Shown here one piece after another: positions 1 through 64,000 of a DNA stretch of 64,000 nt. Source of the stretch: Sphaerotilus montanus (GTDB lineage: Bacteria > Pseudomonadota > Gammaproteobacteria > Burkholderiales > Burkholderiaceae_C). Made by a program: the position numbers and the translations under genes. Below the pieces are notes generated by a model. It made no database searches, was not told the DNA's origin, and was given only the letters and a program-made list of their open reading frames with translations. The first letter of the stretch is position 1; each line of letters starts with the position of its first letter. The stretch is from NCBI RefSeq assembly GCF_013410775.1, contig NZ_JACCFH010000001.1, positions 3,286,001 to 3,350,000 on the forward strand. Direction: 5' to 3'.

Positions 1-123
1 GCCATCCTTGAAGCCCTTGACGGCGGAACCCAGGTCCGAGCCGATGTTCTTGAGCTTCTTGGTGCCGAAGACCAGCACGATGATGACGAGGAAGATGATC
101 AGGTGGGTGGTGGACAGGCCCAT
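1..123 (-). CDS. tatA: TatA, Sec-independent translocase pore subunit (C-terminus beyond window)
   Basis: The first 41 codons read [20 protein letters not shown] followed by [19 protein letters not shown]. This is the TatA pattern: a short N-terminal membrane helix, an FG hinge, and an amphipathic helix. TatA oligomers form the passage for folded twin-arginine substrates across the inner membrane. The ATG at 123 is the only start that fits the family. The gene runs off the left edge, so the acidic/lysine-rich tail is not seen, and tatB and tatC would be expected just beyond it. Upstream on the same strand lie the HIT protein, hisE and hisI, a gene order common in Burkholderiales. A likely Tat client, PhoX, is encoded near 53-55 kb. 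TatB is less likely because of the short spacing and the FGTKKL hinge. Confidence 0.9.
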
Positions 124-194
124 GGCGGTGTGCTCCGGTGCGGTGGTGTATGGGGTTGACCGTGAAGTTGGTCGACAGTGCGTGGAATTCTAGG

Positions 195-542
195 TCAGCC
201 GTGTTTCCATGGCCGGGGTCCGCCCATCACGTGGAGGTGCAGGTGGTAGACCTCCTGCCCGCCGTCCGGTCCGGTATTGATCACTGTGCGAAAACCGTTG
301 GTGGCGCCCTGTTCGACCGCCAGCCGCGGGGCCAGCGTCATCATGCGGCCCAGCAGCGCTTCGTGCTCGGCCGTCACGTCACCGAGGCCGGTGATGTGCT
401 GGCGCGGAATGATCAGCAGGTGCACGGGCGCGGCCGGTCGGATGTCCTTGAACGCGATCAGTTCATCGTCCTCGTAGACCTTCTGGGCGGGGATCTCTCC
501 GGCGGCGATGCGGCAGAACAGGCAGTTCGGATCGTGGCTCAT
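195..542 (-). CDS. Histidine-triad (HIT) family nucleotide-binding protein
   Basis: This 115-residue protein is of usual length for a HinT/PKCI-type HIT hydrolase. The triad motif HLHLHVMGG is at residues 100-108, with H100, H102 and H104 visible; the middle histidine acts as nucleophile in purine nucleoside phosphoramidase chemistry. The N-terminal CLFCRIAAGEIPA segment carries the family's metal-binding or structural cysteines. It is cytoplasmic with no signal peptide. It lies between hisE and tatA on the same strand, about 70 bases upstream of tatA, and is probably transcribed with the his-tat run. Its physiological substrate cannot be told from sequence. HinT is the nearest named relative; assignment to the family is firm, to the exact orthologue less so. 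Confidence 0.92.
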   Translation of the reverse strand: MSHDPNCLFCRIAAGEIPAQKVYEDDELIAFKDIRPAAPVHLLIIPRQHITGLGDVTAEHEALLGRMMTLAPRLAVEQGATNGFRTVINTGPDGGQEVYHLHLHVMGGPRPWKHG

Positions 543-588
543 GGCACAGCAGGGGTTGGGTGTCGGTGGATTCGGATCGGAATCGGGA

Positions 589-933
589 TCAGGTCTTCGG
601 CCGGCTGGCGAACTCGGCCAGCCCGGACAGGCCTTCGCGGCGCTCCAGCTCGGCGATCACGTCGGCCGGCGTCAGCCCGAACTGGGTCAGCGCCACGACG
701 CTGTGGAACCACAGGTCGGCCACTTCGTAGACGATCTTCTGCGCGTCGCCGTCCTTGGCGGCGATCACGACCTCGGTGGCCTCCTCGCCGATCTTTTTCA
801 GGATGGTGTCGGTGCCCTTGTGGAACAGGCGCGCGACATAGCTCTTGTCTGGATCACCGCCGCGGCGCGAGGCGATGACCTCGGCGAGGCGGGCCAGGCT
901 GTCCTGGGAGGTCGGGGGCGTCTGCGTCGTCAT
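589..933 (-). CDS. hisE: Phosphoribosyl-ATP pyrophosphatase HisE
   Basis: HisE catalyses the second step of histidine biosynthesis, hydrolysing phosphoribosyl-ATP to phosphoribosyl-AMP and pyrophosphate in the cytoplasm. The 114-residue product has the MazG-like all-alpha core with [15 protein letters not shown] and the following [12 protein letters not shown] helix, whose acidic residues bind magnesium. The start at 933 is chosen because it forms an ATGA overlap with the hisI stop; the upstream in-frame methionine lies inside hisI coding sequence. HisE and HisI are separate proteins here, as in most betaproteobacteria, rather than the fused HisIE of enterobacteria. Confidence 0.95.
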
Positions 934-1340
934 GGCTTGGCGTAGATGGTGTGGGGATCCTTGAGCACGGGCTCGACCGGCTGCCACGCGGGCTGTCCGT
1001 CTTCACCCGGCAGCAGGCGTTCGTAGAAGCAGGAATGGCGCCCGGTGTGGCAGGCGATGCCGGGCTCGTGGCCGCGCTGCGTCACCTTGAGCAGCACGAC
1101 GTCCTGGTCGCAGTCGATGCGGATCTCGTGCACCTGCTGGACATGGCCGGACTCCTCGCCCTTGTGCCAGAGCCGGTTGCGCGAGCGGCTCCAGTACACG
1201 GCTTCGCCGCGCTCGGCGGTGAGCGCCAGCGCCTCGCGGTTCATCCACGCGAACATCAGCACGTCGTTCGTGCCCGCTTCCTGCGCGATCACGGGCACCA
1301 GGCCCTCCGCAGTCCATGTGATCTTGTCCAGCCAGTTCAT
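930..1340 (-). CDS. hisI: Phosphoribosyl-AMP cyclohydrolase HisI
   Basis: HisI opens the adenine ring of phosphoribosyl-AMP, the third step of histidine biosynthesis. The 136-residue product shows the family pattern [12 protein letters not shown], the [18 protein letters not shown] block, and the zinc/magnesium motifs DCDQD (residues 76-80) and CHTGRHSC (C97, C104). The start ATG at 1340 matches the usual family N-terminus; an open frame extends far upstream on this strand but is antisense to pdxA and is not part of the gene. The stop overlaps the hisE start by four bases, so the two are translationally coupled. The rest of the his operon is not in the window; immediately upstream lies divergent pdxA. 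Confidence 0.95.
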
Positions 1341-1397
1341 GCGGGGGAGTGTAGCAACCGGACATGACCGCTCCGCGCGTTCCGTGACAATTGCCCC

Positions 1398-2456
1398 ATG
1401 GCACACCTTGACCCTGTTCAATCTCCCGCCACGCCTCCGGTGGTGGTCACGCTCGGCGATGCGCTGGGCATCGGCCCGGAAATCATCGTCCGCGCCTTCC
1501 TCGATGGCCGCACCGGTCCGGCCGGCCAGACGCTGGTGATCGGCGAGCCGGCGGTGCTGCGGCGTGCGGCGGCAGTCTGGCGCCAGCGGGCCGATGTGCC
1601 GGAGCTGCCCATTGCCGTGATCGATTCGGTGGCCGATCTGCCGCTGGTGCCGCCCGGCGCGCTGCCGGTGCTGCTGCCGAGCTGGCGCTGCCCGGAACTG
1701 GCGCAGGCGCCGTGGGGCACCGTGGACGCCCGCTGCGGCCGGCTCGCGGCGGCCTGCATCCGCGACGCGGTGGCGCTGGCCAGCCGCGGCGAGGTCTCGG
1801 CCATCGTCACGGCGCCGATCCACAAGGAAGCGCTGTTCGCCGCGGGCGAGCCGTATCCTGGCCACACCGAGATGCTCGCCGCCGAAAGCGCGCTCCACGG
1901 CCAGCCGGCGGACGTCCGCATGATGTTGGCCAACGAGGAACTCAAGACCGTGCTGGTGACGGTGCACTGCGCGCTGCGCGAGGCCATCGAGCGGGTGACC
2001 TTCGACGCCGTGCTGTCCACGCTGCGCATCGCGCACGCGAGTGCGGCGCGCTGGGGCCAGCCGACGCCGCGCATCGCCGTGGCCGGGCTGAACCCGCACG
2101 CCGGCGAGGGCGGGCTGTTCGGCCGCGAGGAGATCGAGGTCATCGCGCCGGCCATTGCGGCTGCCCGTGCCGAAGGCATCGACGCCCGCGGCCCCTATGC
2201 GCCCGACACGGTCTTCATGCGCGCCCGCACCGGCGAGTTCGACGTAGTGCTGGCGATGTACCACGACCAGGGGCTGATCCCGGTGAAGTACCTGGGGGTG
2301 GAGCAGGGCGTCAATGTCACGCTCGGCCTGCCCTTCGTGCGCACCAGTCCGGACCACGGCACGGCCTTCGACGTGGCCGGGCGCGGCGTGGCGGATGCGT
2401 CGAGTCTGGTCGCCGCGCTGGCGATGGCGCGCCGGCTGGCTCAGCGCAGCGCGTAG
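1398..2456 (+). CDS. pdxA: 4-hydroxythreonine-4-phosphate dehydrogenase PdxA
   Basis: PdxA oxidises 4-phosphohydroxy-L-threonine with NAD(P) in the DXP-dependent pathway to pyridoxal phosphate. At 352 residues it is slightly longer than the E. coli enzyme. Family signatures are visible: [14 protein letters not shown] near the N-terminus, [10 protein letters not shown] and GHTEMLA in the substrate site, [10 protein letters not shown], and [13 protein letters not shown] with metal-binding histidines. The ATG at 1398 gives the standard N-terminus; the Shine-Dalgarno is weak. Its 3' end overlaps the convergent ubiA gene by 16 bases. The intergenic space to divergent hisI is only about 57 bases. 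In other Burkholderiales pdxA often sits next to ksgA; here it does not. Confidence 0.95.
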
Positions 2457-3319
2457 TCGAGCAGGGCGCCGGCGAAGACCGCCGCGCCCACCCAGTGGTT
2501 CTCGCGGAAGGCGCGGAAACAGCCGTCGCGCGAGCGGTCGCGGATCAGCGTCCAGTGCCACAGCGCCTGTGCGGCGGCGACCGCGATGCCGGCGAGGAAC
2601 AGCGCACCCAGCCCCGCTTGCAGGCCCAGCCACGTCCAGACCGCCAGGTAGACCGCGTAGAACGCCATGATCGCCGCCACGTCCCAGCGGCCGAGCGTGA
2701 TGGCCGAGGTCTTCATGCCGATCTTCAGGTCATCGTCGCGGTCGACCATGGCGTATTCGGTGTCGTAGGCCAGCACCCAGAACAGGTTGCCCAGCAGCAG
2801 CCCCCAGGCCAGCAGCGGGATCTCGCCGCGTGTCGCCGCGAAGGCCATCGGAATGCCGAAGCTGAAGGCCACGCCCAGCACGGCCTGCGGCATCGACACG
2901 AAGCGCTTGGCGTAGGGGTAGACCAGCGTCACCGCCAGCGCACCGAAGGACCAGGCGATCGTCAGCGCATTGGTGGTCAGCACCAGCGCAAACGCGGCCA
3001 GGGCGAGCGCGGCGCCCACCGCCAGCGCTTCCTTGACCGACACCGCACCGCTGGTGACCGGGCGCTGCGCGGTGCGCTTGACGTGGCGGTCGAAGTCGCG
3101 GTCGGCCACGTCGTTGATGCAGCAGCCGGCGCTGCGCATCAGGATGGTGCCGAGCGTGAACACGGCCAGCAGGTGCAGCCCCGGAAACCCGTTCGCCGCC
3201 AGCCACAGCGCGGTCAGCGTGGGCCACAGCAGCAGCAGCCAGCCGGCGGGCCGGCTCCAGCGGATCAGGTCGAGGTAGAGGGCGAGCCGGTCGGCGGGGC
3301 GGGAGGCGGTGGCATTCAT
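2441..3319 (-). CDS. ubiA: 4-hydroxybenzoate polyprenyltransferase UbiA
   Basis: UbiA attaches the polyprenyl tail to 4-hydroxybenzoate in ubiquinone biosynthesis and is an integral inner-membrane protein. The 292-residue sequence has the two aspartate-rich motifs that bind Mg-diphosphate: NDVADRDFD at 69-77 and [12 protein letters not shown] at 186-197. Seven to nine hydrophobic helices surround them. Its length is normal for the family. It lies 40 bases after the stop of the GGDEF-EAL gene on the same strand, so it may be transcribed from within or behind that gene. The 3' end overlaps convergent pdxA. Other UbiA-fold enzymes (haem O synthase, chlorophyll synthase) are less likely given the RSAGCCIND context. 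Confidence 0.95.
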
Positions 3320-3359
3320 GGCCGCGATTGTCTCGCGTCACCGCACCGCGTTCCCCGGT

Positions 3360-5822
3360 TCAGAGCATGGTCTCGGGCAGCGAGGGCATCAGATCGGCGG
3401 TGCGGGTGTCCTCGAGTTCCAGCTCGCGCGGGCGCTGCGGCCGGTCGCGCTCGCGCCACTTGAGGACGAACTCCAGCACCTGGTCGGCCGGCATCGGGCG
3501 CGAGGCGAAGTAGCCCTGCACCATGTTGCAGCCCTCGGCCTCCAGCACATTGACCTGCAGCGGCTCCTCCACGCCCTCGGCCACGGTCGACATGCGCAGC
3601 GACTTGGCCAGCGCCAGGATGTTGCGCACGATGGAGCGCGCGTCCCGGCTGATGAGCAACTCGCGCACGAAGGCGCGGTCGATCTTCAGCGTGTCGAAGG
3701 GGAAGCGGCGCAGGTAGGCCAGCGAGGAGTAGCCGGTGCCGAAGTCGTCCAGCGCGATCTGCACGCCCAGCCGGCGCAGCGCGTGCAGCCGCTCCACCGT
3801 GCCGCGGTTGTCGTTGATGAAGACCGATTCGGTGATCTCCAGCTCCAGACGGCCCGGCGCGAGACCGCTGGTCCGCAGCGCACGCTGCACGGCCTCGGGC
3901 AGGTTGTGCGTCATGACCTGCACCGGCGAGATGTTGACCGCCACCTGCAGCGGATCCGGCCAGCGCGCCGCCTGGCAGCAGGCCTCGGTCAGCGCCCATT
4001 CGCCCATCGGCAGGATCAGGCCGCTTTCCTCGGCCACCGGGATGAATTCGGCGGGCGTGATCGCGCCGTGTTCCGGGTGGTTCCAGCGCAGCAGGGCCTC
4101 GAAGCCGATGACTTCCCAGTCGTGCAGGCTGACCTTGGGCTGGTAGTGCAGCGAGAGCTGTTTCTTCTCCATCGCCTCGCGCAGGTCGCGCTCCAGCACC
4201 AGCCGGCGGCGGATCTGCTCGCCGAGCCGGGCGACGAAGAAACGCATCGAGCCGGTGGCATAGGCCTTGGCATCGTAGAGCGCCAGGTCGCCGTTCTGCA
4301 TCATCTCGTCGACCGTCGTGCCGTCCTGCGGGAAGCGCGCGATGCCGATGCTCACCCGCACCGGCACGGCCGCCCCCATCACTTCGCAAGGCGCACGCAT
4401 GGCGTCCACGATGCGCTGGGCGGTGGTGCCGATCTCGGCATCTTCGCGCACCGAACGCAGCAGCACGGCGAACTCGTCGCCGCCCAGTCGCGCCACGACA
4501 TTGCTGCGCCCGACGACTTCCTTCAGGCGGCGGGATACCTCGACCAGCAGCGCGTCGCCCGTGGCGTGGCCGAGGGTGTCGTTGACGTTCTTGAAGCCGT
4601 CCAGGTCCAGGCACATCACGGCGCCCTGGCTGAGGCGCGTGCGGCTGTTCTGCAAGGCGCCTTCGAGCAGCACGCGGAAGTGCGCTCGGTTGGTCAGGCC
4701 GGTGAGGGTGTCGTAGTGCGCCAGCCAGGCCAGGCGGCGGTCGGCGATGCGCGCCTGGGTCACGTCACGGGCCACGCCGCGCCAGCCGATGGCGCTGCCG
4801 CGTTCGTCCACCAGCGGCTTGGCGGTCATCGACCACCAGCGCTGCTTGCCCTGGATGACCATCGGCAGCAGCACGTCGCGGAACGGGTGGCCCTGGGTGA
4901 GCCGCTCGTGCAGGGTGTTGGCGGATTCGCGGTCGGCCTCGCTGAGCTTCTTCTGCAGATCGGCCAGCAGCGCGAGCAGCGAATGGTCGTTGAGGTCTTC
5001 CACCGTCAGGCCCAGCGCACCCGCGAACTGCTTGGAGACATGCTTGAGGCGGCCGGCCGAGTCGATTTCCCACAGCACGTCGCTGCCGTGTTCCTCGAAG
5101 TCGCGCAGCAGCAGGCCGATGAGCTGGTTCTGGTGCTCGGCCTTGACCTCGGCGCTCACCCGTGCCTGCAGATTGCGGCGCACCCCCCGCGAGGCACCGA
5201 CGGCCAGCCCCGCCAGCACCAGCCACTGCACCACCCCGTAGGTCTGGAGGCCGGAGCCCCAGCCGACGTAGCTGGCCAGCGTGCCCAGGCTCAGCGCGCC
5301 GGTGAAGGCGTACATGGCCCGCGGCATCGACAGCAGCGTGAAGGTGCCGGCGCTCAGCATCGCGACCATCGACAGGCCGATGGTGAGCTGGTGGGCGGGT
5401 TGTCCGTCGAAGGCCAGCGAGACCGGTGCCAGGCTCCAGACCGCGCCGATGAGTGCCGCATGCAGGTCGTAGCTGGTGATGCGCCGGGTCGAGACCGACG
5501 TGACCCGCTGCCGGCGGTGGCTGAACCAGAACTGCAGCTGTGCCAGCGTGAGTGCCACGATCCCCGTCAGCCACACCAGCAGCAGTGTCTGCGGGATCCG
5601 GGCGGATGCGCTGAAGCTCAGCAGCAGCGCGTTCACCAGCGACATGCCGGCCATCCATGGCAGCGTGCGCAGAACCGCCGCATGCTGGCGCAGCCGCACC
5701 CGCGCATCGACGGCAGCCTCGGAAGACTGGACCGAACTCCGCCGATCGGTCCGGCGGCGCTCCGCCTCGCGACGCCGCAGCGCCGTCGAGGAGGATCGGT
5801 TCGTTTTCGGGGAGGAGGGCAT
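3360..5822 (-). CDS. Membrane GGDEF-EAL protein with PAS domain (c-di-GMP turnover)
   Basis: This 820-residue protein probably makes or degrades cyclic di-GMP. Five to six hydrophobic segments occupy roughly residues 50-215 and form an uncharacterised membrane sensor. A PAS domain with PAC-like tail follows (about 230-365, ending WRGVARDVTQARI). The GGDEF domain has an intact GGDEF at 447-451. The product-inhibition I-site position reads RSNV instead of RxxD and looks lost. The EAL domain has EAL at 575-577, and further on the conserved EITES, DDFGTGYSSL, KIDRAFV and VAEGVE motifs, so phosphodiesterase activity is expected. The net direction of activity cannot be decided from sequence. It lies between oxyR and ubiA, all on the minus strand. 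Flagellar genes are nearby but not adjacent. Confidence 0.9.
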   Translation of the reverse strand: MPSSPKTNRSSSTALRRREAERRRTDRRSSVQSSEAAVDARVRLRQHAAVLRTLPWMAGMSLVNALLLSFSASARIPQTLLLVWLTGIVALTLAQLQFWFSHRRQRVTSVSTRRITSYDLHAALIGAVWSLAPVSLAFDGQPAHQLTIGLSMVAMLSAGTFTLLSMPRAMYAFTGALSLGTLASYVGWGSGLQTYGVVQWLVLAGLAVGASRGVRRNLQARVSAEVKAEHQNQLIGLLLRDFEEHGSDVLWEIDSAGRLKHVSKQFAGALGLTVEDLNDHSLLALLADLQKKLSEADRESANTLHERLTQGHPFRDVLLPMVIQGKQRWWSMTAKPLVDERGSAIGWRGVARDVTQARIADRRLAWLAHYDTLTGLTNRAHFRVLLEGALQNSRTRLSQGAVMCLDLDGFKNVNDTLGHATGDALLVEVSRRLKEVVGRSNVVARLGGDEFAVLLRSVREDAEIGTTAQRIVDAMRAPCEVMGAAVPVRVSIGIARFPQDGTTVDEMMQNGDLALYDAKAYATGSMRFFVARLGEQIRRRLVLERDLREAMEKKQLSLHYQPKVSLHDWEVIGFEALLRWNHPEHGAITPAEFIPVAEESGLILPMGEWALTEACCQAARWPDPLQVAVNISPVQVMTHNLPEAVQRALRTSGLAPGRLELEITESVFINDNRGTVERLHALRRLGVQIALDDFGTGYSSLAYLRRFPFDTLKIDRAFVRELLISRDARSIVRNILALAKSLRMSTVAEGVEEPLQVNVLEAEGCNMVQGYFASRPMPADQVLEFVLKWRERDRPQRPRELELEDTRTADLMPSLPETML

Positions 5823-5935
5823 CGGGAAACTCGCAACCGGACATGACGGACCATGTCCCCATTGCAGGTTTCGGCATCGATGCCGTCAGCTTGAGCCGGT
5901 GATGCGCTTCGTCGGCCCGGAATGCGCCCGCCGGC

Positions 5936-6874
5936 TCAGTCGGTCACGCGGCGTACCCCCGGCAAGGGACACTGGTAAACGGCATTGCGCAGCGCCGCGA
6001 TCGCCTCGTAGCGCGTGAAGGAGCGCCGCCAGGCCAGCACCACCCGGCGGGTCGGCACCGGGTCGCTGAACGGGATGTAGCGCAGCAGCGAGGGGTGGTC
6101 CGGCGTGCCGTGGTCCGCCGGCACCGACAGTTGCGGCACCACGGTGATGCCCATCCCCGAGGCCACCATGTGCTTGATGGTCTCCAGCGACGAGCCCTCG
6201 AAGCTCTTGCGGATGCCTTCGGTGTCGCTGGAGAAACGGGCGAATTCGGGACAGACCTCCAGCACATGGTCGCGGAAGCAGTGGCCGGTGCCGAGCAGGA
6301 GCATCGTCTGCTGCTTGAGTTCGGCCGAGGAGATCGAGGCCCGCGAGGCCAGCGGATGGTGCCGCGGCACGGCCACCATGAAGGGCTCGTCGTAGAGCGG
6401 GGCGATGGCCAGCCCGGTGTCGGGGAAGGGCTCGGCCAGGATGGTGCAGTCCAGTTCGCCCGTGCGCAGCATTTCCAGCAGCCGCACGGTGAAGTTCTCG
6501 TGCAGCATCAGCGGCATCTGCGGCACGTGGTCGATGGCGTTGCGCACCAGATCGGGCAGCAGGTAGGGACCGATGGTGTAGATCACGCCCAACCGCAGCG
6601 GCCCGGCCAGCGGATCCTTGCCGCGGCGCGCGATTTCCTTGATGGACGCTGCACTTTCCAGCGTCGCCTGGGCCTGGCGGATGATCTCCTCGCCCAGCGG
6701 CGTGACGCTGACCTCGCTGCCGCCGCGTTCGAAGAGCTTGACCTCCAGCTCCTCCTCCAGCTTCTTGATGGCCACCGACAGCGTGGGCTGGGACACGAAG
6801 CAGGCCTCGGCGGCCCGGCCGAAGTGCCGTTCGCGTGCCACGGCCACGATGTAACGCAGTTCGGTGAGGGTCAT
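5936..6874 (-). CDS. oxyR: OxyR, LysR-type peroxide sensor
   Basis: OxyR is a LysR-type regulator that senses hydrogen peroxide through a disulfide. With the start at 6874 (MTLTELRYIVAVARERHFG) the two redox cysteines fall at C199 (GTGHCF) and C208 (LEVC), exactly the E. coli numbering, which supports this start over the methionine eight codons upstream. An N-terminal winged helix-turn-helix (residues 1-60) and a substrate-like effector domain (about 90-300) are clear. The 312-residue length is normal. It is divergent from the di-haem cytochrome c gene at 7098; the 223-base gap could hold shared control. No recG or katG is adjacent, unlike some Burkholderiales. The GGDEF-EAL gene follows downstream. 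Confidence 0.93.
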   Translation of the reverse strand: MTLTELRYIVAVARERHFGRAAEACFVSQPTLSVAIKKLEEELEVKLFERGGSEVSVTPLGEEIIRQAQATLESAASIKEIARRGKDPLAGPLRLGVIYTIGPYLLPDLVRNAIDHVPQMPLMLHENFTVRLLEMLRTGELDCTILAEPFPDTGLAIAPLYDEPFMVAVPRHHPLASRASISSAELKQQTMLLLGTGHCFRDHVLEVCPEFARFSSDTEGIRKSFEGSSLETIKHMVASGMGITVVPQLSVPADHGTPDHPSLLRYIPFSDPVPTRRVVLAWRRSFTRYEAIAALRNAVYQCPLPGVRRVTD

Positions 6875-7046
6875 CGCTGGTCCCGGAACGCGCGGCAACG
6901 GCGCCGCATGCCCGGATTGTGCTCAAAACGGATGGCAGTGTCATGGTGACAGTCCGGATGACAGCAGCGCGGGCGGGCCGGAGAATGTGGTGTCAGGGCA
7001 TCGACCGAATTTCGGCCATTCCGAAAACGGTCCGCCTGTCATTGAT

Positions 7047-7063
7047 GCGAATCTATAATTCGC
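7047..7063 (+). promoter_or_regulatory. TATAAT -10 box embedded in an inverted repeat, upstream of cytochrome c
   Basis: A perfect TATAAT occurs at 7054-7059, about 40 bases before the cytochrome c start. It sits inside the inverted repeat GCGAAT-ctata-ATTCGC (7047-7063), so a dimeric regulator binding here would cover the -10 element. No good -35 hexamer is visible at 16-18 bases, which suggests an activator-dependent promoter or chance. This is a sequence observation; no regulator is assigned. Confidence 0.45.
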
Positions 7064-7097
7064 GGCGTTTTTGCTTGATCGACATCAACACCACCAT

Positions 7098-7754
7098 ATG
7101 AGCAAACAGATAATAGCCACGGTCGCTTTCGCACTCGCAGCCGGTGTGTCTTCCGTGCATGCTCAGGACAACCCGGCGGGCGATCCAGTCAACGGGCAGA
7201 AGAAGGCCGCCATGTGCATCGGCTGCCACGGCATCCCGGGCTACCGGGCCAGCTTCCCCGAAATCCACCAGGTGCCGATGATCTCGGGCCAGGGCGCGAA
7301 GTACATCGTGTCGGCGCTCAACGCCTACAAGAAGGGCGAGCGCAAGCACCCGACGATGCGCGGCATCGCCATCTCGCTGTCGGACCAGGACATGGCCGAT
7401 GTGGCGGCGTTCTACGCCAGCCACCAGGCGCCGGCTTCGACGGCGGTTGCTCCTGCACCGAGCGCGGCCGTGGCCGAGCTGCTCAAGAAGGGCAACTGCG
7501 CGTCCTGCCACGGCGAAGGCCTGAACAAGCCGATCGACGGGACCTACCCCAAGCTGGCTGGTCAGCACGCGGACTACCTGTACGTGGCGCTCAAGGCCTA
7601 CAAGACCGAGAACAACGCCAACGTCGGTCGCGGCAACGCGATCATGGGCGGCATGGCCAAGCCGTTCTCCAACGCCGAACTGCAGTCGATGGCCAGCTAC
7701 ATCGGCTCGCTGCCGAGCGACCTGCAGGTCGTTCCGAACGCCAAGTTCCGCTGA
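7098..7754 (+). CDS. Periplasmic di-haem cytochrome c (c4/c553 type)
   Basis: The 218-residue product has a cleavable signal peptide (residues 1-22, ending VHAQ) and two class I haem-binding motifs, CIGCH at 40-44 and CASCH at 134-138, in two similar domains linked by an Ala/Pro-rich hinge. This is the plan of cytochrome c4, which shuttles electrons from the bc1 complex to terminal oxidases in the periplasm. The start is set at 7098 because translation from there gives a compact signal peptide; an in-frame ATG nine codons upstream would add a charged HQHHH extension. No strong ribosome-binding site precedes it. It is divergent from oxyR and convergent with copA, 18 bases away. Confidence 0.9.
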   Translation: MSKQIIATVAFALAAGVSSVHAQDNPAGDPVNGQKKAAMCIGCHGIPGYRASFPEIHQVPMISGQGAKYIVSALNAYKKGERKHPTMRGIAISLSDQDMADVAAFYASHQAPASTAVAPAPSAAVAELLKKGNCASCHGEGLNKPIDGTYPKLAGQHADYLYVALKAYKTENNANVGRGNAIMGGMAKPFSNAELQSMASYIGSLPSDLQVVPNAKFR

Positions 7755-7772
7755 ACGGTCTGTCCCGGTGGC

Positions 7773-10031
7773 TCACCGCCCGCGTGGTGACCACCGCGCC
7801 AGCAGCAAGGCGTTGCTGATCACGCTGACACTGCTGGCGGCCATCGCGGCACCTGCCACCACCGGGCTCAGCAGGCCGAATGCCGCCAGCGGAATGCCCA
7901 CCACGTTGTAGGCAAACGCCCAGAACAGGTTCTGGCGGATCTTGGCCGTCGTGCGGCGCGAAATGTCGATGGCTTCCGCCACCGCACGGGGGTCACCACG
8001 CATCAGCGTGATGCCGGCTGCGTGCATGGCCACGTCGGTGCCCGTGCCGTCGCTGTGCGTGATGGCCATGCCGACATCGGCCGCGGCCAGCGCCGGAGCG
8101 TCGTTCAGGCCGTCGCCTACCATCGCCACCCGGGTGCCATCGGCCCGCAAGGCGGCGATGACGCCGGCCTTGTCGCCCGGCAGCACCTCGGCGCGCACTT
8201 CGTCGATGCCGAGTTCCCGGCCCACGGCGCCTGCCGCATCGCGGTTGTCGCCGCTGACCAGCAGCGTGCGCACGCCCAGCGCGTGCAACTGCGCGATCGC
8301 TTCGCGGGCGCCGGGCTTGACCGTGTCACCGAAGGCCAGCAGCCCGAGCAGCATGGGCTGACCGGTGGCGCTGTCCGCGGGAACCTGTGCCAGCCAGGCC
8401 AGGGTCTGACCTTGTGACTGCCACTGGTCGGCCGTGCCCTGTAGCGGTGCGACCGGCACACCCAGTTCATCCATCCAGCGCCGGCTGCCCAGCCGCAGCG
8501 CACGGCTCTGCACCATGCCCATCACGCCGCGGCCAGCCTGCGCGGACATCTGCTCGGCGGTCGCGATGGTCCGGCCGGCAGCCGCTGCAACGACGGCGCG
8601 GGCCAGGGGATGCTCGCTGCCCGACTGCAGTGCCGCCGCCCAGGCGAGCACGTCCTCGTCCGACTGGCCCGGCGCCGCCACATGGCCGACCAGCGCCGGC
8701 TTGCCGGCCGTGAGCGTGCCGGTCTTGTCGAAGGCGACGATGCGCACGGCGTGGGCGAGTTCGAGCGCCTGCGCGTCCTTGATGAGGATGCCGTGGCGCG
8801 CCGCCGCGCCGGTGCCGACCATGATCGCCGCCGGCGTGGCCAGCCCCAGCGCGCACGGACAGGCAATCACCAGCACCGCCACTGCCCGCAGCACGGCCAT
8901 CGTCCAGTCGCCGCTTGTCAGGCCCCAGCCCAGCAGCGTGATGACGGCGATCACGACTACCGCCGGCACGAATACCGCGCTCACCTGGTCGACCAGCCGC
9001 TGGATCGGCGCCTTCTTCGCCTGCGCCGACTCGACCAGCCGCACGATGCGCGACAGCGTGGTCTCGGCGCCGATGGCCAGCGTGCGCACGACCAGCCGGC
9101 CTTCGCCATTGACGGCGCCACCCGTCACGCGCTGCCCGGGTTCGCGGGCCACCGGCAGGCTCTCGCCGGTCAGCAGCGATTCATCGACATGGCTCGCGCC
9201 TTCGAGCACCTCGCCGTCGACCGGGATGCGCTCGCCGGGCCGCACCACCACCCGGTCGCCGACCCGCAGCCGGCCGAGCGGCCGGTCGGCTTCGGTGCCG
9301 TCGGGGCCGATCACGTGGGCCGACGCCGGCGTCAGCGCCTGCAGCGCGCGGATGGCGTCCACCGTGCGGTGCTTGGCGCGCGACTCCAGCCACTTGCCCA
9401 GCATCACCAGCGTGACGACCACGGCGGCACTCTCGAAGTACAGGTGCGGCATCCCGGAGGTGTCGCTCAGCAGCAGCCACACCGACAGCGCATAGGCCGC
9501 GCTCGTGCCCAGCGCGACCAGCAGGTCCATGTTGCCGCTGCCACTGCGCAGCGCGGCCCAGCCGGCGCGGTAGAAGCGCGCGCCGAGCCAGAACTGCACG
9601 GGCGTGGCCAGCACCCATTGCAGCCAGCCCGGCAGCATCCAGTGCCCGCCGAAGAGTTCCGCCAGCATCGGCAGCACCAGCGGCGCCGACAGCAGCGCCG
9701 CGATCGCCACGCGGCGGCCTTCACCCAGCCAGGGCTCGGCGACGACGGGGGGCGGCGCACCCTCCGCGACCTCGTCCGGCACGCTGAAGCCCGTGCGCTT
9801 CACGGCCGCCTGCAGTGCCTCGCGGGTGGCGGTGTCGGCGCGGGCCACGACGTGGGCCTGCTCGATCGCCAGATTCACCTCCGCCTCGACCACGCCCGGC
9901 ACCTTCTTCAGTGCCTTCTCGACCCGCGCCACGCACGAGGCGCAGGTCATGCCGTCGATGGGCAAGGTCCATTCGCACAGGGCGGGATCGGCGGGATGGG
10001 CCGGGTCGGCGGTGGTGACGGAGGTGTCCAT
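7773..10031 (-). CDS. copA: Copper-exporting P1B-type ATPase CopA
   Basis: This 752-residue P-type ATPase carries one N-terminal heavy-metal-associated domain with GMTCASC at 27-33. Eight membrane helices include [13 protein letters not shown] in helix 6. The DKTGT phosphorylation site and the [16 protein letters not shown] hinge motif are present. The C-terminal helices carry FAYNVVG and MAASSVS, the YN/MxxSS pair that marks Cu(I) transporters (P1B-1). It should export copper from cytoplasm to periplasm. The start at 10031 gives the usual short lead before the metal-binding domain; the longer open frame upstream runs into the promoter region and the antisense of the next gene. It is divergent from the substrate-binding protein at 10153. 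CcoI/FixI-type assembly ATPases are an alternative, but no ccoN genes are nearby. Confidence 0.92.
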
Positions 10032-10061
10032 GGCGGGACTGTGCCCGTATTCCCTCGCCCC

Positions 10062-10081
10062 GTCTTGATGCCAGTCAAGAC
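10062..10081. promoter_or_regulatory. Inverted repeat between copA and the divergent substrate-binding gene
   Basis: GTCTTGA-N6-TCAAGAC is a perfect 7-base inverted repeat. It lies about 31-50 bases before the copA start codon and 72-91 bases before the substrate-binding protein start. Such a site between divergent genes is a likely operator. A copper-responsive MerR-family (CueR-like) regulator is a guess from the neighbour; spacing to -10/-35 elements could not be fixed by eye. Confidence 0.45.
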
Positions 10082-10152
10082 CGCCTGTGCGGGAACATTG
10101 CACGGACGATCCGCCTACACTGCCCCCATCGCTGTTTGAAGGAGCCTGCCCC

Positions 10153-11748
10153 ATGTCCACCGTCCGTTCGCTGTTGCCCACCGTCGCTGCTGCCGTGCTG
10201 GCCGCCGCGCTGGGCTTGCCTGCCTCGGCCCAGACGCTGCGCTGGGCGACCCAGGGTGATCCGCAGACCATGGACCCGCACTCGCAGAACGAGTCGCTGA
10301 CCAACCAGATGAACGCCCAGGTCCACGAGACCCTGGTCGGCCGCGACAAGCAGCTCGGCATCGTTCCGCAGCTCGCCACCGAGTGGCAGCAGACCGGGCC
10401 GCTGACGTGGCGCTTCAAGCTGCGGCCGAACGTGAAGTTCCACGACGGCTCGCCCTTCACCGCGGACGATGTGGTCTTCTCCATCCTGCGCGCCCGCGAG
10501 CCCAGTTCCAACCTGATCGCCTACGCCAACCAGGTCGGCGAGCCGCGCAAGATCGATGCACTGACGGTGGAGTTCCGCCTCGCCGAGCCGAACCCGGTCT
10601 TCCTGCAGCACATGAACACGCTCTTCATCATGAGCAAGGCCTGGGCCGAGAAGCACCGGGTCACCAAGCCACAGGACTTCAAGAACAAGGAAGAAAGCTT
10701 CGCGGCGATGAATGCCAACGGCACCGGCCCCTTCGTCCTTGTCAGCCGCCAGCCCGACATCAAGACCACCTACAAGCGCAACCCGGCGTGGTGGGGCAAG
10801 TTCGAGGGCAATCTGCAGGAGGTCGTCTACACCCCGATCAAGAGCGACGCGACCCGGCTCGCCGCGCTGGTCTCGGGCGAGGTGGACTTCGTGCTGGACC
10901 CGGCGCCCCGCGATGTGGCGCGTCTGAAGAGCACGGCCGGCGTCAAGGTGGTCGAGGGCGTGGAGAACCGCGTGCTCTTCATCGGCATGGACCAGGCGCG
11001 CGACAAGCTGCTCTACGGCCAGGTGCCGGGTGATACCAATCCGTTCAAGGACGTGCGCGTGCGCCGCGCGCTCTACCAGGCGATCGACATCGAGGCGATC
11101 AAGACCAAGCTGATGAACGGGCAGGCGATCCCGACCGGCGCCGTGGTGCCGAGCCCGCTGGGCAGCCTGAACGATCCGGAGATCGAGCGCCGCCTGCCGT
11201 TCGACCTGGCCGCTGCCCGCAAGCTGATGGCGGATGCGGGCTACGCCGACGGCTTCGAGGTCGGCATGGACTGCCCGAACAACCGCTACGTCAACGATGA
11301 AGAACTCTGCGTCGCGCTGGCGGGCATGTGGTCGCAGCTCAAGGTCAAGGTGCGGGTCAACGCCATGCCGCGCGCGACCTATTTCCCCAAGCTGCAGAAG
11401 CTGGACACGAGCCTCTACCTGCTCGGCTGGGGCGGCTCGATCACCGACCCTGAAACCACCTTCACCCCGATCTACCGCCGCCGCGCCGACAAGGGCGTGG
11501 GCGACTGGAACTTCGGCAACGTGAAGAACGACAAGCTTGACGCGCTGGCCGCGGCCTCCAGCAAGGAAGCCGATGTGGGCAAGCGCCAGGCCCTGATCCG
11601 GCAGGTCTTCGCCGAGCACAACGCGCAGGTCCACCACATCCCGCTGCACCGCCAGTTCGTGCCCTGGGCGGCGCGGCAGAACGTGACCGTGGTGCACCGC
11701 GCGGACAACTGGCTGGAATGGCAGTGGGTGAGCGTGGCACCGCGCTGA
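10153..11748 (+). CDS. Family 5 (oligopeptide/dipeptide type) ABC substrate-binding protein
   Basis: The 531-residue product starts with a clear signal peptide (about residues 1-26, ending ALGLPASAQ) and matches the SBP family 5 layout. Features are [20 protein letters not shown] after the signal, [33 protein letters not shown], and [17 protein letters not shown] near the C-terminus. Such proteins bind peptides, nickel or other ligands in the periplasm and deliver them to an ABC permease. The start at 10153 follows an AAGGAG-like ribosome-binding site; an earlier in-frame methionine lacks one. No permease or ATPase gene is adjacent, so it is an orphan binding protein here. A rho-independent terminator follows. 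The ligand cannot be predicted. Confidence 0.9.
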
Positions 11749-11787
11749 TGCAGCGGGGAGGGCGCTGAACGCGCCCAAGATCGGATC

Positions 11788-11811
11788 AAGGCGGCCTCTG
11801 GCCGCCTTTTT
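11788..11811 (+). terminator. Rho-independent terminator after the substrate-binding gene
   Basis: A 9-base-pair GC-rich stem (AAGGCGGCC-tct-GGCCGCCTT) is followed by a short T run, 40 bases after the stop codon at 11748. It separates the transport gene from the flagellar operon. Confidence 0.8.
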
Positions 11812-11964
11812 CCTGCTTGACGCGTCCAGGGTTGTGGGTGGGGGCTGCCTGGGGGGAATACGCCGAGAAAGGGCGCGCTTATCGGTCTCCAGTTCCGGAC
11901 CTCGGGCGGAAGAATGGCGGCGAACCCCTTCCTCCGACGCCCCCTTTCCAGAGTCCTCCTTCCG

Positions 11965-13152
11965 ATGTCCGGCGACAGTTCCCAAGACAAGCAACTACCC
12001 GCCACCGAGCAGCGCCTGAAGAAGGCGCGTGCCGAAGGCCAGGTGGTGCGCTCGCGGGACCTCGGGCATTTCGTGGTGGTGGCGGCCTGCCTGGGCGTGA
12101 TCTCGTCGGTGGCGCCTTCGGTCACGCAGCGCCTGCGCGACCTGCTGGCCGCGGCCTTGCGCTTCGACGCGGCGACGGTGGCCAGCCCGGCCTTCATGGC
12201 CGAGCGGCTGTCCTCGGTGGTGCCCGATCTGCTGCTGCTCAGCCTGTTCCTGGGCAGCGTGGTCTGTGTCGTGTCGGTGGTCGCTTCCATGGTGTCGGGT
12301 GGCTGGGTGTTCACGATGAAGGTGATGGCGCCGAACTTCGGCAAGCTCAACCCGCTCACGGGCCTGGTCAATCTGTTCTCCAAGGACAAGCTGAGCGACA
12401 CGCTCAAGTCCTGCGTGCTGGCGCTGCTGCTGGCGGTGGTGGGGGCGCTGTGGATGTGGGGGCACCGGGATGATTTCGTGCGCAGCCAGTCGGTCGAGCT
12501 GAGCGCGGCGTTCAACGAGGCGGGCAGCCAGATCCTGTCCGGCCTGTGGCAGCTGGTGCTGGTGCTGGCGCTGTTCGCGGTGATCGACCTGCCGCTGCAG
12601 CGCTTCCTGCACGCCTCGAAGCTCAAGATGAGCCACCAGGACGTCAAGGACGAACACAAGCAGCAGGAGGGCAACCCGGAGATCAAGGGCCGCCTGCGCC
12701 AGCGCATGCGCGAGGCCTCGCGCCGCCGGATGATGGCCGCGGTGCCGACGGCCGACCTGGTCGTGATGAACCCGACCCACTATGCCGTGGCCATCCAGTA
12801 CAGCGAGGACGGCGGCGGCGCGCCCAAGGTCGTCGCCAAGGGCACGGACCAGGTGGCGATGAAGATCCGCGAACTGGCGACCGCCTCGCGGGTGCCGGTG
12901 CTGGAAGCGCCGCCGCTGGCCCGTGCGCTCTACGCCACGACCGAACTGGACCGCGAGATCCCCGTGGCGCTCTACAGCGCCGTGGCGCAGGTGCTGGCCC
13001 ACGTGTTCCGCCTGCGCGAGGCGATGGCCGGCCGTGCCCCCTACCCGAATTCGCTGGATCTGGTCCCCGTGCCGCCGGAGCTTGATCCGGCCGATCCCCG
13101 CCACAACCGGCATGTCGCCCGCAAGGGCGGCGCCTCCGCGCCCACGCCATGA
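11965..13152 (+). CDS. flhB: FlhB, flagellar type III export specificity switch
   Basis: FlhB is an inner-membrane component of the flagellar export gate that switches substrate class after hook completion. The 395-residue sequence has a charged N-terminus (TEQRLKKARAEGQVVRSRD), four membrane helices, and a cytoplasmic domain with the autocleavage motif NPTH. With the start at 11965 the cleavage asparagine is N269, the same number as in enterobacterial FlhB, which supports that start. An upstream in-frame ATG at 11914 would add 17 unusual residues. The stop overlaps the flhA start (ATGA). It is the first gene of the flhB-flhA-flhF-flhG-fliA run, without an obvious sigma-54 or sigma-28 promoter in the gap upstream. 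Confidence 0.93.
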   Translation: MSGDSSQDKQLPATEQRLKKARAEGQVVRSRDLGHFVVVAACLGVISSVAPSVTQRLRDLLAAALRFDAATVASPAFMAERLSSVVPDLLLLSLFLGSVVCVVSVVASMVSGGWVFTMKVMAPNFGKLNPLTGLVNLFSKDKLSDTLKSCVLALLLAVVGALWMWGHRDDFVRSQSVELSAAFNEAGSQILSGLWQLVLVLALFAVIDLPLQRFLHASKLKMSHQDVKDEHKQQEGNPEIKGRLRQRMREASRRRMMAAVPTADLVVMNPTHYAVAIQYSEDGGGAPKVVAKGTDQVAMKIRELATASRVPVLEAPPLARALYATTELDREIPVALYSAVAQVLAHVFRLREAMAGRAPYPNSLDLVPVPPELDPADPRHNRHVARKGGASAPTP

Positions 13153-15254
13153 ACGCCCAGCTCCAGAACCTGCAGCGCCTCTTCGGCGCCAATTCGGCCC
13201 TGATCCAGGGCATGGCCGCCCCGGTGATGATCATCATGGTCCTGGCCATGATGGTGCTGCCGCTGCCCACCTTCCTGCTGGACCTGCTGTTCACCTTCAA
13301 CATCGCCACGGCGCTGATGGTGATGGTGGTGGCCTCCTACATGGTGCGGCCGCTGGACTTCGCGGCCTTCCCGTCGGTGCTGCTGCTGACGACGCTGATG
13401 CGGCTGTCGCTGAACGTGGCGTCGAGCCGGGTCGTGCTGCTCGAAGGCCACACCGGCCCGGGGGCGGCCGGTGCGGTGATCGAGTCCTTCGGGCACTTCC
13501 TGATCGGCGGCAACTTCGCGGTCGGCTTCATCGTCTTCGCGATCCTGGTGGTCATCAACTTCGTCGTGGTGACCAAGGGGGCCGAGCGGATCGCCGAGGT
13601 CGGTGCGCGCTTCACGCTGGACGCCATGCCCGGCAAGCAGATGGCGATCGACGCCGACCTGAACGCCGGCCTGATCGACGAGAAGGAGGCCAAGCGCCGC
13701 CGCATCGAGGTCGGCAACGAGGCGGAGTTCTTCGGCTCGATGGACGGTGCGTCCAAGTTCGTGCGCGGCGACGCCATCGCCGGCATCCTGATCCTGGTCA
13801 TCAACATCATCGGCGGCTTCATCATCGGCGTGGCGCAGCACGATCTGACGGCATCGGCCGCGGCGAGCACCTACGTGCTGCTGGCGGTGGGCGACGCGCT
13901 GGTGGCGCAGATCCCCAGCCTGCTGATCTCGGTGGCGGCGGCCATGGTGGTGTCCCGCGTGGGCAAGGAGCAGGACGTCGGCACCCAGATCATCGGCCAG
14001 ATGTTCCGCACGCCGCAGGCCGTGGGCATGACGGCAGCGGTCATCGGCATGCTGGGCCTGGTGCCGGGCATGCCGCACCTGGTGTTCCTGTCGGTGGCGG
14101 GCGGGCTGGGCTATCTGGCCTACACCATGCGGGGCCGCGGTGCGGTGCTGGCGGCGGCCGAGGCGGCCAGTCTCGCGGATGCGGAGGCCCCGGCCAGCCG
14201 TGCGCTCGGCGACGAGGCCAGCTGGGACGACCTGCAGCCGGTCGACACGCTCGGCATGGAGGTCGGCTACCGCCTGATCGCGCTGGTGGACAAGGAGCGG
14301 GGCGGCGATCTGCTCAACCGCATCAAGGGCGTGCGCAAGAAGTTTGCGCAGGAGGTGGGGTTCCTGCCGCCTTCCGTGCACATCCGCGACAACCTCGAAC
14401 TCAAGCCCAGCATGTACCGCCTGACGCTGCGCGGGGCCGTCATGGGCGAGGGCGAGGCCTATCCGGGCATGTTCCTGGCCATCAATCCCGGCAATGTGCA
14501 GCTGGCCCTGCAGGGCCAGACCACCGTCGATCCGGCCTTCGGGTTGCCCGCGGTGTGGGTGGACGAGCGCCAGCGAGAAACCGCCCAAATGGCCGGGTAC
14601 ACCGTTGTTGATTCCTCGACCGTCGTGGCGACCCATCTTTCACACTTGATGCAACAACACGCGGCCCGTTTGCTGGGCCGCACCGAAACCCAGGCGCTGG
14701 TCGAGCACGTGACCAAGCTGGCACCCAAACTCATCGAAGACGTGATCCCCAAGATGATTGGCATCGTCCCTCTGCAGAAAATCCTCCAGTCGCTGCTGGA
14801 AGAAGGCGTGCACATCCGCGACATGCGCTCGATCGTCGAATCGCTGGCCGAACAGTCGGCCGCTGGCGTGACCGATCCGGTCGAGCTGTCCCGCCGTCTG
14901 CGGGTGGCCCTGGCGCCGGCCATCGTGCAGCAGATCTACGGCACGCAGCGCGAGCTGGACGTGATCGCGCTGGAGCCCGAGCTGGAGCGGCTGCTGACGC
15001 AGGCGCTGACTGCGGTGAACGGTCCCGTGCTCGATCCGAGCGTCGCCGACCAGCTCAGCCGCGGTGCCTTCGACGCGGCCCGTCGCCAGGAAGACCTCGG
15101 GCAGGCCGCCTGCCTGCTGGTCCCAGACCCCCTGCGCCCGTCCCTGTCCCGCCTGCTGCGCCGTGCCGCGCCACGCCTGAAGGTGCTGGCGCACAGCGAA
15201 ATACCTGACACCCACTCGATCCGCATCGGTTCGATCATCGGAGCACACTCATGA
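13149..15254 (+). CDS. flhA: FlhA, flagellar type III export gate protein
   Basis: FlhA forms the nonameric export gate of the flagellar secretion apparatus. The 701-residue length is typical. Eight membrane helices fill residues 1-330, including MRLSLNVASSRVVLLEGHTG and the conserved cytoplasmic FHIPEP-type loop region with DAMPGKQMAIDADLNAGLI. The large cytoplasmic domain (about 350-690) follows with RIKGVRKKFAQEVGFLPP and EDVIPKMIG. Both ends overlap neighbours by four bases (flhB and flhF), indicating coupled translation of the export and FlhF proteins. Confidence 0.96.
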   Translation: MNAQLQNLQRLFGANSALIQGMAAPVMIIMVLAMMVLPLPTFLLDLLFTFNIATALMVMVVASYMVRPLDFAAFPSVLLLTTLMRLSLNVASSRVVLLEGHTGPGAAGAVIESFGHFLIGGNFAVGFIVFAILVVINFVVVTKGAERIAEVGARFTLDAMPGKQMAIDADLNAGLIDEKEAKRRRIEVGNEAEFFGSMDGASKFVRGDAIAGILILVINIIGGFIIGVAQHDLTASAAASTYVLLAVGDALVAQIPSLLISVAAAMVVSRVGKEQDVGTQIIGQMFRTPQAVGMTAAVIGMLGLVPGMPHLVFLSVAGGLGYLAYTMRGRGAVLAAAEAASLADAEAPASRALGDEASWDDLQPVDTLGMEVGYRLIALVDKERGGDLLNRIKGVRKKFAQEVGFLPPSVHIRDNLELKPSMYRLTLRGAVMGEGEAYPGMFLAINPGNVQLALQGQTTVDPAFGLPAVWVDERQRETAQMAGYTVVDSSTVVATHLSHLMQQHAARLLGRTETQALVEHVTKLAPKLIEDVIPKMIGIVPLQKILQSLLEEGVHIRDMRSIVESLAEQSAAGVTDPVELSRRLRVALAPAIVQQIYGTQRELDVIALEPELERLLTQALTAVNGPVLDPSVADQLSRGAFDAARRQEDLGQAACLLVPDPLRPSLSRLLRRAAPRLKVLAHSEIPDTHSIRIGSIIGAHS

Positions 15255-17023
15255 ATGTGAAGCGCTTTTTCGGGCGCAACTCGCGCGAAGCGATGCAGAA
15301 AGTGCGTCAGACCTTCGGCGACAATGCGGTGATCCTGTCGACCAAGCCCAGCAGCGATGGGGTCGAAGTCGTGGCGATGCCCTCCGAAAGCATCGACGCC
15401 CTGGACCGGCACGATGCGCCTGCGGCCCCCGCAGCTCCTGCAGCTCCCCTGGCGCCTGCTCCCCAGGCCGCTGCCAGAACAGCGCCCCGTTCGATGGTCG
15501 CGCCCGCCGCACCGAAGGCGCCGGCCCCGGCACCCGCCCGTGCCGCTCCCGTGCCCGTGCCCGCAGCGCCAGAACCGTCGGCCACGCCGGTGCAGGAGGA
15601 CGTGGGCACGCTGGCCATGAGCACGCTGTCGTTCCAGGACTATGTCCGCGAGCGCATGCTCAAGAAGCGCAAGGCCGAGCTGAGTGCCCGTGACGGGACC
15701 AGTGCCCCCGAGCCCGAACCCGATTCCCGCACGCCAGCGGTCCGCCCCGAGGCCCGCAACGACCAGCGGCGTGCGCCACTGACCGGGCGTGCCGCTTCTG
15801 CGGCCGAGCCCACCTATGGCGACTGGTCGTTGCCACCCGACAGTGGCCGCACCGAAGCGTCTGCGCCAGTTGCCGCGGCCGCGGACGAAGCGTCGATCCG
15901 TCCGTTCCTGCTGAATCCCTCGGCGCCGGCCAAGGCGACCCTGCCGACCGCCAGCCGGGCGACTGCGGTCGAGAGCCCGGCTGCGCGTGCGGCCCCGGCA
16001 GCGCCAGCGGACGACGGCTTCGATGACGAGCCCGACCTCACCTCGTCCCCCTCGGCGGATGCGGACATGCTGGCCGAGATCCGCTCGATGAAGAGCCTGA
16101 TCGAGGAGCGTTTCACCATGATGGCGTTCATGGACCGGCTGCAGAAGAGTCCGCGCCAGGTCCAGCTGAGCACCCGCCTGCTGGAGTGCGGCTTCTCGCC
16201 AGCGCTGGTGCGCGAAATCGTCGATGGCATGCCGGCGGAAGAAGGCGACGAGCTGGGCGCTGTCACCGACGTGCTGCAGCGCAACCTGCTCACCAGCGAG
16301 GACGAGGCCGATCTGGAAGACGAGGGCGGCGTCTACGCGCTGATCGGATCGACCGGGGTCGGCAAGACCACCTCCACCGCCAAGCTCGCCACGGCCTTTG
16401 CCACCCGCCACGGCCCGTCGCAGCTGGGTCTGATCACGCTGGATGCCTACCGCGTCGGCGCCCACGAGCAGCTGCGTGCCTATGGCCGCATCCTCGGCGT
16501 GCCGGTCCACACGGCACACGACCGCGCGGCGATGGAGGACCTGCTCGACCTGCTCTCCGGCAAGAAGATGGTGCTCATCGACACCGCGGGCCTGGCCCAG
16601 CGCGATGCCCGCACCCGTGACCTGCTGGACATGCTGACCCACCGCAGCATCAACCGTGTGCTGGTGGTCAACGCCGCACAGCAGGCCGAGACGATCGAGG
16701 ACGTGATCACCGCCTACAAGGCGAGCCAGGCCAAGGGCATCATCCTGTCGAAGCTCGACGAGGCGGTGAAGCTCGGACCGGCACTGGACGCCATGATCCG
16801 CCACCGGCTCAAGGTGCTGGCCGTCTCCACCGGTCAGCGCGTGCCGGAAGACTGGCACCACCTGAACAGCCAGACGCTGGTCCAGCGCGCCCTGCGCGGC
16901 AGCGCTTCCCAGGCCTGGCGCATGAGCCCCGGCGACGTGAGCATGACCTTCGCGCGCTCCGGCACGGCGACGGGCACGGTGCTGCGTCGCAGTGGCTACA
17001 CCTCGCGAGAACTGGGCGCATGA
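15251..17023 (+). CDS. flhF: FlhF, SRP-type GTPase directing flagellar placement
   Basis: FlhF is a signal-recognition-particle family GTPase that recruits flagellar basal-body parts to the pole. The 590-residue protein has a short N-terminal FGDNAVILSTK segment, a long Ala/Pro-rich low-complexity linker (about residues 57-280), and a four-helix N domain. The G domain begins with GSTGVGKTT at 366-374; LDAYRVGAHEQL, IDTAGLAQRD and SKLDEAVKLG follow. All GTP-binding motifs look intact, in contrast to the following FlhG homologue. It overlaps flhA upstream and the flhG-like gene downstream by four bases each. The long linker makes it larger than many FlhF proteins. Confidence 0.93.
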   Translation: MNVKRFFGRNSREAMQKVRQTFGDNAVILSTKPSSDGVEVVAMPSESIDALDRHDAPAAPAAPAAPLAPAPQAAARTAPRSMVAPAAPKAPAPAPARAAPVPVPAAPEPSATPVQEDVGTLAMSTLSFQDYVRERMLKKRKAELSARDGTSAPEPEPDSRTPAVRPEARNDQRRAPLTGRAASAAEPTYGDWSLPPDSGRTEASAPVAAAADEASIRPFLLNPSAPAKATLPTASRATAVESPAARAAPAAPADDGFDDEPDLTSSPSADADMLAEIRSMKSLIEERFTMMAFMDRLQKSPRQVQLSTRLLECGFSPALVREIVDGMPAEEGDELGAVTDVLQRNLLTSEDEADLEDEGGVYALIGSTGVGKTTSTAKLATAFATRHGPSQLGLITLDAYRVGAHEQLRAYGRILGVPVHTAHDRAAMEDLLDLLSGKKMVLIDTAGLAQRDARTRDLLDMLTHRSINRVLVVNAAQQAETIEDVITAYKASQAKGIILSKLDEAVKLGPALDAMIRHRLKVLAVSTGQRVPEDWHHLNSQTLVQRALRGSASQAWRMSPGDVSMTFARSGTATGTVLRRSGYTSRELGA

Positions 17024-17895
17024 GCCCGGACCGGCCGACGGAGTCGCTGATGGCATTTCCTTCTGATGGACGTCGTGCTCAACCTGGTGACCAGGCCGAT
17101 GGACTGCGTCGCCTGTTCTCGACCCGGACCGTGCGCTTCATTCCCGTGGTGTCGAATCCGTTCGTCGCGCACGAGGGGGTGCTGATCCGCCAGATCTGTG
17201 CTGCGCTGGATCAGCTCGGTCTCTACACGCTGGTGGTCGATGTCTGCGACCCCCGCCCCGGTGTCCGTGACACCCTGCGACAGAAGGCTGATCTGCCCGA
17301 CCAGGGCCTGGATCTGTCCGACCGCCTCCAGGTGCTGACCGACCGCACCGCGAGTCTGACGGCCCGCGGACTGCCCGCACGCTGGAGCGATGCCAGCGGC
17401 TCCACCCAGGCCTTCCTGCAGGCGCTGATCGATGCGGCACCACTGTCCCAGGCGGTGGTCGTGCACGGTTCTGCGAGCGAGCTGGCCCGGATGTTCGGGC
17501 GCGGCGAGCTGCAGCTGAGCCGGCCACGGCCCATCGTCATCTGCGACGAGCAGCCCGATTCGATGACACATGCCTATGCCGCCCTGAAAGTGCTGTCCCA
17601 GCGCGTGGACTGGCTGTCGCACGACCTGCTGGTGAGTGCGGCGACTGGCTCGGCCGGCATCCGGCTGGTCAAGGACCGGCTGGCCCAGTGTGCGGCGCTG
17701 TTCTTCGGCGGGGTCCGCCACGATTCGGTCGACATCGATCCGCGTACCGTGGCACTGCCGGCGATGGCCCCGGCCTCGCTCATGGCCTTCATGGAGGCCT
17801 CCATGGGCGCAGCGGCGGCGTTTGTCCTGCCCGAGATGGGGCGCCGTGGACCGGCGCTGGTGACGTCGTCACCCCTTTTGCAGCCGATGGTCTGA
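17020..17895 (+). CDS. flhG: FlhG/FleN-like protein that lacks the P-loop
   Basis: Position after flhF and before fliA marks this as the FlhG (FleN) slot, normally a MinD-like ATPase that limits flagellar number. The 291-residue sequence keeps a MinD-like opening (RFIPVVSNPF, then helix LIRQICAALDQLGL, then strand TLVVDVCDPRPG). The deviant Walker A KGGxGKT is replaced by SNPFVAHEGV at about 45-54, with no lysine or threonine to bind nucleotide. It is therefore probably unable to hydrolyse ATP in the usual way. The ATG at 17020 overlaps the flhF stop; a second methionine ten codons later is also possible. fliA begins 19 bases downstream. Homology to FlhG rests on gene order and fold-like pattern, not on strong motif identity. 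Confidence 0.7.
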   Translation: MSPDRPTESLMAFPSDGRRAQPGDQADGLRRLFSTRTVRFIPVVSNPFVAHEGVLIRQICAALDQLGLYTLVVDVCDPRPGVRDTLRQKADLPDQGLDLSDRLQVLTDRTASLTARGLPARWSDASGSTQAFLQALIDAAPLSQAVVVHGSASELARMFGRGELQLSRPRPIVICDEQPDSMTHAYAALKVLSQRVDWLSHDLLVSAATGSAGIRLVKDRLAQCAALFFGGVRHDSVDIDPRTVALPAMAPASLMAFMEASMGAAAAFVLPEMGRRGPALVTSSPLLQPMV

Positions 17896-17914
17896 ACCGA
17901 TCCGGAGCCACCTG

Positions 17915-18628
17915 ATGTACACCTCCAAGGGCCAACTCGAAGCCAACAAGATGCTGGAACAATACAGCTCGCTGGTTCGGCGTCTGGCGCACCAGATGAT
18001 TGCCCGGCTGCCGGCCAATGTCGAACTGGACGATCTGATCCAGGTCGGCATGATCGGCTTGACCGATGCCCTCACGCGCTTCGACGTGAAGCAGGGGGTC
18101 CAGTTCGAGACCTTCGCGACACAGCGCATCCGCGGGGCCATGCTGGACGAGTTGCGAGGCGGCGACTGGATGAGCCGCAGCAACCGCAAGCACCAGCGCG
18201 ACATCGAGGCGGCCGTGCACCGGCTGGAACAGCGCCTGGGCCGCGCGCCGCACGAGAGCGAAATCGCGGTCGAGATGGGCCTGTCGCTCACGGATTACCA
18301 GGACCTGCTGAACCGCGTGCGCGGCACGCAGCTGGTCTACCTTGAGGACATGAGCGGCGACGAAGGCGAGAGCGACTACCTCGATCGCCATGTTGTCGAC
18401 AGCGATGCCGATCCGCTGGCCCGGCTCAACGACCGGCGCATGCGCGAGGCCCTGGTGGAGGCGATCAAGCACCTGCCGGAGCGTGAGCAGTACGTGATGA
18501 GCATGTACTACGAAGAGGACATGAATCTCAAGGAAATCGCGGCCGTCCTGGGGGTCACCGAGTCCCGTGTCTGCCAGCTGCACAGCCAGTCCATCGCCCG
18601 CCTGCGTGCCAAGCTGCGCACCTGGTAA
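17915..18628 (+). CDS. fliA: Flagellar sigma factor FliA (sigma-28)
   Basis: The 237-residue protein is an alternative sigma factor directing late flagellar and chemotaxis promoters. It has region 2 (ELDDLIQVGMIGLTDALTRF and FETFATQRIRGAMLDELR, which bind core and the -10), region 3 (RLEQRLGRAPHESEIA) and region 4 helix-turn-helix (LKEIAAVLGVTESRVCQLHSQ), all typical of FliA. The length is normal. A GGAG ribosome-binding site precedes the ATG. In the cell it would be held inactive by FlgM, not encoded here. It is followed after 20 bases by a chemotaxis transducer gene, a plausible target or operon partner. Confidence 0.96.
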   Translation: MYTSKGQLEANKMLEQYSSLVRRLAHQMIARLPANVELDDLIQVGMIGLTDALTRFDVKQGVQFETFATQRIRGAMLDELRGGDWMSRSNRKHQRDIEAAVHRLEQRLGRAPHESEIAVEMGLSLTDYQDLLNRVRGTQLVYLEDMSGDEGESDYLDRHVVDSDADPLARLNDRRMREALVEAIKHLPEREQYVMSMYYEEDMNLKEIAAVLGVTESRVCQLHSQSIARLRAKLRTW

Positions 18629-18648
18629 TTCGTGTCAAGGAACCCGCC

Positions 18649-19998
18649 ATGCTGAACCTGCTCCGATCTCGAGGGCCTGCCGCAGTGACACCGGTGGTCG
18701 ATGCCGGCCCTGCGGCGACCAGCCCGTCCGATGTCGTTCAGCGGCTGTCACGGCAGGTCTCGCACATCGGCCGCGATGCCGCGGAGACCCGCGGCGTGAT
18801 CGAGGACACGCAGAAGATTGTCACGGCCCAGCTGGAGGCGATGACCCACCTGAACGTCGATCTGGCCCGGGTCCAGCAGACCCAGCAAGCCATCGGCGAA
18901 GCCACGCAGGAGAGCCGCGATGCGGTGGTCCGTGCCCGGCAGCAGGTCGAGCAGGTCGCCCGCGAAGTCACGGGCATCGTCGAGGTGCTGCACCAGGTGG
19001 CCAGCGCTGCTGGCGACATCGGCCAGATCGCGCTGCAGACCCGGCTGGTCGCCTTCAACGCCTCGGTCGAGGCCAAGCGGGCCGGGGAAGCGGGCCGTGG
19101 TTTCGGCGTGGTGGCCGATGCCGTGAAGGATCTGGCGGGACGTGTCGAGTCGTCTTCCCGCACCATCATGAGCACGCTGGACGATCTTGATCGCCGCATC
19201 GAGGCGTTTTCTCGCGACATCCGCATCGATCCCCAGGCCGACCGGCAAGGCCAGATCCACCGGGCCTTCGCCGATGTGGAGACCGCGGTGCACCGCATCG
19301 ACGGTGCGGCAGAAGCCAGCCGTTCGATCGCCCAGGAGGTGATCGACAGGACCGAGACGCTGGGCAAGGAGATCCAGGGCGCGATCGGCGGGCTCGACAC
19401 GGCCATGCATTGCAGCGACCGTTTCCTCTCGGTCTCGGAGCGCCTCATCGACGAGCTGGCCGGCTGCGGGGTCGAGACCGAGGACACGCCGCTGATCCGC
19501 TCGGCCCAGGCTGCTGCGCAGCGCATCACGGGCATGCTGGACAAGGCGCTGGCGGCCGGGCAGATCGATCTGCCGGCGTTGTTCGACGAGCAGTACCAGC
19601 CGATCGCGCAGACGGCTCCCCCCCAGTTCCTGACCCGGTTCGTGCCGCTGGCCGATCGGCTGTTCCCCGAGGTGCAGGAGCAGGTGCTGTCTGCGGGCGA
19701 CAAGGTCGCCTACTGCATCGCGGTGGACCGCAACGGATATGTGGCCACCCACAACCGCATCTACTGTCAGCCGCAACGCCCCGGTGACGTGGTCTGGAAC
19801 ACCGCCAACAGCCGCTTCCGGCGCATCTTCAACGACCGCACCGGACTGGCCTCGGCCCGCAACCGCCGACCGTTCCTCGTGCAGACCTACCGCCGTGACA
19901 TGGGCGGCGGCAACTTCGTGCTGCTCAAGGAAGTGGCGGCACCGATCGTGATCCAGGGCCGCCACTGGGGAGCCCTGCGCATCGGCTACCGTTTCTGA
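18649..19998 (+). CDS. Soluble methyl-accepting chemotaxis transducer with C-terminal sensor
   Basis: The 449-residue protein has no membrane helix. An N-terminal coiled-coil signalling domain contains the receptor hairpin tip, recognisable in LQTRLVAFNASVEAKRAGEAGRGF split over about 127-150, which would contact CheA/CheW. The C-terminal part (about 330-449) has DRNGYVATHNRIYCQPQR and a closing GRHWGALRIGYRF, resembling Cache/PAS-like sensing modules. Order is thus inverted compared with canonical receptors: signalling first, sensing last. It probably senses a cytoplasmic cue for swimming behaviour. It sits 20 bases after fliA with its own AAGGAA ribosome-binding site. The ligand is unknown. 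Confidence 0.85.
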   Translation: MLNLLRSRGPAAVTPVVDAGPAATSPSDVVQRLSRQVSHIGRDAAETRGVIEDTQKIVTAQLEAMTHLNVDLARVQQTQQAIGEATQESRDAVVRARQQVEQVAREVTGIVEVLHQVASAAGDIGQIALQTRLVAFNASVEAKRAGEAGRGFGVVADAVKDLAGRVESSSRTIMSTLDDLDRRIEAFSRDIRIDPQADRQGQIHRAFADVETAVHRIDGAAEASRSIAQEVIDRTETLGKEIQGAIGGLDTAMHCSDRFLSVSERLIDELAGCGVETEDTPLIRSAQAAAQRITGMLDKALAAGQIDLPALFDEQYQPIAQTAPPQFLTRFVPLADRLFPEVQEQVLSAGDKVAYCIAVDRNGYVATHNRIYCQPQRPGDVVWNTANSRFRRIFNDRTGLASARNRRPFLVQTYRRDMGGGNFVLLKEVAAPIVIQGRHWGALRIGYRF

Positions 19999-20030
19999 TC
20001 CACCGCTGCGGGCAGACCGTGAAAACGGAA

Positions 20031-20051
20031 GAGGCCCCTGTCCGGGGCCTC
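20031..20051. terminator. Hairpin between the transducer gene and gltA
   Basis: An 8-base-pair stem (GAGGCCCC-N5-GGGGCCTC) sits between two converging genes. On the minus strand it is followed by a T-containing stretch (TTCCGTTTT), so it fits best as the gltA operon terminator; on the plus strand no T run follows. Confidence 0.6.
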
Positions 20052-20091
20052 ATGTGCTGCAGGGAAGGCACCCGGAGGTGCCTGATCCGGA

Positions 20092-21405
<1,314 letters not shown>

Positions 21406-21460
21406 GGCTGTTTCCTCGGTAGGTCAGTAGTGTCTGTATCGGTTCGATCCTGCCCGGATC

Positions 21461-21727
21461 TCAAGGACGTTGCCGAAGCATGTCCAGCACGGTCCTGACG
21501 TCTGGCTGATCCAGATCGCCTTCAGGCTCGCGCCGGCACAACAGCAGGTCCAGCAGGTCGTTATCGGCAAGATCCATCAAAACTTCCAGGCCCCGGGCCT
21601 GTCGGACAGTCAGGCTGGATTCATGGCGGGCGAAGAACCGTTCGATGAACAGATCGTTTTCCAGCAGGCCGCGCCGGCAGCGCCAGTGCAGCTTGCTGAG
21701 GGCTCGCTCATCAAGCAAAGTGTCCAT
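21461..21727 (-). CDS. sdhE: SdhE, FAD assembly factor for succinate dehydrogenase
   Basis: This 88-residue protein belongs to the SdhE/YgfY family that helps attach FAD covalently to SdhA. It carries the diagnostic RGxxE motif (RRGLLENDLFIE at 19-30) and the following FFARHESSL and ADNDLLDLLL helices. The start at 21727 gives the family N-terminus; a longer open frame upstream is in sdhB antisense-free overlap only and reads unrelated sequence. It lies 53 bases after sdhB and before gltA, the usual betaproteobacterial arrangement. Formerly such genes were called TPR or DUF339 proteins. Confidence 0.93.
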   Translation of the reverse strand: MDTLLDERALSKLHWRCRRGLLENDLFIERFFARHESSLTVRQARGLEVLMDLADNDLLDLLLCRREPEGDLDQPDVRTVLDMLRQRP

Positions 21728-21780
21728 TGCGCAACTTTCAGTGGTCTGACCAGGGTGCACCGGGATGGCGCACCAGGGAG

Positions 21781-22485
21781 TCAGACGGCCCGGCGGATCA
21801 TCAATTCCTTGATCTTGCCGATGGCCTTGGTCGGATTCAGGCCCTTCGGACAGACATCCACACAGTTCATGATCGTGTGGCAGCGGAACAGACGGTACGG
21901 GTCTTCCAAGTTGTCCAGGCGGGCGCTGGTGTCCTGGTCGCGGCTGTCGGCGATGAAACGGTAGGCCTGCAGCAGACCGGCCGGGCCGACGAACTTGTCC
22001 GGGTTCCACCAGAAGCTCGGGCAGCTGGTCGAGCAGCTCGCGCACAGGATGCACTCGTACAGACCGTTCAGCTCGTCGCGCTCTTCGGGCGACTGCAGAC
22101 GCTCCTTGTCCGGCGGCGGATCGTCGTTGACCAGATAGGGCTTGATCGAGTTGTACTGCTTGAAGAACTGGGTCATGTCCACGATCAGGTCGCGGATGAC
22201 CGGCAGTCCCGGCAGCGGCTTCAGGACGACGACGCCCGGCAGGTCACGCATGTTGGTGAGACAAGCCAGACCGTTCTTGCCGTTGATGTTCATCGCGTCC
22301 GAGCCGCACACGCCTTCGCGGCACGAACGGCGGAAGCTCAGCGAAGGATCGACCGCCTTGAGCTTGTTCAGGGCGTCCAGCAGCATGCGCTCGTTGCCGT
22401 CGAGTTCGACGTCGATCGACTGCATGTAGGGCTTGGCATCCTTGTCGGGGTCGTAGCGGTAGATCTGGAATGTGCGCTTGGCCAT
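21781..22485 (-). CDS. sdhB: Succinate dehydrogenase iron-sulfur subunit
   Basis: SdhB carries electrons from FAD to ubiquinone through three iron-sulfur clusters. The 234-residue protein has the [2Fe-2S] cysteines in CREGVCGSDAMNING with a later CL, the [4Fe-4S] motif CILCASCSTSCP, and the [3Fe-4S] set CHTIMNCVDVCPKG. Length and spacing are standard. It is cytoplasmic, docked to SdhCD at the membrane. It follows sdhA by 36 bases and precedes sdhE. Confidence 0.97.
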   Translation of the reverse strand: MAKRTFQIYRYDPDKDAKPYMQSIDVELDGNERMLLDALNKLKAVDPSLSFRRSCREGVCGSDAMNINGKNGLACLTNMRDLPGVVVLKPLPGLPVIRDLIVDMTQFFKQYNSIKPYLVNDDPPPDKERLQSPEERDELNGLYECILCASCSTSCPSFWWNPDKFVGPAGLLQAYRFIADSRDQDTSARLDNLEDPYRLFRCHTIMNCVDVCPKGLNPTKAIGKIKELMIRRAV

Positions 22486-22521
22486 GGTGTGTTCTCTTGT
22501 CTGCTGACTTCGCTGGGCGTC

Positions 22522-24348
22522 TTAGAAGGTGCGGACCTTGGGCGGAACCGAATCCACCGTCAGCGGCTTGAGGTTGACAGGCTTGTACGACAGCGAGTTG
22601 GTGGCACTGTCCCAGAGGGTGTGCTTCATCCATTCCTTGTCGTTGCGGCCCAGCGGGAACTGCGCGTCATCGGCGCTGCGCTCGTAGTCCTTGACCGTGT
22701 GCGCGCCGCGGCATTCCTTGCGGGCCGCGGCCGAGGTCATCGTGGCCTGCGCGGCTTCCATCAGGTTGTCGACTTCCAGCGCTTCGATGCGGGCGGTGTT
22801 GAAGACCTTGGACTTGTCCTTCAGCGTGATACGGGCCACACGCTCGCGCAGCGCGTTGATCTTGACGACACCCGCGTCCATGATCTGCTGCGTGCGGAAC
22901 ACGCTGGCGTGCTGCTGCATCGCGGCGCGCATGTCGTTGGCGACGTCCTGCGCGTACTCGCCGGTGGTGCTGCTGTCGAGGCGGGCCAGACGGGCCAGCG
23001 AGCGGTCGGCGGCGTCCTTCGGCAGTTCCTTGTGCGACTTCGGCGCCGCCTTGAACGACTCGATGATGTGGTTGCCGGCGGCCTTGCCGAAGACCAGCAG
23101 GTCCAGCAGCGAGTTGGTGCCCAGGCGGTTGGCGCCGTGCACCGAGACGCACGAGCATTCGCCCACCGCGTACAGGCCGTTGACGACGGTGTTGACGTTG
23201 TTCTTCGTCGTCACGACCTGACCGGTGATGCCGGTCGGGATGCCACCCATCTGGTAATGGATGGTCGGCACCACGGGGATCGGCTCCTTGGTGATGTCGA
23301 CGTTGGCGAAGTTGTGGCCGATCTCGAACACCGAGGGCAGGCGCTTCAGGATGGTGTCGCCACCCAGGTGGGTCATGTCGAGGTTGATGTAGTCCTTGTT
23401 CGGACCGCAGCCGCGACCTTCCTTGATTTCCTGGTCCATGCAGCGCGAGACGAAGTCACGCGGTGCCAGATCCTTCAGCGTCGGGGCATAGCGCTCCATG
23501 AAGCGCTCGCCGTTCGAGTTGCGCAGGATCGCGCCTTCGCCGCGGCAGCCTTCGGTCAGCAGCACGCCCGCGCCGGACACGCCGGTCGGGTGGAACTGCC
23601 AGAACTCCATGTCCTGCAGCGGGATGCCCGAGCGGGCCGCCATGCCGAGGCCGTCGCCGGTGTTGATGAAGGCATTCGTCGAGGCCTGGAAGATGCGGCC
23701 GGCACCACCGGTGGCCAGCAGCACGCTCTTGGCCTCCATGATGTAGACGTCACCGGTTTCCATTTCCAGTGCGGTCACGCCGACCACGTCGCCTTCGGCG
23801 TCGCGGATCAGGTCAAGTGCCATCCATTCGACGAAGAACTGGGTGCGCGACTTGACGTTCTGCTGGTAGAGCGTGTGCAGCATCGCGTGACCAGTGCGGT
23901 CGGCGGCGGCGCAGGCGCGCTGGACGGGCTTTTCACCATAGTTCGCCGTGTGGCCGCCGAACGGGCGCTGGTAGATGGTGCCGTCGGCGTTGCGGTCGAA
24001 CGGCATGCCGAAGTGTTCCAGCTCGTACACGACCTTCGGTGCTTCGCGGCACATGAACTCGATCGCGTCCTGGTCGCCCAGCCAGTCGGAGCCCTTGACG
24101 GTGTCGTAGAAGTGGTAGTGCCAGTTGTCTTCCGACATGTTGCCCAGCGACGCACCGACGCCACCCTGTGCGGCGACGGTGTGCGAGCGGGTCGGGAAGA
24201 CCTTGGACAGCACGGCCACGTTCAGGCCGGCGCGCGCCAGCTGCAGCGAGGCACGCATGCCCGAACCACCGGCGCCGACGATGACCACGTCGAACTTGCG
24301 GCGCGGCAGGGAGCCGGTGTAACCGGCAGAAGTAGCGATGGACGCCAT
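22522..24348 (-). CDS. sdhA: Succinate dehydrogenase flavoprotein subunit
   Basis: SdhA oxidises succinate to fumarate with covalently bound FAD. The 608-residue protein shows the dinucleotide-binding VVIVGAGGSGMRASLQLA, the flavin-linking histidine in SHTVAAQGGVGASLG, and active-site segments HPTGVSGAGVLLTEGCRGEG and RLGTNSLLDLLVFGK. The ATG at 24348 overlaps the sdhD stop by one base (TGATG), which supports it over an open frame extending upstream into sdhD. All known catalytic arginine and histidine segments appear intact. Confidence 0.97.
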   Translation of the reverse strand: MASIATSAGYTGSLPRRKFDVVIVGAGGSGMRASLQLARAGLNVAVLSKVFPTRSHTVAAQGGVGASLGNMSEDNWHYHFYDTVKGSDWLGDQDAIEFMCREAPKVVYELEHFGMPFDRNADGTIYQRPFGGHTANYGEKPVQRACAAADRTGHAMLHTLYQQNVKSRTQFFVEWMALDLIRDAEGDVVGVTALEMETGDVYIMEAKSVLLATGGAGRIFQASTNAFINTGDGLGMAARSGIPLQDMEFWQFHPTGVSGAGVLLTEGCRGEGAILRNSNGERFMERYAPTLKDLAPRDFVSRCMDQEIKEGRGCGPNKDYINLDMTHLGGDTILKRLPSVFEIGHNFANVDITKEPIPVVPTIHYQMGGIPTGITGQVVTTKNNVNTVVNGLYAVGECSCVSVHGANRLGTNSLLDLLVFGKAAGNHIIESFKAAPKSHKELPKDAADRSLARLARLDSSTTGEYAQDVANDMRAAMQQHASVFRTQQIMDAGVVKINALRERVARITLKDKSKVFNTARIEALEVDNLMEAAQATMTSAAARKECRGAHTVKDYERSADDAQFPLGRNDKEWMKHTLWDSATNSLSYKPVNLKPLTVDSVPPKVRTF

Positions 24349-24713
24349 CAGAGTCTCCAGAGAACTTGCACCGCCCAGCCGGCACAGCCGACGAGCCAGA
24401 CCAGCGTGAACACCTGCAGCGCGAGCCGCAGCCCGAGCGAGCGGGTCACGTAGTCCATGAAGATGTCGCGCATGCCGACCCAGGCGTGCCACGCCAGCGA
24501 GACGATCAGCACGAAGGTCAGCGTCTTCATCCACTGCGACGAGAAGATCGCCGACCAGCGGTCATAGCCCAGCGGGCCGCCGAAGAGGACCTGCGCGAGC
24601 AGGGCGATGGTGAACAGCGCCATCAGCACCGCGGTGATGCGCTGCGCGAGCCAGTCGCGCAGACCGTAGTGCGCACCGGTGACGATGCGCTTCGAACCGT
24701 AATTAATGGACAT
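24348..24713 (-). CDS. sdhD: Succinate dehydrogenase membrane anchor SdhD
   Basis: This 121-residue protein has three membrane helices and the N-terminal SKRIVTGAHYGLRDWLAQRITA pattern of SdhD, which with SdhC binds haem b and ubiquinone. HAWVGMRDIFMDYV in helix 2 contains the haem/quinone-region residues. The start at 24713 is chosen over one 21 codons upstream because the latter adds a polar, unrelated lead. The stop overlaps the sdhA start. Confidence 0.93.
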   Translation of the reverse strand: MSINYGSKRIVTGAHYGLRDWLAQRITAVLMALFTIALLAQVLFGGPLGYDRWSAIFSSQWMKTLTFVLIVSLAWHAWVGMRDIFMDYVTRSLGLRLALQVFTLVWLVGCAGWAVQVLWRL

Positions 24714-24750
24714 GGTGGGAATTCGCCTTGTGGTCTCTTGTCTTGTCAGG

Positions 24751-25173
24751 TCAATACAGGCCGAACAGCTTGGCACCGAGGGCTGCGGTCAGCGTCAGGC
24801 TCAGCGCGAAGCTGACGACGGCGGACGAGCGGCCCTGTTCCTTGGAGACGCTGTGGGTGGCGTCCATCCACAGGTGGCGGACACCGGCGCAGAAGTGGTG
24901 CAGGTACGACCAGATCAGGGCCAGCACCACCAGCTTGACGAACCAGTCCGGCAGGAACCCCCAGCCGGCCGTGAAGACCGACGTGAAGGTGCCGTACGAG
25001 ACTTCCGAGCTGACGCTGGTGTCGAACATCCAGACGATGAACGGCAGCAGCAGGAACATCACGATGCCGCTGGCGCGGTGCAGGATGGACAACTGTGCCG
25101 CGACGGGAAGTCGGTACTGGGTCGCGTCGATCAGACGCATCGGGCCTGGCCGCTGCTTGATGGTGTCTGCCAT
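24751..25173 (-). CDS. sdhC: Succinate dehydrogenase cytochrome b556 subunit SdhC
   Basis: SdhC is the other membrane anchor of complex II. The 140-residue protein has the conserved SILHRASGI before helix 1 (quinone site) and HHFCAGVRHLWMDATH with the haem-ligand histidine, plus three hydrophobic helices. It opens the sdhCDAB-sdhE-gltA run, 90 bases after the gntR stop on the same strand. On the minus strand a TAAAAT hexamer about 36 bases before the start could be a -10 box; the palindrome found near mdh and acnB is not present here. Confidence 0.95.
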   Translation of the reverse strand: MADTIKQRPGPMRLIDATQYRLPVAAQLSILHRASGIVMFLLLPFIVWMFDTSVSSEVSYGTFTSVFTAGWGFLPDWFVKLVVLALIWSYLHHFCAGVRHLWMDATHSVSKEQGRSSAVVSFALSLTLTAALGAKLFGLY

Positions 25174-25263
25174 GAGATGCCTTTGTAATGACGAAGAAAC
25201 CGTCGAATTTTATTGCAATGCAGCAGGCCAAACACCCTCGCGGGAGGTCCGGCCCACATCTTT

Positions 25264-26043
25264 TCAACTCAGCTCGTTGCGGTAGTGGTGTGTCGAGGTG
25301 TTGTAGAAGCCTCGGCGCAACTCCACCGGCTTGTCGCCGTAGGTGAACGACAGGCGCTCGACGCTCAGCAGCGGACTGCCTGCCTCGATGCCCAGCACAC
25401 CGGCCACTTCCGCGTCGGCTGCCACTGCCCTGATCTTCTCCTCGGCCCGGATCATGCGTACTCCGAACTCGGATTCGAACAGGCCGTACAGCGGCCCCTT
25501 GTAGTCACCCATGCGCTGTGCGGTCAGCCCGGTGAAGAGCTGGGCCGGCAGCCAGATGTCGTCCAGCACGATCGGGCAACCGCTCTGCGAGAGCGTGCGG
25601 CGGATTTCCACCGCCATCTCGCCCGCCCGCAGCGACAGGGCTTTCGCCACATCGGCTGGCGCGGGAATGCGTCGGCAGTCCAGGAACTGGCGCTGCATCG
25701 GCACCGGATCTGAGCCACCTTCCGGCTGCAGTCGCAGAAATCGATACTGGATCTTCTCTTCGCTGTGGGTGGCCACGAAGGTGCCCTTGCCTTGGCGTCG
25801 AACCAGCAGATTCTCGGCTGCCAACTCGTCGATAGCCTTACGCACGGTGCCCTGGCTGACCCGGAAACGCGCCGCCAGCTCCAGCTCGCTCGGGATCGCC
25901 TCGCCCGGTTTCCACTCGCCCGACTGCATGCCGCGCATGATCAGCGTCTTGATCTGCTGGTAGAGCGGGCTGAAGGCGGGCGTGCTGTCGCCGGCCGGAT
26001 CGGCAGGCGGGGAGGGCGCGGACGAGGACGCGGGAGGGCACAT
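25264..26043 (-). CDS. GntR/HutC-family regulator of the TCA block
   Basis: The 259-residue protein has an N-terminal winged helix-turn-helix (about 20-90: LYQQIKTLIMRGMQSGEW, then ELELAARFRVSQGTVRKAID and a wing ending RQGKGTFVA). A C-terminal UTRA ligand-binding domain of HutC type ends in YGDKPVELRRGFYNTS. It sits between sdhC and divergent mdh. A perfect 18-base palindrome lies 52 bases before its start and a near copy sits in the acnB promoter, so it is probably a local TCA-cycle regulator that also controls itself. The ligand is unknown; an organic acid is a reasonable guess. The start at 26043 excludes 46 residues of open frame that would include the operator. Confidence 0.88.
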   Translation of the reverse strand: MCPPASSSAPSPPADPAGDSTPAFSPLYQQIKTLIMRGMQSGEWKPGEAIPSELELAARFRVSQGTVRKAIDELAAENLLVRRQGKGTFVATHSEEKIQYRFLRLQPEGGSDPVPMQRQFLDCRRIPAPADVAKALSLRAGEMAVEIRRTLSQSGCPIVLDDIWLPAQLFTGLTAQRMGDYKGPLYGLFESEFGVRMIRAEEKIRAVAADAEVAGVLGIEAGSPLLSVERLSFTYGDKPVELRRGFYNTSTHHYRNELS

Positions 26044-26094
26044 GGGCGAGATTGCAGCACATCGCTGTGCCGTGCTGCAACGCTGTTCTACAAG

Positions 26095-26112
26095 ATGTCT
26101 TATATAAGACAT
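26095..26112. promoter_or_regulatory. Perfect 18-base palindrome, probable GntR operator
   Basis: ATGTCTTATATAAGACAT is a perfect palindrome between the divergent gntR and mdh genes. Its centre lies about 51 bases upstream of the predicted mdh start site, just above the -35 box, and within the likely gntR promoter. An almost identical copy (17 of 18) is at 29021-29038. Confidence 0.8.
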
Positions 26113-26119
26113 AAGATGA

Positions 26120-26148
26120 TTGACAGCATTGGGGTCGATCCCTAGACT
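26120..26148 (+). promoter_or_regulatory. mdh promoter, -35 TTGACA and -10 TAGACT
   Basis: A consensus TTGACA (26120-26125) and TAGACT (26143-26148) are separated by 17 bases, 63 bases before the mdh start. The palindrome ends eight bases upstream of the -35, a position that allows activation as well as repression of mdh. Confidence 0.65.
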
Positions 26149-26211
26149 GGCCGCCGATTTCTGGTTTTTCGTTGACCCCACCTCGCTGCACTTATTTCAG
26201 GAGCCTCGCCC

Positions 26212-27198
26212 ATGAGCAAGAAGCCCGTCCGTGTTGCCGTTACCGGCGCTGCTGGTCAGATCGGTTACGCCCTGCTGTTCCGCATTGCCTCGGGCGAAAT
26301 GCTCGGCAAGGACCAGCCGGTCATCCTGCAACTGCTCGAAGTGCCGATGGAGAAGGCCCAGGAAGCGCTCAAGGGCGTGATCATGGAGCTGGAAGACTGC
26401 GCGTTCCCGCTGCTGGTCGGCATCGAAGCCCACAGCGACCCGATGACCGCGTTCAAGGACACCGACTACGCGCTGCTGGTCGGTTCGCGTCCTCGCGGTC
26501 CGGGCATGGAGCGTGCCGAGCTGCTGTCGATCAACGGCGCCATCTTCACCGCGCAGGGCAAGGCCCTGAACGCGGTCGCTTCGCGTGACGTTCGCGTGCT
26601 GGTGGTCGGCAACCCCGCCAACACCAACGCCTACATCGCGATGAAGGCCGCGCCGGACCTGCCGGCCAAGAACTTCACCGCCATGCTGCGCCTGGACCAC
26701 AACCGCGCTGCCTCGCAGATCGCTGCCAAGACGGGCAAGCCGGTCGCTGCCATCGAGAAGCTGGCCGTGTGGGGCAACCACTCGCCGACGATGTACGCCG
26801 ACTACCGCTTCGCCACCATCGGCGGCGAGTCGGTCAAGGACATGATCAACGACGAAGCCTGGAACCGCGACGTGTTCCTGCCGACCGTCGGCAAGCGTGG
26901 CGCCGCGATCATCGCTGCCCGTGGCCTGTCGTCGGCTGCTTCGGCTGCCAATGCCGCCATCGACCACATGCGCGACTGGGCCCTGGGCACCAACGGCGCC
27001 TGGGTCACGATGGGCATCCCGTCGAACGGCGAATACGGCATCCCGGCTGAAACGATGTTCGGCTATCCGGTCACCTGCGAAGGTGGCGAGTACAAGATCG
27101 TCGAAGGCCTGGCCATCGACGCGTTCTCGCAGGAATGCATCAACAAGACCCTGGCCGAGCTCGAAGGCGAGAAGGACGGCGTCAAGCATCTGCTGTGA
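26212..27198 (+). CDS. mdh: Malate dehydrogenase
   Basis: Mdh oxidises malate to oxaloacetate with NAD in the cytoplasm. The 328-residue protein is of the betaproteobacterial type (cytosolic-MDH-like), with [19 protein letters not shown] (nucleotide loop), the substrate arginine loop [15 protein letters not shown], and [22 protein letters not shown] and the catalytic-histidine segment [12 protein letters not shown] follow. A GGAG ribosome-binding site precedes the ATG. It is divergent from gntR and followed by a strong terminator before the CitE-like gene. Confidence 0.97.
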
Positions 27199-27250
27199 TC
27201 TCTCATTGAGATGACAGTGCGGACCAGCTGATCCAGCGGGTCCACAATGG

Positions 27251-27282
27251 AAGGCCGGTCGCCACAAGCGCCGGCCTTTTTT
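27251..27282 (+). terminator. Rho-independent terminator after mdh
   Basis: A GC-rich stem (AAGGCCGG...CCGGCCTT, extended by CGC/GCG around a short loop with one bulge) is followed by TTTTTT. It lies about 50 bases after the mdh stop. Confidence 0.88.
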
Positions 27283-27318
27283 CTTGGTCCGTTCTAGGTT
27301 CGTTCGAGGTCAGACCCC

Positions 27319-28347
27319 ATGAACAAAGACAAAGTCCATCCCCGCGACGCCCTGTTCGACGCCGCCGACGCGCCCGTGCCCGAGCTGCCGGTGTGCGACC
27401 ACTACGCGGGTGTCGAGGTCCGCATGCGCAAGAGCCTGGAGATGCAGGGCGAACTCGGCCCGGTCTTCGACATCACGCTCGACGGCGAAGATGGCTCCCC
27501 CGTCGGTGGCGAGGTCGAACACGCCCACCTGATCGCCGAACTCGTCAATGCGCCGCAGAACCGCTTCGGCCGCGTCGGCGCCCGGGTCCAGACCGTCGAT
27601 CACCCGGCGTTCGAGCGCATGGTCGATGTCGTGGTGGGCCAGGCGGGTGAGCGCGTCGCCTACCTCATGGTGCCCAAGCCGCGGGGTCTGGCCGATCTGA
27701 CGCGCGCGGTCGGTGTCATCGACGAGGCGATCGCCCGCCACGGCGTGTCGCGCCAGATCCCCGTGCACGCGCTGGTCGAGACGCACGGCGCCTTGCGCGA
27801 CGTGCAGGCACTGGCGGCGCACCCGCGCATCGAGTCGCTCTCGTTCGGCCTGATGGACTTTGTCTCCGACCACCGCGGCGCGATTCCGCAGAGCGGCATG
27901 TCGGTCAAGGGCCAGTTCGAGCACCCGCTGGTGATGCGCGCCAAGCTGGAGATCGCCGCGGCCTGCCACGGCTGGGGCAAGGTGCCGTCGCACTGCGTGG
28001 TGACCGAGTTCAAGCATTTGTCAGCGTTGCAAGAGGCGGCGACCAAGGCATGCCGGCAACTGGGCTACACGCGCATGTGGAGCATCCACCCGGACCAGAT
28101 CCGCCCGATCGTCGACGCGTTCTCGCCGACGACCGCCGAAGTGGACCAGGCGGCTGAGATCCTGCTGGCCGCGCAGGCCGCCGACTGGGGCCCGATCCGC
28201 CACCGCCACCACGGGCAGGACACGCTGCACGACCGGGCCAGCTACCGCTATTTCTGGCACGTGCTGGAGCGGGCGCATCGCACGTCCGTGGCGGGTGCGG
28301 GGCAGCTCCCGGGCGAGGTGCGACTGGCCTTTTTTCCTGCACACTGA
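27319..28347 (+). CDS. CitE-like HpcH/HpaI aldolase/lyase family protein
   Basis: The 342-residue protein belongs to the HpcH/HpaI-CitE superfamily, metal-dependent TIM-barrel enzymes that cleave or form CoA esters such as citramalyl-, malyl- or citryl-CoA. Visible pieces are YLMVPKPRGLADL, HALVETHGALRDVQAL with the metal-binding glutamate region, SLSFGLMDFVSDHRGAI with the second acidic ligand, and MWSIHPDQIRPI near the C-terminus. No citC, citD or citF genes are nearby, so it is not part of a citrate lyase complex. Its place between mdh and acnB suggests a TCA-related role. The exact reaction is not predictable from the sequence. Confidence 0.85.
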   Translation: MNKDKVHPRDALFDAADAPVPELPVCDHYAGVEVRMRKSLEMQGELGPVFDITLDGEDGSPVGGEVEHAHLIAELVNAPQNRFGRVGARVQTVDHPAFERMVDVVVGQAGERVAYLMVPKPRGLADLTRAVGVIDEAIARHGVSRQIPVHALVETHGALRDVQALAAHPRIESLSFGLMDFVSDHRGAIPQSGMSVKGQFEHPLVMRAKLEIAAACHGWGKVPSHCVVTEFKHLSALQEAATKACRQLGYTRMWSIHPDQIRPIVDAFSPTTAEVDQAAEILLAAQAADWGPIRHRHHGQDTLHDRASYRYFWHVLERAHRTSVAGAGQLPGEVRLAFFPAH

Positions 28348-28504
28348 GACACCGGCGGCTACGCCCTGCAACAGGCGCTTCAAGGTCGTGCGACAAACTC
28401 ACGACCTCGCGCGGCAGGACTGCCCGGGTACCTCCACGGTCGAGAAAGACCCTGGGCTGTGCCTATATGGTTCGCTTCCGCCTGTTTTTCCTTCGGAGTC
28501 CTTG

Positions 28505-28933
28505 ATGTCCTCAATTTCCAGAACTGCTGTCCGTTCCCTGATGGCCACCCTGATCGGTGCGGCCTGTGCCCTGAACGCCGGACCGGCCCTGGCCGCCAAG
28601 AAGGCGCAGCCGGCCCCCCCTGCACCGCTGGCCGATCTGAGCGAGGAGCAACTCGCCAACGCCGAGCGCGTCCTCACCGGCGCGCAGCAGTGCGAGTTCA
28701 AGCAGACCGTCAATGTCGAGAGCGCGCCTGAAAAGGCGGGCTACTTCCGCATCAACTTCAAGGGCAAGAAGTACTTGCTCGCACCGGAGCCGACCACGAC
28801 CGGCGCCGTGCGCCTGGAGGACAAGAAGGCCGGTGTCGTCTGGCTGCAGATTGCCAACAAGTCGATGCTGATGAATGCCAAGATCGGACAGCGCATGGTC
28901 GACGAGTGCATCCATCCGACACAACAGATCTGA
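28505..28933 (+). CDS. Exported small protein, MliC-like pattern, function unknown
   Basis: The 142-residue product starts with a signal peptide (about 1-30, ending ALAAK). A Pro/Ala-rich linker is followed by one compact domain of about 90 residues holding two cysteines, CEFKQTV and VDECIHP, that could form a disulfide. The body has alternating short strands (YFRINFKGKKYLLAP, TTTGAVRLEDKKAGVVWLQI). This arrangement resembles the MliC/PliC lysozyme-inhibitor fold in outline, but the typical motifs are not certain. The ATG at 28505 has a GGAG box; the open frame upstream belongs to non-coding sequence. It lies between the CitE-like gene and acnB. I do not assign a function. Confidence 0.7.
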   Translation: MSSISRTAVRSLMATLIGAACALNAGPALAAKKAQPAPPAPLADLSEEQLANAERVLTGAQQCEFKQTVNVESAPEKAGYFRINFKGKKYLLAPEPTTTGAVRLEDKKAGVVWLQIANKSMLMNAKIGQRMVDECIHPTQQI

Positions 28934-29015
28934 CGCAGCCCTGATGCGGGACAGGCGCACGGTGGCCGCGAGGTGCCAGCATGGCGAGATCACCACGGCC
29001 AGTGCGTACTTTCCC

Positions 29016-29043
29016 TTGGCAAGTCTTATATAAGACATAAAAT
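29016..29043 (+). promoter_or_regulatory. acnB promoter, -35 TTGGCA and -10 TAAAAT
   Basis: TTGGCA (29016-29021) and TAAAAT (29038-29043) are 16 bases apart, about 50 bases before the acnB start. Each differs from consensus at one position. The spacer is almost entirely occupied by the palindromic operator. Confidence 0.7.
29021..29038. promoter_or_regulatory. Second GntR operator copy, inside the acnB promoter
   Basis: AAGTCTTATATAAGACAT matches the palindrome at 26095-26112 at 17 of 18 positions, with the inner 14 bases a perfect palindrome. It fills the space between the -35 and -10 boxes, so a bound regulator should block RNA polymerase and repress acnB. Confidence 0.8.
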
Positions 29044-29093
29044 ACTGGACTACCCCCAGGCCCTCAAGCCCAGTTACCCGCACGGAGCCCCTC

Positions 29094-31688
29094 ATGCTGC
29101 AAGCCTATCGTGAACACGCCGCCGAACGCGCCGCCCTCGGCATCCCGCCGCTGCCGCTGGACGCCAAGCAGGTCGCCGACCTGATCGAGCTGATCAAGAA
29201 CCCGCCCGCAGGCGAGGACGCGTTCCTGCTGGACCTGCTGACGCACCGTGTGCCCCCGGGCGTGGACGATGCGGCCAAGGTCAAGGCCTCGTTCCTGGCA
29301 GCAGTGGCCCATGGTGACATCGCCGTCGGCCTGATCTCCAAGGCCAAGGCCACCGAACTGCTCGGCACCATGGTGGGCGGCTACAACGTGCACCCGCTGA
29401 TCGAGCTGCTGGATGCCGACGCCGATGTCGCGGCTGTCGCAGCCGAAGGTCTGAAGAAGACCCTGCTGATGTTCGACTTCTTCAACGACGTCGCCGAGAA
29501 AGCCAAGGCCGGCAACGCCAAGGCGCAGGAAGTCATGCAGTCGTGGGCCGAGGCCGAGTGGTTCACGACCCGTCCGGAAGTGCCGCAGTCGATCACCGTG
29601 ACCGTGTTCAAGGTGCCCGGCGAGACCAACACCGACGACCTGTCCCCGGCCCCGGATGCGTGGAGCCGCCCGGACATCCCGCTGCACTACCTCGCCATGC
29701 TGAAGAACACCCGCGAAGGCGCGGCGTTCAAGCCCGAGGAAGATGGCAAGCGCGGCCCGATGCAGTTCATCGAGGACCTGAAGAAGAAGGGCAACCTCGT
29801 GGCCTACGTCGGCGACGTGGTCGGCACGGGTTCGAGCCGCAAGTCGGCCACCAACTCGGTGATCTGGGCCACTGGCCAGGACATCCCGTTCGTGCCGAAC
29901 AAGCGCTTCGGTGGCGTCACGCTGGGCGGCAAGATCGCCCCGATCTTCTTCAACACGCAGGAAGACTCCGGCTCGCTGCCGATCGAAGTCGATGTCACCA
30001 AGCTCGAAATGGGCGACGTGGTCGATGTGCGTCCGTATGACGGCAAGATCGTGCGCAACGGCGAGACCGTCGTCGAGTTCAAGCTCAAGAGCGACGTGCT
30101 GTTCGACGAAGTGCGCGCCGGTGGCCGCATCAACCTGATCATCGGCCGCTCGCTGACCGCCAAGGCCCGCGAGTTCCTGGGCCTGCCCGCGTCCACGCTG
30201 TTCCGCCTGCCGTCGGTCCCGACCGCCACCAACGCCGGCTTCACGCTGGCGCAGAAGATGGTCGGCCGTGCCGTCGGTCTGCCGGAAGGCCAGGGCGTGC
30301 GTCCCGGCACCTACTGCGAGCCGAAGATGACCACCGTGGGTTCGCAGGACACCACCGGCCCGATGACCCGCGACGAGCTGAAGGACCTGGCTTGCCTGGG
30401 CTTCTCGGCCGATCTGGTGATGCAGTCGTTCTGCCACACCGCTGCCTATCCGAAGCCGGTCGATGTCAAGACCCACCGCGAACTGCCCAAGTTCATCTCC
30501 AGCCGTGGCGGCGTGGCCCTGCGTCCGGGCGACGGCGTGATCCACTCGTGGCTGAACCGCCTGCTGCTGCCCGACACCGTCGGCACCGGTGGCGACTCGC
30601 ACACCCGGTTCCCGATCGGCATCTCCTTCCCGGCCGGCTCCGGTCTGGTCGCCTTCGGTGCCGCCACCGGCGTGATGCCGCTGGACATGCCGGAATCGGT
30701 GCTGGTGCGCTTCAAGGGCCAGATGCAGCCCGGCATCACCCTGCGCGACCTCGTCCATGCGATCCCGCTGTACGCCATCAAGGCTGGTCTGCTGACGGTT
30801 GCCAAGGCCGGCAAGATCAACGTGTTCTCGGGCCGCATCCTGGAAATCGAAGGTCTGCCTGATCTGAAGGTCGAGCAAGCGTTCGAGCTGAGCGATGCTT
30901 CGGCCGAGCGCTCGGCCGCTGGCTGCACGGTCAAGCTGAACCCCGCGCCGGTCAAGGAATACCTCACCAGCAACATCGTGCTGATGAAGAACATGATCGC
31001 CGACGGTTACGCCGACGCCCGCACCCTGCAGCGCCGCATCGAGAAGGTCGAAGCCTGGCTCGCCAACCCGAACCTGCTCGAAGCCGACAAGGACGCCGAA
31101 TACGCGGCCGTGATCGAGATCGACCTGAACGAGCTGACCGAGCCGGTGCTGTGCTGCCCGAACGATCCGGACGATGCCAAGCTGCTGAGCGAAGTCGCTG
31201 GTGCCAAGATCGACGAAGTGTTCATCGGCTCCTGCATGACCAACATCGGTCACTTCCGTGCGGCCTCCAAGCTGCTCGAAGGCAAGCGCGACATCCCGGT
31301 CAAGCTGTGGATTGCGCCGCCGACCAAGATGGACGCCAGCGAGCTGACCAAGGAAGGCCACTACGGCGTGTTCGGCGCGGCCGGTGCCCGCACCGAAATG
31401 CCGGGCTGCTCGCTGTGCATGGGCAACCAGGCACAGGTGCGTGAAGGTGCGACCGTGGTCTCGACCTCGACCCGCAACTTCCCGAACCGCCTGGGCAAGA
31501 ACACCTTCGTGTACCTGGCCTCGGCCGAACTGGCAGCGATCGCATCCAAGCTGGGCCGCATCCCGACGGTGGCCGAATACGCCGCCGACATGGGTGTGAT
31601 CAACAAGGACAGCAGCAAGATCTACACGTACCTGAACTTCGACCAGATCGAAGAGTACGCGGACGTGGCCAAGGGCGTGACCGCCTGA
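29094..31688 (+). CDS. acnB: Aconitate hydratase B
   Basis: AcnB interconverts citrate and isocitrate with a [4Fe-4S] cluster. The 864-residue protein has the AcnB order: an N-terminal HEAT-like domain, then the swivel domain ([20 protein letters not shown]), then the catalytic domains. Cluster cysteines are C714 ([11 protein letters not shown]), C772 and C775 ([10 protein letters not shown]). [17 protein letters not shown] is the substrate/cluster loop. Its promoter contains the GntR operator. It is followed by a strong bidirectional terminator. AcnB orthologues can act as iron-responsive RNA binders; nothing here shows that directly. Confidence 0.97.
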
Positions 31689-31710
31689 GGGTTCTGACCC
31701 GCTGCAATGC

Positions 31711-31746
31711 AAAAAGCCCGCCGGGATGCCCCGGCGGGCTTTTTTA
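31711..31746. terminator. Bidirectional terminator between acnB and the His-rich gene
   Basis: AAAAAGCCCGCCGGG, a four-base loop and CCCGGCGGGCTTTTTT form a perfect long stem flanked by A and T runs, so it can stop transcription from both sides. Confidence 0.93.
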
Positions 31747-31782
31747 ATGGTGAGACGCCGGAAGGCGCCTCGACCTTGCGAA

Positions 31783-32145
31783 TCAGCAGGGCGTGATGCC
31801 CGGGCCGCCGCGCTTGCACGGAGGCACCACGATGACCGGACGCGGCGGATGCGGGTGGATGGGCGGGCGCACGACAGGCGGACGACCGCGCGGACCGCGC
31901 CCGTCGCCATGCCAGTCACCATGACCGCCGTGCCCGTTCTGCGCGTGCTGGTCGTGCTTGGCCGGGCCCTTGTTGTCGTTGTGCTTTTGACCGCCGTTGT
32001 CGAACAGCGGTTGCTGCGGAACCGCTGGTGCCATGTGACGCGGTGCGACCGCCTGGGCCTGACAGGCCAGGAAGACTGCACCAATGGCGACCGCGGTGCG
32101 GATGAACTGTGCGGGCAGGTGCCGCGCGCTGCGTTGAATGGCCAT
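31783..32145 (-). CDS. Small exported His/Pro/Gly-rich protein, function unknown
   Basis: The 120-residue product has a signal peptide (about 1-32, ending FLACQAQA). The mature part is almost wholly low complexity: histidine, asparagine and glycine-rich (KHDQHAQNGHGGHGDWHGDG), then proline-rich (PPVVRPPIHPHPPRP), ending with two cysteines. Such composition suggests metal binding in the periplasm, but that is only inference. The ATG at 32145 is chosen because an AAGGAG box lies seven bases before it; a codon five residues earlier would put the box inside the gene. It converges with acnB and is bordered upstream by the AT-rich patch. Confidence 0.65.
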   Translation of the reverse strand: MAIQRSARHLPAQFIRTAVAIGAVFLACQAQAVAPRHMAPAVPQQPLFDNGGQKHNDNKGPAKHDQHAQNGHGGHGDWHGDGRGPRGRPPVVRPPIHPHPPRPVIVVPPCKRGGPGITPC

Positions 32146-32308
32146 GATCCACTCCTTCAATTTATTTGGAATTCCCCCGCTGTCGCAGCGGGTAAAAATG
32201 ATTCTATGGCCGTTCGACGCTGATTGCAGGTCTGGTTCTTGGGGTATGGCTGATCCCCTTCGAAAGTATGGTGTATTGAAGATCTTTTCTCTGGTAAGGG
32301 TGTCTGCT

Positions 32309-32332
32309 GTTCATTTTGTAAAAAAAATGAAC
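32309..32332. repeat. AT-rich inverted repeat
   Basis: GTTCATTTT (32309-32317) and AAAATGAAC (32324-32332) form a perfect nine-base inverted repeat around a six-base loop. It could be a protein-binding site or a weak hairpin in RNA from either strand. Confidence 0.6.
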
Positions 32333-32346
32333 GAAGAAGATAGATT

Positions 32347-32375
32347 TTGACAAATGAAGAATGCAGAAGTGCTAT
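32347..32375 (+). promoter_or_regulatory. Candidate promoter for pxpBCA
   Basis: TTGACA (32347-32352) is followed after 17 bases by TGCTAT (32370-32375), with an overlapping TGCTATTTG extended -10 alternative at wider spacing. It lies about 235 bases before pxpB, so the leader would be long. Evidence is by eye only. Confidence 0.35.
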
Positions 32376-32610
32376 TTGCGCATGATATTTTCAAATACCG
32401 CATTAAATCGGCGAGGAGCATATATTTACTTTCAGGCGAGTGTTCCTTGCTCTGTTTGATATATTTAATAAATATGAAATCAAGCAATGGCATGAGACAG
32501 GGTGTGCCGTTCGATGTGCTTACATGTTCGTGGAGTAAATGTCACAGGAATGTGGCGCCTGACGTGCCCGCCAGGGGTGCGTATGGAAAATCGCGCATGG
32601 AGGCGACGCT

Positions 32611-33402
32611 ATGAACACTGGCCAGGAGAACCATCGCCCGCAGGCGAGCCTGTTGCCCCAGGGCGATGCGGCCTGGACGGTGGAGTTCGGTGCCGGGATC
32701 GATCCGGTGCTGCATGCGCGTGTGCTGGCGCTGGCCGAGCGGGTGCGCGCGCGGCGGGACGTGGAGCCCGTGCTGGCCAGCGTGCGCGACGTGGTGCCCA
32801 CGTTCCGCTCGCTCACCGTGCTGTTCGATCCGTTGCACACCGATGCGGATGCGCTGGGTCGTCGGCTGCTGGACCTGAGCGCTGCAGGCGGGTCGTCCGT
32901 GCACGCGGGGCGCCGCTGGAGGCTGCCGGTGTGCTTCGCCGCCGAATATGCGCCGGACCTGGCTGCGCTGTCCGCCGCCTGCGGGCTGGCGGAGGCGGCG
33001 GTCGTGCAACGGCTCACCAGTACACCGTTCCGGGTCGGCATGATCGGGTTCATGCCCGGATTTCCCTACATGACCGGCCTGCCTCCCGCGCTGGCCCTGC
33101 CTCGGCTGGCGACGCCACGCAAGGCGGTGCCCGCGCGGTCGCTGGCGGTGGCCGGGGCGATGTGCTGTGTGTATCCCTGGGAGAGCCCGGGCGGCTGGCG
33201 GTTGCTCGGGCGCACGCCGCTGCCGCTCTTCGACCTGCAGCGGGCGGACGAGCCGGCCTGGCTGGCCGCGGGCGACGAGGTGCACTGGCAGGCGGTCGAC
33301 CGCGCCACGCACGACCGGCTGGCGGCGGACTGGGCGCGGGGCTCCGGCTCGCGCGAGGCGTTTCTCGTGCCTGCCGAGGGGGTGCCGTGTCCGGTGGTCT
33401 GA
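32611..33402 (+). CDS. pxpB: 5-oxoprolinase subunit PxpB
   Basis: PxpB (formerly KipI/YbgJ) is part of the PxpABC enzyme that uses ATP to open 5-oxoproline (pyroglutamate) to glutamate. The 263-residue protein shows RSLTVLFDPLHTDADAL, the conserved VGMIGFMPGFPYMTGLP and the YPWESPGGWRLLGRTP block. A GGAGG box precedes the ATG. pxpC starts 16 bases before its stop, and pxpA follows, giving the complete three-gene set. It is cytoplasmic. The KipI name reflects a sporulation kinase inhibitor in Bacillus that does not apply here. Confidence 0.94.
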   Translation: MNTGQENHRPQASLLPQGDAAWTVEFGAGIDPVLHARVLALAERVRARRDVEPVLASVRDVVPTFRSLTVLFDPLHTDADALGRRLLDLSAAGGSSVHAGRRWRLPVCFAAEYAPDLAALSAACGLAEAAVVQRLTSTPFRVGMIGFMPGFPYMTGLPPALALPRLATPRKAVPARSLAVAGAMCCVYPWESPGGWRLLGRTPLPLFDLQRADEPAWLAAGDEVHWQAVDRATHDRLAADWARGSGSREAFLVPAEGVPCPVV

Positions 33403-34427
33403 TCGAGATCGTGTCCGGCGGACCGGGTTGCACGGTGCAGGACCCCGGGCGCTTCGGACACCGCCACGAGGGCGTTGCGCAGGCTGGCTGGCTGGTGCCG
33501 CCCTGGGCCGACGCGGCCAACGCGCTGGTCGGCAATCCGGTGGACGCCGCGGGTCTGGAGTGGCGCGGACCGGGGCTGGTGCTGCTGGTCGTCCGCGGGC
33601 CGGTCCGGATGGCGGTCGCCGGCGCGGTGCGGGTCGAGGTGTCGCGGGGGGGCGGGCCGGTCCGGTCGCTGGGCGCCTGGTGCAGCGCGACGCTGGCCGA
33701 GGGCGATCGCCTGCACCTTGGTGCCGCAGCCGAGGGCTGGGCCTGTCTGGCGCTGGGCGGTGGCGTGCAGGTACCGCCGGTGCTGGGCAGCCGGTCCACC
33801 CATGTCCGCACGCGCTTCGGCGGACTGGACGGCCGCATGCTGGCGCCGGGCGACCGTCTGTCCTGTCTCCGGCGCGGGGATGTCGGCACGGGGGAGCACC
33901 GGGCGCCGGCGCCTCTGGCCCTGCCCACCGGGCCGATCCGCGTCCTCTGGGGGCCGCAGGACGACCACTTCACGGCACCGGCCCGCGCCCGGCTGCTCGA
34001 CACCGACTGGCAGGTCACCGCCGAGCAGGACCGCATGGGGATGCGGCTGGCCGGCCCGCCGCTGGCGCATGCCCACGCGGCGGCGGCCGACATCGTCTCG
34101 GACGCCGTGGTGCCCGGTGCGGTCCAGGTGCCGGCGAACGGCCTGCCGGTCGTGCTGCTGGCCGATGGCCAGACGGTGGGCGGCTATCCGAAGATCGCCA
34201 CGGTCATCCGGGCGGACCTGCCACGGCTGGCGCTGATGCCGGCCGGCCGCACGCTGCGCTTCGAGGCCGTGGACGCGCCGACCGCGCGCCAGGCGCTGCG
34301 GGCCACCCAGGCCGACTGGCAGGCCTGGGTGGCGTCGCTCGTGCCGCATCGACCGGCAGGCTGGCTGGACGAGGGCGCTCTTTACCATGACAACCTGGTC
34401 AGCGGCATGCTGCGTGCCGAACCCTGA
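33387..34427 (+). CDS. pxpC: 5-oxoprolinase subunit PxpC (biotin-dependent carboxylase-like)
   Basis: PxpC (formerly KipA/YbgK) is the second subunit of the PxpBC half. The 346-residue product begins at GTG 33387 (SGGLIEIVSGGPGCTVQDPGR), overlapping pxpB by 16 bases. This start gives the family N-terminus; the same frame is open far upstream through pxpB but reads low-complexity sequence. Recognisable blocks are GVAQAGWLVPPWADAANALVG, LGGGVQVPPVLGSRST, and the C-terminal VPANGLPVVLLADGQTVGGYP. It resembles the carboxyltransferase-like domain of urea amidolyase. pxpA follows after 30 bases. Confidence 0.93.
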   Translation: MSGGLIEIVSGGPGCTVQDPGRFGHRHEGVAQAGWLVPPWADAANALVGNPVDAAGLEWRGPGLVLLVVRGPVRMAVAGAVRVEVSRGGGPVRSLGAWCSATLAEGDRLHLGAAAEGWACLALGGGVQVPPVLGSRSTHVRTRFGGLDGRMLAPGDRLSCLRRGDVGTGEHRAPAPLALPTGPIRVLWGPQDDHFTAPARARLLDTDWQVTAEQDRMGMRLAGPPLAHAHAAAADIVSDAVVPGAVQVPANGLPVVLLADGQTVGGYPKIATVIRADLPRLALMPAGRTLRFEAVDAPTARQALRATQADWQAWVASLVPHRPAGWLDEGALYHDNLVSGMLRAEP

Positions 34428-34457
34428 TCCTGAACCCGCTGGACGCTGGAGAGCGCT

Positions 34458-35237
34458 GTGCACCCCCTGGACAAGATCAACCTCAACGCCGATCTCGGCG
34501 AAAGCTTCGGCGCCTGGTCGATGGGCGACGACCCGGCCATGCTCGACGTGGTGGCCAGCGCGAACATCGCCTGTGGCTTCCATGCCGGTGACCCGCTGGT
34601 GATGCGCCAGACCGTGCGTGCGGCGCTGGCGCGCGGGGTCAGCCTCGGCGCGCACCCGTCGTTTCCCGATCTGCAGGGCTTTGGCCGGCGCCGCATGGAC
34701 CTGTCGCCGCCGGAACTGGAGGCAGGGCTGGTCTACCAGATCGGCGCGTTGCAGGGCGTGGCGGCGGCGGAAGGGGGCCGGGTGACGCACGTGAAGCCCC
34801 ATGGCGCGCTGAGCAACATGGCTTGCGCGGATGCGGCGCTGGCGGAAACCGTGGCGCGGGCGGTGCGGGCCTTGGACCGGGACCTGATCCTGCTGGCCCC
34901 GGCCCACTCGGCATTGGCCCGGGCTGGCGAGCGCGCTGGTCTGCGGGTGGCGCTGGAGGTGTTCGCGGACCGGGCGTACCAGGACGACGGCCAGCTCGTG
35001 CCGCGTTCGCAGCCCGGCGCGGTGCTGCATGGCGCCGAGGCCTGCTGGCCGCACGTGCAGCGGATGCTGGAGGCACGGGCGCTGGTCAGCGTCACCGGCC
35101 GGCATCTGCCGACCACGATCGACAGCGTCTGCGTGCATGGCGATGGCGCCGGGGCGGTGGCGACCGCGCGGGCGATCCGCGCCGGACTGGTGGCGGCAGG
35201 GATCGCGGTCGTGCCGCTGCCGCAACTGCCGGGCTGA
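34458..35237 (+). CDS. pxpA: 5-oxoprolinase subunit PxpA (LamB/YcsF family)
   Basis: PxpA is the 5-oxoproline-binding subunit that completes the ATP-dependent 5-oxoprolinase. The 259-residue protein starts with GTG at 34458 and shows the family signatures INLNADLGESFGAW, ANIACGFHAGDP, GAHPSFPDLQGFGRR, VKPHGALSNMA and VFADRAYQDDGQLVPRSQPG. The last reading of the enzyme's role is from work on E. coli and Bacillus orthologues. It ends the operon; a REP-like palindrome follows within 20 bases. Confidence 0.95.
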   Translation: MHPLDKINLNADLGESFGAWSMGDDPAMLDVVASANIACGFHAGDPLVMRQTVRAALARGVSLGAHPSFPDLQGFGRRRMDLSPPELEAGLVYQIGALQGVAAAEGGRVTHVKPHGALSNMACADAALAETVARAVRALDRDLILLAPAHSALARAGERAGLRVALEVFADRAYQDDGQLVPRSQPGAVLHGAEACWPHVQRMLEARALVSVTGRHLPTTIDSVCVHGDGAGAVATARAIRAGLVAAGIAVVPLPQLPG

Positions 35238-35246
35238 ACTGCCGGA

Positions 35247-35298
35247 CGTCATCCTCGCGAATGCGAGGACCCACGCACGCCTCCCACAGCGTTGTGGA
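35247..35298. repeat. REP-like palindromic element
   Basis: CGTCATCCTCGCGAATGCGAGGACC contains the stem CCTCGC-gaat-GCGAGG (35253-35268) and is followed by CCACGC...TGGATGACG. This matches the widespread intergenic GTCAT-CC-CGCGAA-GCGGGAA-type repeat whose minus-strand reading gives WVLAFARMT. It lies in a gap after pxpA, as REP elements do. Only one copy was seen in this window. Confidence 0.6.
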
Positions 35299-35410
35299 TG
35301 ACGACGCGCAGACCCTATGGGCTGCCCTCGGTAGAGAATTCCGCCGATCAGCGCTATCTTGGCGCAGCAGACTGCCATCCTTGGCAATCGATACACCCAG
35401 GAGCACCTTG

Positions 35411-36544
35411 ATGGCCCTTTCACCCGGCAGGCGCGCCGCGATCACCGCGCTGGTCACGGCCGCGTTCGGCGGCGCGCTCTACTTCGCCCTGCGCGGCCAG
35501 CAGCAGGAGCAGGCCGCGCAGATCGAGCAGCAGGAAGTCGCCGCGGCCACCGTGCTGCGCGGCGTGATCTCGCTCGATGTCGAGGGCTATTTCAAGGATC
35601 CGCGGGTGCAGAAGGTGCTGGCGGCGCGGCGGCTGCCGGTCGAGGTGGTGCGGGTGGGCAGCCGCGAGATGGCGTCCCGGGTGGTGGCCGGATCGGCACC
35701 GGATTTCTTCTTCACCTCGGGCGTCGTCTCCGCCAACCAGATCGTCGAGGCGGCGCGCAAGGCGAACCTGCCCGCCGTCCAGGTCGCGCCGTTCAACTCC
35801 CCGCTGGTCATCGCCTCGTGGGAGCCGATCGCCAAGATCCTCGTCGCCAACGGGCTCGCCAAGGCCGTGTCACCCAAGGTCTACGGCGTCGACACCGAGC
35901 GGCTGACCAAGCTGATGCTCGCCCGCAAGCGCTGGAAGGACCTGCAGGACAGCAGCGGCTACGACGTCTCGCGCAGCGTGCTGGTCTCGACCACCGACCT
36001 GCGGCGCAGCAACTCCGGCGCGCTGTACCTGGCGCTGACCAGCGCGGCGCTGAACGGCGACGTGGTCACCGACCGCGCGACCGGCCAGAAGCTCGCGCTG
36101 CAGCTCACCGAACTCTTCAAGCGCCAGGGCTACCAGGAGAACTACGTCGACGGCAACTTCGACGACTACGTGTCCATCGGCATCGGCAAGACCCCGATGG
36201 CCTTCCTCTACGAATTCCAGATCGTGCGCCACGCGCTGCAGAAGAAGGGCATCGGTGCCGACATGGTCCTGATGTACCCGCAGCCGACCATCGTCAACAA
36301 GGAAGTCTTCGTCTCGCTGAACGAGCGGGCGAAGGCGCTGGGCGAGCTGCTGGCCAGTGACACCGAGCTGCAGGGCATCGCGGTCGAATACGGCTTCCGC
36401 ATCGCCGACACGGAGCGCTTCGTGGCCGCCGTGAAGCCGACCGGGCTGGCGGTGGAGCCGCGGGTGACGCAGCTCGTCGATCCGCCGTCCCCCGAGGTCA
36501 TGACCGAGATGATCGACACCGTTGCCAGGGAGATGACGCAATGA
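35411..36544 (+). CDS. Membrane-anchored solute-binding-like protein (SBP-VWA-XpaC-TelA operon, gene 1)
   Basis: The 377-residue protein has one N-terminal hydrophobic segment (about 8-27) that probably anchors it in the inner membrane with the rest in the periplasm. The body has a type 2 periplasmic-binding-protein look (VLRGVISLDVEGYF, GSAPDFFFTSGVVSANQIVEAA, PFNSPLVIASWEPIAKILVANGL). No permease is nearby. It begins a four-gene run in which every junction is an ATGA overlap, so the products are probably made in fixed proportion and work together. The second gene carries a similar binding half. The ATG at 35411 follows a GGAGC box. Ligand and role are unknown. Confidence 0.75.
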   Translation: MALSPGRRAAITALVTAAFGGALYFALRGQQQEQAAQIEQQEVAAATVLRGVISLDVEGYFKDPRVQKVLAARRLPVEVVRVGSREMASRVVAGSAPDFFFTSGVVSANQIVEAARKANLPAVQVAPFNSPLVIASWEPIAKILVANGLAKAVSPKVYGVDTERLTKLMLARKRWKDLQDSSGYDVSRSVLVSTTDLRRSNSGALYLALTSAALNGDVVTDRATGQKLALQLTELFKRQGYQENYVDGNFDDYVSIGIGKTPMAFLYEFQIVRHALQKKGIGADMVLMYPQPTIVNKEVFVSLNERAKALGELLASDTELQGIAVEYGFRIADTERFVAAVKPTGLAVEPRVTQLVDPPSPEVMTEMIDTVAREMTQ

Positions 36545-38217
36545 ACCGCACGATGATGACGTTTCGCCGCCTGGCGGCCACGGCGCTGGTGCTGCTGGTG
36601 GCCGCTTGCGGCAAGAAGGCGGACGAGCCCGCGCCGATCGCAGCCTCCGCCCCGATACCCCAGGTCGCCGCCGCGCCCGAGTTCACCGTGCTCGCCACCA
36701 GCGACCTGCGCGACATCCAGCCGCTGGAGCAGATGGTGGACAAGGCCACCGGCGTGAAGCTGAAGTTCCGCTTCGGCGGCACGATGGAGAGCACGGAGGC
36801 GGTGCTGAACGGCGAGGCGAAGGCGGACGCGGCGTGGTTCGCGAACGCGCGCTACCTGCTGTCGAACCCGCAGGGGCAGGCGCGGGTGAAGCTGCAGGAG
36901 AAGATCATGCTGTCGCCGATCGCGATCGGCGTGAGCGAGTCGGACGCGCAGCGCCACGGCTGGGACAAGCCCGACCTGAAGCTGACCTGGAAGGACATCG
37001 CCGCCGCCGCCAAGGCCGGCAAGCTGAACTACGCGCTGTCCAACCCGGCCACGTCGAACCAGGGCTTCATGGCGCTGATGGGCGTGGTGGCCGCCGCCAG
37101 TGGCAAGGCGGAAGCGCTGTCGGCGGCGGACGTGGACCGCGGCGCTATCGCCGATTTCCTCAAGGGCTACAAGCTGCCGGGCGACAACTCGACCTACCTG
37201 TCCGAGCAGTTCATCCTGCAGCAGGGCACGCGCGTCAACGCCTTCATCAACTACGAGAGCTGGCTGCTGAGCCTGAACGCCAGCGGCAAGTTGCGCGAGA
37301 AGCTGCGGCTGATCTACCCCTTTGAGGGTGTGAGCACGGCGGACTACCCGTTCATGCTGCTCGACGAGGGCAAGCGCGCCGACTACCTGAAGGTGGTCGA
37401 GTACCTGAAGGGCGACGAGGCGCAGACGTGGCTCGCGCGTCAGACGCTGCGCCGGCCGATCAAGCAGGACGTGGCGGCGCGGGTCGACGACCTGTTGCCG
37501 AAGCAGGGCCTGCAGGTGGAACTGCCGTTCTCGCCAGACCGGGCATTGGCGGACGGCCTGATCGCCGCCTACCTGAACGAGTTCCGCACGCCGATCGCGA
37601 GCACCTTCGTGCTCGACACCAGCGGCAGCATGCAGGGCGAGCGCCGCCGCCAGCTCATCCAGGCCATCGACTACATCGCCGGCGCCGACACCTCGCTGAC
37701 CGGCCGCATCGCCAAGCTGACCAACCGGGAGCGGATCTGGCTGCAGCCGTTTTCGGAGACACCTTACGGGCTGAAGGCGTTCGAGGTGCCGGCCGGCGCG
37801 GCGACGGCCAAGGGCGTGGCGGAACAGGCGGACAGTGACGCCAAGCGGCAGGTGCTGGCCGACGTGCGCGGCGCGGCGGACCAGTTGCAGATGCAGGGCG
37901 GTACGGCGGTGTACGACGCCGTGTTTGACGCACTCACCCACATGCTCGCCGAGCGCCAGAAGAACCCGAAGTTCCAGTATTCGGTCGTCGCCCTCACCGA
38001 CGGCGAGAACAACAAGGGCCGCTCGCTGGAGGACTTCAAGCGCGACTACGCGGCGCTGCCCGAGGACGTGCGCGGCATCCCGGTGTTCTGGGTGCTGTTC
38101 GGCGAGGCCAACGAGGCGGCGCTGAAGGAACTCGCGCAGCTCACCGGCGGGCGCGTGTTCGACGCCCGCAAGACGCCGCTGTACAGCGTGTTCAAGGACA
38201 TCCGGGCTTATCAATGA
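36541..38217 (+). CDS. Lipoprotein with solute-binding half and von Willebrand A domain (operon gene 2)
   Basis: The 558-residue product has a lipoprotein signal (ALVLLVAAC, acylated cysteine near residue 22). A solute-binding-like half (about 40-310) is followed by a VWA domain (about 350-555) with an intact metal-ion-dependent adhesion site: DTSGS at 359-363, a threonine in GGTAVYDA and an aspartate in VVALTDGENN. VWA domains bind partner proteins through the metal. Pairing with the similar binding protein upstream and XpaC/TelA-type proteins downstream suggests an envelope complex. Both ends overlap neighbours by four bases. Outer- or inner-membrane location is not decided by the residues after the cysteine (GKKAD). 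Confidence 0.85.
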   Translation: MNRTMMTFRRLAATALVLLVAACGKKADEPAPIAASAPIPQVAAAPEFTVLATSDLRDIQPLEQMVDKATGVKLKFRFGGTMESTEAVLNGEAKADAAWFANARYLLSNPQGQARVKLQEKIMLSPIAIGVSESDAQRHGWDKPDLKLTWKDIAAAAKAGKLNYALSNPATSNQGFMALMGVVAAASGKAEALSAADVDRGAIADFLKGYKLPGDNSTYLSEQFILQQGTRVNAFINYESWLLSLNASGKLREKLRLIYPFEGVSTADYPFMLLDEGKRADYLKVVEYLKGDEAQTWLARQTLRRPIKQDVAARVDDLLPKQGLQVELPFSPDRALADGLIAAYLNEFRTPIASTFVLDTSGSMQGERRRQLIQAIDYIAGADTSLTGRIAKLTNRERIWLQPFSETPYGLKAFEVPAGAATAKGVAEQADSDAKRQVLADVRGAADQLQMQGGTAVYDAVFDALTHMLAERQKNPKFQYSVVALTDGENNKGRSLEDFKRDYAALPEDVRGIPVFWVLFGEANEAALKELAQLTGGRVFDARKTPLYSVFKDIRAYQ

Positions 38218-38933
38218 AGGTGCTGATGCGGTGGCTGGCCTCGCCAGCGAACTGGTGCGGGCTGGGGCTGGCGAGTGTCGTGCTCGGGTTGAAGGGCGCC
38301 GGGTTGCTTGGCACGCTGGGGCTCGGGATGGCGGTGGTCGGCTATGGCGCGGGGTTTGTGGTCGGCGGGCTGTGGTTCGGGTTTCCGTCGAACCGGGAAC
38401 CGGCGTGGGAGGCGCTCGAATTCAGCGACGAAGGGGATACGCGCGAGGCGATGGAGCGTGCGCTGACCGGCGTGCGGCGGCTGGTCGATCAGAACCCGGG
38501 TCAGCGCATCCCGACGGCGCTGCGGACGCGGGTGCTGGCGCTGTGCCAGTCGCTGGACGCGCTGCTGACGCAGTGGGAAGGCTCGAAGGGCACGCTGTCG
38601 CTGCAGGACAGCTTCCACGCGCGCCACATCGCGATCCGCTACCTGCCCGAGATGCTCAACACCTACCTGTCGATCCCGGCCGAGTTTGCCGCCACGCAGC
38701 GGCTGGACAACGGCAAGACGGCGGTGGACACCTTCCAGGCCACGCTGGCTGAGCTGGAAGGGAAGGTTCGCCAGCTGCGCAGCGATCTGGCTGGACAGGA
38801 CGCGCAGGCCTTCCTCGAACACTCCCGTTTCCTGAACCAGAAGTTCGCGCCGCAGGGGCTGGACGCTCCCGCGCTCAACCTCCCCCCGAATCCCTCGATT
38901 TCCCCGATCCCACGGAAGGACGCTTCGACATGA
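38214..38933 (+). CDS. XpaC-like membrane protein (operon gene 3)
   Basis: The 239-residue product has two hydrophobic segments near the N-terminus (about 5-58, Gly-rich). An alpha-helical cytoplasmic part contains RHIAIRYLPEMLNTYLSIP and TAVDTFQATLAELEGKVRQL, the pattern of XpaC proteins (5-bromo-4-chloroindolyl phosphate hydrolysis family, a historical name). In Bacillus subtilis xpaC lies beside yaaN, a telA homologue; the same pairing occurs here, which strengthens the call. It is not a proven phosphatase. Start and stop overlap neighbouring genes by four bases. Confidence 0.68.
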   Translation: MKVLMRWLASPANWCGLGLASVVLGLKGAGLLGTLGLGMAVVGYGAGFVVGGLWFGFPSNREPAWEALEFSDEGDTREAMERALTGVRRLVDQNPGQRIPTALRTRVLALCQSLDALLTQWEGSKGTLSLQDSFHARHIAIRYLPEMLNTYLSIPAEFAATQRLDNGKTAVDTFQATLAELEGKVRQLRSDLAGQDAQAFLEHSRFLNQKFAPQGLDAPALNLPPNPSISPIPRKDAST

Positions 38934-40126
38934 ACCAACCCGCTACCCCGGCTTTCACGCTGACGCCACCCGAAGTGCTGGCCCCGGTGCCGGTCGAAGC
39001 CGCCCGCGAGGCGGTGCCGCTGCAGCCGGAACTGCGCAAGCAGGTCGACGACCAGGTGCTGCGCTTCATCGACGCGCTGGCGACCGAGGACATCCACTCC
39101 GACACCTTCAAGGCGCGGCTCGACAGCGCGTTTGCCTTGGGCAAGGAAGAGATCTCCAACGCGTCGAGCCTGATGCAGGGCCGCTTCATGCAGTCCAACT
39201 TCGTCGGCGTGGAAAGCAGCCCCGCCTACAAGGCGCTGCAGGACATCCGCGCCCAGCTCGACGACCTCAACCCCGGCAACGACGGCGACCTGATGCAGCC
39301 GCGCAAGCTGCTGGGCCTGATCCCGTTCGGCAACAAGCTGGAGGCGTATTTCCGCAAGTACCAGAGCGCCGCCGAGCAGCTCAAGACCTCGATGGGCCAG
39401 CTCTACGCCGCCCGCGACGACATGCAGAAGGACGTGATCGCCATCGAGTCCACCCGCGGCAAGCTGTGGGAGGCGATGACCAAGCTGGCCGCGGCCTCAC
39501 GCTTCGCCACGCAACTGGACACCCAGCTCGACGAGCGTGTGCGTGCGCTGGAGCCGACCGACCCGCAGCGGGCGCAGGCGCTGCGGCAGGAGGTGCTGTT
39601 CTACGCCCGCCAGAACCTGCAGGACATCCAGACCCAGCAGGCGGTGTGCGTCAACGGCTACCTCGCGCTGGATGTGCTGAAGAAGACCGGCCGCGAGATG
39701 ATCAATGGCTGCACCCGCGTGGCGACCACGGGCATGAGCGCGCTGGCGGTGGCGCAGACGGTGGCGCGCGCGACGGGCAACCAGATCCGGGTGATGGAGA
39801 TGCTGCAGGGGGTGAACGCCACGATCGGCAACCTCATCAGCGAGACCGGCCGCCAGCTCAACCAGCACGTCGACCAGACTACCCAGTTCGCGCAGAACCC
39901 GATGCTCGGCATCGAGAAGATGAAGGAGATGTTCGACCAGACCTTCCAGGCCATGGACACGATGGACAACTTCCGCACCAAGGCGATCGAGGTGATGGGC
40001 CAGAACAACGCGATGATCCGGGACCAGCTGGCCCGGGCCGACAACTATGTCGATCGCACCCGCCAGCAGCAGGCGCGCGAGGCGGCGTCGGTGGGCTTGG
40101 CCACGGGAGGGCCGGTCAAGCTCTGA
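38930..40126 (+). CDS. TelA/KlaA-like toxic anion resistance family protein (operon gene 4)
   Basis: The 398-residue, mostly helical protein matches the TelA family: IPFGNKLEAYFRKYQSAAEQL, a long coiled region with DDMQKDVIAIESTRGKLWEAM, LRQEVLFYARQNLQDIQTQQAVCVNGYLALDVLKK, and NTIGNLISETGRQL-like C-terminal helices. Family members were linked to tellurite resistance on RK2-type plasmids, but most chromosomal copies have no defined role. There are no terBCDE genes here. It closes the four-gene operon and converges with the Sel1 gene with six bases between. Cytoplasmic by sequence. Confidence 0.85.
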   Translation: MNQPATPAFTLTPPEVLAPVPVEAAREAVPLQPELRKQVDDQVLRFIDALATEDIHSDTFKARLDSAFALGKEEISNASSLMQGRFMQSNFVGVESSPAYKALQDIRAQLDDLNPGNDGDLMQPRKLLGLIPFGNKLEAYFRKYQSAAEQLKTSMGQLYAARDDMQKDVIAIESTRGKLWEAMTKLAAASRFATQLDTQLDERVRALEPTDPQRAQALRQEVLFYARQNLQDIQTQQAVCVNGYLALDVLKKTGREMINGCTRVATTGMSALAVAQTVARATGNQIRVMEMLQGVNATIGNLISETGRQLNQHVDQTTQFAQNPMLGIEKMKEMFDQTFQAMDTMDNFRTKAIEVMGQNNAMIRDQLARADNYVDRTRQQQAREAASVGLATGGPVKL

Positions 40127-40132
40127 ACCCGC

Positions 40133-40501
40133 TCAGGGGCGCGAGGTGGCCAGATGGACGGCAACGGGTGCACCAGACTGGGGCGCCTGGGTCACGAAAG
40201 CGAGGTTGTACTGCGCGCTTGCGAGCCCTTGTGCGATGGCCTTGCGGTAGCACTCGGCGGCCTGTGCCGGGTCTCGGGGAACGCCCTCTCCACGCTCATG
40301 CATCAGCCCGAGGCTGCGCTGGGCGCGGGCGTCGCCGCGGGCCGCCGCATCGGCAAATTCCTTGAGCGCCACGTCATGTCGGCCACGCTGGTAGGCCACC
40401 ACTCCGTCGTCGTAGCCGGCCCAGGCCGTGCCCAGGGGAGCGCCAGCCAGCACGAGCACGCTGAGACATCGGCGCAGGGAGGAGGTGTTGAGGGTATGCA
40501 T
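40133..40501 (-). CDS. Secreted Sel1-repeat protein
   Basis: The 122-residue protein has a signal peptide (about 1-28, ending GTAWA). Two to three Sel1-like repeats follow (DDGVVAYQRGRHDVALKEFADAAARGDARAQRSLGLMHERGEGVPRD in part, then PAQAAECYRKAIAQGLASAQYNLAFV). Sel1 repeats form short helical solenoids that bind other proteins. It should act in the periplasm. The start at 40501 has AGGA eight bases before it; methionines further upstream lack a signal-peptide fit. It converges with the telA-like gene; a functional link is not shown. Confidence 0.8.
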   Translation of the reverse strand: MHTLNTSSLRRCLSVLVLAGAPLGTAWAGYDDGVVAYQRGRHDVALKEFADAAARGDARAQRSLGLMHERGEGVPRDPAQAAECYRKAIAQGLASAQYNLAFVTQAPQSGAPVAVHLATSRP

Positions 40502-40787
40502 GACCGCCATCCTGATTGGTACTTTCCCGAGCTTCAAGGGCGCAATGCACAACCGTTGGAAACATGCCGGAAACATGGCTGTGATTTAACCCTTCGTTTC
40601 ATTTTTGCGCGCAGTACCTTGGGATAGCCAGACATTGATGCCGTGAGCGTTCAGTGTCACGTCCATCTGCAGCGGTCCGAGGACCTCGACCTCGGGGCCG
40701 ATGTGCCGCCCGAATGGCGCGCTTATTCCGGTCCTGCCCGGTCCTGCCCGGCCGTAGTCTGCGAACCAGCTTGTAACGGAGTGTTGG

Positions 40788-41480
40788 ATGTCTGGTTCCT
40801 GGCCGATCGGTCGATTTCAGCGGGTCTGTGCCCGGGGTGGGGCTGCGGCGCTGGCGCTGGGCGCTCTGGCCGTGCCGGGGCCGGGCCGTGCTGCCGGTGC
40901 ACCGACGGTCGTTCTGGCTGGCACGATGGGTGACAAGGTGGTGCTGGTCATCGACGGCCGCACCCGGGTCATGACGGTCGGCGAGACGGCCGATGGCCTG
41001 CGCGTGCAGCGTGGTGCGGCGGGCCAGTCGGTGGTGGTGGCGACCAGCGGTGGCGTGCAGCGGGAGCTGGTGGTGGGTGCCGCGCCGGTGACGGTCGGCG
41101 GGACAGCGGCCGGCGCGGCGCAGCGGCTGGTGCTGGAGGCCGGCAGCGATCGCCTGTTCCATGCCGGCGGAGAGATCAATGGCCAGGCGGTGCAGGGCGT
41201 GGTCGATACCGGTGCCTCGCTGGTCGTGCTGTCCACGCAACTGGCACGCCGGCTGGGTGTGGACTGGCAGGCCGGCACCTCCGCGCAGGTACAGACGGCG
41301 TCCGGGCGCAGTGCCGGGCGGCGCGTGCGGCTGGCGCAGGTCCGCCTCGGCCCGCTGCAGGCGCGCGATGTCGAGGCGGTGGTCATCGACAGCGACATGC
41401 CCTATGTGCTCTACGGCAACAGCTTCCTGCAGGGCTTCCGGCTGCAGTGGGAGCAGGGCCGCCTCTCGCTGACACCGTGA
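40788..41480 (+). CDS. Retropepsin-like aspartic protease, exported
   Basis: The 230-residue protein has an Arg-led hydrophobic N-terminus that may serve as signal (about 12-36). The C-terminal clan AA domain has the active site VVDTGAS at 138-144 and the second motif region ending VLYGNSFLQGFRLQWEQGRLSL, as in bacterial TIGR02281-type retropepsin-like proteases. These act as dimers. A GGAG box precedes the ATG. It is 49 bases upstream of the glutaredoxin-like gene on the same strand. The substrate is unknown. Upstream (40502-40787) there is no gene, only a short GGTCCTGCCC tandem duplication near 40731-40750. Confidence 0.85.
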   Translation: MSGSWPIGRFQRVCARGGAAALALGALAVPGPGRAAGAPTVVLAGTMGDKVVLVIDGRTRVMTVGETADGLRVQRGAAGQSVVVATSGGVQRELVVGAAPVTVGGTAAGAAQRLVLEAGSDRLFHAGGEINGQAVQGVVDTGASLVVLSTQLARRLGVDWQAGTSAQVQTASGRSAGRRVRLAQVRLGPLQARDVEAVVIDSDMPYVLYGNSFLQGFRLQWEQGRLSLTP

Positions 41481-41529
41481 CGCCGCTGGCGCTACCATGG
41501 GCCGGATCCAGGACACGAGGAGTGCAGCG

Positions 41530-42144
41530 ATGACAACCCTGGCGACACGGTGCGGCGGCTGGCTGCTGCTCTGGCTGGCCGCTTCGGCCTCGGCGCAATA
41601 CAAGGTGGTCGGCCCGGATGGCCGGATCACCTACACCGACCGCCCGCCCGCAGGCGCCGTGGCCCGCCCGCTGGGTGCGGCCAGCCCGTCGACGCCCGCC
41701 GCGGAATTGCCTTACACGCTGCGGCAGGCGGCCGCGCGTTACCCGGCCACGCTCTACGCCGCGCCGGACTGCGCGCCCTGCGACAGCGCGCGTGCGCTGC
41801 TGCGGCAACGTGGCATTCCCGTGCGCGAGTTCACCATCGAGCGCGCCGAGGACGTGGCCGAACTGCAGCGCCGCGAGGGCCGGATCGAGCTGCCCATCCT
41901 GCGCCTGGGCGCCCAGCGCCTGCAGGGCTTCGAGGCCGGGGACTGGCACGGCACGCTCGACGCCGCCGGCTACCCGCGCACCTCGCAGCTGCCGCCGACC
42001 TGGCGGGCCGCTGCGGCCCGGCCGCTGGTGCCGGTCGAGGTGGACAGGCCGGCTTCGCGCGAGGCGGATGCGTCGCCCCGGCGTCCGGCGGTGCCATTGC
42101 CCGCCCCGGTGCTGCCCGCGGCCTCAGGCAGTTTCCGGTTCTGA
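41530..42144 (+). CDS. Exported DUF4124-glutaredoxin protein
   Basis: The 204-residue product has a signal peptide (about 1-22, ending ASASAQ). A DUF4124 segment follows (YKVVGPDGRITYTDRPP at 24-40), then a glutaredoxin/thioredoxin-like domain with CAPC at 81-84 and a proline at ELPILRLG. The tail is Pro/Ala-rich. It is probably a periplasmic thiol oxidoreductase or disulfide isomerase for a client not identified here. The ATG at 41530 gives a proper signal; an in-frame ATG eleven codons earlier does not. Its last 21 bases overlap the convergent diguanylate cyclase gene. Confidence 0.85.
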   Translation: MTTLATRCGGWLLLWLAASASAQYKVVGPDGRITYTDRPPAGAVARPLGAASPSTPAAELPYTLRQAAARYPATLYAAPDCAPCDSARALLRQRGIPVREFTIERAEDVAELQRREGRIELPILRLGAQRLQGFEAGDWHGTLDAAGYPRTSQLPPTWRAAAARPLVPVEVDRPASREADASPRRPAVPLPAPVLPAASGSFRF

Positions 42145-43671
42145 CACGGGCCAGCGGCTGACGCGGTTGCGACCAGTGCGCTTGGCGTCGTAGAGCGCCT
42201 GGTCGGCCCGATCCACCAGCGCGGCCAGTCCGGCCAGCCCCGGCTCGAACAGCGCCATGCCGAAGCTGGACGTGACCCGCAGGCCGGCCACGGACTCGAC
42301 CTGGCTGCCCGCGGTGTCCTCGATCTCGCGCCGCAGCCGCTCGGCCAGCATCAGCACGTCGGCCGCCTCGCGCTGCGGCAGCAGCAGGCAGAACTCCTCG
42401 CCGCCGTAGCGGCACACCAGATCCGTGCTGCGCACACCACCCGCGAGGATGGCCGCCACCGCCTTGATGACCTGGTCGCCGGTGGCGTGGCCGTGGCGGT
42501 CGTTGAACTGCTTGAAGTGGTCGATGTCGGCCATCACGCAGACGAGGCCCTCGCCGCGCTGGTCGGCCAGCTCGAACAGCCGGCTGGCCTGCTCGAAGAA
42601 GGCGCGCCGGTTCAGGCAACCCGTCATCGGGTCGCGGGTGGCGAGCCGGCCGAGTTCCTCGTTGCGCTCGCGCAGGGCCTGCTGCGAGGTCTGCAGCGCC
42701 CGGTTGAGCTGGTGCAGCGCACTGACGTCGCGCAGCCGCAGCATGCTGCCGCGCACCTGACCGCCGGGGTCGAGCACCGGCGTGCACTTCACCAGCACCT
42801 CGCGCACCTGCGCCGGGTCGTCCGCCGGGCCGATGCGCACCTCGCGTTCCTCGGAAGGGGCCGCCGTGCGCACCGCGCTGGTCCATGGGGCCTCGGCGGG
42901 CTCCGGCTCCTCGCCATCCAGCGCGCGGCACAGCCAGTCGAGCTGGGTGACCGGCTGGCCGATGGTCACCGCGCGCCGCGGCTGCTGCAGGGGCGCCAGG
43001 CGGCGGAAGGCCTCGTTGGCCATCATGACGCGGGCCTGCGGGTCGAGGATCACGATGCCTTCGTCGAGCACGTCGAAGGCGTCGCGCACCCGCTCCGGGA
43101 TCACCTGGCCCGGGTCGAGGTGCTGCAGCACCCGGCGCAGGTAGAGCCAGATCGCCACCGAACTCAGCACCACGATGCCCAGCAGCGCCCGCACGACGGG
43201 TGCGGCCAGCACCTCGGCCAGCGAGGTCGGGTAGATCGGCCGGAAGGCGATTTCCAGCGTGCCCCAGGGCTGCGACTGCGCGTCGCGGATGGCCACGCGC
43301 ACCTGCGTGAGCGTCGAGCGCTCGCCGGGTGGCAGGGTCCAGTGCGCCGCATGGTTGCCGATCAGTGTCGTGCGCGGGCGGCCCTGCTGCTGCAGCGCCA
43401 CCGACAGCACCTCGCGGTCCTGTTCGGCCAGCTGCCGGATGGCCGCCTGCGGCAGGCGCCCGCCCTGCTCGATGCCTTGCGTGACCAGCAGCGCCAGCGC
43501 CGTGCTGGTGGTCTGGCGGGCGACGAGTTCGGTGCGCGCCCGGTCCGGGATCAGGCCGAACAGCACATCGAGCAGGAAGATCACCGCCAGGAAGATCGCC
43601 ACCAGCCCCAGCGTCAGGCGCACCTCGACCCCCGGCCGCGGCCACCAGGCGGGCAGCGTGGCCCGGCTCAC
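42124..43671 (-). CDS. Membrane diguanylate cyclase, last gene of the SecA-like/HlyD operon
   Basis: The 515-residue protein begins at GTG 43671, overlapping the exoprotein stop by four bases (GTGA). It has a membrane helix near 20-42, a periplasmic part, a second helix near 165-182, a PAS-like domain (RVRDAFDVLDEGIVILDPQARV) and a GGDEF domain. The active site is GGEEF at 423-427 with an intact product-inhibition I-site RSTD at 414-417. It should make cyclic di-GMP with feedback control. Coupling to the exoprotein suggests a link between export and c-di-GMP signalling. A long open frame continues upstream in the same phase but is antisense-like low complexity within the exoprotein gene. It overlaps the convergent glutaredoxin gene. 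Confidence 0.92.
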   Translation of the reverse strand: MSRATLPAWWPRPGVEVRLTLGLVAIFLAVIFLLDVLFGLIPDRARTELVARQTTSTALALLVTQGIEQGGRLPQAAIRQLAEQDREVLSVALQQQGRPRTTLIGNHAAHWTLPPGERSTLTQVRVAIRDAQSQPWGTLEIAFRPIYPTSLAEVLAAPVVRALLGIVVLSSVAIWLYLRRVLQHLDPGQVIPERVRDAFDVLDEGIVILDPQARVMMANEAFRRLAPLQQPRRAVTIGQPVTQLDWLCRALDGEEPEPAEAPWTSAVRTAAPSEEREVRIGPADDPAQVREVLVKCTPVLDPGGQVRGSMLRLRDVSALHQLNRALQTSQQALRERNEELGRLATRDPMTGCLNRRAFFEQASRLFELADQRGEGLVCVMADIDHFKQFNDRHGHATGDQVIKAVAAILAGGVRSTDLVCRYGGEEFCLLLPQREAADVLMLAERLRREIEDTAGSQVESVAGLRVTSSFGMALFEPGLAGLAALVDRADQALYDAKRTGRNRVSRWPVSEPETA

Positions 43672-46577
43672 CGTGCGGCTCCCTGGCCCGGGGTTCCGGG
43701 CTTGCCTGTGGTGGTGTCGATGCCGTCGTCCTGGTCGCCGTCCTCGCTGGGCGCGTGGGGGCTGTCCCGGCCGAGCACCTCGGCGGCCGAGGCTTCCTCG
43801 TTCTGCGGGTCCTGCCCCGCTGCGCCAGCGTCGCCCGGCCGGATGCGCACCGGCAGCGGCGCCCGGGTCAGCACCGGCAGCGGATCGAAGAACTGCCAGG
43901 TCGGCACCGACACCAGCAGCGAGCCGGCCACGCCGCCCAGCCGCACCGTCCACCACACCAGCCCCGCGGTCAGCGCCAGCCCCGAGGCCTCGATCGGGTC
44001 GATGGCCGACTGCAGCTGCCCGGCGGCGTCCTGCAGGTCCGTGCGCAACTGGCCCAGGCCGTCGCCGGCCAGTGCCGGCAGCTCGACACCGTGCGACAGC
44101 ACGTTCGGCAGTGCATACCCGGCCTGCAGCGCCGCGAGCGCCGTGTCGGGCAGCACCAGTGCCAGCAAGTCGGGAGGGGGAACCGGGTCGGTGGCATGCG
44201 CTGCGGCGCTGGAACCGGCGTACGCCGTGCGGCTGTGCGCGCTGAGCGCGGCGATGTCGGCTGAACTGTCGGCCTGGACCTGCGCCAGCCACTGCTCCGC
44301 CGTGACGGCGCGCACCTCGCGCGACAGCGGCAGCCGGTCGCCGGACAGCGCGGGCAGGTCCATGGACTGGCGTTGCATCTCCTCGGCATCCCGCACGGTC
44401 GGCCTGCTGACCGTGAGCAGCGGGGTCGGTTCCAGCGGTGGCATCTGCACCGTCGCCGGCGCTGGCGCTGGCGCAGGACCTGGCGCCGGTGCGGGGCTCC
44501 ACTCCACGCCGACCGTGGTCCAGGCGCTGAAGGTGCTGCCGTCGCTGACACGCAACTGGACGGTGGGCGCCTGGTCCGCCGCGGTCGCGACGAAGCGGAT
44601 CTGGCCGGACTGCAGCGCGTCCAGGCTGAACTGTGCGAGCGCGGTGCCCGGTGCGTTCACGGCCTCGAAGCGCCCGCCGGTGACCGTGCCGACCTCCACC
44701 CGCAGGGACGTGGTGCTGCCGTCCGGGTCCTGCGCGTTCAGCACGGCGGGGCCGAGTGTCAGCGGCTGGTCGCTCTGGATCTTCCAGGGCGCGAGCGTCA
44801 GCGCCGGCGGCTCGTTGACGTTGTCGATGAAGACCGTGAGGGTCTGCGGGGCGCTGCTCAGGACGCCATCGCGCACGGTGGCCGTGAGGACGACCGAGGC
44901 CCGCTGTTCGTGGTCGAGCGTGGCGGGGTCGACCACCCGGATGGTGCCGGTGGCCGCATCGACCGCCAGCGCGGGGCTGCCGGCGAGTGTCCAGCCGGAC
45001 AGGGTGGTACCGGGGTCGGCGTCGGTGGCGCGCAGCGTGCCGACCACGGTGCCGGCCGGGCTGTTTTCCAGGACGTGCAGGGTCTGCGCGGCATCGACCA
45101 CCGGGGCGCTGGGCACCACCTGCACCGGCACCGCGTTGCCGAACTCGGAGCTGTCGCCCCAGGGCCGGGCCGCCGTGGTGGCGGACTGCACGGTGGCGGT
45201 CGCCGACACCACCTGACCGGTCTGCAGCAGCACACCGGCCAGCGTGGCGTCGATGGGCGCGAGGCCGTTCGCGCCGACCGTCACGCGGGTGCTGCCGAGG
45301 AAGACCGCGCCTTCGCCGAAGCCGAGCGGATCGGCCTGGTCGCTGGCGAAGAACTCGATGCGCAGCGTCGTGCCGGCGGCTCCGGTCACGTCGCCGACCA
45401 GCCGCGTCACACCGGCCGCGCTCGTGGCGCTGCCCAGCACGGGGTAGTTCAGCAGGTTGTTGGGACCCCCATCGGTGTCGGCCTCGCGGTTGCCGCTGAC
45501 GCCCTCGGCGCCGAGGTCGATGCCCAGCCCGGCGTTGTCGTGGACCGCGTTGCCGAGCACCGACACGCCCCCTGCGGTACCGACGATGGAGATGCCCGCG
45601 CCGGCCTTCTGCCAGGCGATCAGGTTGCCGGTGCCGGCGGTGGTGCCGCCGATCAGCACGTCGCGCGTGTTTTCCACGTAGATGCCGAACGCACCGTTGC
45701 CGACGGCGCGGGTGCCGCTCACGTCGGTGCCGATCAGGTTGCCCTGCACGGTGCTGCCGCTGGCGCCCGCCAGCAGGTAGACGCCCTCGTAGCCGTTGCC
45801 GCTGACCAGGTTGTGGACCACGGTCGCCGACGGGGCGTCGAGGTAGACCCCGACCGTGCGGTTGCCGAGCGCGGACTGGCCGAGTGCGTCGGTGCCGATG
45901 TAGTTGCCCTCGATGCGGGCGCCGACCGCGGCCGGGCCCGTCACCTGGACGCCGGCGTTGTTCCCGGACAGCAGGTTGCGGTCGGCCGCCGTCGGTCCGC
46001 CGACCAGGGCCTGGGCGGCGCTGATCTCGATGGCGTTGCTGCCATTGCCCGGTGCGGACTGGCCGGTGACGTCGGTGCCGATGCGCAGGCCCGCCAGCGT
46101 CACGCCATCGGCACCGGCGCGGACCTGGATGGCGGCCCCGCCGAACTGGCTGATGACCAGCCCGCGCACGAGGCTGCCGTCGCTGCCGTCGGCCAGCACC
46201 AGCGCCGAGGCGCTGCCGCCCGCGTCCGTGCCGACCAGCTCCACCACCGGCCGGCTCAGCGCCAGCGCGTCCGGCTCGCGGCTGGCGTCGAGCCAGACGG
46301 TGTCGGTGAGGATGGGCAGCGCCGAGCGCGGGGTGATGGTGTGGGCGCCGTCGACCAGCGGCGCCGGGAGGTCGAAGCGGATCGTGTCGGCGCCGGGGTG
46401 CAGGTTGGCCTGGGTGATGGCGTCGCGCAGCGAGCCGGTGCCGCTGTCGGCGGTGGTGCTGACGACGAAGGTGCTGCCGATGTCGCCCAGGCTGGCCAGC
46501 GCGGCGGTGTCGGCGGCGTACAGGATGCGCGGCTCCAGTTCCTCGTACTGCCAGCGGCGGCGGGGCGGGCGCGTCAT
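43668..46577 (-). CDS. LEPR-XLL repeat exoprotein with beta-helix and cadherin-like parts
   Basis: The 969-residue protein has the LEPRILYAAD motif at 14-23, the mark of the LEPR-XLL family of large exported proteins; no ordinary signal peptide precedes it. Residues 35-370 read as a parallel beta-helix with many G-N-x-I-G turns (LLSGNNAGVQV, VQGNLIGTDVSGT). Cadherin-like repeats follow (LENSPAGTVVGTLRATDADPG and later NVNEPPALTLAP). A Pro-rich spacer, a hydrophobic helix (LVWWTVRLGGVAGSLLVSVP) and the closing FDPLPVL and an acidic tail complete it. The C-terminal helix plus DPLPVL is a feature I associate with this family. It overlaps the adaptor gene upstream and the cyclase downstream by four bases each, so it is the likely substrate of the operon's machinery. 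Confidence 0.85.
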   Translation of the reverse strand: MTRPPRRRWQYEELEPRILYAADTAALASLGDIGSTFVVSTTADSGTGSLRDAITQANLHPGADTIRFDLPAPLVDGAHTITPRSALPILTDTVWLDASREPDALALSRPVVELVGTDAGGSASALVLADGSDGSLVRGLVISQFGGAAIQVRAGADGVTLAGLRIGTDVTGQSAPGNGSNAIEISAAQALVGGPTAADRNLLSGNNAGVQVTGPAAVGARIEGNYIGTDALGQSALGNRTVGVYLDAPSATVVHNLVSGNGYEGVYLLAGASGSTVQGNLIGTDVSGTRAVGNGAFGIYVENTRDVLIGGTTAGTGNLIAWQKAGAGISIVGTAGGVSVLGNAVHDNAGLGIDLGAEGVSGNREADTDGGPNNLLNYPVLGSATSAAGVTRLVGDVTGAAGTTLRIEFFASDQADPLGFGEGAVFLGSTRVTVGANGLAPIDATLAGVLLQTGQVVSATATVQSATTAARPWGDSSEFGNAVPVQVVPSAPVVDAAQTLHVLENSPAGTVVGTLRATDADPGTTLSGWTLAGSPALAVDAATGTIRVVDPATLDHEQRASVVLTATVRDGVLSSAPQTLTVFIDNVNEPPALTLAPWKIQSDQPLTLGPAVLNAQDPDGSTTSLRVEVGTVTGGRFEAVNAPGTALAQFSLDALQSGQIRFVATAADQAPTVQLRVSDGSTFSAWTTVGVEWSPAPAPGPAPAPAPATVQMPPLEPTPLLTVSRPTVRDAEEMQRQSMDLPALSGDRLPLSREVRAVTAEQWLAQVQADSSADIAALSAHSRTAYAGSSAAAHATDPVPPPDLLALVLPDTALAALQAGYALPNVLSHGVELPALAGDGLGQLRTDLQDAAGQLQSAIDPIEASGLALTAGLVWWTVRLGGVAGSLLVSVPTWQFFDPLPVLTRAPLPVRIRPGDAGAAGQDPQNEEASAAEVLGRDSPHAPSEDGDQDDGIDTTTGKPGTPGQGAAR

Positions 46578-47452
46578 GGTGTCTTCGTCCCGGCGGATCC
46601 CGCCGATCCGGCGACCGTGGCCAGACCCAGGTCCACCTGGCAGCGCGCGCCGGCCGGCACGGCGCGGTCGGCGTTGTCCATCGCCAGCCGGACCCGGAAG
46701 GTGTTGCTGGCCGCGTCGATCACCTGGTCGACCTGCGTGACCGTGGCCTCGCGCGCGGCCACGCCCGGCACGTCGGCCTTCACCGGGTGCCGGGCGCCGG
46801 CGCGCACCTGCCCGAACTGGCTGGCCGGCACGACCACCTCGACCCGCAGCCGCGCCACATCGGCCACGCGCAGCAGCGGCAGCAGCTCGACCCGCTCGCC
46901 GGGCTGCGCCATGCGGTCGACCACGACCCCATCGAAGGGGCTGCGCAGCGCCCGCTGGTGCAGTTGGGCCAGCGCCTGCGCTGATTCGGCCTGGTAGATG
47001 GCGCGCTGGTCCTCGGCCTGCTTCAGGCTTTGCGCCGCCACGGTCAGCTCGGTGCGGGCCTGGTCGAGGGCGATGTCGGAGATGAACTGCTCGGCGTGCA
47101 GCGATTCGGCGCGCTGGGTCTTCTGCCGCGCCAGCGACAGCGTGGCCTGGGCGGCGCTGACGGCGGCCTGTGCCCGGGCCCGGGCTTCGGCGGTGCGGAC
47201 CGAGGCCCGCTCGCCGGCCGCGTGCAGCACCGCCAGCGGCTGGCCCTGGCGCACGCTGTCGCCGCGGTCGACCAGCATGCGCTCGACCACGCCCGCCACC
47301 GGGGTGCCGATCTCGGCCACCCGGGCCGGCGTGATCAGGCAACCCAGCGTGAGCGCGGACGCGCAGGCGGGCAGCAGCAGCCAGAGCGACAGGCCGAGCA
47401 GCAGGGCGGGGCGGGGCGGGTGGCGGTCGCAGGGCATGGGTCGTGGTGTCAT
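46574..47452 (-). CDS. Periplasmic adaptor (RND/HlyD type), possible lipoprotein
   Basis: The 292-residue protein is a membrane-fusion adaptor. After a hydrophobic leader with a possible lipobox (LLLPAC) come the barrel-sandwich strand VAEIGTPVAGVVERMLVDRGDSVRQGQPL, a coiled-coil hairpin (about 85-155) and the returning lipoyl strand LRSPFDGVVVDRMAQPGERV. A beta-barrel ends with VDQVIDAASNTFRVRL. Such adaptors bridge inner-membrane pumps and outer-membrane channels. No RND pump or TolC is nearby. The start at 47452 lies 20 bases after the SecA-like stop; a methionine five codons later is also possible. The stop overlaps the exoprotein start. Confidence 0.88.
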   Translation of the reverse strand: MTPRPMPCDRHPPRPALLLGLSLWLLLPACASALTLGCLITPARVAEIGTPVAGVVERMLVDRGDSVRQGQPLAVLHAAGERASVRTAEARARAQAAVSAAQATLSLARQKTQRAESLHAEQFISDIALDQARTELTVAAQSLKQAEDQRAIYQAESAQALAQLHQRALRSPFDGVVVDRMAQPGERVELLPLLRVADVARLRVEVVVPASQFGQVRAGARHPVKADVPGVAAREATVTQVDQVIDAASNTFRVRLAMDNADRAVPAGARCQVDLGLATVAGSAGSAGTKTP

Positions 47453-47472
47453 CGGACAGGGGTGGAGGGAGG

Positions 47473-49188
47473 TCAGTCGCCCGGGGCGAGCCGGTCGAGA
47501 CGCTGGCGGACGAGGTCGTCGCCCAGGCGCAGGCGGCGGCGTTCGTCGGCCGCCCGGGCCTCGCGGGCGCGCTGGCGCAGGCGCCAGGCCACATCGCGCC
47601 AGGCCCCGAGCGCACTGACGGTGTACAGCGAGCGGGGCGCACCGACCCGCCAGTGTTCGACGCTGCCGGGATCGCCCTGCCGGGCGCAGCGGCCGAAGAG
47701 CTGCTCGTCCAGGCGGCGTGCCGGGTTGTCCTGGCAGTTCAGCACGTGCAGACCGCCGGCCTGGGCGGCGCGCGGGTGCAGGCGGATGTCCACGCCGCGG
47801 CCCGCCATGCGGGTGGCCACGGTGATGCGGCCGGGCTGGCCCGCCTCGGAAATCAGCGTCGCTTCGAGGGCATCCTGCCGCGCGTCCAGGCATTGCAGCG
47901 GCATCGGCGCCGCGCCGGCCGCGAACGCTGCCTCGAAGGCCGCGACCAGCTGCAGCGACTGCGGCACGCCATCGGTGCCGATCAGCACGGGGCGGCCGAG
48001 CCGGGCCAGCGCCAGCGCCCGTTCGACCACCGCCCGGTCGCGGGCCGCCTCGTCGGCGAACCAGCGGTTCGGGCCGCGTTCGCGGCGGGGCGGCGCATGC
48101 GGCGGAATGCGCGTGACCCGCAGGCCGTAGAGCCGGTGCAGCTCGTGGCGCTGGTCGTGCAGTGTGGCGCTGGTGCCGCCGATCAGGCGGTAGCGGCGCA
48201 GGAAGTGGCTGTAGGTGGTGCGGGCGGCGCTTTCGGTGGGCGGCGGTGGCGGGCAGCCTTCTTTCAGGCAGACCAGCTCGTGCAGGCCGTTCGACCACAT
48301 CCGCCCGGTGGCGATGCGGCCGGTCACGGGATCGATCAGGCGGAGCTGGCCATGGCGCACCAGGTAGTCGCGCTGCGGCTGCAGCAGGTGCGTGGCGACC
48401 AGCGCCAGGCGCACGAGTTCCTCGCGGTGCAGCCGGTGGCGCCACAGCCGCGCGAGGCCAGTGCAGAGCGTGTCCAGCCGCTGCGCACCGGCGGGGGTCA
48501 GCGCGGCATCGCGGGCGACCGGCTGCAGCTCGAAGTCGCGTCCGGGCTGCAGCCGGGCGGCCAGATCAAGCGCGGTGCCCAGCTGCGACAGGCGCTCGCC
48601 GGCCTCGCCGTGGCGGGCCAGCACCAGGGGCATCACGGCCTCGTCGAGCAGGATGCTGTCGGCCTCGTCGATCAGGGCCGCGTCGAACGCGGACACGGTC
48701 GCGGCGGCATCGTCGTCGGGGGTCTGGGTGAGCGCGCGGGCGTGTGCGCTCAGGCGGGCGTCCCGCGCCGAGGCGGACCAGGCCGAGCGGCCGGCCACCT
48801 GGTCGCGCAGGCTGTCGAAGACCAGCTCCCGCGCGCTGACGTACACCACGTCGGCGCGGTAGGCCGCGGCGCGTTCGGCCGCGGTGTGCTCGGCGCTGAC
48901 GGCCGCCACGCGCAGGCCGAGCCGCGCGTACCAGCCGTGCAGCTGCCGGGCATCCCGCGTGGCGAGGTAGTCGTTGGCGGTGAGCAGGTGCACGCTGCGG
49001 CCGCGCAGGGCCAGCAGCGCCGCGGCCAGCGCGAGCGCGAGGGTCTTGCCTTCGCCGGTGGCGAGTTCGGCCAGGCGGCCCTCGACCAGCGCCTGTGCCG
49101 CGAGCCACTGGTTCGGGCGCGGCACCAGCCCGAGCGCCTCGCGGCAGGTGGCGTCGAGGCGGGTCTTCAGCGCGGCGTTGGTGTCCAT
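47473..49188 (-). CDS. Short SecA-like ATPase
   Basis: The 571-residue protein keeps the SecA motor motifs: ATGEGKT at 43-49, LLTANDYLATRDA, DEADSILLDEA at 174-184, GRMWSNGLHELVCLKEG at about 295-311, GGTSATL at 337-343, VATRMAGRGVDI at 457-468 and QLFGRCARQGDPGS at 496-509. It is far shorter than housekeeping SecA (about 900). It lacks the long helical scaffold and the C-terminal zinc motif, and the cross-linking region looks reduced. It should therefore be an accessory SecA paralogue for a special substrate. The ATG at 49188 is two bases from the stop of the M50-like gene; the open frame beyond is in that gene's antisense phase. Confidence 0.88.
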   Translation of the reverse strand: MDTNAALKTRLDATCREALGLVPRPNQWLAAQALVEGRLAELATGEGKTLALALAAALLALRGRSVHLLTANDYLATRDARQLHGWYARLGLRVAAVSAEHTAAERAAAYRADVVYVSARELVFDSLRDQVAGRSAWSASARDARLSAHARALTQTPDDDAAATVSAFDAALIDEADSILLDEAVMPLVLARHGEAGERLSQLGTALDLAARLQPGRDFELQPVARDAALTPAGAQRLDTLCTGLARLWRHRLHREELVRLALVATHLLQPQRDYLVRHGQLRLIDPVTGRIATGRMWSNGLHELVCLKEGCPPPPPTESAARTTYSHFLRRYRLIGGTSATLHDQRHELHRLYGLRVTRIPPHAPPRRERGPNRWFADEAARDRAVVERALALARLGRPVLIGTDGVPQSLQLVAAFEAAFAAGAAPMPLQCLDARQDALEATLISEAGQPGRITVATRMAGRGVDIRLHPRAAQAGGLHVLNCQDNPARRLDEQLFGRCARQGDPGSVEHWRVGAPRSLYTVSALGAWRDVAWRLRQRAREARAADERRRLRLGDDLVRQRLDRLAPGD

Positions 49189-49190
49189 CG

Positions 49191-51365
49191 TCAGTCGCGC
49201 GCCTGGAACTGGCCGAGGAAGGTCTGCCGCAGCCAGCGCCCCAGTTGCCACGCGGCCGAGCGCGGCGCGAACGCGAAGCGCACCCACACGCGGCTGCCGA
49301 CCCGCTCGCCCAGCGGCTGGTCGCTGGCGAGTTCGAGCACCGACACCGGGTCGCGGCTGGTCAGCCCCTGCGGGTCGGTCGGATCGGTGACGACCTGACC
49401 GCCGCCGGTGTCGCCGAGGCTGCGGGTCGGCAGGCGCCGGGTGGCCGACGGCAGGGTGGTGGTGCGCAGACGGGCGCCGAGCCGGTCGGCCGGCCGGTCG
49501 CTGCGGCGCAGCGTGATGCCCTGCAGGCTGTCCTGCACCAGCAGCGCATCCTCGTGTGGCAGCACCACCTGCAGCGTCCGGTTGTCGTCCGGGCGGACAT
49601 GGCCGAGCGTGTCGCCGCGTTCCAGCCAGCGCCCGCCGAGCCGGGGCGCGTCGTCCAGCACCAGCGTGCCGGCGCGCGGCGCGCGCACGGCCAGTCCGGC
49701 GATCTCCGTGTCGAGCTGCTGGCGCTGGGCGCGCAGGGCGCCGGCCTGCTGCTGCAGCGCGGCGGCCTGGCCCGGGTCGCGGGCGAGGGCATCGAATCGG
49801 CGCGCGTCCAGCCCGGCGAGCTGTTCGTCCAGCGCGGCGCGGCGGCTGGTCAGGCGGTCGTCGGCGAGCGGGAGCACCACGTCGCCCGCGGCCACGCGGC
49901 GGCTGGCCGACGCCGGCGGGGTGGTGACGAAGCCGGCGGTCTGCGGCCGGATCCAGGCCGACTCCGGCAGCCAGACCACGCCCTGCGCGGTGGTGGCGTG
50001 CGGCAGCGGCCAGAAGAAGAACAGCGCCAGCATGGCCGCCGCGATCAGCGCCACCCGCCCCATGGCGACCCGGCGCACCGACGCCGCCAGCATCGGCGCC
50101 TGGAGCTGCCGCCACAGCTCCAGCAGCGGTGCGCCCACCACCAGCCCGCCCAGCACGGCGGCCGCCGCCAGCCCCAGCCCCGCGTGCACGCTCCCCAGCC
50201 AGCGCACGATCAGCAGGCCGAGCCCGGCGCGGTAGAGCCACGACAGCGGTGCATAGGCGATCAGCCAGCCCCGCTCGCCCGGCGCGCAGGCCGGTGCGGG
50301 GGCGGCGTGTCCGGGGCCGTTGACCAGCCGGCTGCCGACACGCAGCCACCAGCGCCGCGAGCGCGCCGCCAGATTCGGCAGGTCCAGCGCGTCGCACAGG
50401 GCGTGGTAGCCGTCCATGCGCAGCAGCGGGTTGCCATTGACCAGCAGGCTCGACACCGCGCCCAGGAAAAGCACGACAAAGGCCAGGTCGTGCAGCAGGC
50501 CGTTCTGCGTGTGCTGCCAGACCACCAGCGCGCCGGCGGCCATCGCCAGCTCCGCCATGATCCCCGCCAGGCTGACCAGCAGCCGCTGGCCCCGGCTCGC
50601 CAGCGCGCTGGCGGCGCGGGCGTCCACATGGGGCACCGGCGTGAACAGCACCATCGTCAGCCCGAAGGCGCGCACCTCGCCGCCGAAGCGGTGGATGGCC
50701 AGCGCGTGCGCGGTCTCGTGCAGCAGCTTCATCACCGGGTAGACGGCCCAGAGCAGGCCGAGGTGGTGCGGGCTGCTCAGCCAGTGGCGCCCGTGGGCGG
50801 ACAGGGCCGGCCAGTCGGCCAGCGCCGCCAGCCCGGCCGCGGCCACCGCCAGCGCCCACAGCACCAGCAGCGCGGGCTGGAGCACCGGGTGCAGCCCGTG
50901 TTCCAGCCACCGCACCAGCCGCGACGGATCGCCCAGCGTCACCTGGAAAGCCAGCGGATTGGCCGCGCTGACGAGCGACCGCGGCCGCGGTGGCTGCCAG
51001 TCGTGGTCGGGGCGGGACGGACCCGCCGCCGCGGCATCGATCGGCGCCTGCAGCAGACCCGCCTGCTGCAGGTGCGCGAGCAGGTCGATCACCTCGGCCT
51101 GGGTCGGCGCGTCGTCGCCCTGTTCATCGAGCAGCGTCTCCCACAGCCGCTGCACCGTGCGTTCGCCGTTGCAGCGCCCGACCAGGGCCCAGGCGGCGGC
51201 GTCCAGCCGGTGGGTGCGCTGCGACACGCCATCGGTGAGCAGCATCCAGCGCTCGCCCCGCGTGGTCTGGCGCTGCAGGCGGACGTGGCCACGCAGCCGT
51301 GGCTTCAGTGGCGCGACACGGTACCAGTGCGGGTGCAGCAGGGCATCGGAGGGGAAGTCAGCCAT
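49191..51365 (-). CDS. PqqD-like - M50 site-2-protease-like - HlyD hybrid membrane protein
   Basis: The 724-residue protein has an N-terminal PqqD-like region (about 20-108: RWMLLTDGVSQRTHRL, then a winged helix ending LLAHLQQAGLL). A membrane core holds the metalloprotease motif HETAH at 216-220 and NPLLRMDGYHAL at 312-323, the second metal-ligand region of M50 proteases, with six or more helices. A C-terminal HlyD-like part (about 465-724) has VRAPRAGTLVLDDAPRLGGRWLERGD. PqqD-like domains hold peptide substrates; M50 enzymes cut or process within membranes. Together these suggest substrate handling and export. It overlaps the GAF-HlyD gene by eight bases. Confidence 0.87.
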   Translation of the reverse strand: MADFPSDALLHPHWYRVAPLKPRLRGHVRLQRQTTRGERWMLLTDGVSQRTHRLDAAAWALVGRCNGERTVQRLWETLLDEQGDDAPTQAEVIDLLAHLQQAGLLQAPIDAAAAGPSRPDHDWQPPRPRSLVSAANPLAFQVTLGDPSRLVRWLEHGLHPVLQPALLVLWALAVAAAGLAALADWPALSAHGRHWLSSPHHLGLLWAVYPVMKLLHETAHALAIHRFGGEVRAFGLTMVLFTPVPHVDARAASALASRGQRLLVSLAGIMAELAMAAGALVVWQHTQNGLLHDLAFVVLFLGAVSSLLVNGNPLLRMDGYHALCDALDLPNLAARSRRWWLRVGSRLVNGPGHAAPAPACAPGERGWLIAYAPLSWLYRAGLGLLIVRWLGSVHAGLGLAAAAVLGGLVVGAPLLELWRQLQAPMLAASVRRVAMGRVALIAAAMLALFFFWPLPHATTAQGVVWLPESAWIRPQTAGFVTTPPASASRRVAAGDVVLPLADDRLTSRRAALDEQLAGLDARRFDALARDPGQAAALQQQAGALRAQRQQLDTEIAGLAVRAPRAGTLVLDDAPRLGGRWLERGDTLGHVRPDDNRTLQVVLPHEDALLVQDSLQGITLRRSDRPADRLGARLRTTTLPSATRRLPTRSLGDTGGGQVVTDPTDPQGLTSRDPVSVLELASDQPLGERVGSRVWVRFAFAPRSAAWQLGRWLRQTFLGQFQARD

Positions 51366-52803
51366 TCCAGCGCCACCACTGCAGGCGCAGCCAGTCGGCC
51401 ACCCGGCTGCCCAGCGCCACCAGCCGGCTCTGCCGCCCGACTTCGATGCGGGCGACCCCCGTCAGTCCGGGGCGCAGGACCGACGCGCCAGCCTGTGCGC
51501 CGGGCTGCAGCCGGGCCTCGACCTCGAACACGTTCGCGCCCTCCACCACGTGTGCTGCCGGCTGCACCCGCTCCACCTGCAGCGCCAGCGTGTCCCACGG
51601 CAGTGCCGACAGCGCCAGCCGCGCCGGCTGTCCGGGCCGCACGGCGTCGATGTCGCGTTCGTCGATCTCGATCACCACCCGCGGCGCCTGGTCCGGCATC
51701 AGGCGCATGAGCGTGTCGCCGCGCCGCACCGGCATGCCGACCGAGCGCGTCAGGTCGCCCTCCAGCACCAGTGCATCCATCGGGGCCTCGATGCGCGTGC
51801 GGCCGAGTTCGCGCCGCACCTGCTGCAGCTGCGCGCCGACCTCGTCGCTGCGGGCGAGCTGCACGCCCATCTGCGCCCGGTCCGAGCGGGCGAGGGCGGC
51901 CATGTAGGCGTTCTGGTGCCGGGCGATCTCGCTTTCCAGGCGGCGGGCATCGACTTCCAGGTCCTGCGGTGCCAGTTCCAGCAGCGGCTGCCCGGCGCGT
52001 ACCTGGTCGCCCGGTCGGGCGTGGACCGCCTGCAGGAAGCCGTCGGCGGGCGCCGTGAGACTGCGCTCCTGCTGGCCATCCAGCCGTGCCCGGCCCCCGA
52101 GTTCGTGCGTGACCGGCCACAGCAGCCACCCGGCCGCGAGCATGGCCAGACCGCCGCCCAGCCCGCGGCGCAGCCGGGACGACCGCTGCCAGCGCTGCGA
52201 CACGTGCTGGGTGGCGCGTTGCCACAGTGGCTGTTCGTGGCGGTGCAGCAGGTCGAGCCACGGCGCCATCAGCGCGAGCTGGTGCGCCAGGGTCTCGGGG
52301 TCGAAGCGGGCGAGTGCCTGCGGGTCGCGCCAGCACAGCGTGAGGGCGCCGACGACGCGGCCGCAGGCGTGCAGCGGCAGGCTGGCGACCGCGCCCAGGT
52401 CACCGCCTGCGGGCTGGACCAGCGCGGCATGGGCCAGCGTGATGCGGGGCGGGCTGCCAGCAGGCTCCGGACAGCGCACCAGCCCCCCCTGGTCGATGCA
52501 CTCGTCCATCGCGGCCTCGAACGCGCGTGTCGCCCGCACCGCGCCGGCCTCGTCCCCCAGCGCGCCAGGGTTGGAGACGGCCCGCAGGTGGCTGCGCTGC
52601 CGCTGCCACCAGCCCAGCGCCACCTGGGCACAGCCGAAGCTGGCGGCCAGGTCTGAAACAAGTTGTATTCCTGCCGGACCGAAGCGGTCCTGCGACATCA
52701 GGCTGGCTTGCCAGGCGACGAGCTGCGTCAGCGCGGGCGGGCCATTGGTGTTCGCGGGATCACGTGCCGTGGTGGTGCGGTGGTCGGACAGGGAACGCGT
52801 CAT
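51358..52803 (-). CDS. GAF-domain HlyD-type membrane protein, first gene of the operon
   Basis: The 481-residue protein starts at 52803 (MTRSLSDHRTTTARD). A GAF-like cytoplasmic domain (about 30-195) contains LVSDLAASFGCAQVALGWW and GDLGAVASLPLHACGRVVGALTLCW. A membrane helix (about 235-255, LGGGLAMLAAGWLLWP) is followed by an HlyD-like periplasmic arm with ADGFLQAVHARPGDQVRAGQPL, a coiled-coil hairpin and a returning lipoyl half. GAF domains bind small ligands, so this may be the sensing or gating part of the export machinery. A hairpin lies four bases before the ATG and a CRP-type site about 67 bases before it. Confidence 0.87.
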   Translation of the reverse strand: MTRSLSDHRTTTARDPANTNGPPALTQLVAWQASLMSQDRFGPAGIQLVSDLAASFGCAQVALGWWQRQRSHLRAVSNPGALGDEAGAVRATRAFEAAMDECIDQGGLVRCPEPAGSPPRITLAHAALVQPAGGDLGAVASLPLHACGRVVGALTLCWRDPQALARFDPETLAHQLALMAPWLDLLHRHEQPLWQRATQHVSQRWQRSSRLRRGLGGGLAMLAAGWLLWPVTHELGGRARLDGQQERSLTAPADGFLQAVHARPGDQVRAGQPLLELAPQDLEVDARRLESEIARHQNAYMAALARSDRAQMGVQLARSDEVGAQLQQVRRELGRTRIEAPMDALVLEGDLTRSVGMPVRRGDTLMRLMPDQAPRVVIEIDERDIDAVRPGQPARLALSALPWDTLALQVERVQPAAHVVEGANVFEVEARLQPGAQAGASVLRPGLTGVARIEVGRQSRLVALGSRVADWLRLQWWRWNG

Positions 52804-52807
52804 GGCA

Positions 52808-52832
52808 AACCGCCGGGCAGGACCCGGCGGTT
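52808..52832 (-). promoter_or_regulatory. Hairpin next to the start codon of the GAF-HlyD operon
   Basis: AACCGCCGGG and CCCGGCGGTT form a perfect ten-base-pair stem with a five-base loop, ending four bases before the ATG at 52803. The GGCGG that could act as ribosome-binding site is inside the stem, so translation may be reduced until the hairpin opens. Confidence 0.6.
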
Positions 52833-52869
52833 GAGAAGTGCGAAAAATCGGGCCAACCCATTCTAAAGG

Positions 52870-52885
52870 TGTGAAATACATCACA
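52870..52885. promoter_or_regulatory. CRP/FNR-family site TGTGA-N6-TCACA
   Basis: TGTGAAATACATCACA has both CRP half-sites perfectly matched with a six-base centre. It lies 67-82 bases before the GAF-HlyD start. A minus-strand TAGAAT at 52865-52860 next to it could be a -10; the site would then overlap the promoter core. The regulator could be a CRP, Vfr or Clp-type protein. Confidence 0.65.
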
Positions 52886-52900
52886 ACCTTTGCATTGCCT

Positions 52901-52927
52901 TGCGAAACGGGAAAGAACCGTTTCGCA
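52901..52927. repeat. Inverted repeat between phoX and the GAF-HlyD operon
   Basis: TGCGAAACGG and CCGTTTCGCA form a perfect ten-base inverted repeat around GAAAGAA. On the minus strand it is 25-51 bases after the phoX stop and could terminate phoX, but no T run follows; it could also be a protein site of the secretion operon. Confidence 0.6.
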
Positions 52928-52951
52928 GGCTGGCCGCCCGATTCCCGACAC

Positions 52952-55183
52952 TCAGGTGCCGATGCGTCCGCCGTCGTTCTTCGTGATGACGATGGTGGCC
53001 GAGCGGGGACGCTTGCCAGCGCCGTAGCCGGCGTTCGACGGCCACTGGCTGGTGTACTTCGTCGGGTCGGCGATGTCGGCCATCTTCGTGCCTTCACCCG
53101 GGTGCTGGATGTTGATGAACATCGTCTTGCCGTCCGGTGTCTCGACCAGACCGGTGATCTCGCAGTCCTTCGGGCCGACCAGGAAGCGCTTGAGCGTGTC
53201 GGCGGTCGGCGCCTTGCCGATGAAGGTGTCGACGCTCAGCGCGGAGCTGTGCGGCAGCGTCTTCTTCGTGCCATCGCCGACCGTGCCGGGAATGCCGGCC
53301 AGCATCATGCAGTTGGTCACGTCGGTGTAGGCGCCGTCGTCGGTCTGGATCCAGCAGATGCCGGTCGACTTGCTGAACACCAGGCCGTCCGGGCTGGAGA
53401 AGTCCTGGTCAGCAGTCAGGTTCGACAGGTTCACCAGGCCGGTGTCCGCGTCCGACTGGGCGCCGAACACGTACACGTCCCAGGTGAAGGTCAGGGCGGC
53501 GGCGCTGCCACCGGCATCCTTGAGGCGCAGGATGTGGCCGTTCGGGTTGCCTTGCTGCGAGGTCGTGCCCTTCATGTCCGTGTAGGCGCGCGGGTTGGCG
53601 CTGTCCGGGGCGAGCTGGGTGCTGCTGCCGGCGGTCGGGGCGACGCGGCGGTTGCTGTTGTTGGTCAGCGTGAAGTAGACCTCGCCGGACGTCGGGTGCG
53701 TTGCGCACCACTCCGGGCGGTCCATCTTCGTGGCGCCGACGGCGTCACCGGCCAGGCGGCTGTTGACGCGGATGTCGGCTTCGTCGGCGAAGGCGTAGGC
53801 GGTGTAGGTGGTCGGGATGGTGGCCTTGCTCAGCTCGATCCACTGGCCGGTGCCGTCGGCGGCGAACTTGGCGACATAGAGCTTGCCGTTGTCCAGGTAC
53901 TTGGCGCCGGTGGCCAGGCGGTCGGTCGGGTTGGCGTCGGCGGCGGACCAGGCGGTGTCGGAGACGAACTTGTAGATGTACTCGTTGCGCGCGTCGTCGC
54001 CCATGTAGACGGCCAGCTTCTCGCCCGCCTTCGGCAGCGAGAATGCGGCGCTTTCGTGCGCAAAGCGGCCCAGGCCGGTGCGCTTGACCATGCGGCTCGT
54101 CGCCTTGTAGGGGTCCATCTCGACGATGTAGCCCATGCCGTTCAGCTCGTTGCGGTAGTCGTCGGTGCCGTCGGCCGAGGTGCCGGTCTTGGCATTGATC
54201 CAGCGGGCGTAGATGTCGGCGGTGCCGGCGGTTTCCCAGCCGTGGCGCGACGCGGCGCCTTCGGCGCGGCCATAGCGGTTCAGCGCGACGACCGACTTGT
54301 CGTTGCCGCGGGCCAGGTTGTCGCCGGCCGGACGGGTGAAGTAGCCGAACCAGTTCTCTTCGCCGGACAGGAAGCTGCCCCACGGCGTCTTGCCGGTGCC
54401 GCAGTTGTTCAGCGTGCCGCGGGTGCGGGTGCCGTCGATCGAGTACTTGGTCTTCAGCAGCGTGTGGCCTTTGGCCGGGCCGCTGATGTCGACTTCGGTC
54501 AGCGCGGTGATGCGGCGGTTGAAGGCCGAGTTCTGGACATAGGCCCAGGCGCTGCCGGTCTTCTTCATCTCGACGACCGAGACGCCGTGGATGGCGACTT
54601 CCTTGTCCACTTCGGTGGCCGGACGCGGCAGGGTCTTGGTGCCACCGTTGGCGTGCAGGAAGAACGACGACAGCGTCTCGTCGGTCGTGGCTTCGTGGTT
54701 CATGGCGATCAGGCCACGGTCCGAGGCGGTGGTCGAGGCCGAGCCATCGCTGCCCAGGCTGAACCACTCCATGCCGTCGTGGTGGTCGCCGGCGCGGTTG
54801 CCGTAGTCGGTGTCGGTGCCGTCGTTCTTGTAGGCAGCGGTCGAGGCGGTCAGCGGATCGCCGAGCGCGTAGACGACAGTGGCGGTGTAGCCGGCGGCCA
54901 GCGTGACCTTGTCGGCCATGCCCTTGGGCACGGCGGTGAAGCCGAGCTTGGACAGCGCGCCGGTGTCGACCACAGGCGTCGCCACGGCGTCATCACCACC
55001 GCCGCAAGCGGCCAGACCGAGGCTGCCGAAGACGGCGGTGGCGGCCGTGCCCACGCCACTGCGCAGCAGGCCACGGCGGCTCAGCCGTGCGTCGAGCACC
55101 GAGGAGAAATGCGGGTTGGCGCTGGTGTTGCTGTCTTCTTCGGCGCGGGCGGCGAGGTGGCTGAGGTCGATGGGCTGTTGCAT
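52952..55183 (-). CDS. phoX: PhoX-family alkaline phosphatase, Tat exported
   Basis: The 743-residue protein matches PhoX phosphatases, calcium/iron enzymes that release phosphate from organic esters outside the cytoplasm. The leader has the twin-arginine motif LSRRGLLRSG (R36, R37) and a lipobox-like GLAAC ending at C60, so it may be a Tat-exported lipoprotein. Family blocks include HDGMEWFSLG, LNNCGTGKTPWGSFLSGEEN with the metal-site cysteine, DRPEWCATHPTSGEVYFTLTNN and NPNGHILRL. The ATG at 55183 has a GGAG box; the open frame upstream is non-coding. A candidate Pho box lies 57-74 bases before the start. TatA is encoded at the left end of the window. Confidence 0.93.
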   Translation of the reverse strand: MQQPIDLSHLAARAEEDSNTSANPHFSSVLDARLSRRGLLRSGVGTAATAVFGSLGLAACGGGDDAVATPVVDTGALSKLGFTAVPKGMADKVTLAAGYTATVVYALGDPLTASTAAYKNDGTDTDYGNRAGDHHDGMEWFSLGSDGSASTTASDRGLIAMNHEATTDETLSSFFLHANGGTKTLPRPATEVDKEVAIHGVSVVEMKKTGSAWAYVQNSAFNRRITALTEVDISGPAKGHTLLKTKYSIDGTRTRGTLNNCGTGKTPWGSFLSGEENWFGYFTRPAGDNLARGNDKSVVALNRYGRAEGAASRHGWETAGTADIYARWINAKTGTSADGTDDYRNELNGMGYIVEMDPYKATSRMVKRTGLGRFAHESAAFSLPKAGEKLAVYMGDDARNEYIYKFVSDTAWSAADANPTDRLATGAKYLDNGKLYVAKFAADGTGQWIELSKATIPTTYTAYAFADEADIRVNSRLAGDAVGATKMDRPEWCATHPTSGEVYFTLTNNSNRRVAPTAGSSTQLAPDSANPRAYTDMKGTTSQQGNPNGHILRLKDAGGSAAALTFTWDVYVFGAQSDADTGLVNLSNLTADQDFSSPDGLVFSKSTGICWIQTDDGAYTDVTNCMMLAGIPGTVGDGTKKTLPHSSALSVDTFIGKAPTADTLKRFLVGPKDCEITGLVETPDGKTMFINIQHPGEGTKMADIADPTKYTSQWPSNAGYGAGKRPRSATIVITKNDGGRIGT

Positions 55184-55239
55184 GGGTGCTCCGTGGCGCG
55201 TGGCAGAAATTGTGACTTTCCGCATCCTCTGCGGCCACT

Positions 55240-55257
55240 GTGAAATCCGCATGACAG
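55240..55257 (-). promoter_or_regulatory. Candidate Pho box upstream of phoX
   Basis: On the minus strand CTGTCATGCGGATTTCAC resembles the PhoB box: the first repeat CTGTCAT is perfect, the second is weaker. It is 57-74 bases before the phoX start, where a PhoB activation site would be expected. Confidence 0.5.
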
Positions 55258-55334
55258 CATCAAGGCAGATCGGTGACAGCCTGTCCGCCGGACAATGGAC
55301 GCCTGTTCCACTGCTGCCCCGGGCCACCACTGCC

Positions 55335-55574
55335 ATGACTGTCGACGCGCGCACTGCTGCTTCCACCTCTTCCTTGCCAGGCCGACGTCTGGCCGGTGCC
55401 GCCGTGCTGGCGGCCACGTTCGCCCTGGGCGGCTGCGGCGTGATGGCCGTGGCCGGTGCCACCGCCGGGGCCGCGATCTCCATCACGGGGGCGGTCGTCT
55501 CCACCGGCGTCAAGGTCACCGGCAAGGTGATCGAGAAGACGATCGATGTGGTGACGCCGTCCAGCGGCGACTGA
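55335..55574 (+). CDS. Small Gly/Val-rich lipoprotein
   Basis: The 79-residue product has a lipoprotein signal (AATFALGGC, cysteine near residue 34). A short Ala/Gly/Val-rich tail follows (VAGATAGAAISITGAVVSTG, then KVTGKVIEKTIDVVTP). Short lipoproteins with this VxGxxV pattern are common and unassigned. The ATG at 55335 is used; one at 55251 in the same frame would give an over-long lead. It is divergent from phoX, so the Pho box region could serve both, and it converges with uvrD. Confidence 0.6.
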   Translation: MTVDARTAASTSSLPGRRLAGAAVLAATFALGGCGVMAVAGATAGAAISITGAVVSTGVKVTGKVIEKTIDVVTPSSGD

Positions 55575-55593
55575 TCTCGCCGCCAGAGGCCGA

Positions 55594-57969
55594 TCAGTCG
55601 ATCGGCGTCAGCTTGGCGACGCTGAGCGCCAGCCACTTGGTGCCGTGGCGGCCGAAATTGACCTGGGCGCGGGCGTCGGCTCCCTTGCCTTCCAGCGCCA
55701 GCACCACGCCCTCGCCGAACTTGTTGTGGAAGACCGCCTGTTTCGGCCGCAGACCATGGCCGGAGGACTCGGCCGCACTGCGCGCCATCGCCGCCGGCAC
55801 GGGAGATGCCCACGAGGGCGGTGGTGCCGGTGCCGGTGTCCACGCCGGCCGTGACGGCGCGCCGTAGCCGCCACCAAAGCCCGCACCCGACCCGAAGGCC
55901 TGCCGCTTCGGCGTGAGCCACTTCAGCGCTTCCTCGGGCAGCTCGTCCAGGAAGCGGCTCTTCACGTTGTAGCGCGTCTGGCCGTGCAGCATGCGCGTCT
56001 GGCTGTGGCTGATGTAGAGCCGCTGGCGGGCGCGGGTGATCGCGACGTACATCAGCCGGCGCTCTTCCTCCAGCCCGTCGGCCTCGGTGACCGAGTTCTC
56101 GTGCGGGAACAAGCCTTCTTCCAGCCCGGTGATGAAGACCGCGTCGAACTCCAGCCCCTTGGCGGCGTGGACCGTCATCATCTGCACGGCGTCCTGCCCG
56201 GCCTGCGCCTGGTTGTCACCGGCTTCCAGCGCGGCGTGGGTCAGGAAGGCGGCCAGCGGTGACAGGATCTCGCCCGTCTCCGCGTCCGGCAGCAGCTCGC
56301 TGGCCGTCGGTCCGGTCTGGCCCATCTCGTCCACCGGCAGCGCCACCGCGTCCTTGCCGAAGCCCTCGATCGTGACAAACGCTTCCGCCGCGTTGACGAG
56401 TTCCTCCAGGTTCTCGATGCGGTCCTGGCCTTCCTTCTCGGTGCGGTAGAAGTCGATCAGCCCGCTGGCGGCGAGCACCTGCTCGATGATCACGCGCAGC
56501 GTCTGGCCCTGGGTGCTGGCGCGCAGGCCGTCGATCAGGCGGTTGAAGGCGGCGACCTTGGCGCCCGCCGTGCCACCCAGGCCGCTGACGCCCTGGTACA
56601 GGCTGCGGCCGCTGGCGCGGGCGACCTCCTGCAACTGCTCGACCGAGCGCGTGCCGATGCCGCGGGCGGGGAAGTTGACGACACGCAGGAAGCTGGTGTC
56701 GTCGTTCGGGTTCTCGATCAGGCGCAGGTAGGCCAGCGCGTGTTTCACCTCGGCGCGCTCGAAGAAGCGCAGGCCGCCATACACGCGGTAGGGCACGCCC
56801 GCATTGAACAGCGCCGATTCGATCACCCGCGACTGCGCATTGCTGCGGTAGAGCAGGGCGCATTCCGAGCGCGCCATGCCACCCCGGTGCAACTGCTGCA
56901 GCTCCTCCAGCAGCCACGCCGCTTCCGCGAAATCGCTCGTCGCTTCGTAGATCCGCACCGGCTCGCCCGGCCCGGCCTCGGTGCGCAGGTTCTTGCCCAG
57001 CCGCCCGGTGTTGCGCGAGATCAGCGCGTTGGCGGAGTCGAGGATGTTGCCGAAGCTGCGGTAATTGCGTTCCAGCTTGATCAGCCTGGCGACCCGGAAC
57101 TCGCGCTCGAAGTCGGCCATGTTGCCCACGCGGGCGCCGCGGAAGGCGTAGATGCTCTGGTCGTCATCGCCGACGGCGAACACCGCGCATGGCACATCCC
57201 CCTGCGCCGGATCGCCCGCGAACATCTTCAGCCAGGCGTACTGCAGCCGGTTGGTGTCCTGGAACTCGTCGACCAGGATGTGCTGGAAGCGGTGGCGGTA
57301 GTGCTGGCGCAGCGCGGCATCGTCGCGCATCAGCTCGTAACTGCGCAGCATCAGCTCGGCGAAGTCGACCACGCCCTCGCGCTGGCACTGGTCCTCGTAG
57401 GCCTGGTAGATCTCGGCGAGCTTCTGGCTGTGCGGGTCGTGCACGTCCACGTCCTTCGGGCGCTTGCCTTCTTCCTTGGCGCCGGCGATGAACCAGGCGA
57501 CCTGCTTCGGGACAAACCGCTCCTCGTCGAGCTTCATGCCCTTGATGACCCGCTTGACCGCGCTGAGCGAGTCGCCGCTGTCGAGGATCTGGAACGACTG
57601 CGGCAGGCCGGCCTGTTTCCAGTGCGCGCGCAGGAAGCGGTTGCACAGGCCGTGGAAGGTGCCGATCCACATGCCGCGCACATTGAACGGGAGCATCGCG
57701 CCGAGCCGCGTGAGCATCTCCTTGGCGGCCTTGTTCGTGAAGGTCACCGCCATCAGCCCGCCCGGCGAGACCTGGCCGGTCTGCAGCAGCCAGGCGATGC
57801 GGGTGGTCAGCACACGGGTCTTGCCCGATCCGGCGCCCGCCAGGATGAGCCCCGGCTCGGGCGGCAGCGTGACCGCGGCGAGCTGTTCGGGGTTGAGGTT
57901 GGCGAGCAGGCGGGACGACACCGGCGCGGCGGGGTCGTGGGGCATCGGGGAGTCCGGGGATTCGTGCAT
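55594..57969 (-). CDS. uvrD: UvrD/PcrA-type DNA helicase
   Basis: The 791-residue superfamily 1A helicase unwinds DNA 3' to 5' in nucleotide excision and mismatch repair. It has the Q motif LNPEQLAAVTLPPEP, Walker A GAGSGKT, motif Ia TFTNKAAKEM, DEFQDTN, GDDDQSIYAFRGA, and the late TVHAAKGLEFDAVFITGLEEG and VAITRARQRLYI. The C-terminus ends with a Tudor-like FGEGVVLALEGKG segment, known in PcrA/UvrD to contact RNA polymerase. Start at 57969 or the methionine eight codons later are both possible. It is monocistronic between a small lipoprotein and the copper-radical oxidase gene. Confidence 0.95.
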   Translation of the reverse strand: MHESPDSPMPHDPAAPVSSRLLANLNPEQLAAVTLPPEPGLILAGAGSGKTRVLTTRIAWLLQTGQVSPGGLMAVTFTNKAAKEMLTRLGAMLPFNVRGMWIGTFHGLCNRFLRAHWKQAGLPQSFQILDSGDSLSAVKRVIKGMKLDEERFVPKQVAWFIAGAKEEGKRPKDVDVHDPHSQKLAEIYQAYEDQCQREGVVDFAELMLRSYELMRDDAALRQHYRHRFQHILVDEFQDTNRLQYAWLKMFAGDPAQGDVPCAVFAVGDDDQSIYAFRGARVGNMADFEREFRVARLIKLERNYRSFGNILDSANALISRNTGRLGKNLRTEAGPGEPVRIYEATSDFAEAAWLLEELQQLHRGGMARSECALLYRSNAQSRVIESALFNAGVPYRVYGGLRFFERAEVKHALAYLRLIENPNDDTSFLRVVNFPARGIGTRSVEQLQEVARASGRSLYQGVSGLGGTAGAKVAAFNRLIDGLRASTQGQTLRVIIEQVLAASGLIDFYRTEKEGQDRIENLEELVNAAEAFVTIEGFGKDAVALPVDEMGQTGPTASELLPDAETGEILSPLAAFLTHAALEAGDNQAQAGQDAVQMMTVHAAKGLEFDAVFITGLEEGLFPHENSVTEADGLEEERRLMYVAITRARQRLYISHSQTRMLHGQTRYNVKSRFLDELPEEALKWLTPKRQAFGSGAGFGGGYGAPSRPAWTPAPAPPPSWASPVPAAMARSAAESSGHGLRPKQAVFHNKFGEGVVLALEGKGADARAQVNFGRHGTKWLALSVAKLTPID

Positions 57970-58175
57970 CGGGAAATTCTACGTGGCGGGTCTGAATGGC
58001 CCGGTCATCGGGCGGCCGATGGCCCGCAACTGCACAAGTCGGGCGGACACGGGCGGTTCCGGTGTGGCGGACACCTGCGAATGCGGGTGCGCACGGCGCC
58101 GCCGGCAGGGTGTTCATTTCGTACCATTAAACACAATTAGAAACAAATAGCCGCGCCGCCGCCGGCTCCGCCACC

Positions 58176-61100
58176 ATGAACCTTCCGTGCTCTTCCTGGC
58201 GCCTGCCGAGGCGCATGCTGCTGCTGACCGCCACGGCGGCACTGCTGGCGTGCAACAGCGAGGAGCCTGACGCGACCAACGCGACCGGGACGGCATCGAC
58301 CACCGCACCGCTGGTCCGCCGCCAGGCGCTGGCCGCCGTGCAGCCGAATCTGGCGCGCTGGTCGGCGGTCAAGACCTTGCCGCTGGTGCCGGTGTCGGCG
58401 GCCAACCTGCCGGACGGGCGGCTGCTGATGTGGTCGGCCGAGGAGAAGTTCAGCTTCGGCGGGTCGGGCCGCACCTACAGCCTGACCTTCGATCCACGCA
58501 GTGAGGCGGTGTCGGAGCGGCTGGTGTCCGAGACCGGCCACGACATGTTCTGCCCCGGCACGACCAACCTCGCCGACGGGCGGATCCTGGTCAACGGCGG
58601 GCTGGATTCCGCCAAGACCTCGATCTTCAACCCTGCCACCGGCATGTGGACGGCCGGCGCGCTGATGAACATCCCGCGCGGCTACCAGGCCAACACGCTG
58701 CTGCCGGACGGTGGCGTGCTGACGCTGGGCGGCTCGTGGAGCGGTGGCGTCGGCAACAAGCATGGGGAGGTCTGGACCGAGGCGGGTGGCTGGCGGCGCC
58801 TGAGCGGGGTGCCGATCGACTCCTTCCTCTCGCCCGACCCGTCGCGCAACTTCGGTGGTGACTCGCATTTCTGGCTGATCCCTGCCGGCAACGGCCGTGT
58901 CTTCCACGCCGGTCCCGGCGTCAACATGCACTGGATCGACGCCCGCGGCACCGGCTCGGTCACCCCCGCCGGACGGCGTGGCGACGACGAGTTCAGCGTC
59001 AGCGGCAACACGGTGATGTACGACGCCGGCAAGGTGCTCAAGACCGGCGGCGGCCCCGGCTACGACAGCGTCCAGGCCAATGCCAACAGCTACGTGATCG
59101 ACCTGAACGGCGGCGTCACGGTGCGCAAGCTGCCGCCGATGGCCTACCGGCGGGCCTTCCACAACAGCGTGGTGCTGCCGAACGGGCAGGTGGTCATCCT
59201 CGGCGGCCAGACCTTCGCGGTCGGCTTCTCGGACGCCAACTCGGTGCTCGCGCCCGAACTCTGGGATCCCGAGACCGAGGCGTTCACGACGCTGCCCGCG
59301 ATGGCCGTGCCGCGCAACTACCACAGCGTCGCGCTGCTGCTGCCCGATGGCCGCGTGCTGTCGGCGGGGGGCGGGCTGTGCGGCGCAGGCTGCGCGGCCA
59401 ACCACCCGGACCTGCAGATTCTCAGTCCGCCCTACCTGTCCAATGCCGACGGCACGCCTGCCGTCCGCCCGGTCATCACCGCCGCGCCGACCGTGGCCGG
59501 CCATGGCCAGACCATCGAGGTCACGACCGACAGCGCGGTGAGCGCGTTCGCGCTGGTGCGCCAGTCGTCGACCACCCACACCGTCAACAACGACCAGCGC
59601 CGCTTGCCGCTGGCCTTCCGCGCGCTGGGCGGCAACCGCTACGCGGTGGACGTGCCGACCAATGGCGGCCTGGCACTGCCGGGCCAGTGGATGCTGTTCG
59701 CGCTGAACGCGGCCGGCACGCCCTCGGTGTCCACGCTGCTGCGCCTGACGCTGGACGGCAGCCCGCAGCTCGCGCCCGTCACCGACCAGGCGTCGACCAC
59801 CGCCGGCCCGGTCGGCTTCACGCCGCAGGTCACGCTGCCCGCGGGCACGGTCGCCAGCTGGCGCGCCACCGGCTTGCCGGCCGGCACCACCATCGATCCG
59901 GTCACCGGCCGCATCAGCGGCACGCCCACCACCGCCGGCACCTTCCGCGTCACGGTCTTCGCCAGCGCCGGCGGGCGCACCGTCTCGACCGACTTCGTCT
60001 GGACCATCAGCCACCCGGCCGCCACCCGCTACGTGCGGCTGGAGGCGCTGTCCGAGGTCAATGGCAACCCGTGGTCGTCCGCGGCCGAGATCGAGCTGCT
60101 CGGCGCCGACGGCCGCCCGCTGCCCCGCACCGGCTGGACCGCCACCGCCGACAGCGCCGAGACGGCCGGCGAGGATGGCCGCGCCGCCAACGTCCTCGAT
60201 GGCAACCCGGCCACGATCTGGCACACCACCTGGAGTGCGTCGACCGCGCCGATGCCGCACTGGATCGTGCTCGACCTGCAGCGCGGCACCGAGGTCACCG
60301 GCCTGCGCTACCTGCCGCGCAGCAACATGCCCAACGGCACCATCCGCCAGTTCCGGGTCCTGCTCAGCGCCGATGGCGTCAACTGGGGCCCGCCGGTGGC
60401 CAGCGGCGATTTCACGCAGCTGGATGCCAGCGCGACGGCCGAGAAGACCGTCCACTTCGAGAACGTCGCCCGTGGCCGCGCCGCGGGCCAGTCCTCGCAG
60501 TTCGACGTGGGCGCCGCCGGTCGCGCGGTCGATGGCAACACCGATGGCAACTGGGCGGGCAACTCGGTGTCCCACACCCAGTCCGAGGCGAACGCGTGGT
60601 GGGCGGTCGATCTCGGCCGCGCGCACGACCTGCACGCCATCCGGCTCTGGAACCGCACCGACTGCTGCGCCGACCGGCTGACGAACTTCCACGTCTTCGC
60701 CTCCGACACGCCGATGACCGGCCGCACGCTGGCCGCGCTGCTGGCCGACACCACCGTCTGGCGCCGCAGCGTCACGACCACCGCGCCGCGCGCCCTGCGC
60801 CTGGACGCGCTCGGCGCCCGCGGCCGCCACGTGCGGGTGCAGCTGGCCGGCACCAGCTTCCTGCAGCTCGCCGAGGTCGAGGTCCATGGCCGACCTGCGG
60901 CCGACACGCCGCCACCGGTCACGCTGCCGACGCTGCAGCCCGTGACCGTGGCGCCGGTCGCGGCGGGCGGCACCGTGTCGTGGACCGCGGCGCCCTCGCT
61001 GGCCGGCACCTACACCTACCAGTGGGATTTTGGCGATGGCACGCCCGTGAGCGCCTGGTCCGCGTCGCCGAGCGCCAGCCACGCCTTTGCGGCAGCCGGC

Positions 61101-63512
61101 GTCTACACCGTCACCGCCACGCTGCGCACCACCGATGGCCGCACGACGACCCGCTCGTTCTGGCAGGTGGTGCAGGGCACGACGGGGCAGGGCGGTCGCT
61201 CGACCTCGCCGGTGCTGGTGGAAAACCGCACCGGCGCCACGCCGCGGCTGTGGAGCGTCAACCCGGACCACGGCAGCGTCAGCGTCTTCGATCTGGCGAT
61301 GAACACCCGCGTGGCGATCCTCCCGGTCGGCGCCCAGCCGCGCACGCTGGCGCTGGCGCCGGACGGTCGCATCTGGGTGGCGAACCAGGAGAGCGCCTCG
61401 CTGAGCATCGTCTCGCCGACGACGCTGGCGGTGGTGCAGACGGTGCTGCTGCCGCGGGCCTCGCAGCCCTACGGCGTGCTGGTCCGCGCGGACGGCACGG
61501 CGCTGGTGTCGCTGGAGGCCAGCGGACGGATCGCCCAGGTGTCGGCGGCGGGTGTGGTCGGCAACAGCGTCGACGTCGGCCCGAACGTGCGGCATCTGGC
61601 GCTGAACGCGGCGGGCACGCGCCTGCTGGCGACCCGCTTCATCACGCCGCCACTGCCCGGCGAAGGCACGGCGGCGGTGCAGACCAGCGTCGGCGGCGCG
61701 CCGAAGGGCGGCGAGCTGCTGGTGCTCGACCCGGCCACGCTGGCGCGCCAGTCGACCGTGGTGCTGCAGCACAGCGAACGCCCGGACACGACCGTCAGCA
61801 GCCGCGGCATCCCCAATTACCTCGGTGCGCCGGTGATCGCGCCCGACGGCCGCAGCGCCTGGGTGCCGTCCAAGCAGGACAACGTCCGGCGCGGCGCGCT
61901 GCGCGATGGCCTCGGCCTGACCTTCGAGACGACGGTGCGCGCCGTCAGCTCGGTCATCGACCTCGGCACGCTCACCGAAGCGACCGCCGCGCGCGTGGAC
62001 CACGACAACGCCGGCGTGGCCAGCGCGGCGGCGTTCCACCCGACGGGGGCCTTCCTGTTCGTCGCGCTGGAGGCCAGCCGCCACATCGCAGTGGTCGATC
62101 CGGTCGGGCGGCGCGAGCTGTTCCGCTTCGACACGGGCCGCGCGCCGCAGGGCGTGGCGGTGTCGGCGGACGGGTTCACGCTCTATGTCCACCACTTCAT
62201 GGACCGCAGCATCGGCGTGTTCGACCTGCGCCCGCTGCTGCAGCGCGGGGAAGCGGTGGTGCCCGCCACGGCGACGCTGGCGGCCACGGCCAGCGAAGTG
62301 CTGCCGGCGGCGGTGCTGCGCGGCAAGCAGCTGTTCTACGACGCCCGCGACCCGCGGCTGGCGCGCGACGGCTACATGAGCTGCGCCGCCTGCCACCACG
62401 ACGGTGGCCACGACGGCCGCACCTGGGACTTCACCGGCCAGGGCGAGGGCCTGCGCAACACCATCAGCCTGCGCGGACGGGCCGGTGCACAGGGCCGGCT
62501 GCACTGGAGCGCCAACTTCGACGAGGTGCAGGACTTCGAGGGCCAGATCCGCGGCCTGCAACAGGGCACCGGCCTGATGAGCGACGCCCAGTTCGCCACC
62601 GGCACGCGCAGCCAGCCGCTGGGCGATGCCAAGGCCGGCGTCAGCACCGACCTGGACGCGCTGGCGGCCTATGTCGCCTCGCTGAGCACCCACGCGCCGA
62701 CGCCGTACCGGCAGGCCGATGGCACGCTGACCCCCGACGCGGTGGCGGGCCGCGCGGTGTTCGCCGGCAAGTGCGCGAGCTGCCACGGCGGCGCCGATTT
62801 CACCGACAGCGCCTCCAGTCCGTTGCGCAACGTCGGCACGCTGAAAGCCTCCAGCGGCCAGCGCCTCGGCGCCACGCTGACGGGGCTGGACACCCCGACG
62901 CTGCGGGATGTCTGGTCAACCGCACCTTACCTGCACGATGGCGCGGCCGCCACCATCGAGGCCGCCGTGCAGGCGCACACCACGCTGTCGCCCGCGCTCA
63001 CCGCCGCCGAGCTGGCGCAGGTCAGCGCCTATGTGCGCCAGATCGGCCGCGAGGAACCCACGGCGCCGACCCCGACCGGCGCCGGCACCGGCCTGCGCGG
63101 CGAGTACTTTGCCGGCACCGCGCTGGCCGGCACGCCGCTGCGCACCACCGCCGAGGCGGTCGACTTCAACTGGGACCGGGGCGCGCCGGCCGCGGGGGTG
63201 CCGGTCGACAACTTCTCGGTGCGCTGGAGCGGCTGGGTCGAGGCGCCGGAGACGGGCACCGTGGTGTTCCAGACGCGCTCGGACGACGGCGTGCGTGTCT
63301 GGGTCAATGGCGTGCAGGTCATCAGCAACTGGACCGACCACGGCGTGACCGACAACACCAGCGCCGCGGTCAGCATGGTGGCCGGACAGCGGCTGCGCAT
63401 CGTCGTCGAATACTACGAGCGCGGCGGTCGTGCCGAGATCGCGCTGCGCTGGCGCTGGCCGGCCGCGAGCGTGTTCACCGCGGTGCCTGCGAACCGGCTG
63501 TACCTGCCGTGA
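58176..63512 (+). CDS. Giant lipoprotein: galactose-oxidase-like copper radical domain fused to di-haem cytochrome c and carbohydrate-binding modules
   Basis: The 1778-residue protein starts with a lipoprotein signal (TAALLAC, cysteine 26). Residues about 50-530 form a galactose-oxidase-like propeller with every catalytic position: C126 (MFCPG) and Y170 (RGYQ) for the thioether cofactor, W188 (GSWSGG), Y382-H383 (NYHS) and H468 (THTV). An Ig-like domain, two discoidin-like modules (about 610-905), a PKD domain (about 915-1000, YQWDFGDG) and a YVTN-type propeller (about 1020-1370) follow. A di-haem cytochrome c part has CAACH at 1403-1407 and CASCH at 1533-1537, and a PA14 domain (about 1639-1778) ends the protein. 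Known family members oxidise alcohols to aldehydes with Cu. Electrons could go to the haems rather than to oxygen, but that is inference. A cytochrome gene overlaps its stop. Confidence 0.9.
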   Translation: MNLPCSSWRLPRRMLLLTATAALLACNSEEPDATNATGTASTTAPLVRRQALAAVQPNLARWSAVKTLPLVPVSAANLPDGRLLMWSAEEKFSFGGSGRTYSLTFDPRSEAVSERLVSETGHDMFCPGTTNLADGRILVNGGLDSAKTSIFNPATGMWTAGALMNIPRGYQANTLLPDGGVLTLGGSWSGGVGNKHGEVWTEAGGWRRLSGVPIDSFLSPDPSRNFGGDSHFWLIPAGNGRVFHAGPGVNMHWIDARGTGSVTPAGRRGDDEFSVSGNTVMYDAGKVLKTGGGPGYDSVQANANSYVIDLNGGVTVRKLPPMAYRRAFHNSVVLPNGQVVILGGQTFAVGFSDANSVLAPELWDPETEAFTTLPAMAVPRNYHSVALLLPDGRVLSAGGGLCGAGCAANHPDLQILSPPYLSNADGTPAVRPVITAAPTVAGHGQTIEVTTDSAVSAFALVRQSSTTHTVNNDQRRLPLAFRALGGNRYAVDVPTNGGLALPGQWMLFALNAAGTPSVSTLLRLTLDGSPQLAPVTDQASTTAGPVGFTPQVTLPAGTVASWRATGLPAGTTIDPVTGRISGTPTTAGTFRVTVFASAGGRTVSTDFVWTISHPAATRYVRLEALSEVNGNPWSSAAEIELLGADGRPLPRTGWTATADSAETAGEDGRAANVLDGNPATIWHTTWSASTAPMPHWIVLDLQRGTEVTGLRYLPRSNMPNGTIRQFRVLLSADGVNWGPPVASGDFTQLDASATAEKTVHFENVARGRAAGQSSQFDVGAAGRAVDGNTDGNWAGNSVSHTQSEANAWWAVDLGRAHDLHAIRLWNRTDCCADRLTNFHVFASDTPMTGRTLAALLADTTVWRRSVTTTAPRALRLDALGARGRHVRVQLAGTSFLQLAEVEVHGRPAADTPPPVTLPTLQPVTVAPVAAGGTVSWTAAPSLAGTYTYQWDFGDGTPVSAWSASPSASHAFAAAGVYTVTATLRTTDGRTTTRSFWQVVQGTTGQGGRSTSPVLVENRTGATPRLWSVNPDHGSVSVFDLAMNTRVAILPVGAQPRTLALAPDGRIWVANQESASLSIVSPTTLAVVQTVLLPRASQPYGVLVRADGTALVSLEASGRIAQVSAAGVVGNSVDVGPNVRHLALNAAGTRLLATRFITPPLPGEGTAAVQTSVGGAPKGGELLVLDPATLARQSTVVLQHSERPDTTVSSRGIPNYLGAPVIAPDGRSAWVPSKQDNVRRGALRDGLGLTFETTVRAVSSVIDLGTLTEATAARVDHDNAGVASAAAFHPTGAFLFVALEASRHIAVVDPVGRRELFRFDTGRAPQGVAVSADGFTLYVHHFMDRSIGVFDLRPLLQRGEAVVPATATLAATASEVLPAAVLRGKQLFYDARDPRLARDGYMSCAACHHDGGHDGRTWDFTGQGEGLRNTISLRGRAGAQGRLHWSANFDEVQDFEGQIRGLQQGTGLMSDAQFATGTRSQPLGDAKAGVSTDLDALAAYVASLSTHAPTPYRQADGTLTPDAVAGRAVFAGKCASCHGGADFTDSASSPLRNVGTLKASSGQRLGATLTGLDTPTLRDVWSTAPYLHDGAAATIEAAVQAHTTLSPALTAAELAQVSAYVRQIGREEPTAPTPTGAGTGLRGEYFAGTALAGTPLRTTAEAVDFNWDRGAPAAGVPVDNFSVRWSGWVEAPETGTVVFQTRSDDGVRVWVNGVQVISNWTDHGVTDNTSAAVSMVAGQRLRIVVEYYERGGRAEIALRWRWPAASVFTAVPANRLYLP

Positions 63513-63994
63513 GGCCGCGGCAGCGCGTGTCGCTCGCCGGCGCCGGCCTGGCGGCCCTGGTCGTCGCTGGCGCGTTGTTCTGGTCAGGGGAGCGGGCCGG
63601 GCCGGCGCAAGCCGGGCTGCAGGGGGCTGCGCTGTGGCGTGGCACGCTGCCGCTGACCGCCCGCATCGCCGGTCATGCGCACGCGCTGCCACCCGTGGCG
63701 GCGCGTTGCATCAACTGCCACGGCGGCGAGTCTGGTGCCTCCGCGTCCGCGTCGGCCGCGGGCCGTGATCCGCTGGACGGGGCCGCGCCCGTGCTGACAG
63801 CCCGCCATCTGCGCGAGCCGACGGCCCGGCGCGGCGGACCGCCTTCCCGCTATGACGCGGCCGCGTTCTGCACGCTGCTGCGGACCGGGGTCGATCCGGC
63901 CTCGGTGCTGCTGCCCCGCCACATGCCGCGCTACGAGATCACCGCGGCGGATTGCGACGCGCTGTGGATCCATCTGACCGGGATGCCCGCATGA
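63509..63994 (+). CDS. Exported mono-haem cytochrome c coupled to the copper oxidase
   Basis: The 161-residue product starts at GTG 63509, overlapping the upstream stop by four bases (GTGA). It has an N-terminal hydrophobic segment (about 8-25, signal or anchor) and one haem motif CINCH (near residues 67-71). Histidine- and methionine-containing segments near the C-terminus (LLPRHMPRYEITAADCDALW) could supply the sixth haem ligand. Coupling to the copper-radical/cytochrome fusion suggests it passes electrons on from that enzyme. Another ATG at 63991 overlaps its stop. Confidence 0.75.
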   Translation: MRPRQRVSLAGAGLAALVVAGALFWSGERAGPAQAGLQGAALWRGTLPLTARIAGHAHALPPVAARCINCHGGESGASASASAAGRDPLDGAAPVLTARHLREPTARRGGPPSRYDAAAFCTLLRTGVDPASVLLPRHMPRYEITAADCDALWIHLTGMPA

Positions 63995-64000
63995 ACAGGG
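63991..64000 (+). CDS. Start of a further coupled gene, cut by the window edge
   Basis: ATGAACAGGG at the right edge has an ATG overlapping the TGA of the cytochrome gene, the same ATGA junction used throughout this operon-rich region. Only three codons are visible (M-N-R), so no product can be named. Confidence 0.4.

Follow-up and report, generated by a model that had tools for sequence, protein, structure and literature searches.

A candidate dedicated exporter for LEPR-XLL proteins in Sphaerotilus montanus

How do LEPR-XLL proteins leave the cell? Their open frames run from about 1,000 to 19,000 codons, and neither the one-line NCBIfam description of LEPR-XLL (NF012209) nor the literature we found gives an export route. 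The question arises at a locus of Sphaerotilus montanus where a LEPR-XLL gene keeps company with a short SecA-like ATPase and HlyD-type proteins. Our reading, which we hold at a probability of about 60% from sequence comparison, is that LEPR-XLL proteins have a dedicated exporter, one that spans the envelope, and that this locus holds one of its three copies in the genome. Its substrates appear to be large, often giant surface proteins in which a LEPR-XLL tag takes the place of the normal signal peptide. We are led there by a conserved gene order, by the co-occurrence and adjacency of cassette and LEPR-XLL genes, by intact ATPase and protease motifs, and by a substrate N-terminus low in hydropathy up to the motif in a genome with a single SecY.

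The six genes, F, E, D, C, B and A, all lie on the minus strand, from 52803 to 42124 (Table 1) of the window, the whole 64-kb stretch of DNA that was analysed. An initial annotation had described them as nearly abutting, and re-derivation from reading frame and GC3 confirmed the layout, coordinates included: overlaps of 8 bases between F and E, 4 between C and B and 4 between B and A, with gaps of 2 bases between E and D and 20 between D and C. Scans of the 64-kb window returned no Rfam match and no tRNA.

Table 1. Coordinates of the genes and features of the locus in the window.
Feature	Coordinates	Strand	Evidence
F, GAF-HlyD protein, 481 aa	51358..52803	-	HlyD_3 1.3e-16
E, PqqD(RRE)-M50 intramembrane protease-HlyD fusion, 724 aa	49191..51365	-	PqqD 2.2e-5
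PqqD-like (RiPP recognition element type) domain of E, residues 22-105	51051..51302	-	TIGR03859 7.4e-7, below its cut-off
HExxH zinc site of E, residues 216-220	50706..50720	-	invariant in two alignments
D, short SecA-like ATPase, 571 aa	47473..49188	-	SecA_DEAD 3.7e-57, without SecA_SW
Walker A of D, TGEGKT, residues 44-49	49042..49059	-	T44, G45, G47, K48 invariant in 58 sequences
DEAD-type Walker B of D, residues 174-177	48658..48669	-	D174, E175, D177 invariant in 58 sequences
C, periplasmic adaptor, 292 aa	46574..47452	-	TIGR01730 RND_mfp 125.8 bits, cut-off 94.9
B, LEPR-XLL exoprotein, 969 aa, predicted substrate	43668..46577	-	beta-helix, cadherin domains
LEPR-XLL signal of B, EELEPRILYAAD, residues 12-23	46509..46544	-	motif in translated B and genome search
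C-terminal hydrophobic signature of B, ending DPLPVL	43803..44015	-	seven-row profile, E 1.2e-23, B among its rows
A, PAS-GGDEF diguanylate cyclase, 515 aa, GTG start	42124..43671	-	GGDEF 2.6e-42

Values of dN/dS against two same-genus genomes fall between 0.21 and 0.45 for all six, which rules out dead genes, and the order F-E-D-C-LEPR gene is found two further times in the host genome; we conclude from the two together that the arrangement is not due to chance, and recurrence of the order in the host genome and its relatives rules chance out too. The host thus carries three paralogous cassettes, each with a GAF-HlyD gene, a PqqD-M50-HlyD gene, a short SecA, an adaptor and a LEPR-XLL gene, and its three LEPR-XLL matches over cut-off fall one in each.

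The cassette is widespread in bacteria, and the genera with isolates carrying it include Zoogloea, Ramlibacter and Methylorubrum. Among 59 relatives, LEPR scores over cut-off in 11/11 with the short SecA versus 2/48 without. Across 299 Pseudomonadota genomes, the M50-HlyD protein is present in 42 of the 43 that are LEPR-positive (Fisher 8e-31). Fisher values overstate independence because the sampled genomes are related; at genus level, with genera collapsed by hand, the figures are 28/41 versus 1/140 (8e-22). Broken down by the form of M50-HlyD, LEPR accompanies the full-length protein in 30 of 33 genomes (3/33 are without LEPR) and a divergent one alone in 12 of 38, and it occurs in 1 of 228 with neither, that one being a 64-aa frame. 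At most three candidates were scored per genome in the M50-HlyD search, so its copy numbers are lower bounds and a few negatives may be false; the LEPR search was limited to E 0.01, and the third LEPR gene of the host (E 0.0147) fell outside it. Of the LEPR frames sharing a contig with M50-HlyD, 34/38 lie within 15 kb of it, a count that leaves out 4 of the 64 LEPR matches, whose frames are shorter than 300 aa. Among 14 control genomes one, that of Deinobacterium chartae, also exceeds the LEPR cut-off. Conserved co-occurrence with LEPR-XLL had been proposed as the genomic test of the locus; it was found, and it supports the earlier suggestion of a dedicated cassette with the LEPR-XLL protein as its likely substrate.

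Genes can of course keep company for other reasons, and a surface-adhesion island held together by regulation or horizontal co-transfer, with no physical export relation among its products, would fit the patchy distribution of the cassette (12/60 genomes, host included) and the presence of a signalling gene within the operon. But of 50 named cassette genomes with no LEPR gene visible immediately downstream of the cassette, 39 carry one in the genome, so linkage alone is an insufficient explanation, and the near-absence of LEPR from the 228 genomes without M50-HlyD also speaks against it. The remaining 11/50 showed no LEPR, and some of the 50 loci are cut by contig ends; the named loci are the best 80 of at least 575 relatives and are therefore biased to close ones. 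We regard an island of this kind as very improbable.

What, then, would mark a protein for export? B scores 18.3 bits with the LEPR-8K (NF012209) model on its first 73 aa and reaches 18.9 when the genome is searched; the cut-off is 17, and a scan of the whole protein falls below it with 16.0 bits. In LEPR N-termini read as far as 12 residues from the start of the motif, the maximum 15-residue Kyte-Doolittle means have a median of 0.21 and a highest value of 0.81 (n=47: 51 less L129, L138, L143 and L149; 43 are distinct), whereas the same measure for adaptors has a median of 1.91 (n=54); extended 25 residues past the motif start, the LEPR means reach up to 1.75. The regular expression that gathered these N-termini imposed E at +1, R at +3 and A or G at +8 and restricted further motif positions, so that the constancy of those positions is partly by construction, but it left E at -2, P at +2 and D at +9 free.

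The presumed motor is D, whose domains are SecA_DEAD, SecA_PP_bind and P-loop_SecA, with no Pfam match to SecA_SW. The C-terminal third of SecA is missing: a D-type profile covers 47-607 of SecA chain 7xha_A, and the AF2 model of D has a pLDDT of 91. In SecA, that third carries the SecY-contacting wing and the two-helix finger. There is a single SecY in the host genome, which upholds the absence of a SecY2 recorded in the initial annotation. Accessory Sec systems (SecA2, SecA2-SecY2) resemble this one in having extra SecA proteins beside the housekeeping SecA; they differ in that here there is one SecY in the genome, the motor is truncated and its partners are HlyD and M50 proteins, and the single SecY rules such a system out.

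Could the giants simply cross through housekeeping SecYEG and SecA, with the cassette left to maturation and surface assembly through its protease and HlyD arms, and the short SecA acting as a targeting factor or unfoldase for SecYEG? In SecA2-only bacteria, SecA2 hands the chain to SecYEG, and with one SecY any SecY-dependent route must use that one. The best NCBIfam match of D is indeed a SecA2 model, though its 340.4 bits are far below the cut-off of 725 and 0.3 bits above a SecA model; the four SecA2 models give 239-340 bits, and none reaches its curated cut-off (725-1100). Loci without the short SecA also accompany LEPR proteins, so translocation is possible without it. Yet a hydrophobic core, present in the adaptors, is missing from LEPR N-termini as far as 12 residues from the start of the motif, and D is without the very third of SecA that would meet SecY. 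We think passage through SecYEG unlikely.

The loci without a short SecA deserve their own account. Where the short SecA is present, it lies 213-1158 bp from M50-HlyD in 32 measured pairs, a list without the host genome and without four further cases that are partial, split or unpaired. With a limit of E 1e-60, it is absent from 4 of the 33 genomes with full-length M50-HlyD, three of those four LEPR-positive, and from all 38 with only the divergent form, 12 of them LEPR-positive; it was not found in L081, L107, G222, G332, G069 and G061. These counts come from a search within M50-HlyD-positive genomes, with negative ones tallied as SecA-negative; G128 was taken as positive because of a partial match next to M50-HlyD, and one stop is present in each of four counted matches, besides one piece of a split gene. 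A SecA-like motor had been listed as part of the set, which is true here and of most full-length loci, but its absence from LEPR-accompanying loci means that it cannot be the obligatory motor of every LEPR system.

The core of this machinery is not new. Kamneva, Poudel and Ward (2015; PMC4452313) described a secondary SecA_DEAD locus as a four-gene exporter core, with a SecA without the wing-scaffold domain (or with a fragment of it), an M50 plus HlyD protein and a GAF plus HlyD protein, and proposed that SecA stands in place of the ABC ATPase, with M50 as a possible pore. Our locus shares the SecA_DEAD protein without SecA_SW and the M50-HlyD, GAF-HlyD and HlyD neighbours, M50 and GAF being Pfam-weak or absent here and present in most relatives. 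In F itself GAF_2 is weak (E 0.0024), and GAF reaches E up to 0.01 in 21/29 sequences aligned with it; M50 was below the Pfam threshold or not found in E itself, and reaches E up to 0.01 in 52/58 sequences aligned with E. The main text of PMC4452313 contains neither LEPR nor giant nor cadherin and leaves the substrate unnamed. What is added here is the LEPR-XLL substrate, the N-terminal signal, the PqqD/RRE domain, the SecA-less loci and the three paralogous cassettes. The set had been thought to match no standard system, and it does lack a second SecY and an ABC protein; its exporter core, however, was published in 2015. Among 12 passages of a polymorphic-toxin review (PMC3482391), none concerned SecA.

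The PqqD-M50 part of E is, by sequence, closest to the daptide leader peptidase. PqqD in E is over cut-off and HlyD_3 weak (0.0025), and a profile of 58 E-type sequences matches the solved PqqD structure 3g2b at 7.1e-6. The daptide protease model NF041824 matches E at 6.7e-36 with 124.2 bits, short of its curated cut-off of 300, and matches the N-terminal half of all 58 sequences aligned with E. The AF2 model of E has a mean pLDDT of 87, and the 50 of 300 Foldseek matches listed are adaptor-type proteins only. Daptides are cleaved after an ELExxxxx motif (PMC12338566; PMC10036551), and the RRE-intramembrane leader peptidase (MpaP/DapP; PMC10036551) shares with our system both the fusion of a PqqD/RRE domain to an M50 site-2 protease and an ELE-type leader motif in the substrate. 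The resemblance of the motif is partial, E preceding the L of the LEPR motif in only 18/43 distinct N-termini. Unlike the daptide peptidase, E is also fused to an HlyD arm, and the predicted substrate, at about 1,000 to 19,000 codons, is not a peptide.

The HlyD-type domains, found in three cassette proteins (weakly in E), recall type I secretion (HlyB-HlyD-TolC), with which the locus shares HlyD-family arms and an adaptor, C, whose hydrophobic N-terminus looks, by eye, like a signal peptide; a conduit that crosses the envelope in one step is plausible. It differs in having a SecA-like ATPase in place of an ABC ATPase and a conserved signal at the N-terminus. Pfam and NCBIfam scans find no ABC domain in the six proteins, as first annotated, and on this ground we reject ordinary type I secretion. 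The absence of TolC, also annotated, holds at this locus, where there is no outer-membrane channel gene; it does not hold more widely, since the host genome has 12 unlinked outer-membrane factors, the nearest about 49 kb from any of the three cassettes, and four candidates picked by eye in four SecA-less loci (L144, L145, L150, L155) are all outer-membrane factors (OEP). Those four clusters, together with a Vibrio LEPR-XLL giant described as carrying C-terminal RTX domains (PMC10868602), lend something to a variant in which LEPR proteins are type I passengers, an unlinked ABC transporter gives the energy and SecA is an accessory. The missing ABC domain and the N-terminal position of the signal count against it, as does the absence of RTX and T1SS C-terminal families from the Pfam matches of B and from the parts scanned of three further LEPR proteins (in two cases the C-terminus lay outside the part). 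We judge it improbable.

B also carries a C-terminal hydrophobic signature. The profile of this signature (seven rows, three from the host genome and one from G222) matched 5 of 299 genomes, two of which had supplied rows to the profile, with a third giving a weak match in a 52-aa frame, so the idea of an anchor is limited to one lineage; a search for the C-terminal segment by regular expression found nothing. Wherever a LEPR gene has both the signature and a readable end, the next gene codes for a homologue of A's sensor half: 8/8 cases, made up of the three LEPR genes of the host and those of L032, L033, L065, L082 and L125. The GGDEF output is variable and the sensor half constant; in cassette 2 of the host the gene after the LEPR gene is a histidine kinase. 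Of the c-di-GMP synthase first placed in the set, then, the sensor half is kept and the output is not. We had considered the cyclase a local addition, since of 19 neighbourhoods only L032 and L033 showed it next to the LEPR gene. That reading is withdrawn, because most other LEPR genes run off the stretch or have unreadable ends and every readable signature end precedes a homologue of A's sensor half.

How might a dedicated exporter work? The PqqD/RRE domain of E would bind the substrate's basic N-terminus and E-x-L-E-P-R-I-L-Y-S-A-D, and D would grip the unfolded chain and feed it, bypassing SecY, into a complex that E and F form in the inner membrane. Near the motif, the M50 site of E would cut off the leader; adaptor C, with the HlyD arms of both E and F, would form the periplasmic conduit, and a TolC-type channel encoded elsewhere would complete the path. 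In this lineage, the C-terminal signature would halt transfer and anchor the protein to the inner membrane, its body lying outside; the abutting sensor (A here, a c-di-GMP cyclase; the histidine kinase in cassette 2) may read the state of this anchored protein and link it to signalling for attachment. We offer a bolder version tentatively: LEPR-XLL would be a RiPP-type leader used as a secretion signal, captured and clipped by an RRE-protease-HlyD protein, with a SecA that has lost its SecY-contacting parts driving the chain through a SecY-free, HlyD-based conduit. With equal reserve, it would bring RiPP, Sec and type I parts together for substrates of up to ~19,000 residues, with a SecA-less sister branch and, in one lineage, an anchored giant acting as antenna for the adjacent gene's signalling protein.

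Next to the core already published, what looks new is the substrate, together with its N-terminal signal and the probable step of recognition. Two orphans account for one another: the published exporter-like locus had no substrate, and the N-terminal domain of giant proteins had no export route. If this is true, SecA would have a second mode of action, the RRE/site-2-protease pair would gain a role beyond small peptides, and genera with cassette-bearing isolates would allow a direct test of how some of the longest bacterial proteins come to be displayed at the surface.

The initial annotation had read six minus-strand genes as a dedicated export machine with its own LEPR-XLL substrate, and its placement of those genes, overlaps and gaps included, was matched exactly by reading frame, GC3 and translation. 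Downstream, a DUF4124/glutaredoxin gene is oriented toward the operon and shares 21 bp with the end of A. Measured against two same-genus genomes, dN/dS is 0.21–0.45 across the six genes, all of which look to be under purifying selection; the window’s M50–HlyD protein has 87% identity to its counterpart in a Sphaerotilus MAG. Also near the cassette is an unusually large plus-strand frame (58176–63512, 1778 aa) with kelch/galactose-oxidase-like, F5/8, PKD, di-heme cytochrome peroxidase, cytochrome c and PA14 domains.

Cassette genes and upstream neighbor in the window
Feature	Position	Strand	Basis or remark
F (GAF–HlyD)	52803–51358	minus	frame and GC3 analysis, translation
E (PqqD–M50–HlyD)	51365–49191	minus	frame and GC3 analysis, translation
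D (short SecA)	49188–47473	minus	frame and GC3 analysis, translation
C (adaptor)	47452–46574	minus	frame and GC3 analysis, translation
B (LEPR-XLL exoprotein)	46577–43668	minus	frame and GC3 analysis, translation
A (PAS-GGDEF cyclase)	43671–42124	minus	frame and GC3 analysis, translation
PhoX phosphatase gene	52952–55594	minus (as cassette)	upstream neighbor, 148 bp from cassette

A domain search of D matched SecA_DEAD, the preprotein cross-linking domain and the SecA P-loop domain, and found no SecA_SW. The D-family profile (58 sequences) covers residues 47–607 of the 778-residue SecA chain 7xha_A, and the Walker A and DEAD residues are invariant in the 58-sequence alignment. Neither the profile alignment nor the AlphaFold model (mean pLDDT 91, its C-terminal end one long helix) offers a counterpart of SecA’s wing and two-helix finger, which lie in the last third of SecA, the part missing from D. 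E joins a PqqD domain to a membrane part, in which HExxH is invariant, and an HlyD-like end. Among 58 E-family sequences, M50 is matched by 52, PqqD by 45 and HlyD_3 by 44 at Pfam E-values up to 0.01, a threshold at which the window’s E itself has no M50 match. All 58 match NF041824, the daptide intramembrane protease model, the window’s E with 124 bits, under the cut-off of 300. F is an HlyD protein with a GAF-like N terminus (GAF in 21 of 29 sequences, E-value 0.0024 in F itself), C is an RND-type adaptor, and B carries the LEPR-XLL motif, a beta-helix and cadherin domains.

Short SecA was found in 11 of 59 relatives (E-value up to 1e-60), and LEPR exceeded its cut-off in all 11, against 2 of the 48 relatives without short SecA (G050 and G037). 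Counting the window’s own genome, 12 genomes hold 20 short SecAs; GAF–HlyD and M50–HlyD adjoin every one, an adaptor follows downstream on the same strand at 16 and a LEPR gene adjoins 15, at least two of the exceptions being truncated by a contig end. Farther afield, among the best 80 of at least 575 loci found with the M50–HlyD profile, which include Zoogloea, Ramlibacter, Methylobacterium, Ensifer, Geomonas, a Nitrospira MAG and a Rokubacteria MAG, GAF–HlyD lies directly upstream in 75 (five cut off) and short SecA downstream in 73 (five cut off, two absent). The adaptor occupies its usual place in 57 and lies on the opposite strand in 2; it is cut off in another 11, and the last 10 do not have it there. 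Within 2 kb downstream, 30 of these best 80 have a LEPR motif; for the remaining 50, a LEPR gene is present somewhere in the genome in 39.

Several neighborhoods have peculiarities of their own. The cassette SecA of L106 and L103 scores just 64–107 bits by tblastn and may be degenerate or very divergent. A SapC-family gene lies inside or beside the cassette at L151:6202–7047 (PF07277, 2.5e-76) and likewise at L152:16896–17675 and L159:2703–3596, the latter two called by eye from similar N termini; SapC is linked to S-layer transport. A small DUF3467 gene precedes GAF–HlyD at L160:4484–4804 (PF11950, 3.7e-16) and, by eye, at L158:14195–14503. Downstream of the L159 cassette, a 2036-aa gene (11021–17131) has an autotransporter-barrel-like end, VRYSW, by eye. 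Three of the longer LEPR proteins (L006, L007 and L154) have DUF4347 after the motif, which the window’s B does not.

The link to LEPR-XLL holds across a sample of 299 Pseudomonadota genomes. M50–HlyD (E-value up to 1e-60) occurs in 71 and LEPR-8K, the N-terminal domain model (E-value up to 0.01), in 43, of which 42 have both; the match in the single LEPR-only genome is a 64-aa frame. With full-length M50–HlyD defined by a best E-value below 1e-100, LEPR occurs in 30 of 33 full-length genomes, 12 of 38 divergent-only genomes and 1 of the 228 that have neither form (Fisher 8e-31); counted by genus, the figures are 28 of 41 versus 1 of 140 (p 8e-22). LEPR frames of 300 aa or more number 60, of which 22 sit on contigs without an M50–HlyD match and 34 of the other 38 lie within 15 kb of one; the longest LEPR open frame in the sample runs to 19,427 codons. 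Of the 33 full-length genomes, 29 have short SecA (E-value up to 1e-60), a count that includes the window’s genome and a partial match in G128; none of the 38 divergent genomes has it. In the 32 pairs measured, short SecA is 213–1158 bp away from M50–HlyD, and 27 of the 29 genomes have LEPR.

The window’s genome encodes a single SecY and, besides one ordinary SecA with a frame of 945 codons, three short SecAs, each set in the order F-E-D-C-LEPR gene. A whole-genome search with NF012209, the LEPR-XLL model, at E-values up to 10 gave six matches, and the three over the cut-off are exactly the LEPR genes of the three cassettes. Their frames measure 1356, 3176 and 5652 codons, and a hydrophobic C-terminal signature ending DPLPVL is common to all three.

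Directly after the LEPR gene, all three cassettes have a PAS-bearing signaling gene. In cassettes 1 and 3, it is a PAS-GGDEF cyclase (37.8% identity over A residues 10–505); in cassette 2, a hybrid histidine kinase takes this place, with similarity to A residues 116–493, and a receiver-GGDEF-EAL protein comes next. A full cyclase follows the LEPR gene in L032 and L033. In L065 (Thiobacillus MAG), L082 (Denitromonas) and L125 (Betaproteobacteria MAG), a signature-bearing LEPR gene ends within the stretch and the next frame resembles A residues 37–142, 14–350 and 19–393, respectively (E-values 1e-7 to 7e-41), these stretches stopping upstream of any visible output domain. Altogether, a homologue of the sensor half of A stands next to the LEPR gene in all eight signature-bearing cases with a readable end, window included. 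Two LEPR frames ending inside their stretch, in L037 and L048, have neither signature nor sensor behind them, the end in L048 resembling out-of-frame sequence. We infer that the sensor may read the state of the anchored exoprotein. By eye, the giants beside SecA-less divergent clusters (L144, L145, L148 and L150) are without the DPLPIL end, and their tail is short and helical-looking (LLASIEELRG is one example); they may form a second C-terminal class.

How might such a protein be recognized? The consensus of 43 distinct N termini is R-x-[LV]-[ILV]-E-x-[LFMI]-E-P-R-[IL]-L-Y-S-A-D. The search pattern imposed E at +1 and R at +3; at positions it left free, E stands at −2 in 42 of 43, P at +2 in 32 and D at +9 in 41. 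The residues ahead of the motif are basic, with a median of 4 K or R. For the N termini read as far as 12 residues from the motif start, the top 15-residue Kyte-Doolittle mean has a median of 0.21 (n = 47); for adaptors, the median is 1.91 (n = 54). When the reading extends 25 residues past the motif start, single values of up to 1.75 occur. The best family match to the N-terminal half of protein E is a daptide peptidase. Daptide precursors carry ELExMEAP (PMC10036551) and, according to a preprint, are cleaved after ELExxxxx (PMC12338566). The likeness of ELEPRILY to this motif is suggestive and only partial, because E precedes L in just 18 of 43 LEPR N termini. From the daptide-like motif and the peptidase match comes the prediction that protein E would bind and clip the LEPR leader, its PqqD domain pairing with a EELEPRILYAAD-type peptide.

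The exporter core is already known: Kamneva et al. 2015 (PMC4452313) described a locus of SecA_DEAD, M50–HlyD, GAF–HlyD and HlyD and proposed SecA in place of an ABC ATPase. The main text of that paper contains no occurrence of LEPR or giant proteins. In the open-access literature covered, we found no paper joining the SecA/HlyD/M50 cassette to LEPR-XLL, and the substrate assignment did not turn up in print there. On sequence evidence, the cassette is real, conserved, exporter-like and apparently functional, and the LEPR-XLL protein is strongly supported as its substrate; the mechanism of export is hypothetical. Four genomes with full-length M50–HlyD (G222, G332, G069 and G061) gave no short SecA at E-values up to 1e-60, and three of them are LEPR-positive. 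Several divergent loci (L143–L146 and L148) have the cluster order adaptor, HlyD, M50–HlyD. Genes for outer-membrane factors adjoin that of the adaptor in L144, L145 and L155 (G332); in L150 one lies nearby. Because LEPR loci without short SecA exist, the reading of SecA as motor is limited to one branch: SecA would power or feed that branch, and the other must draw on another energy source or on general machinery.
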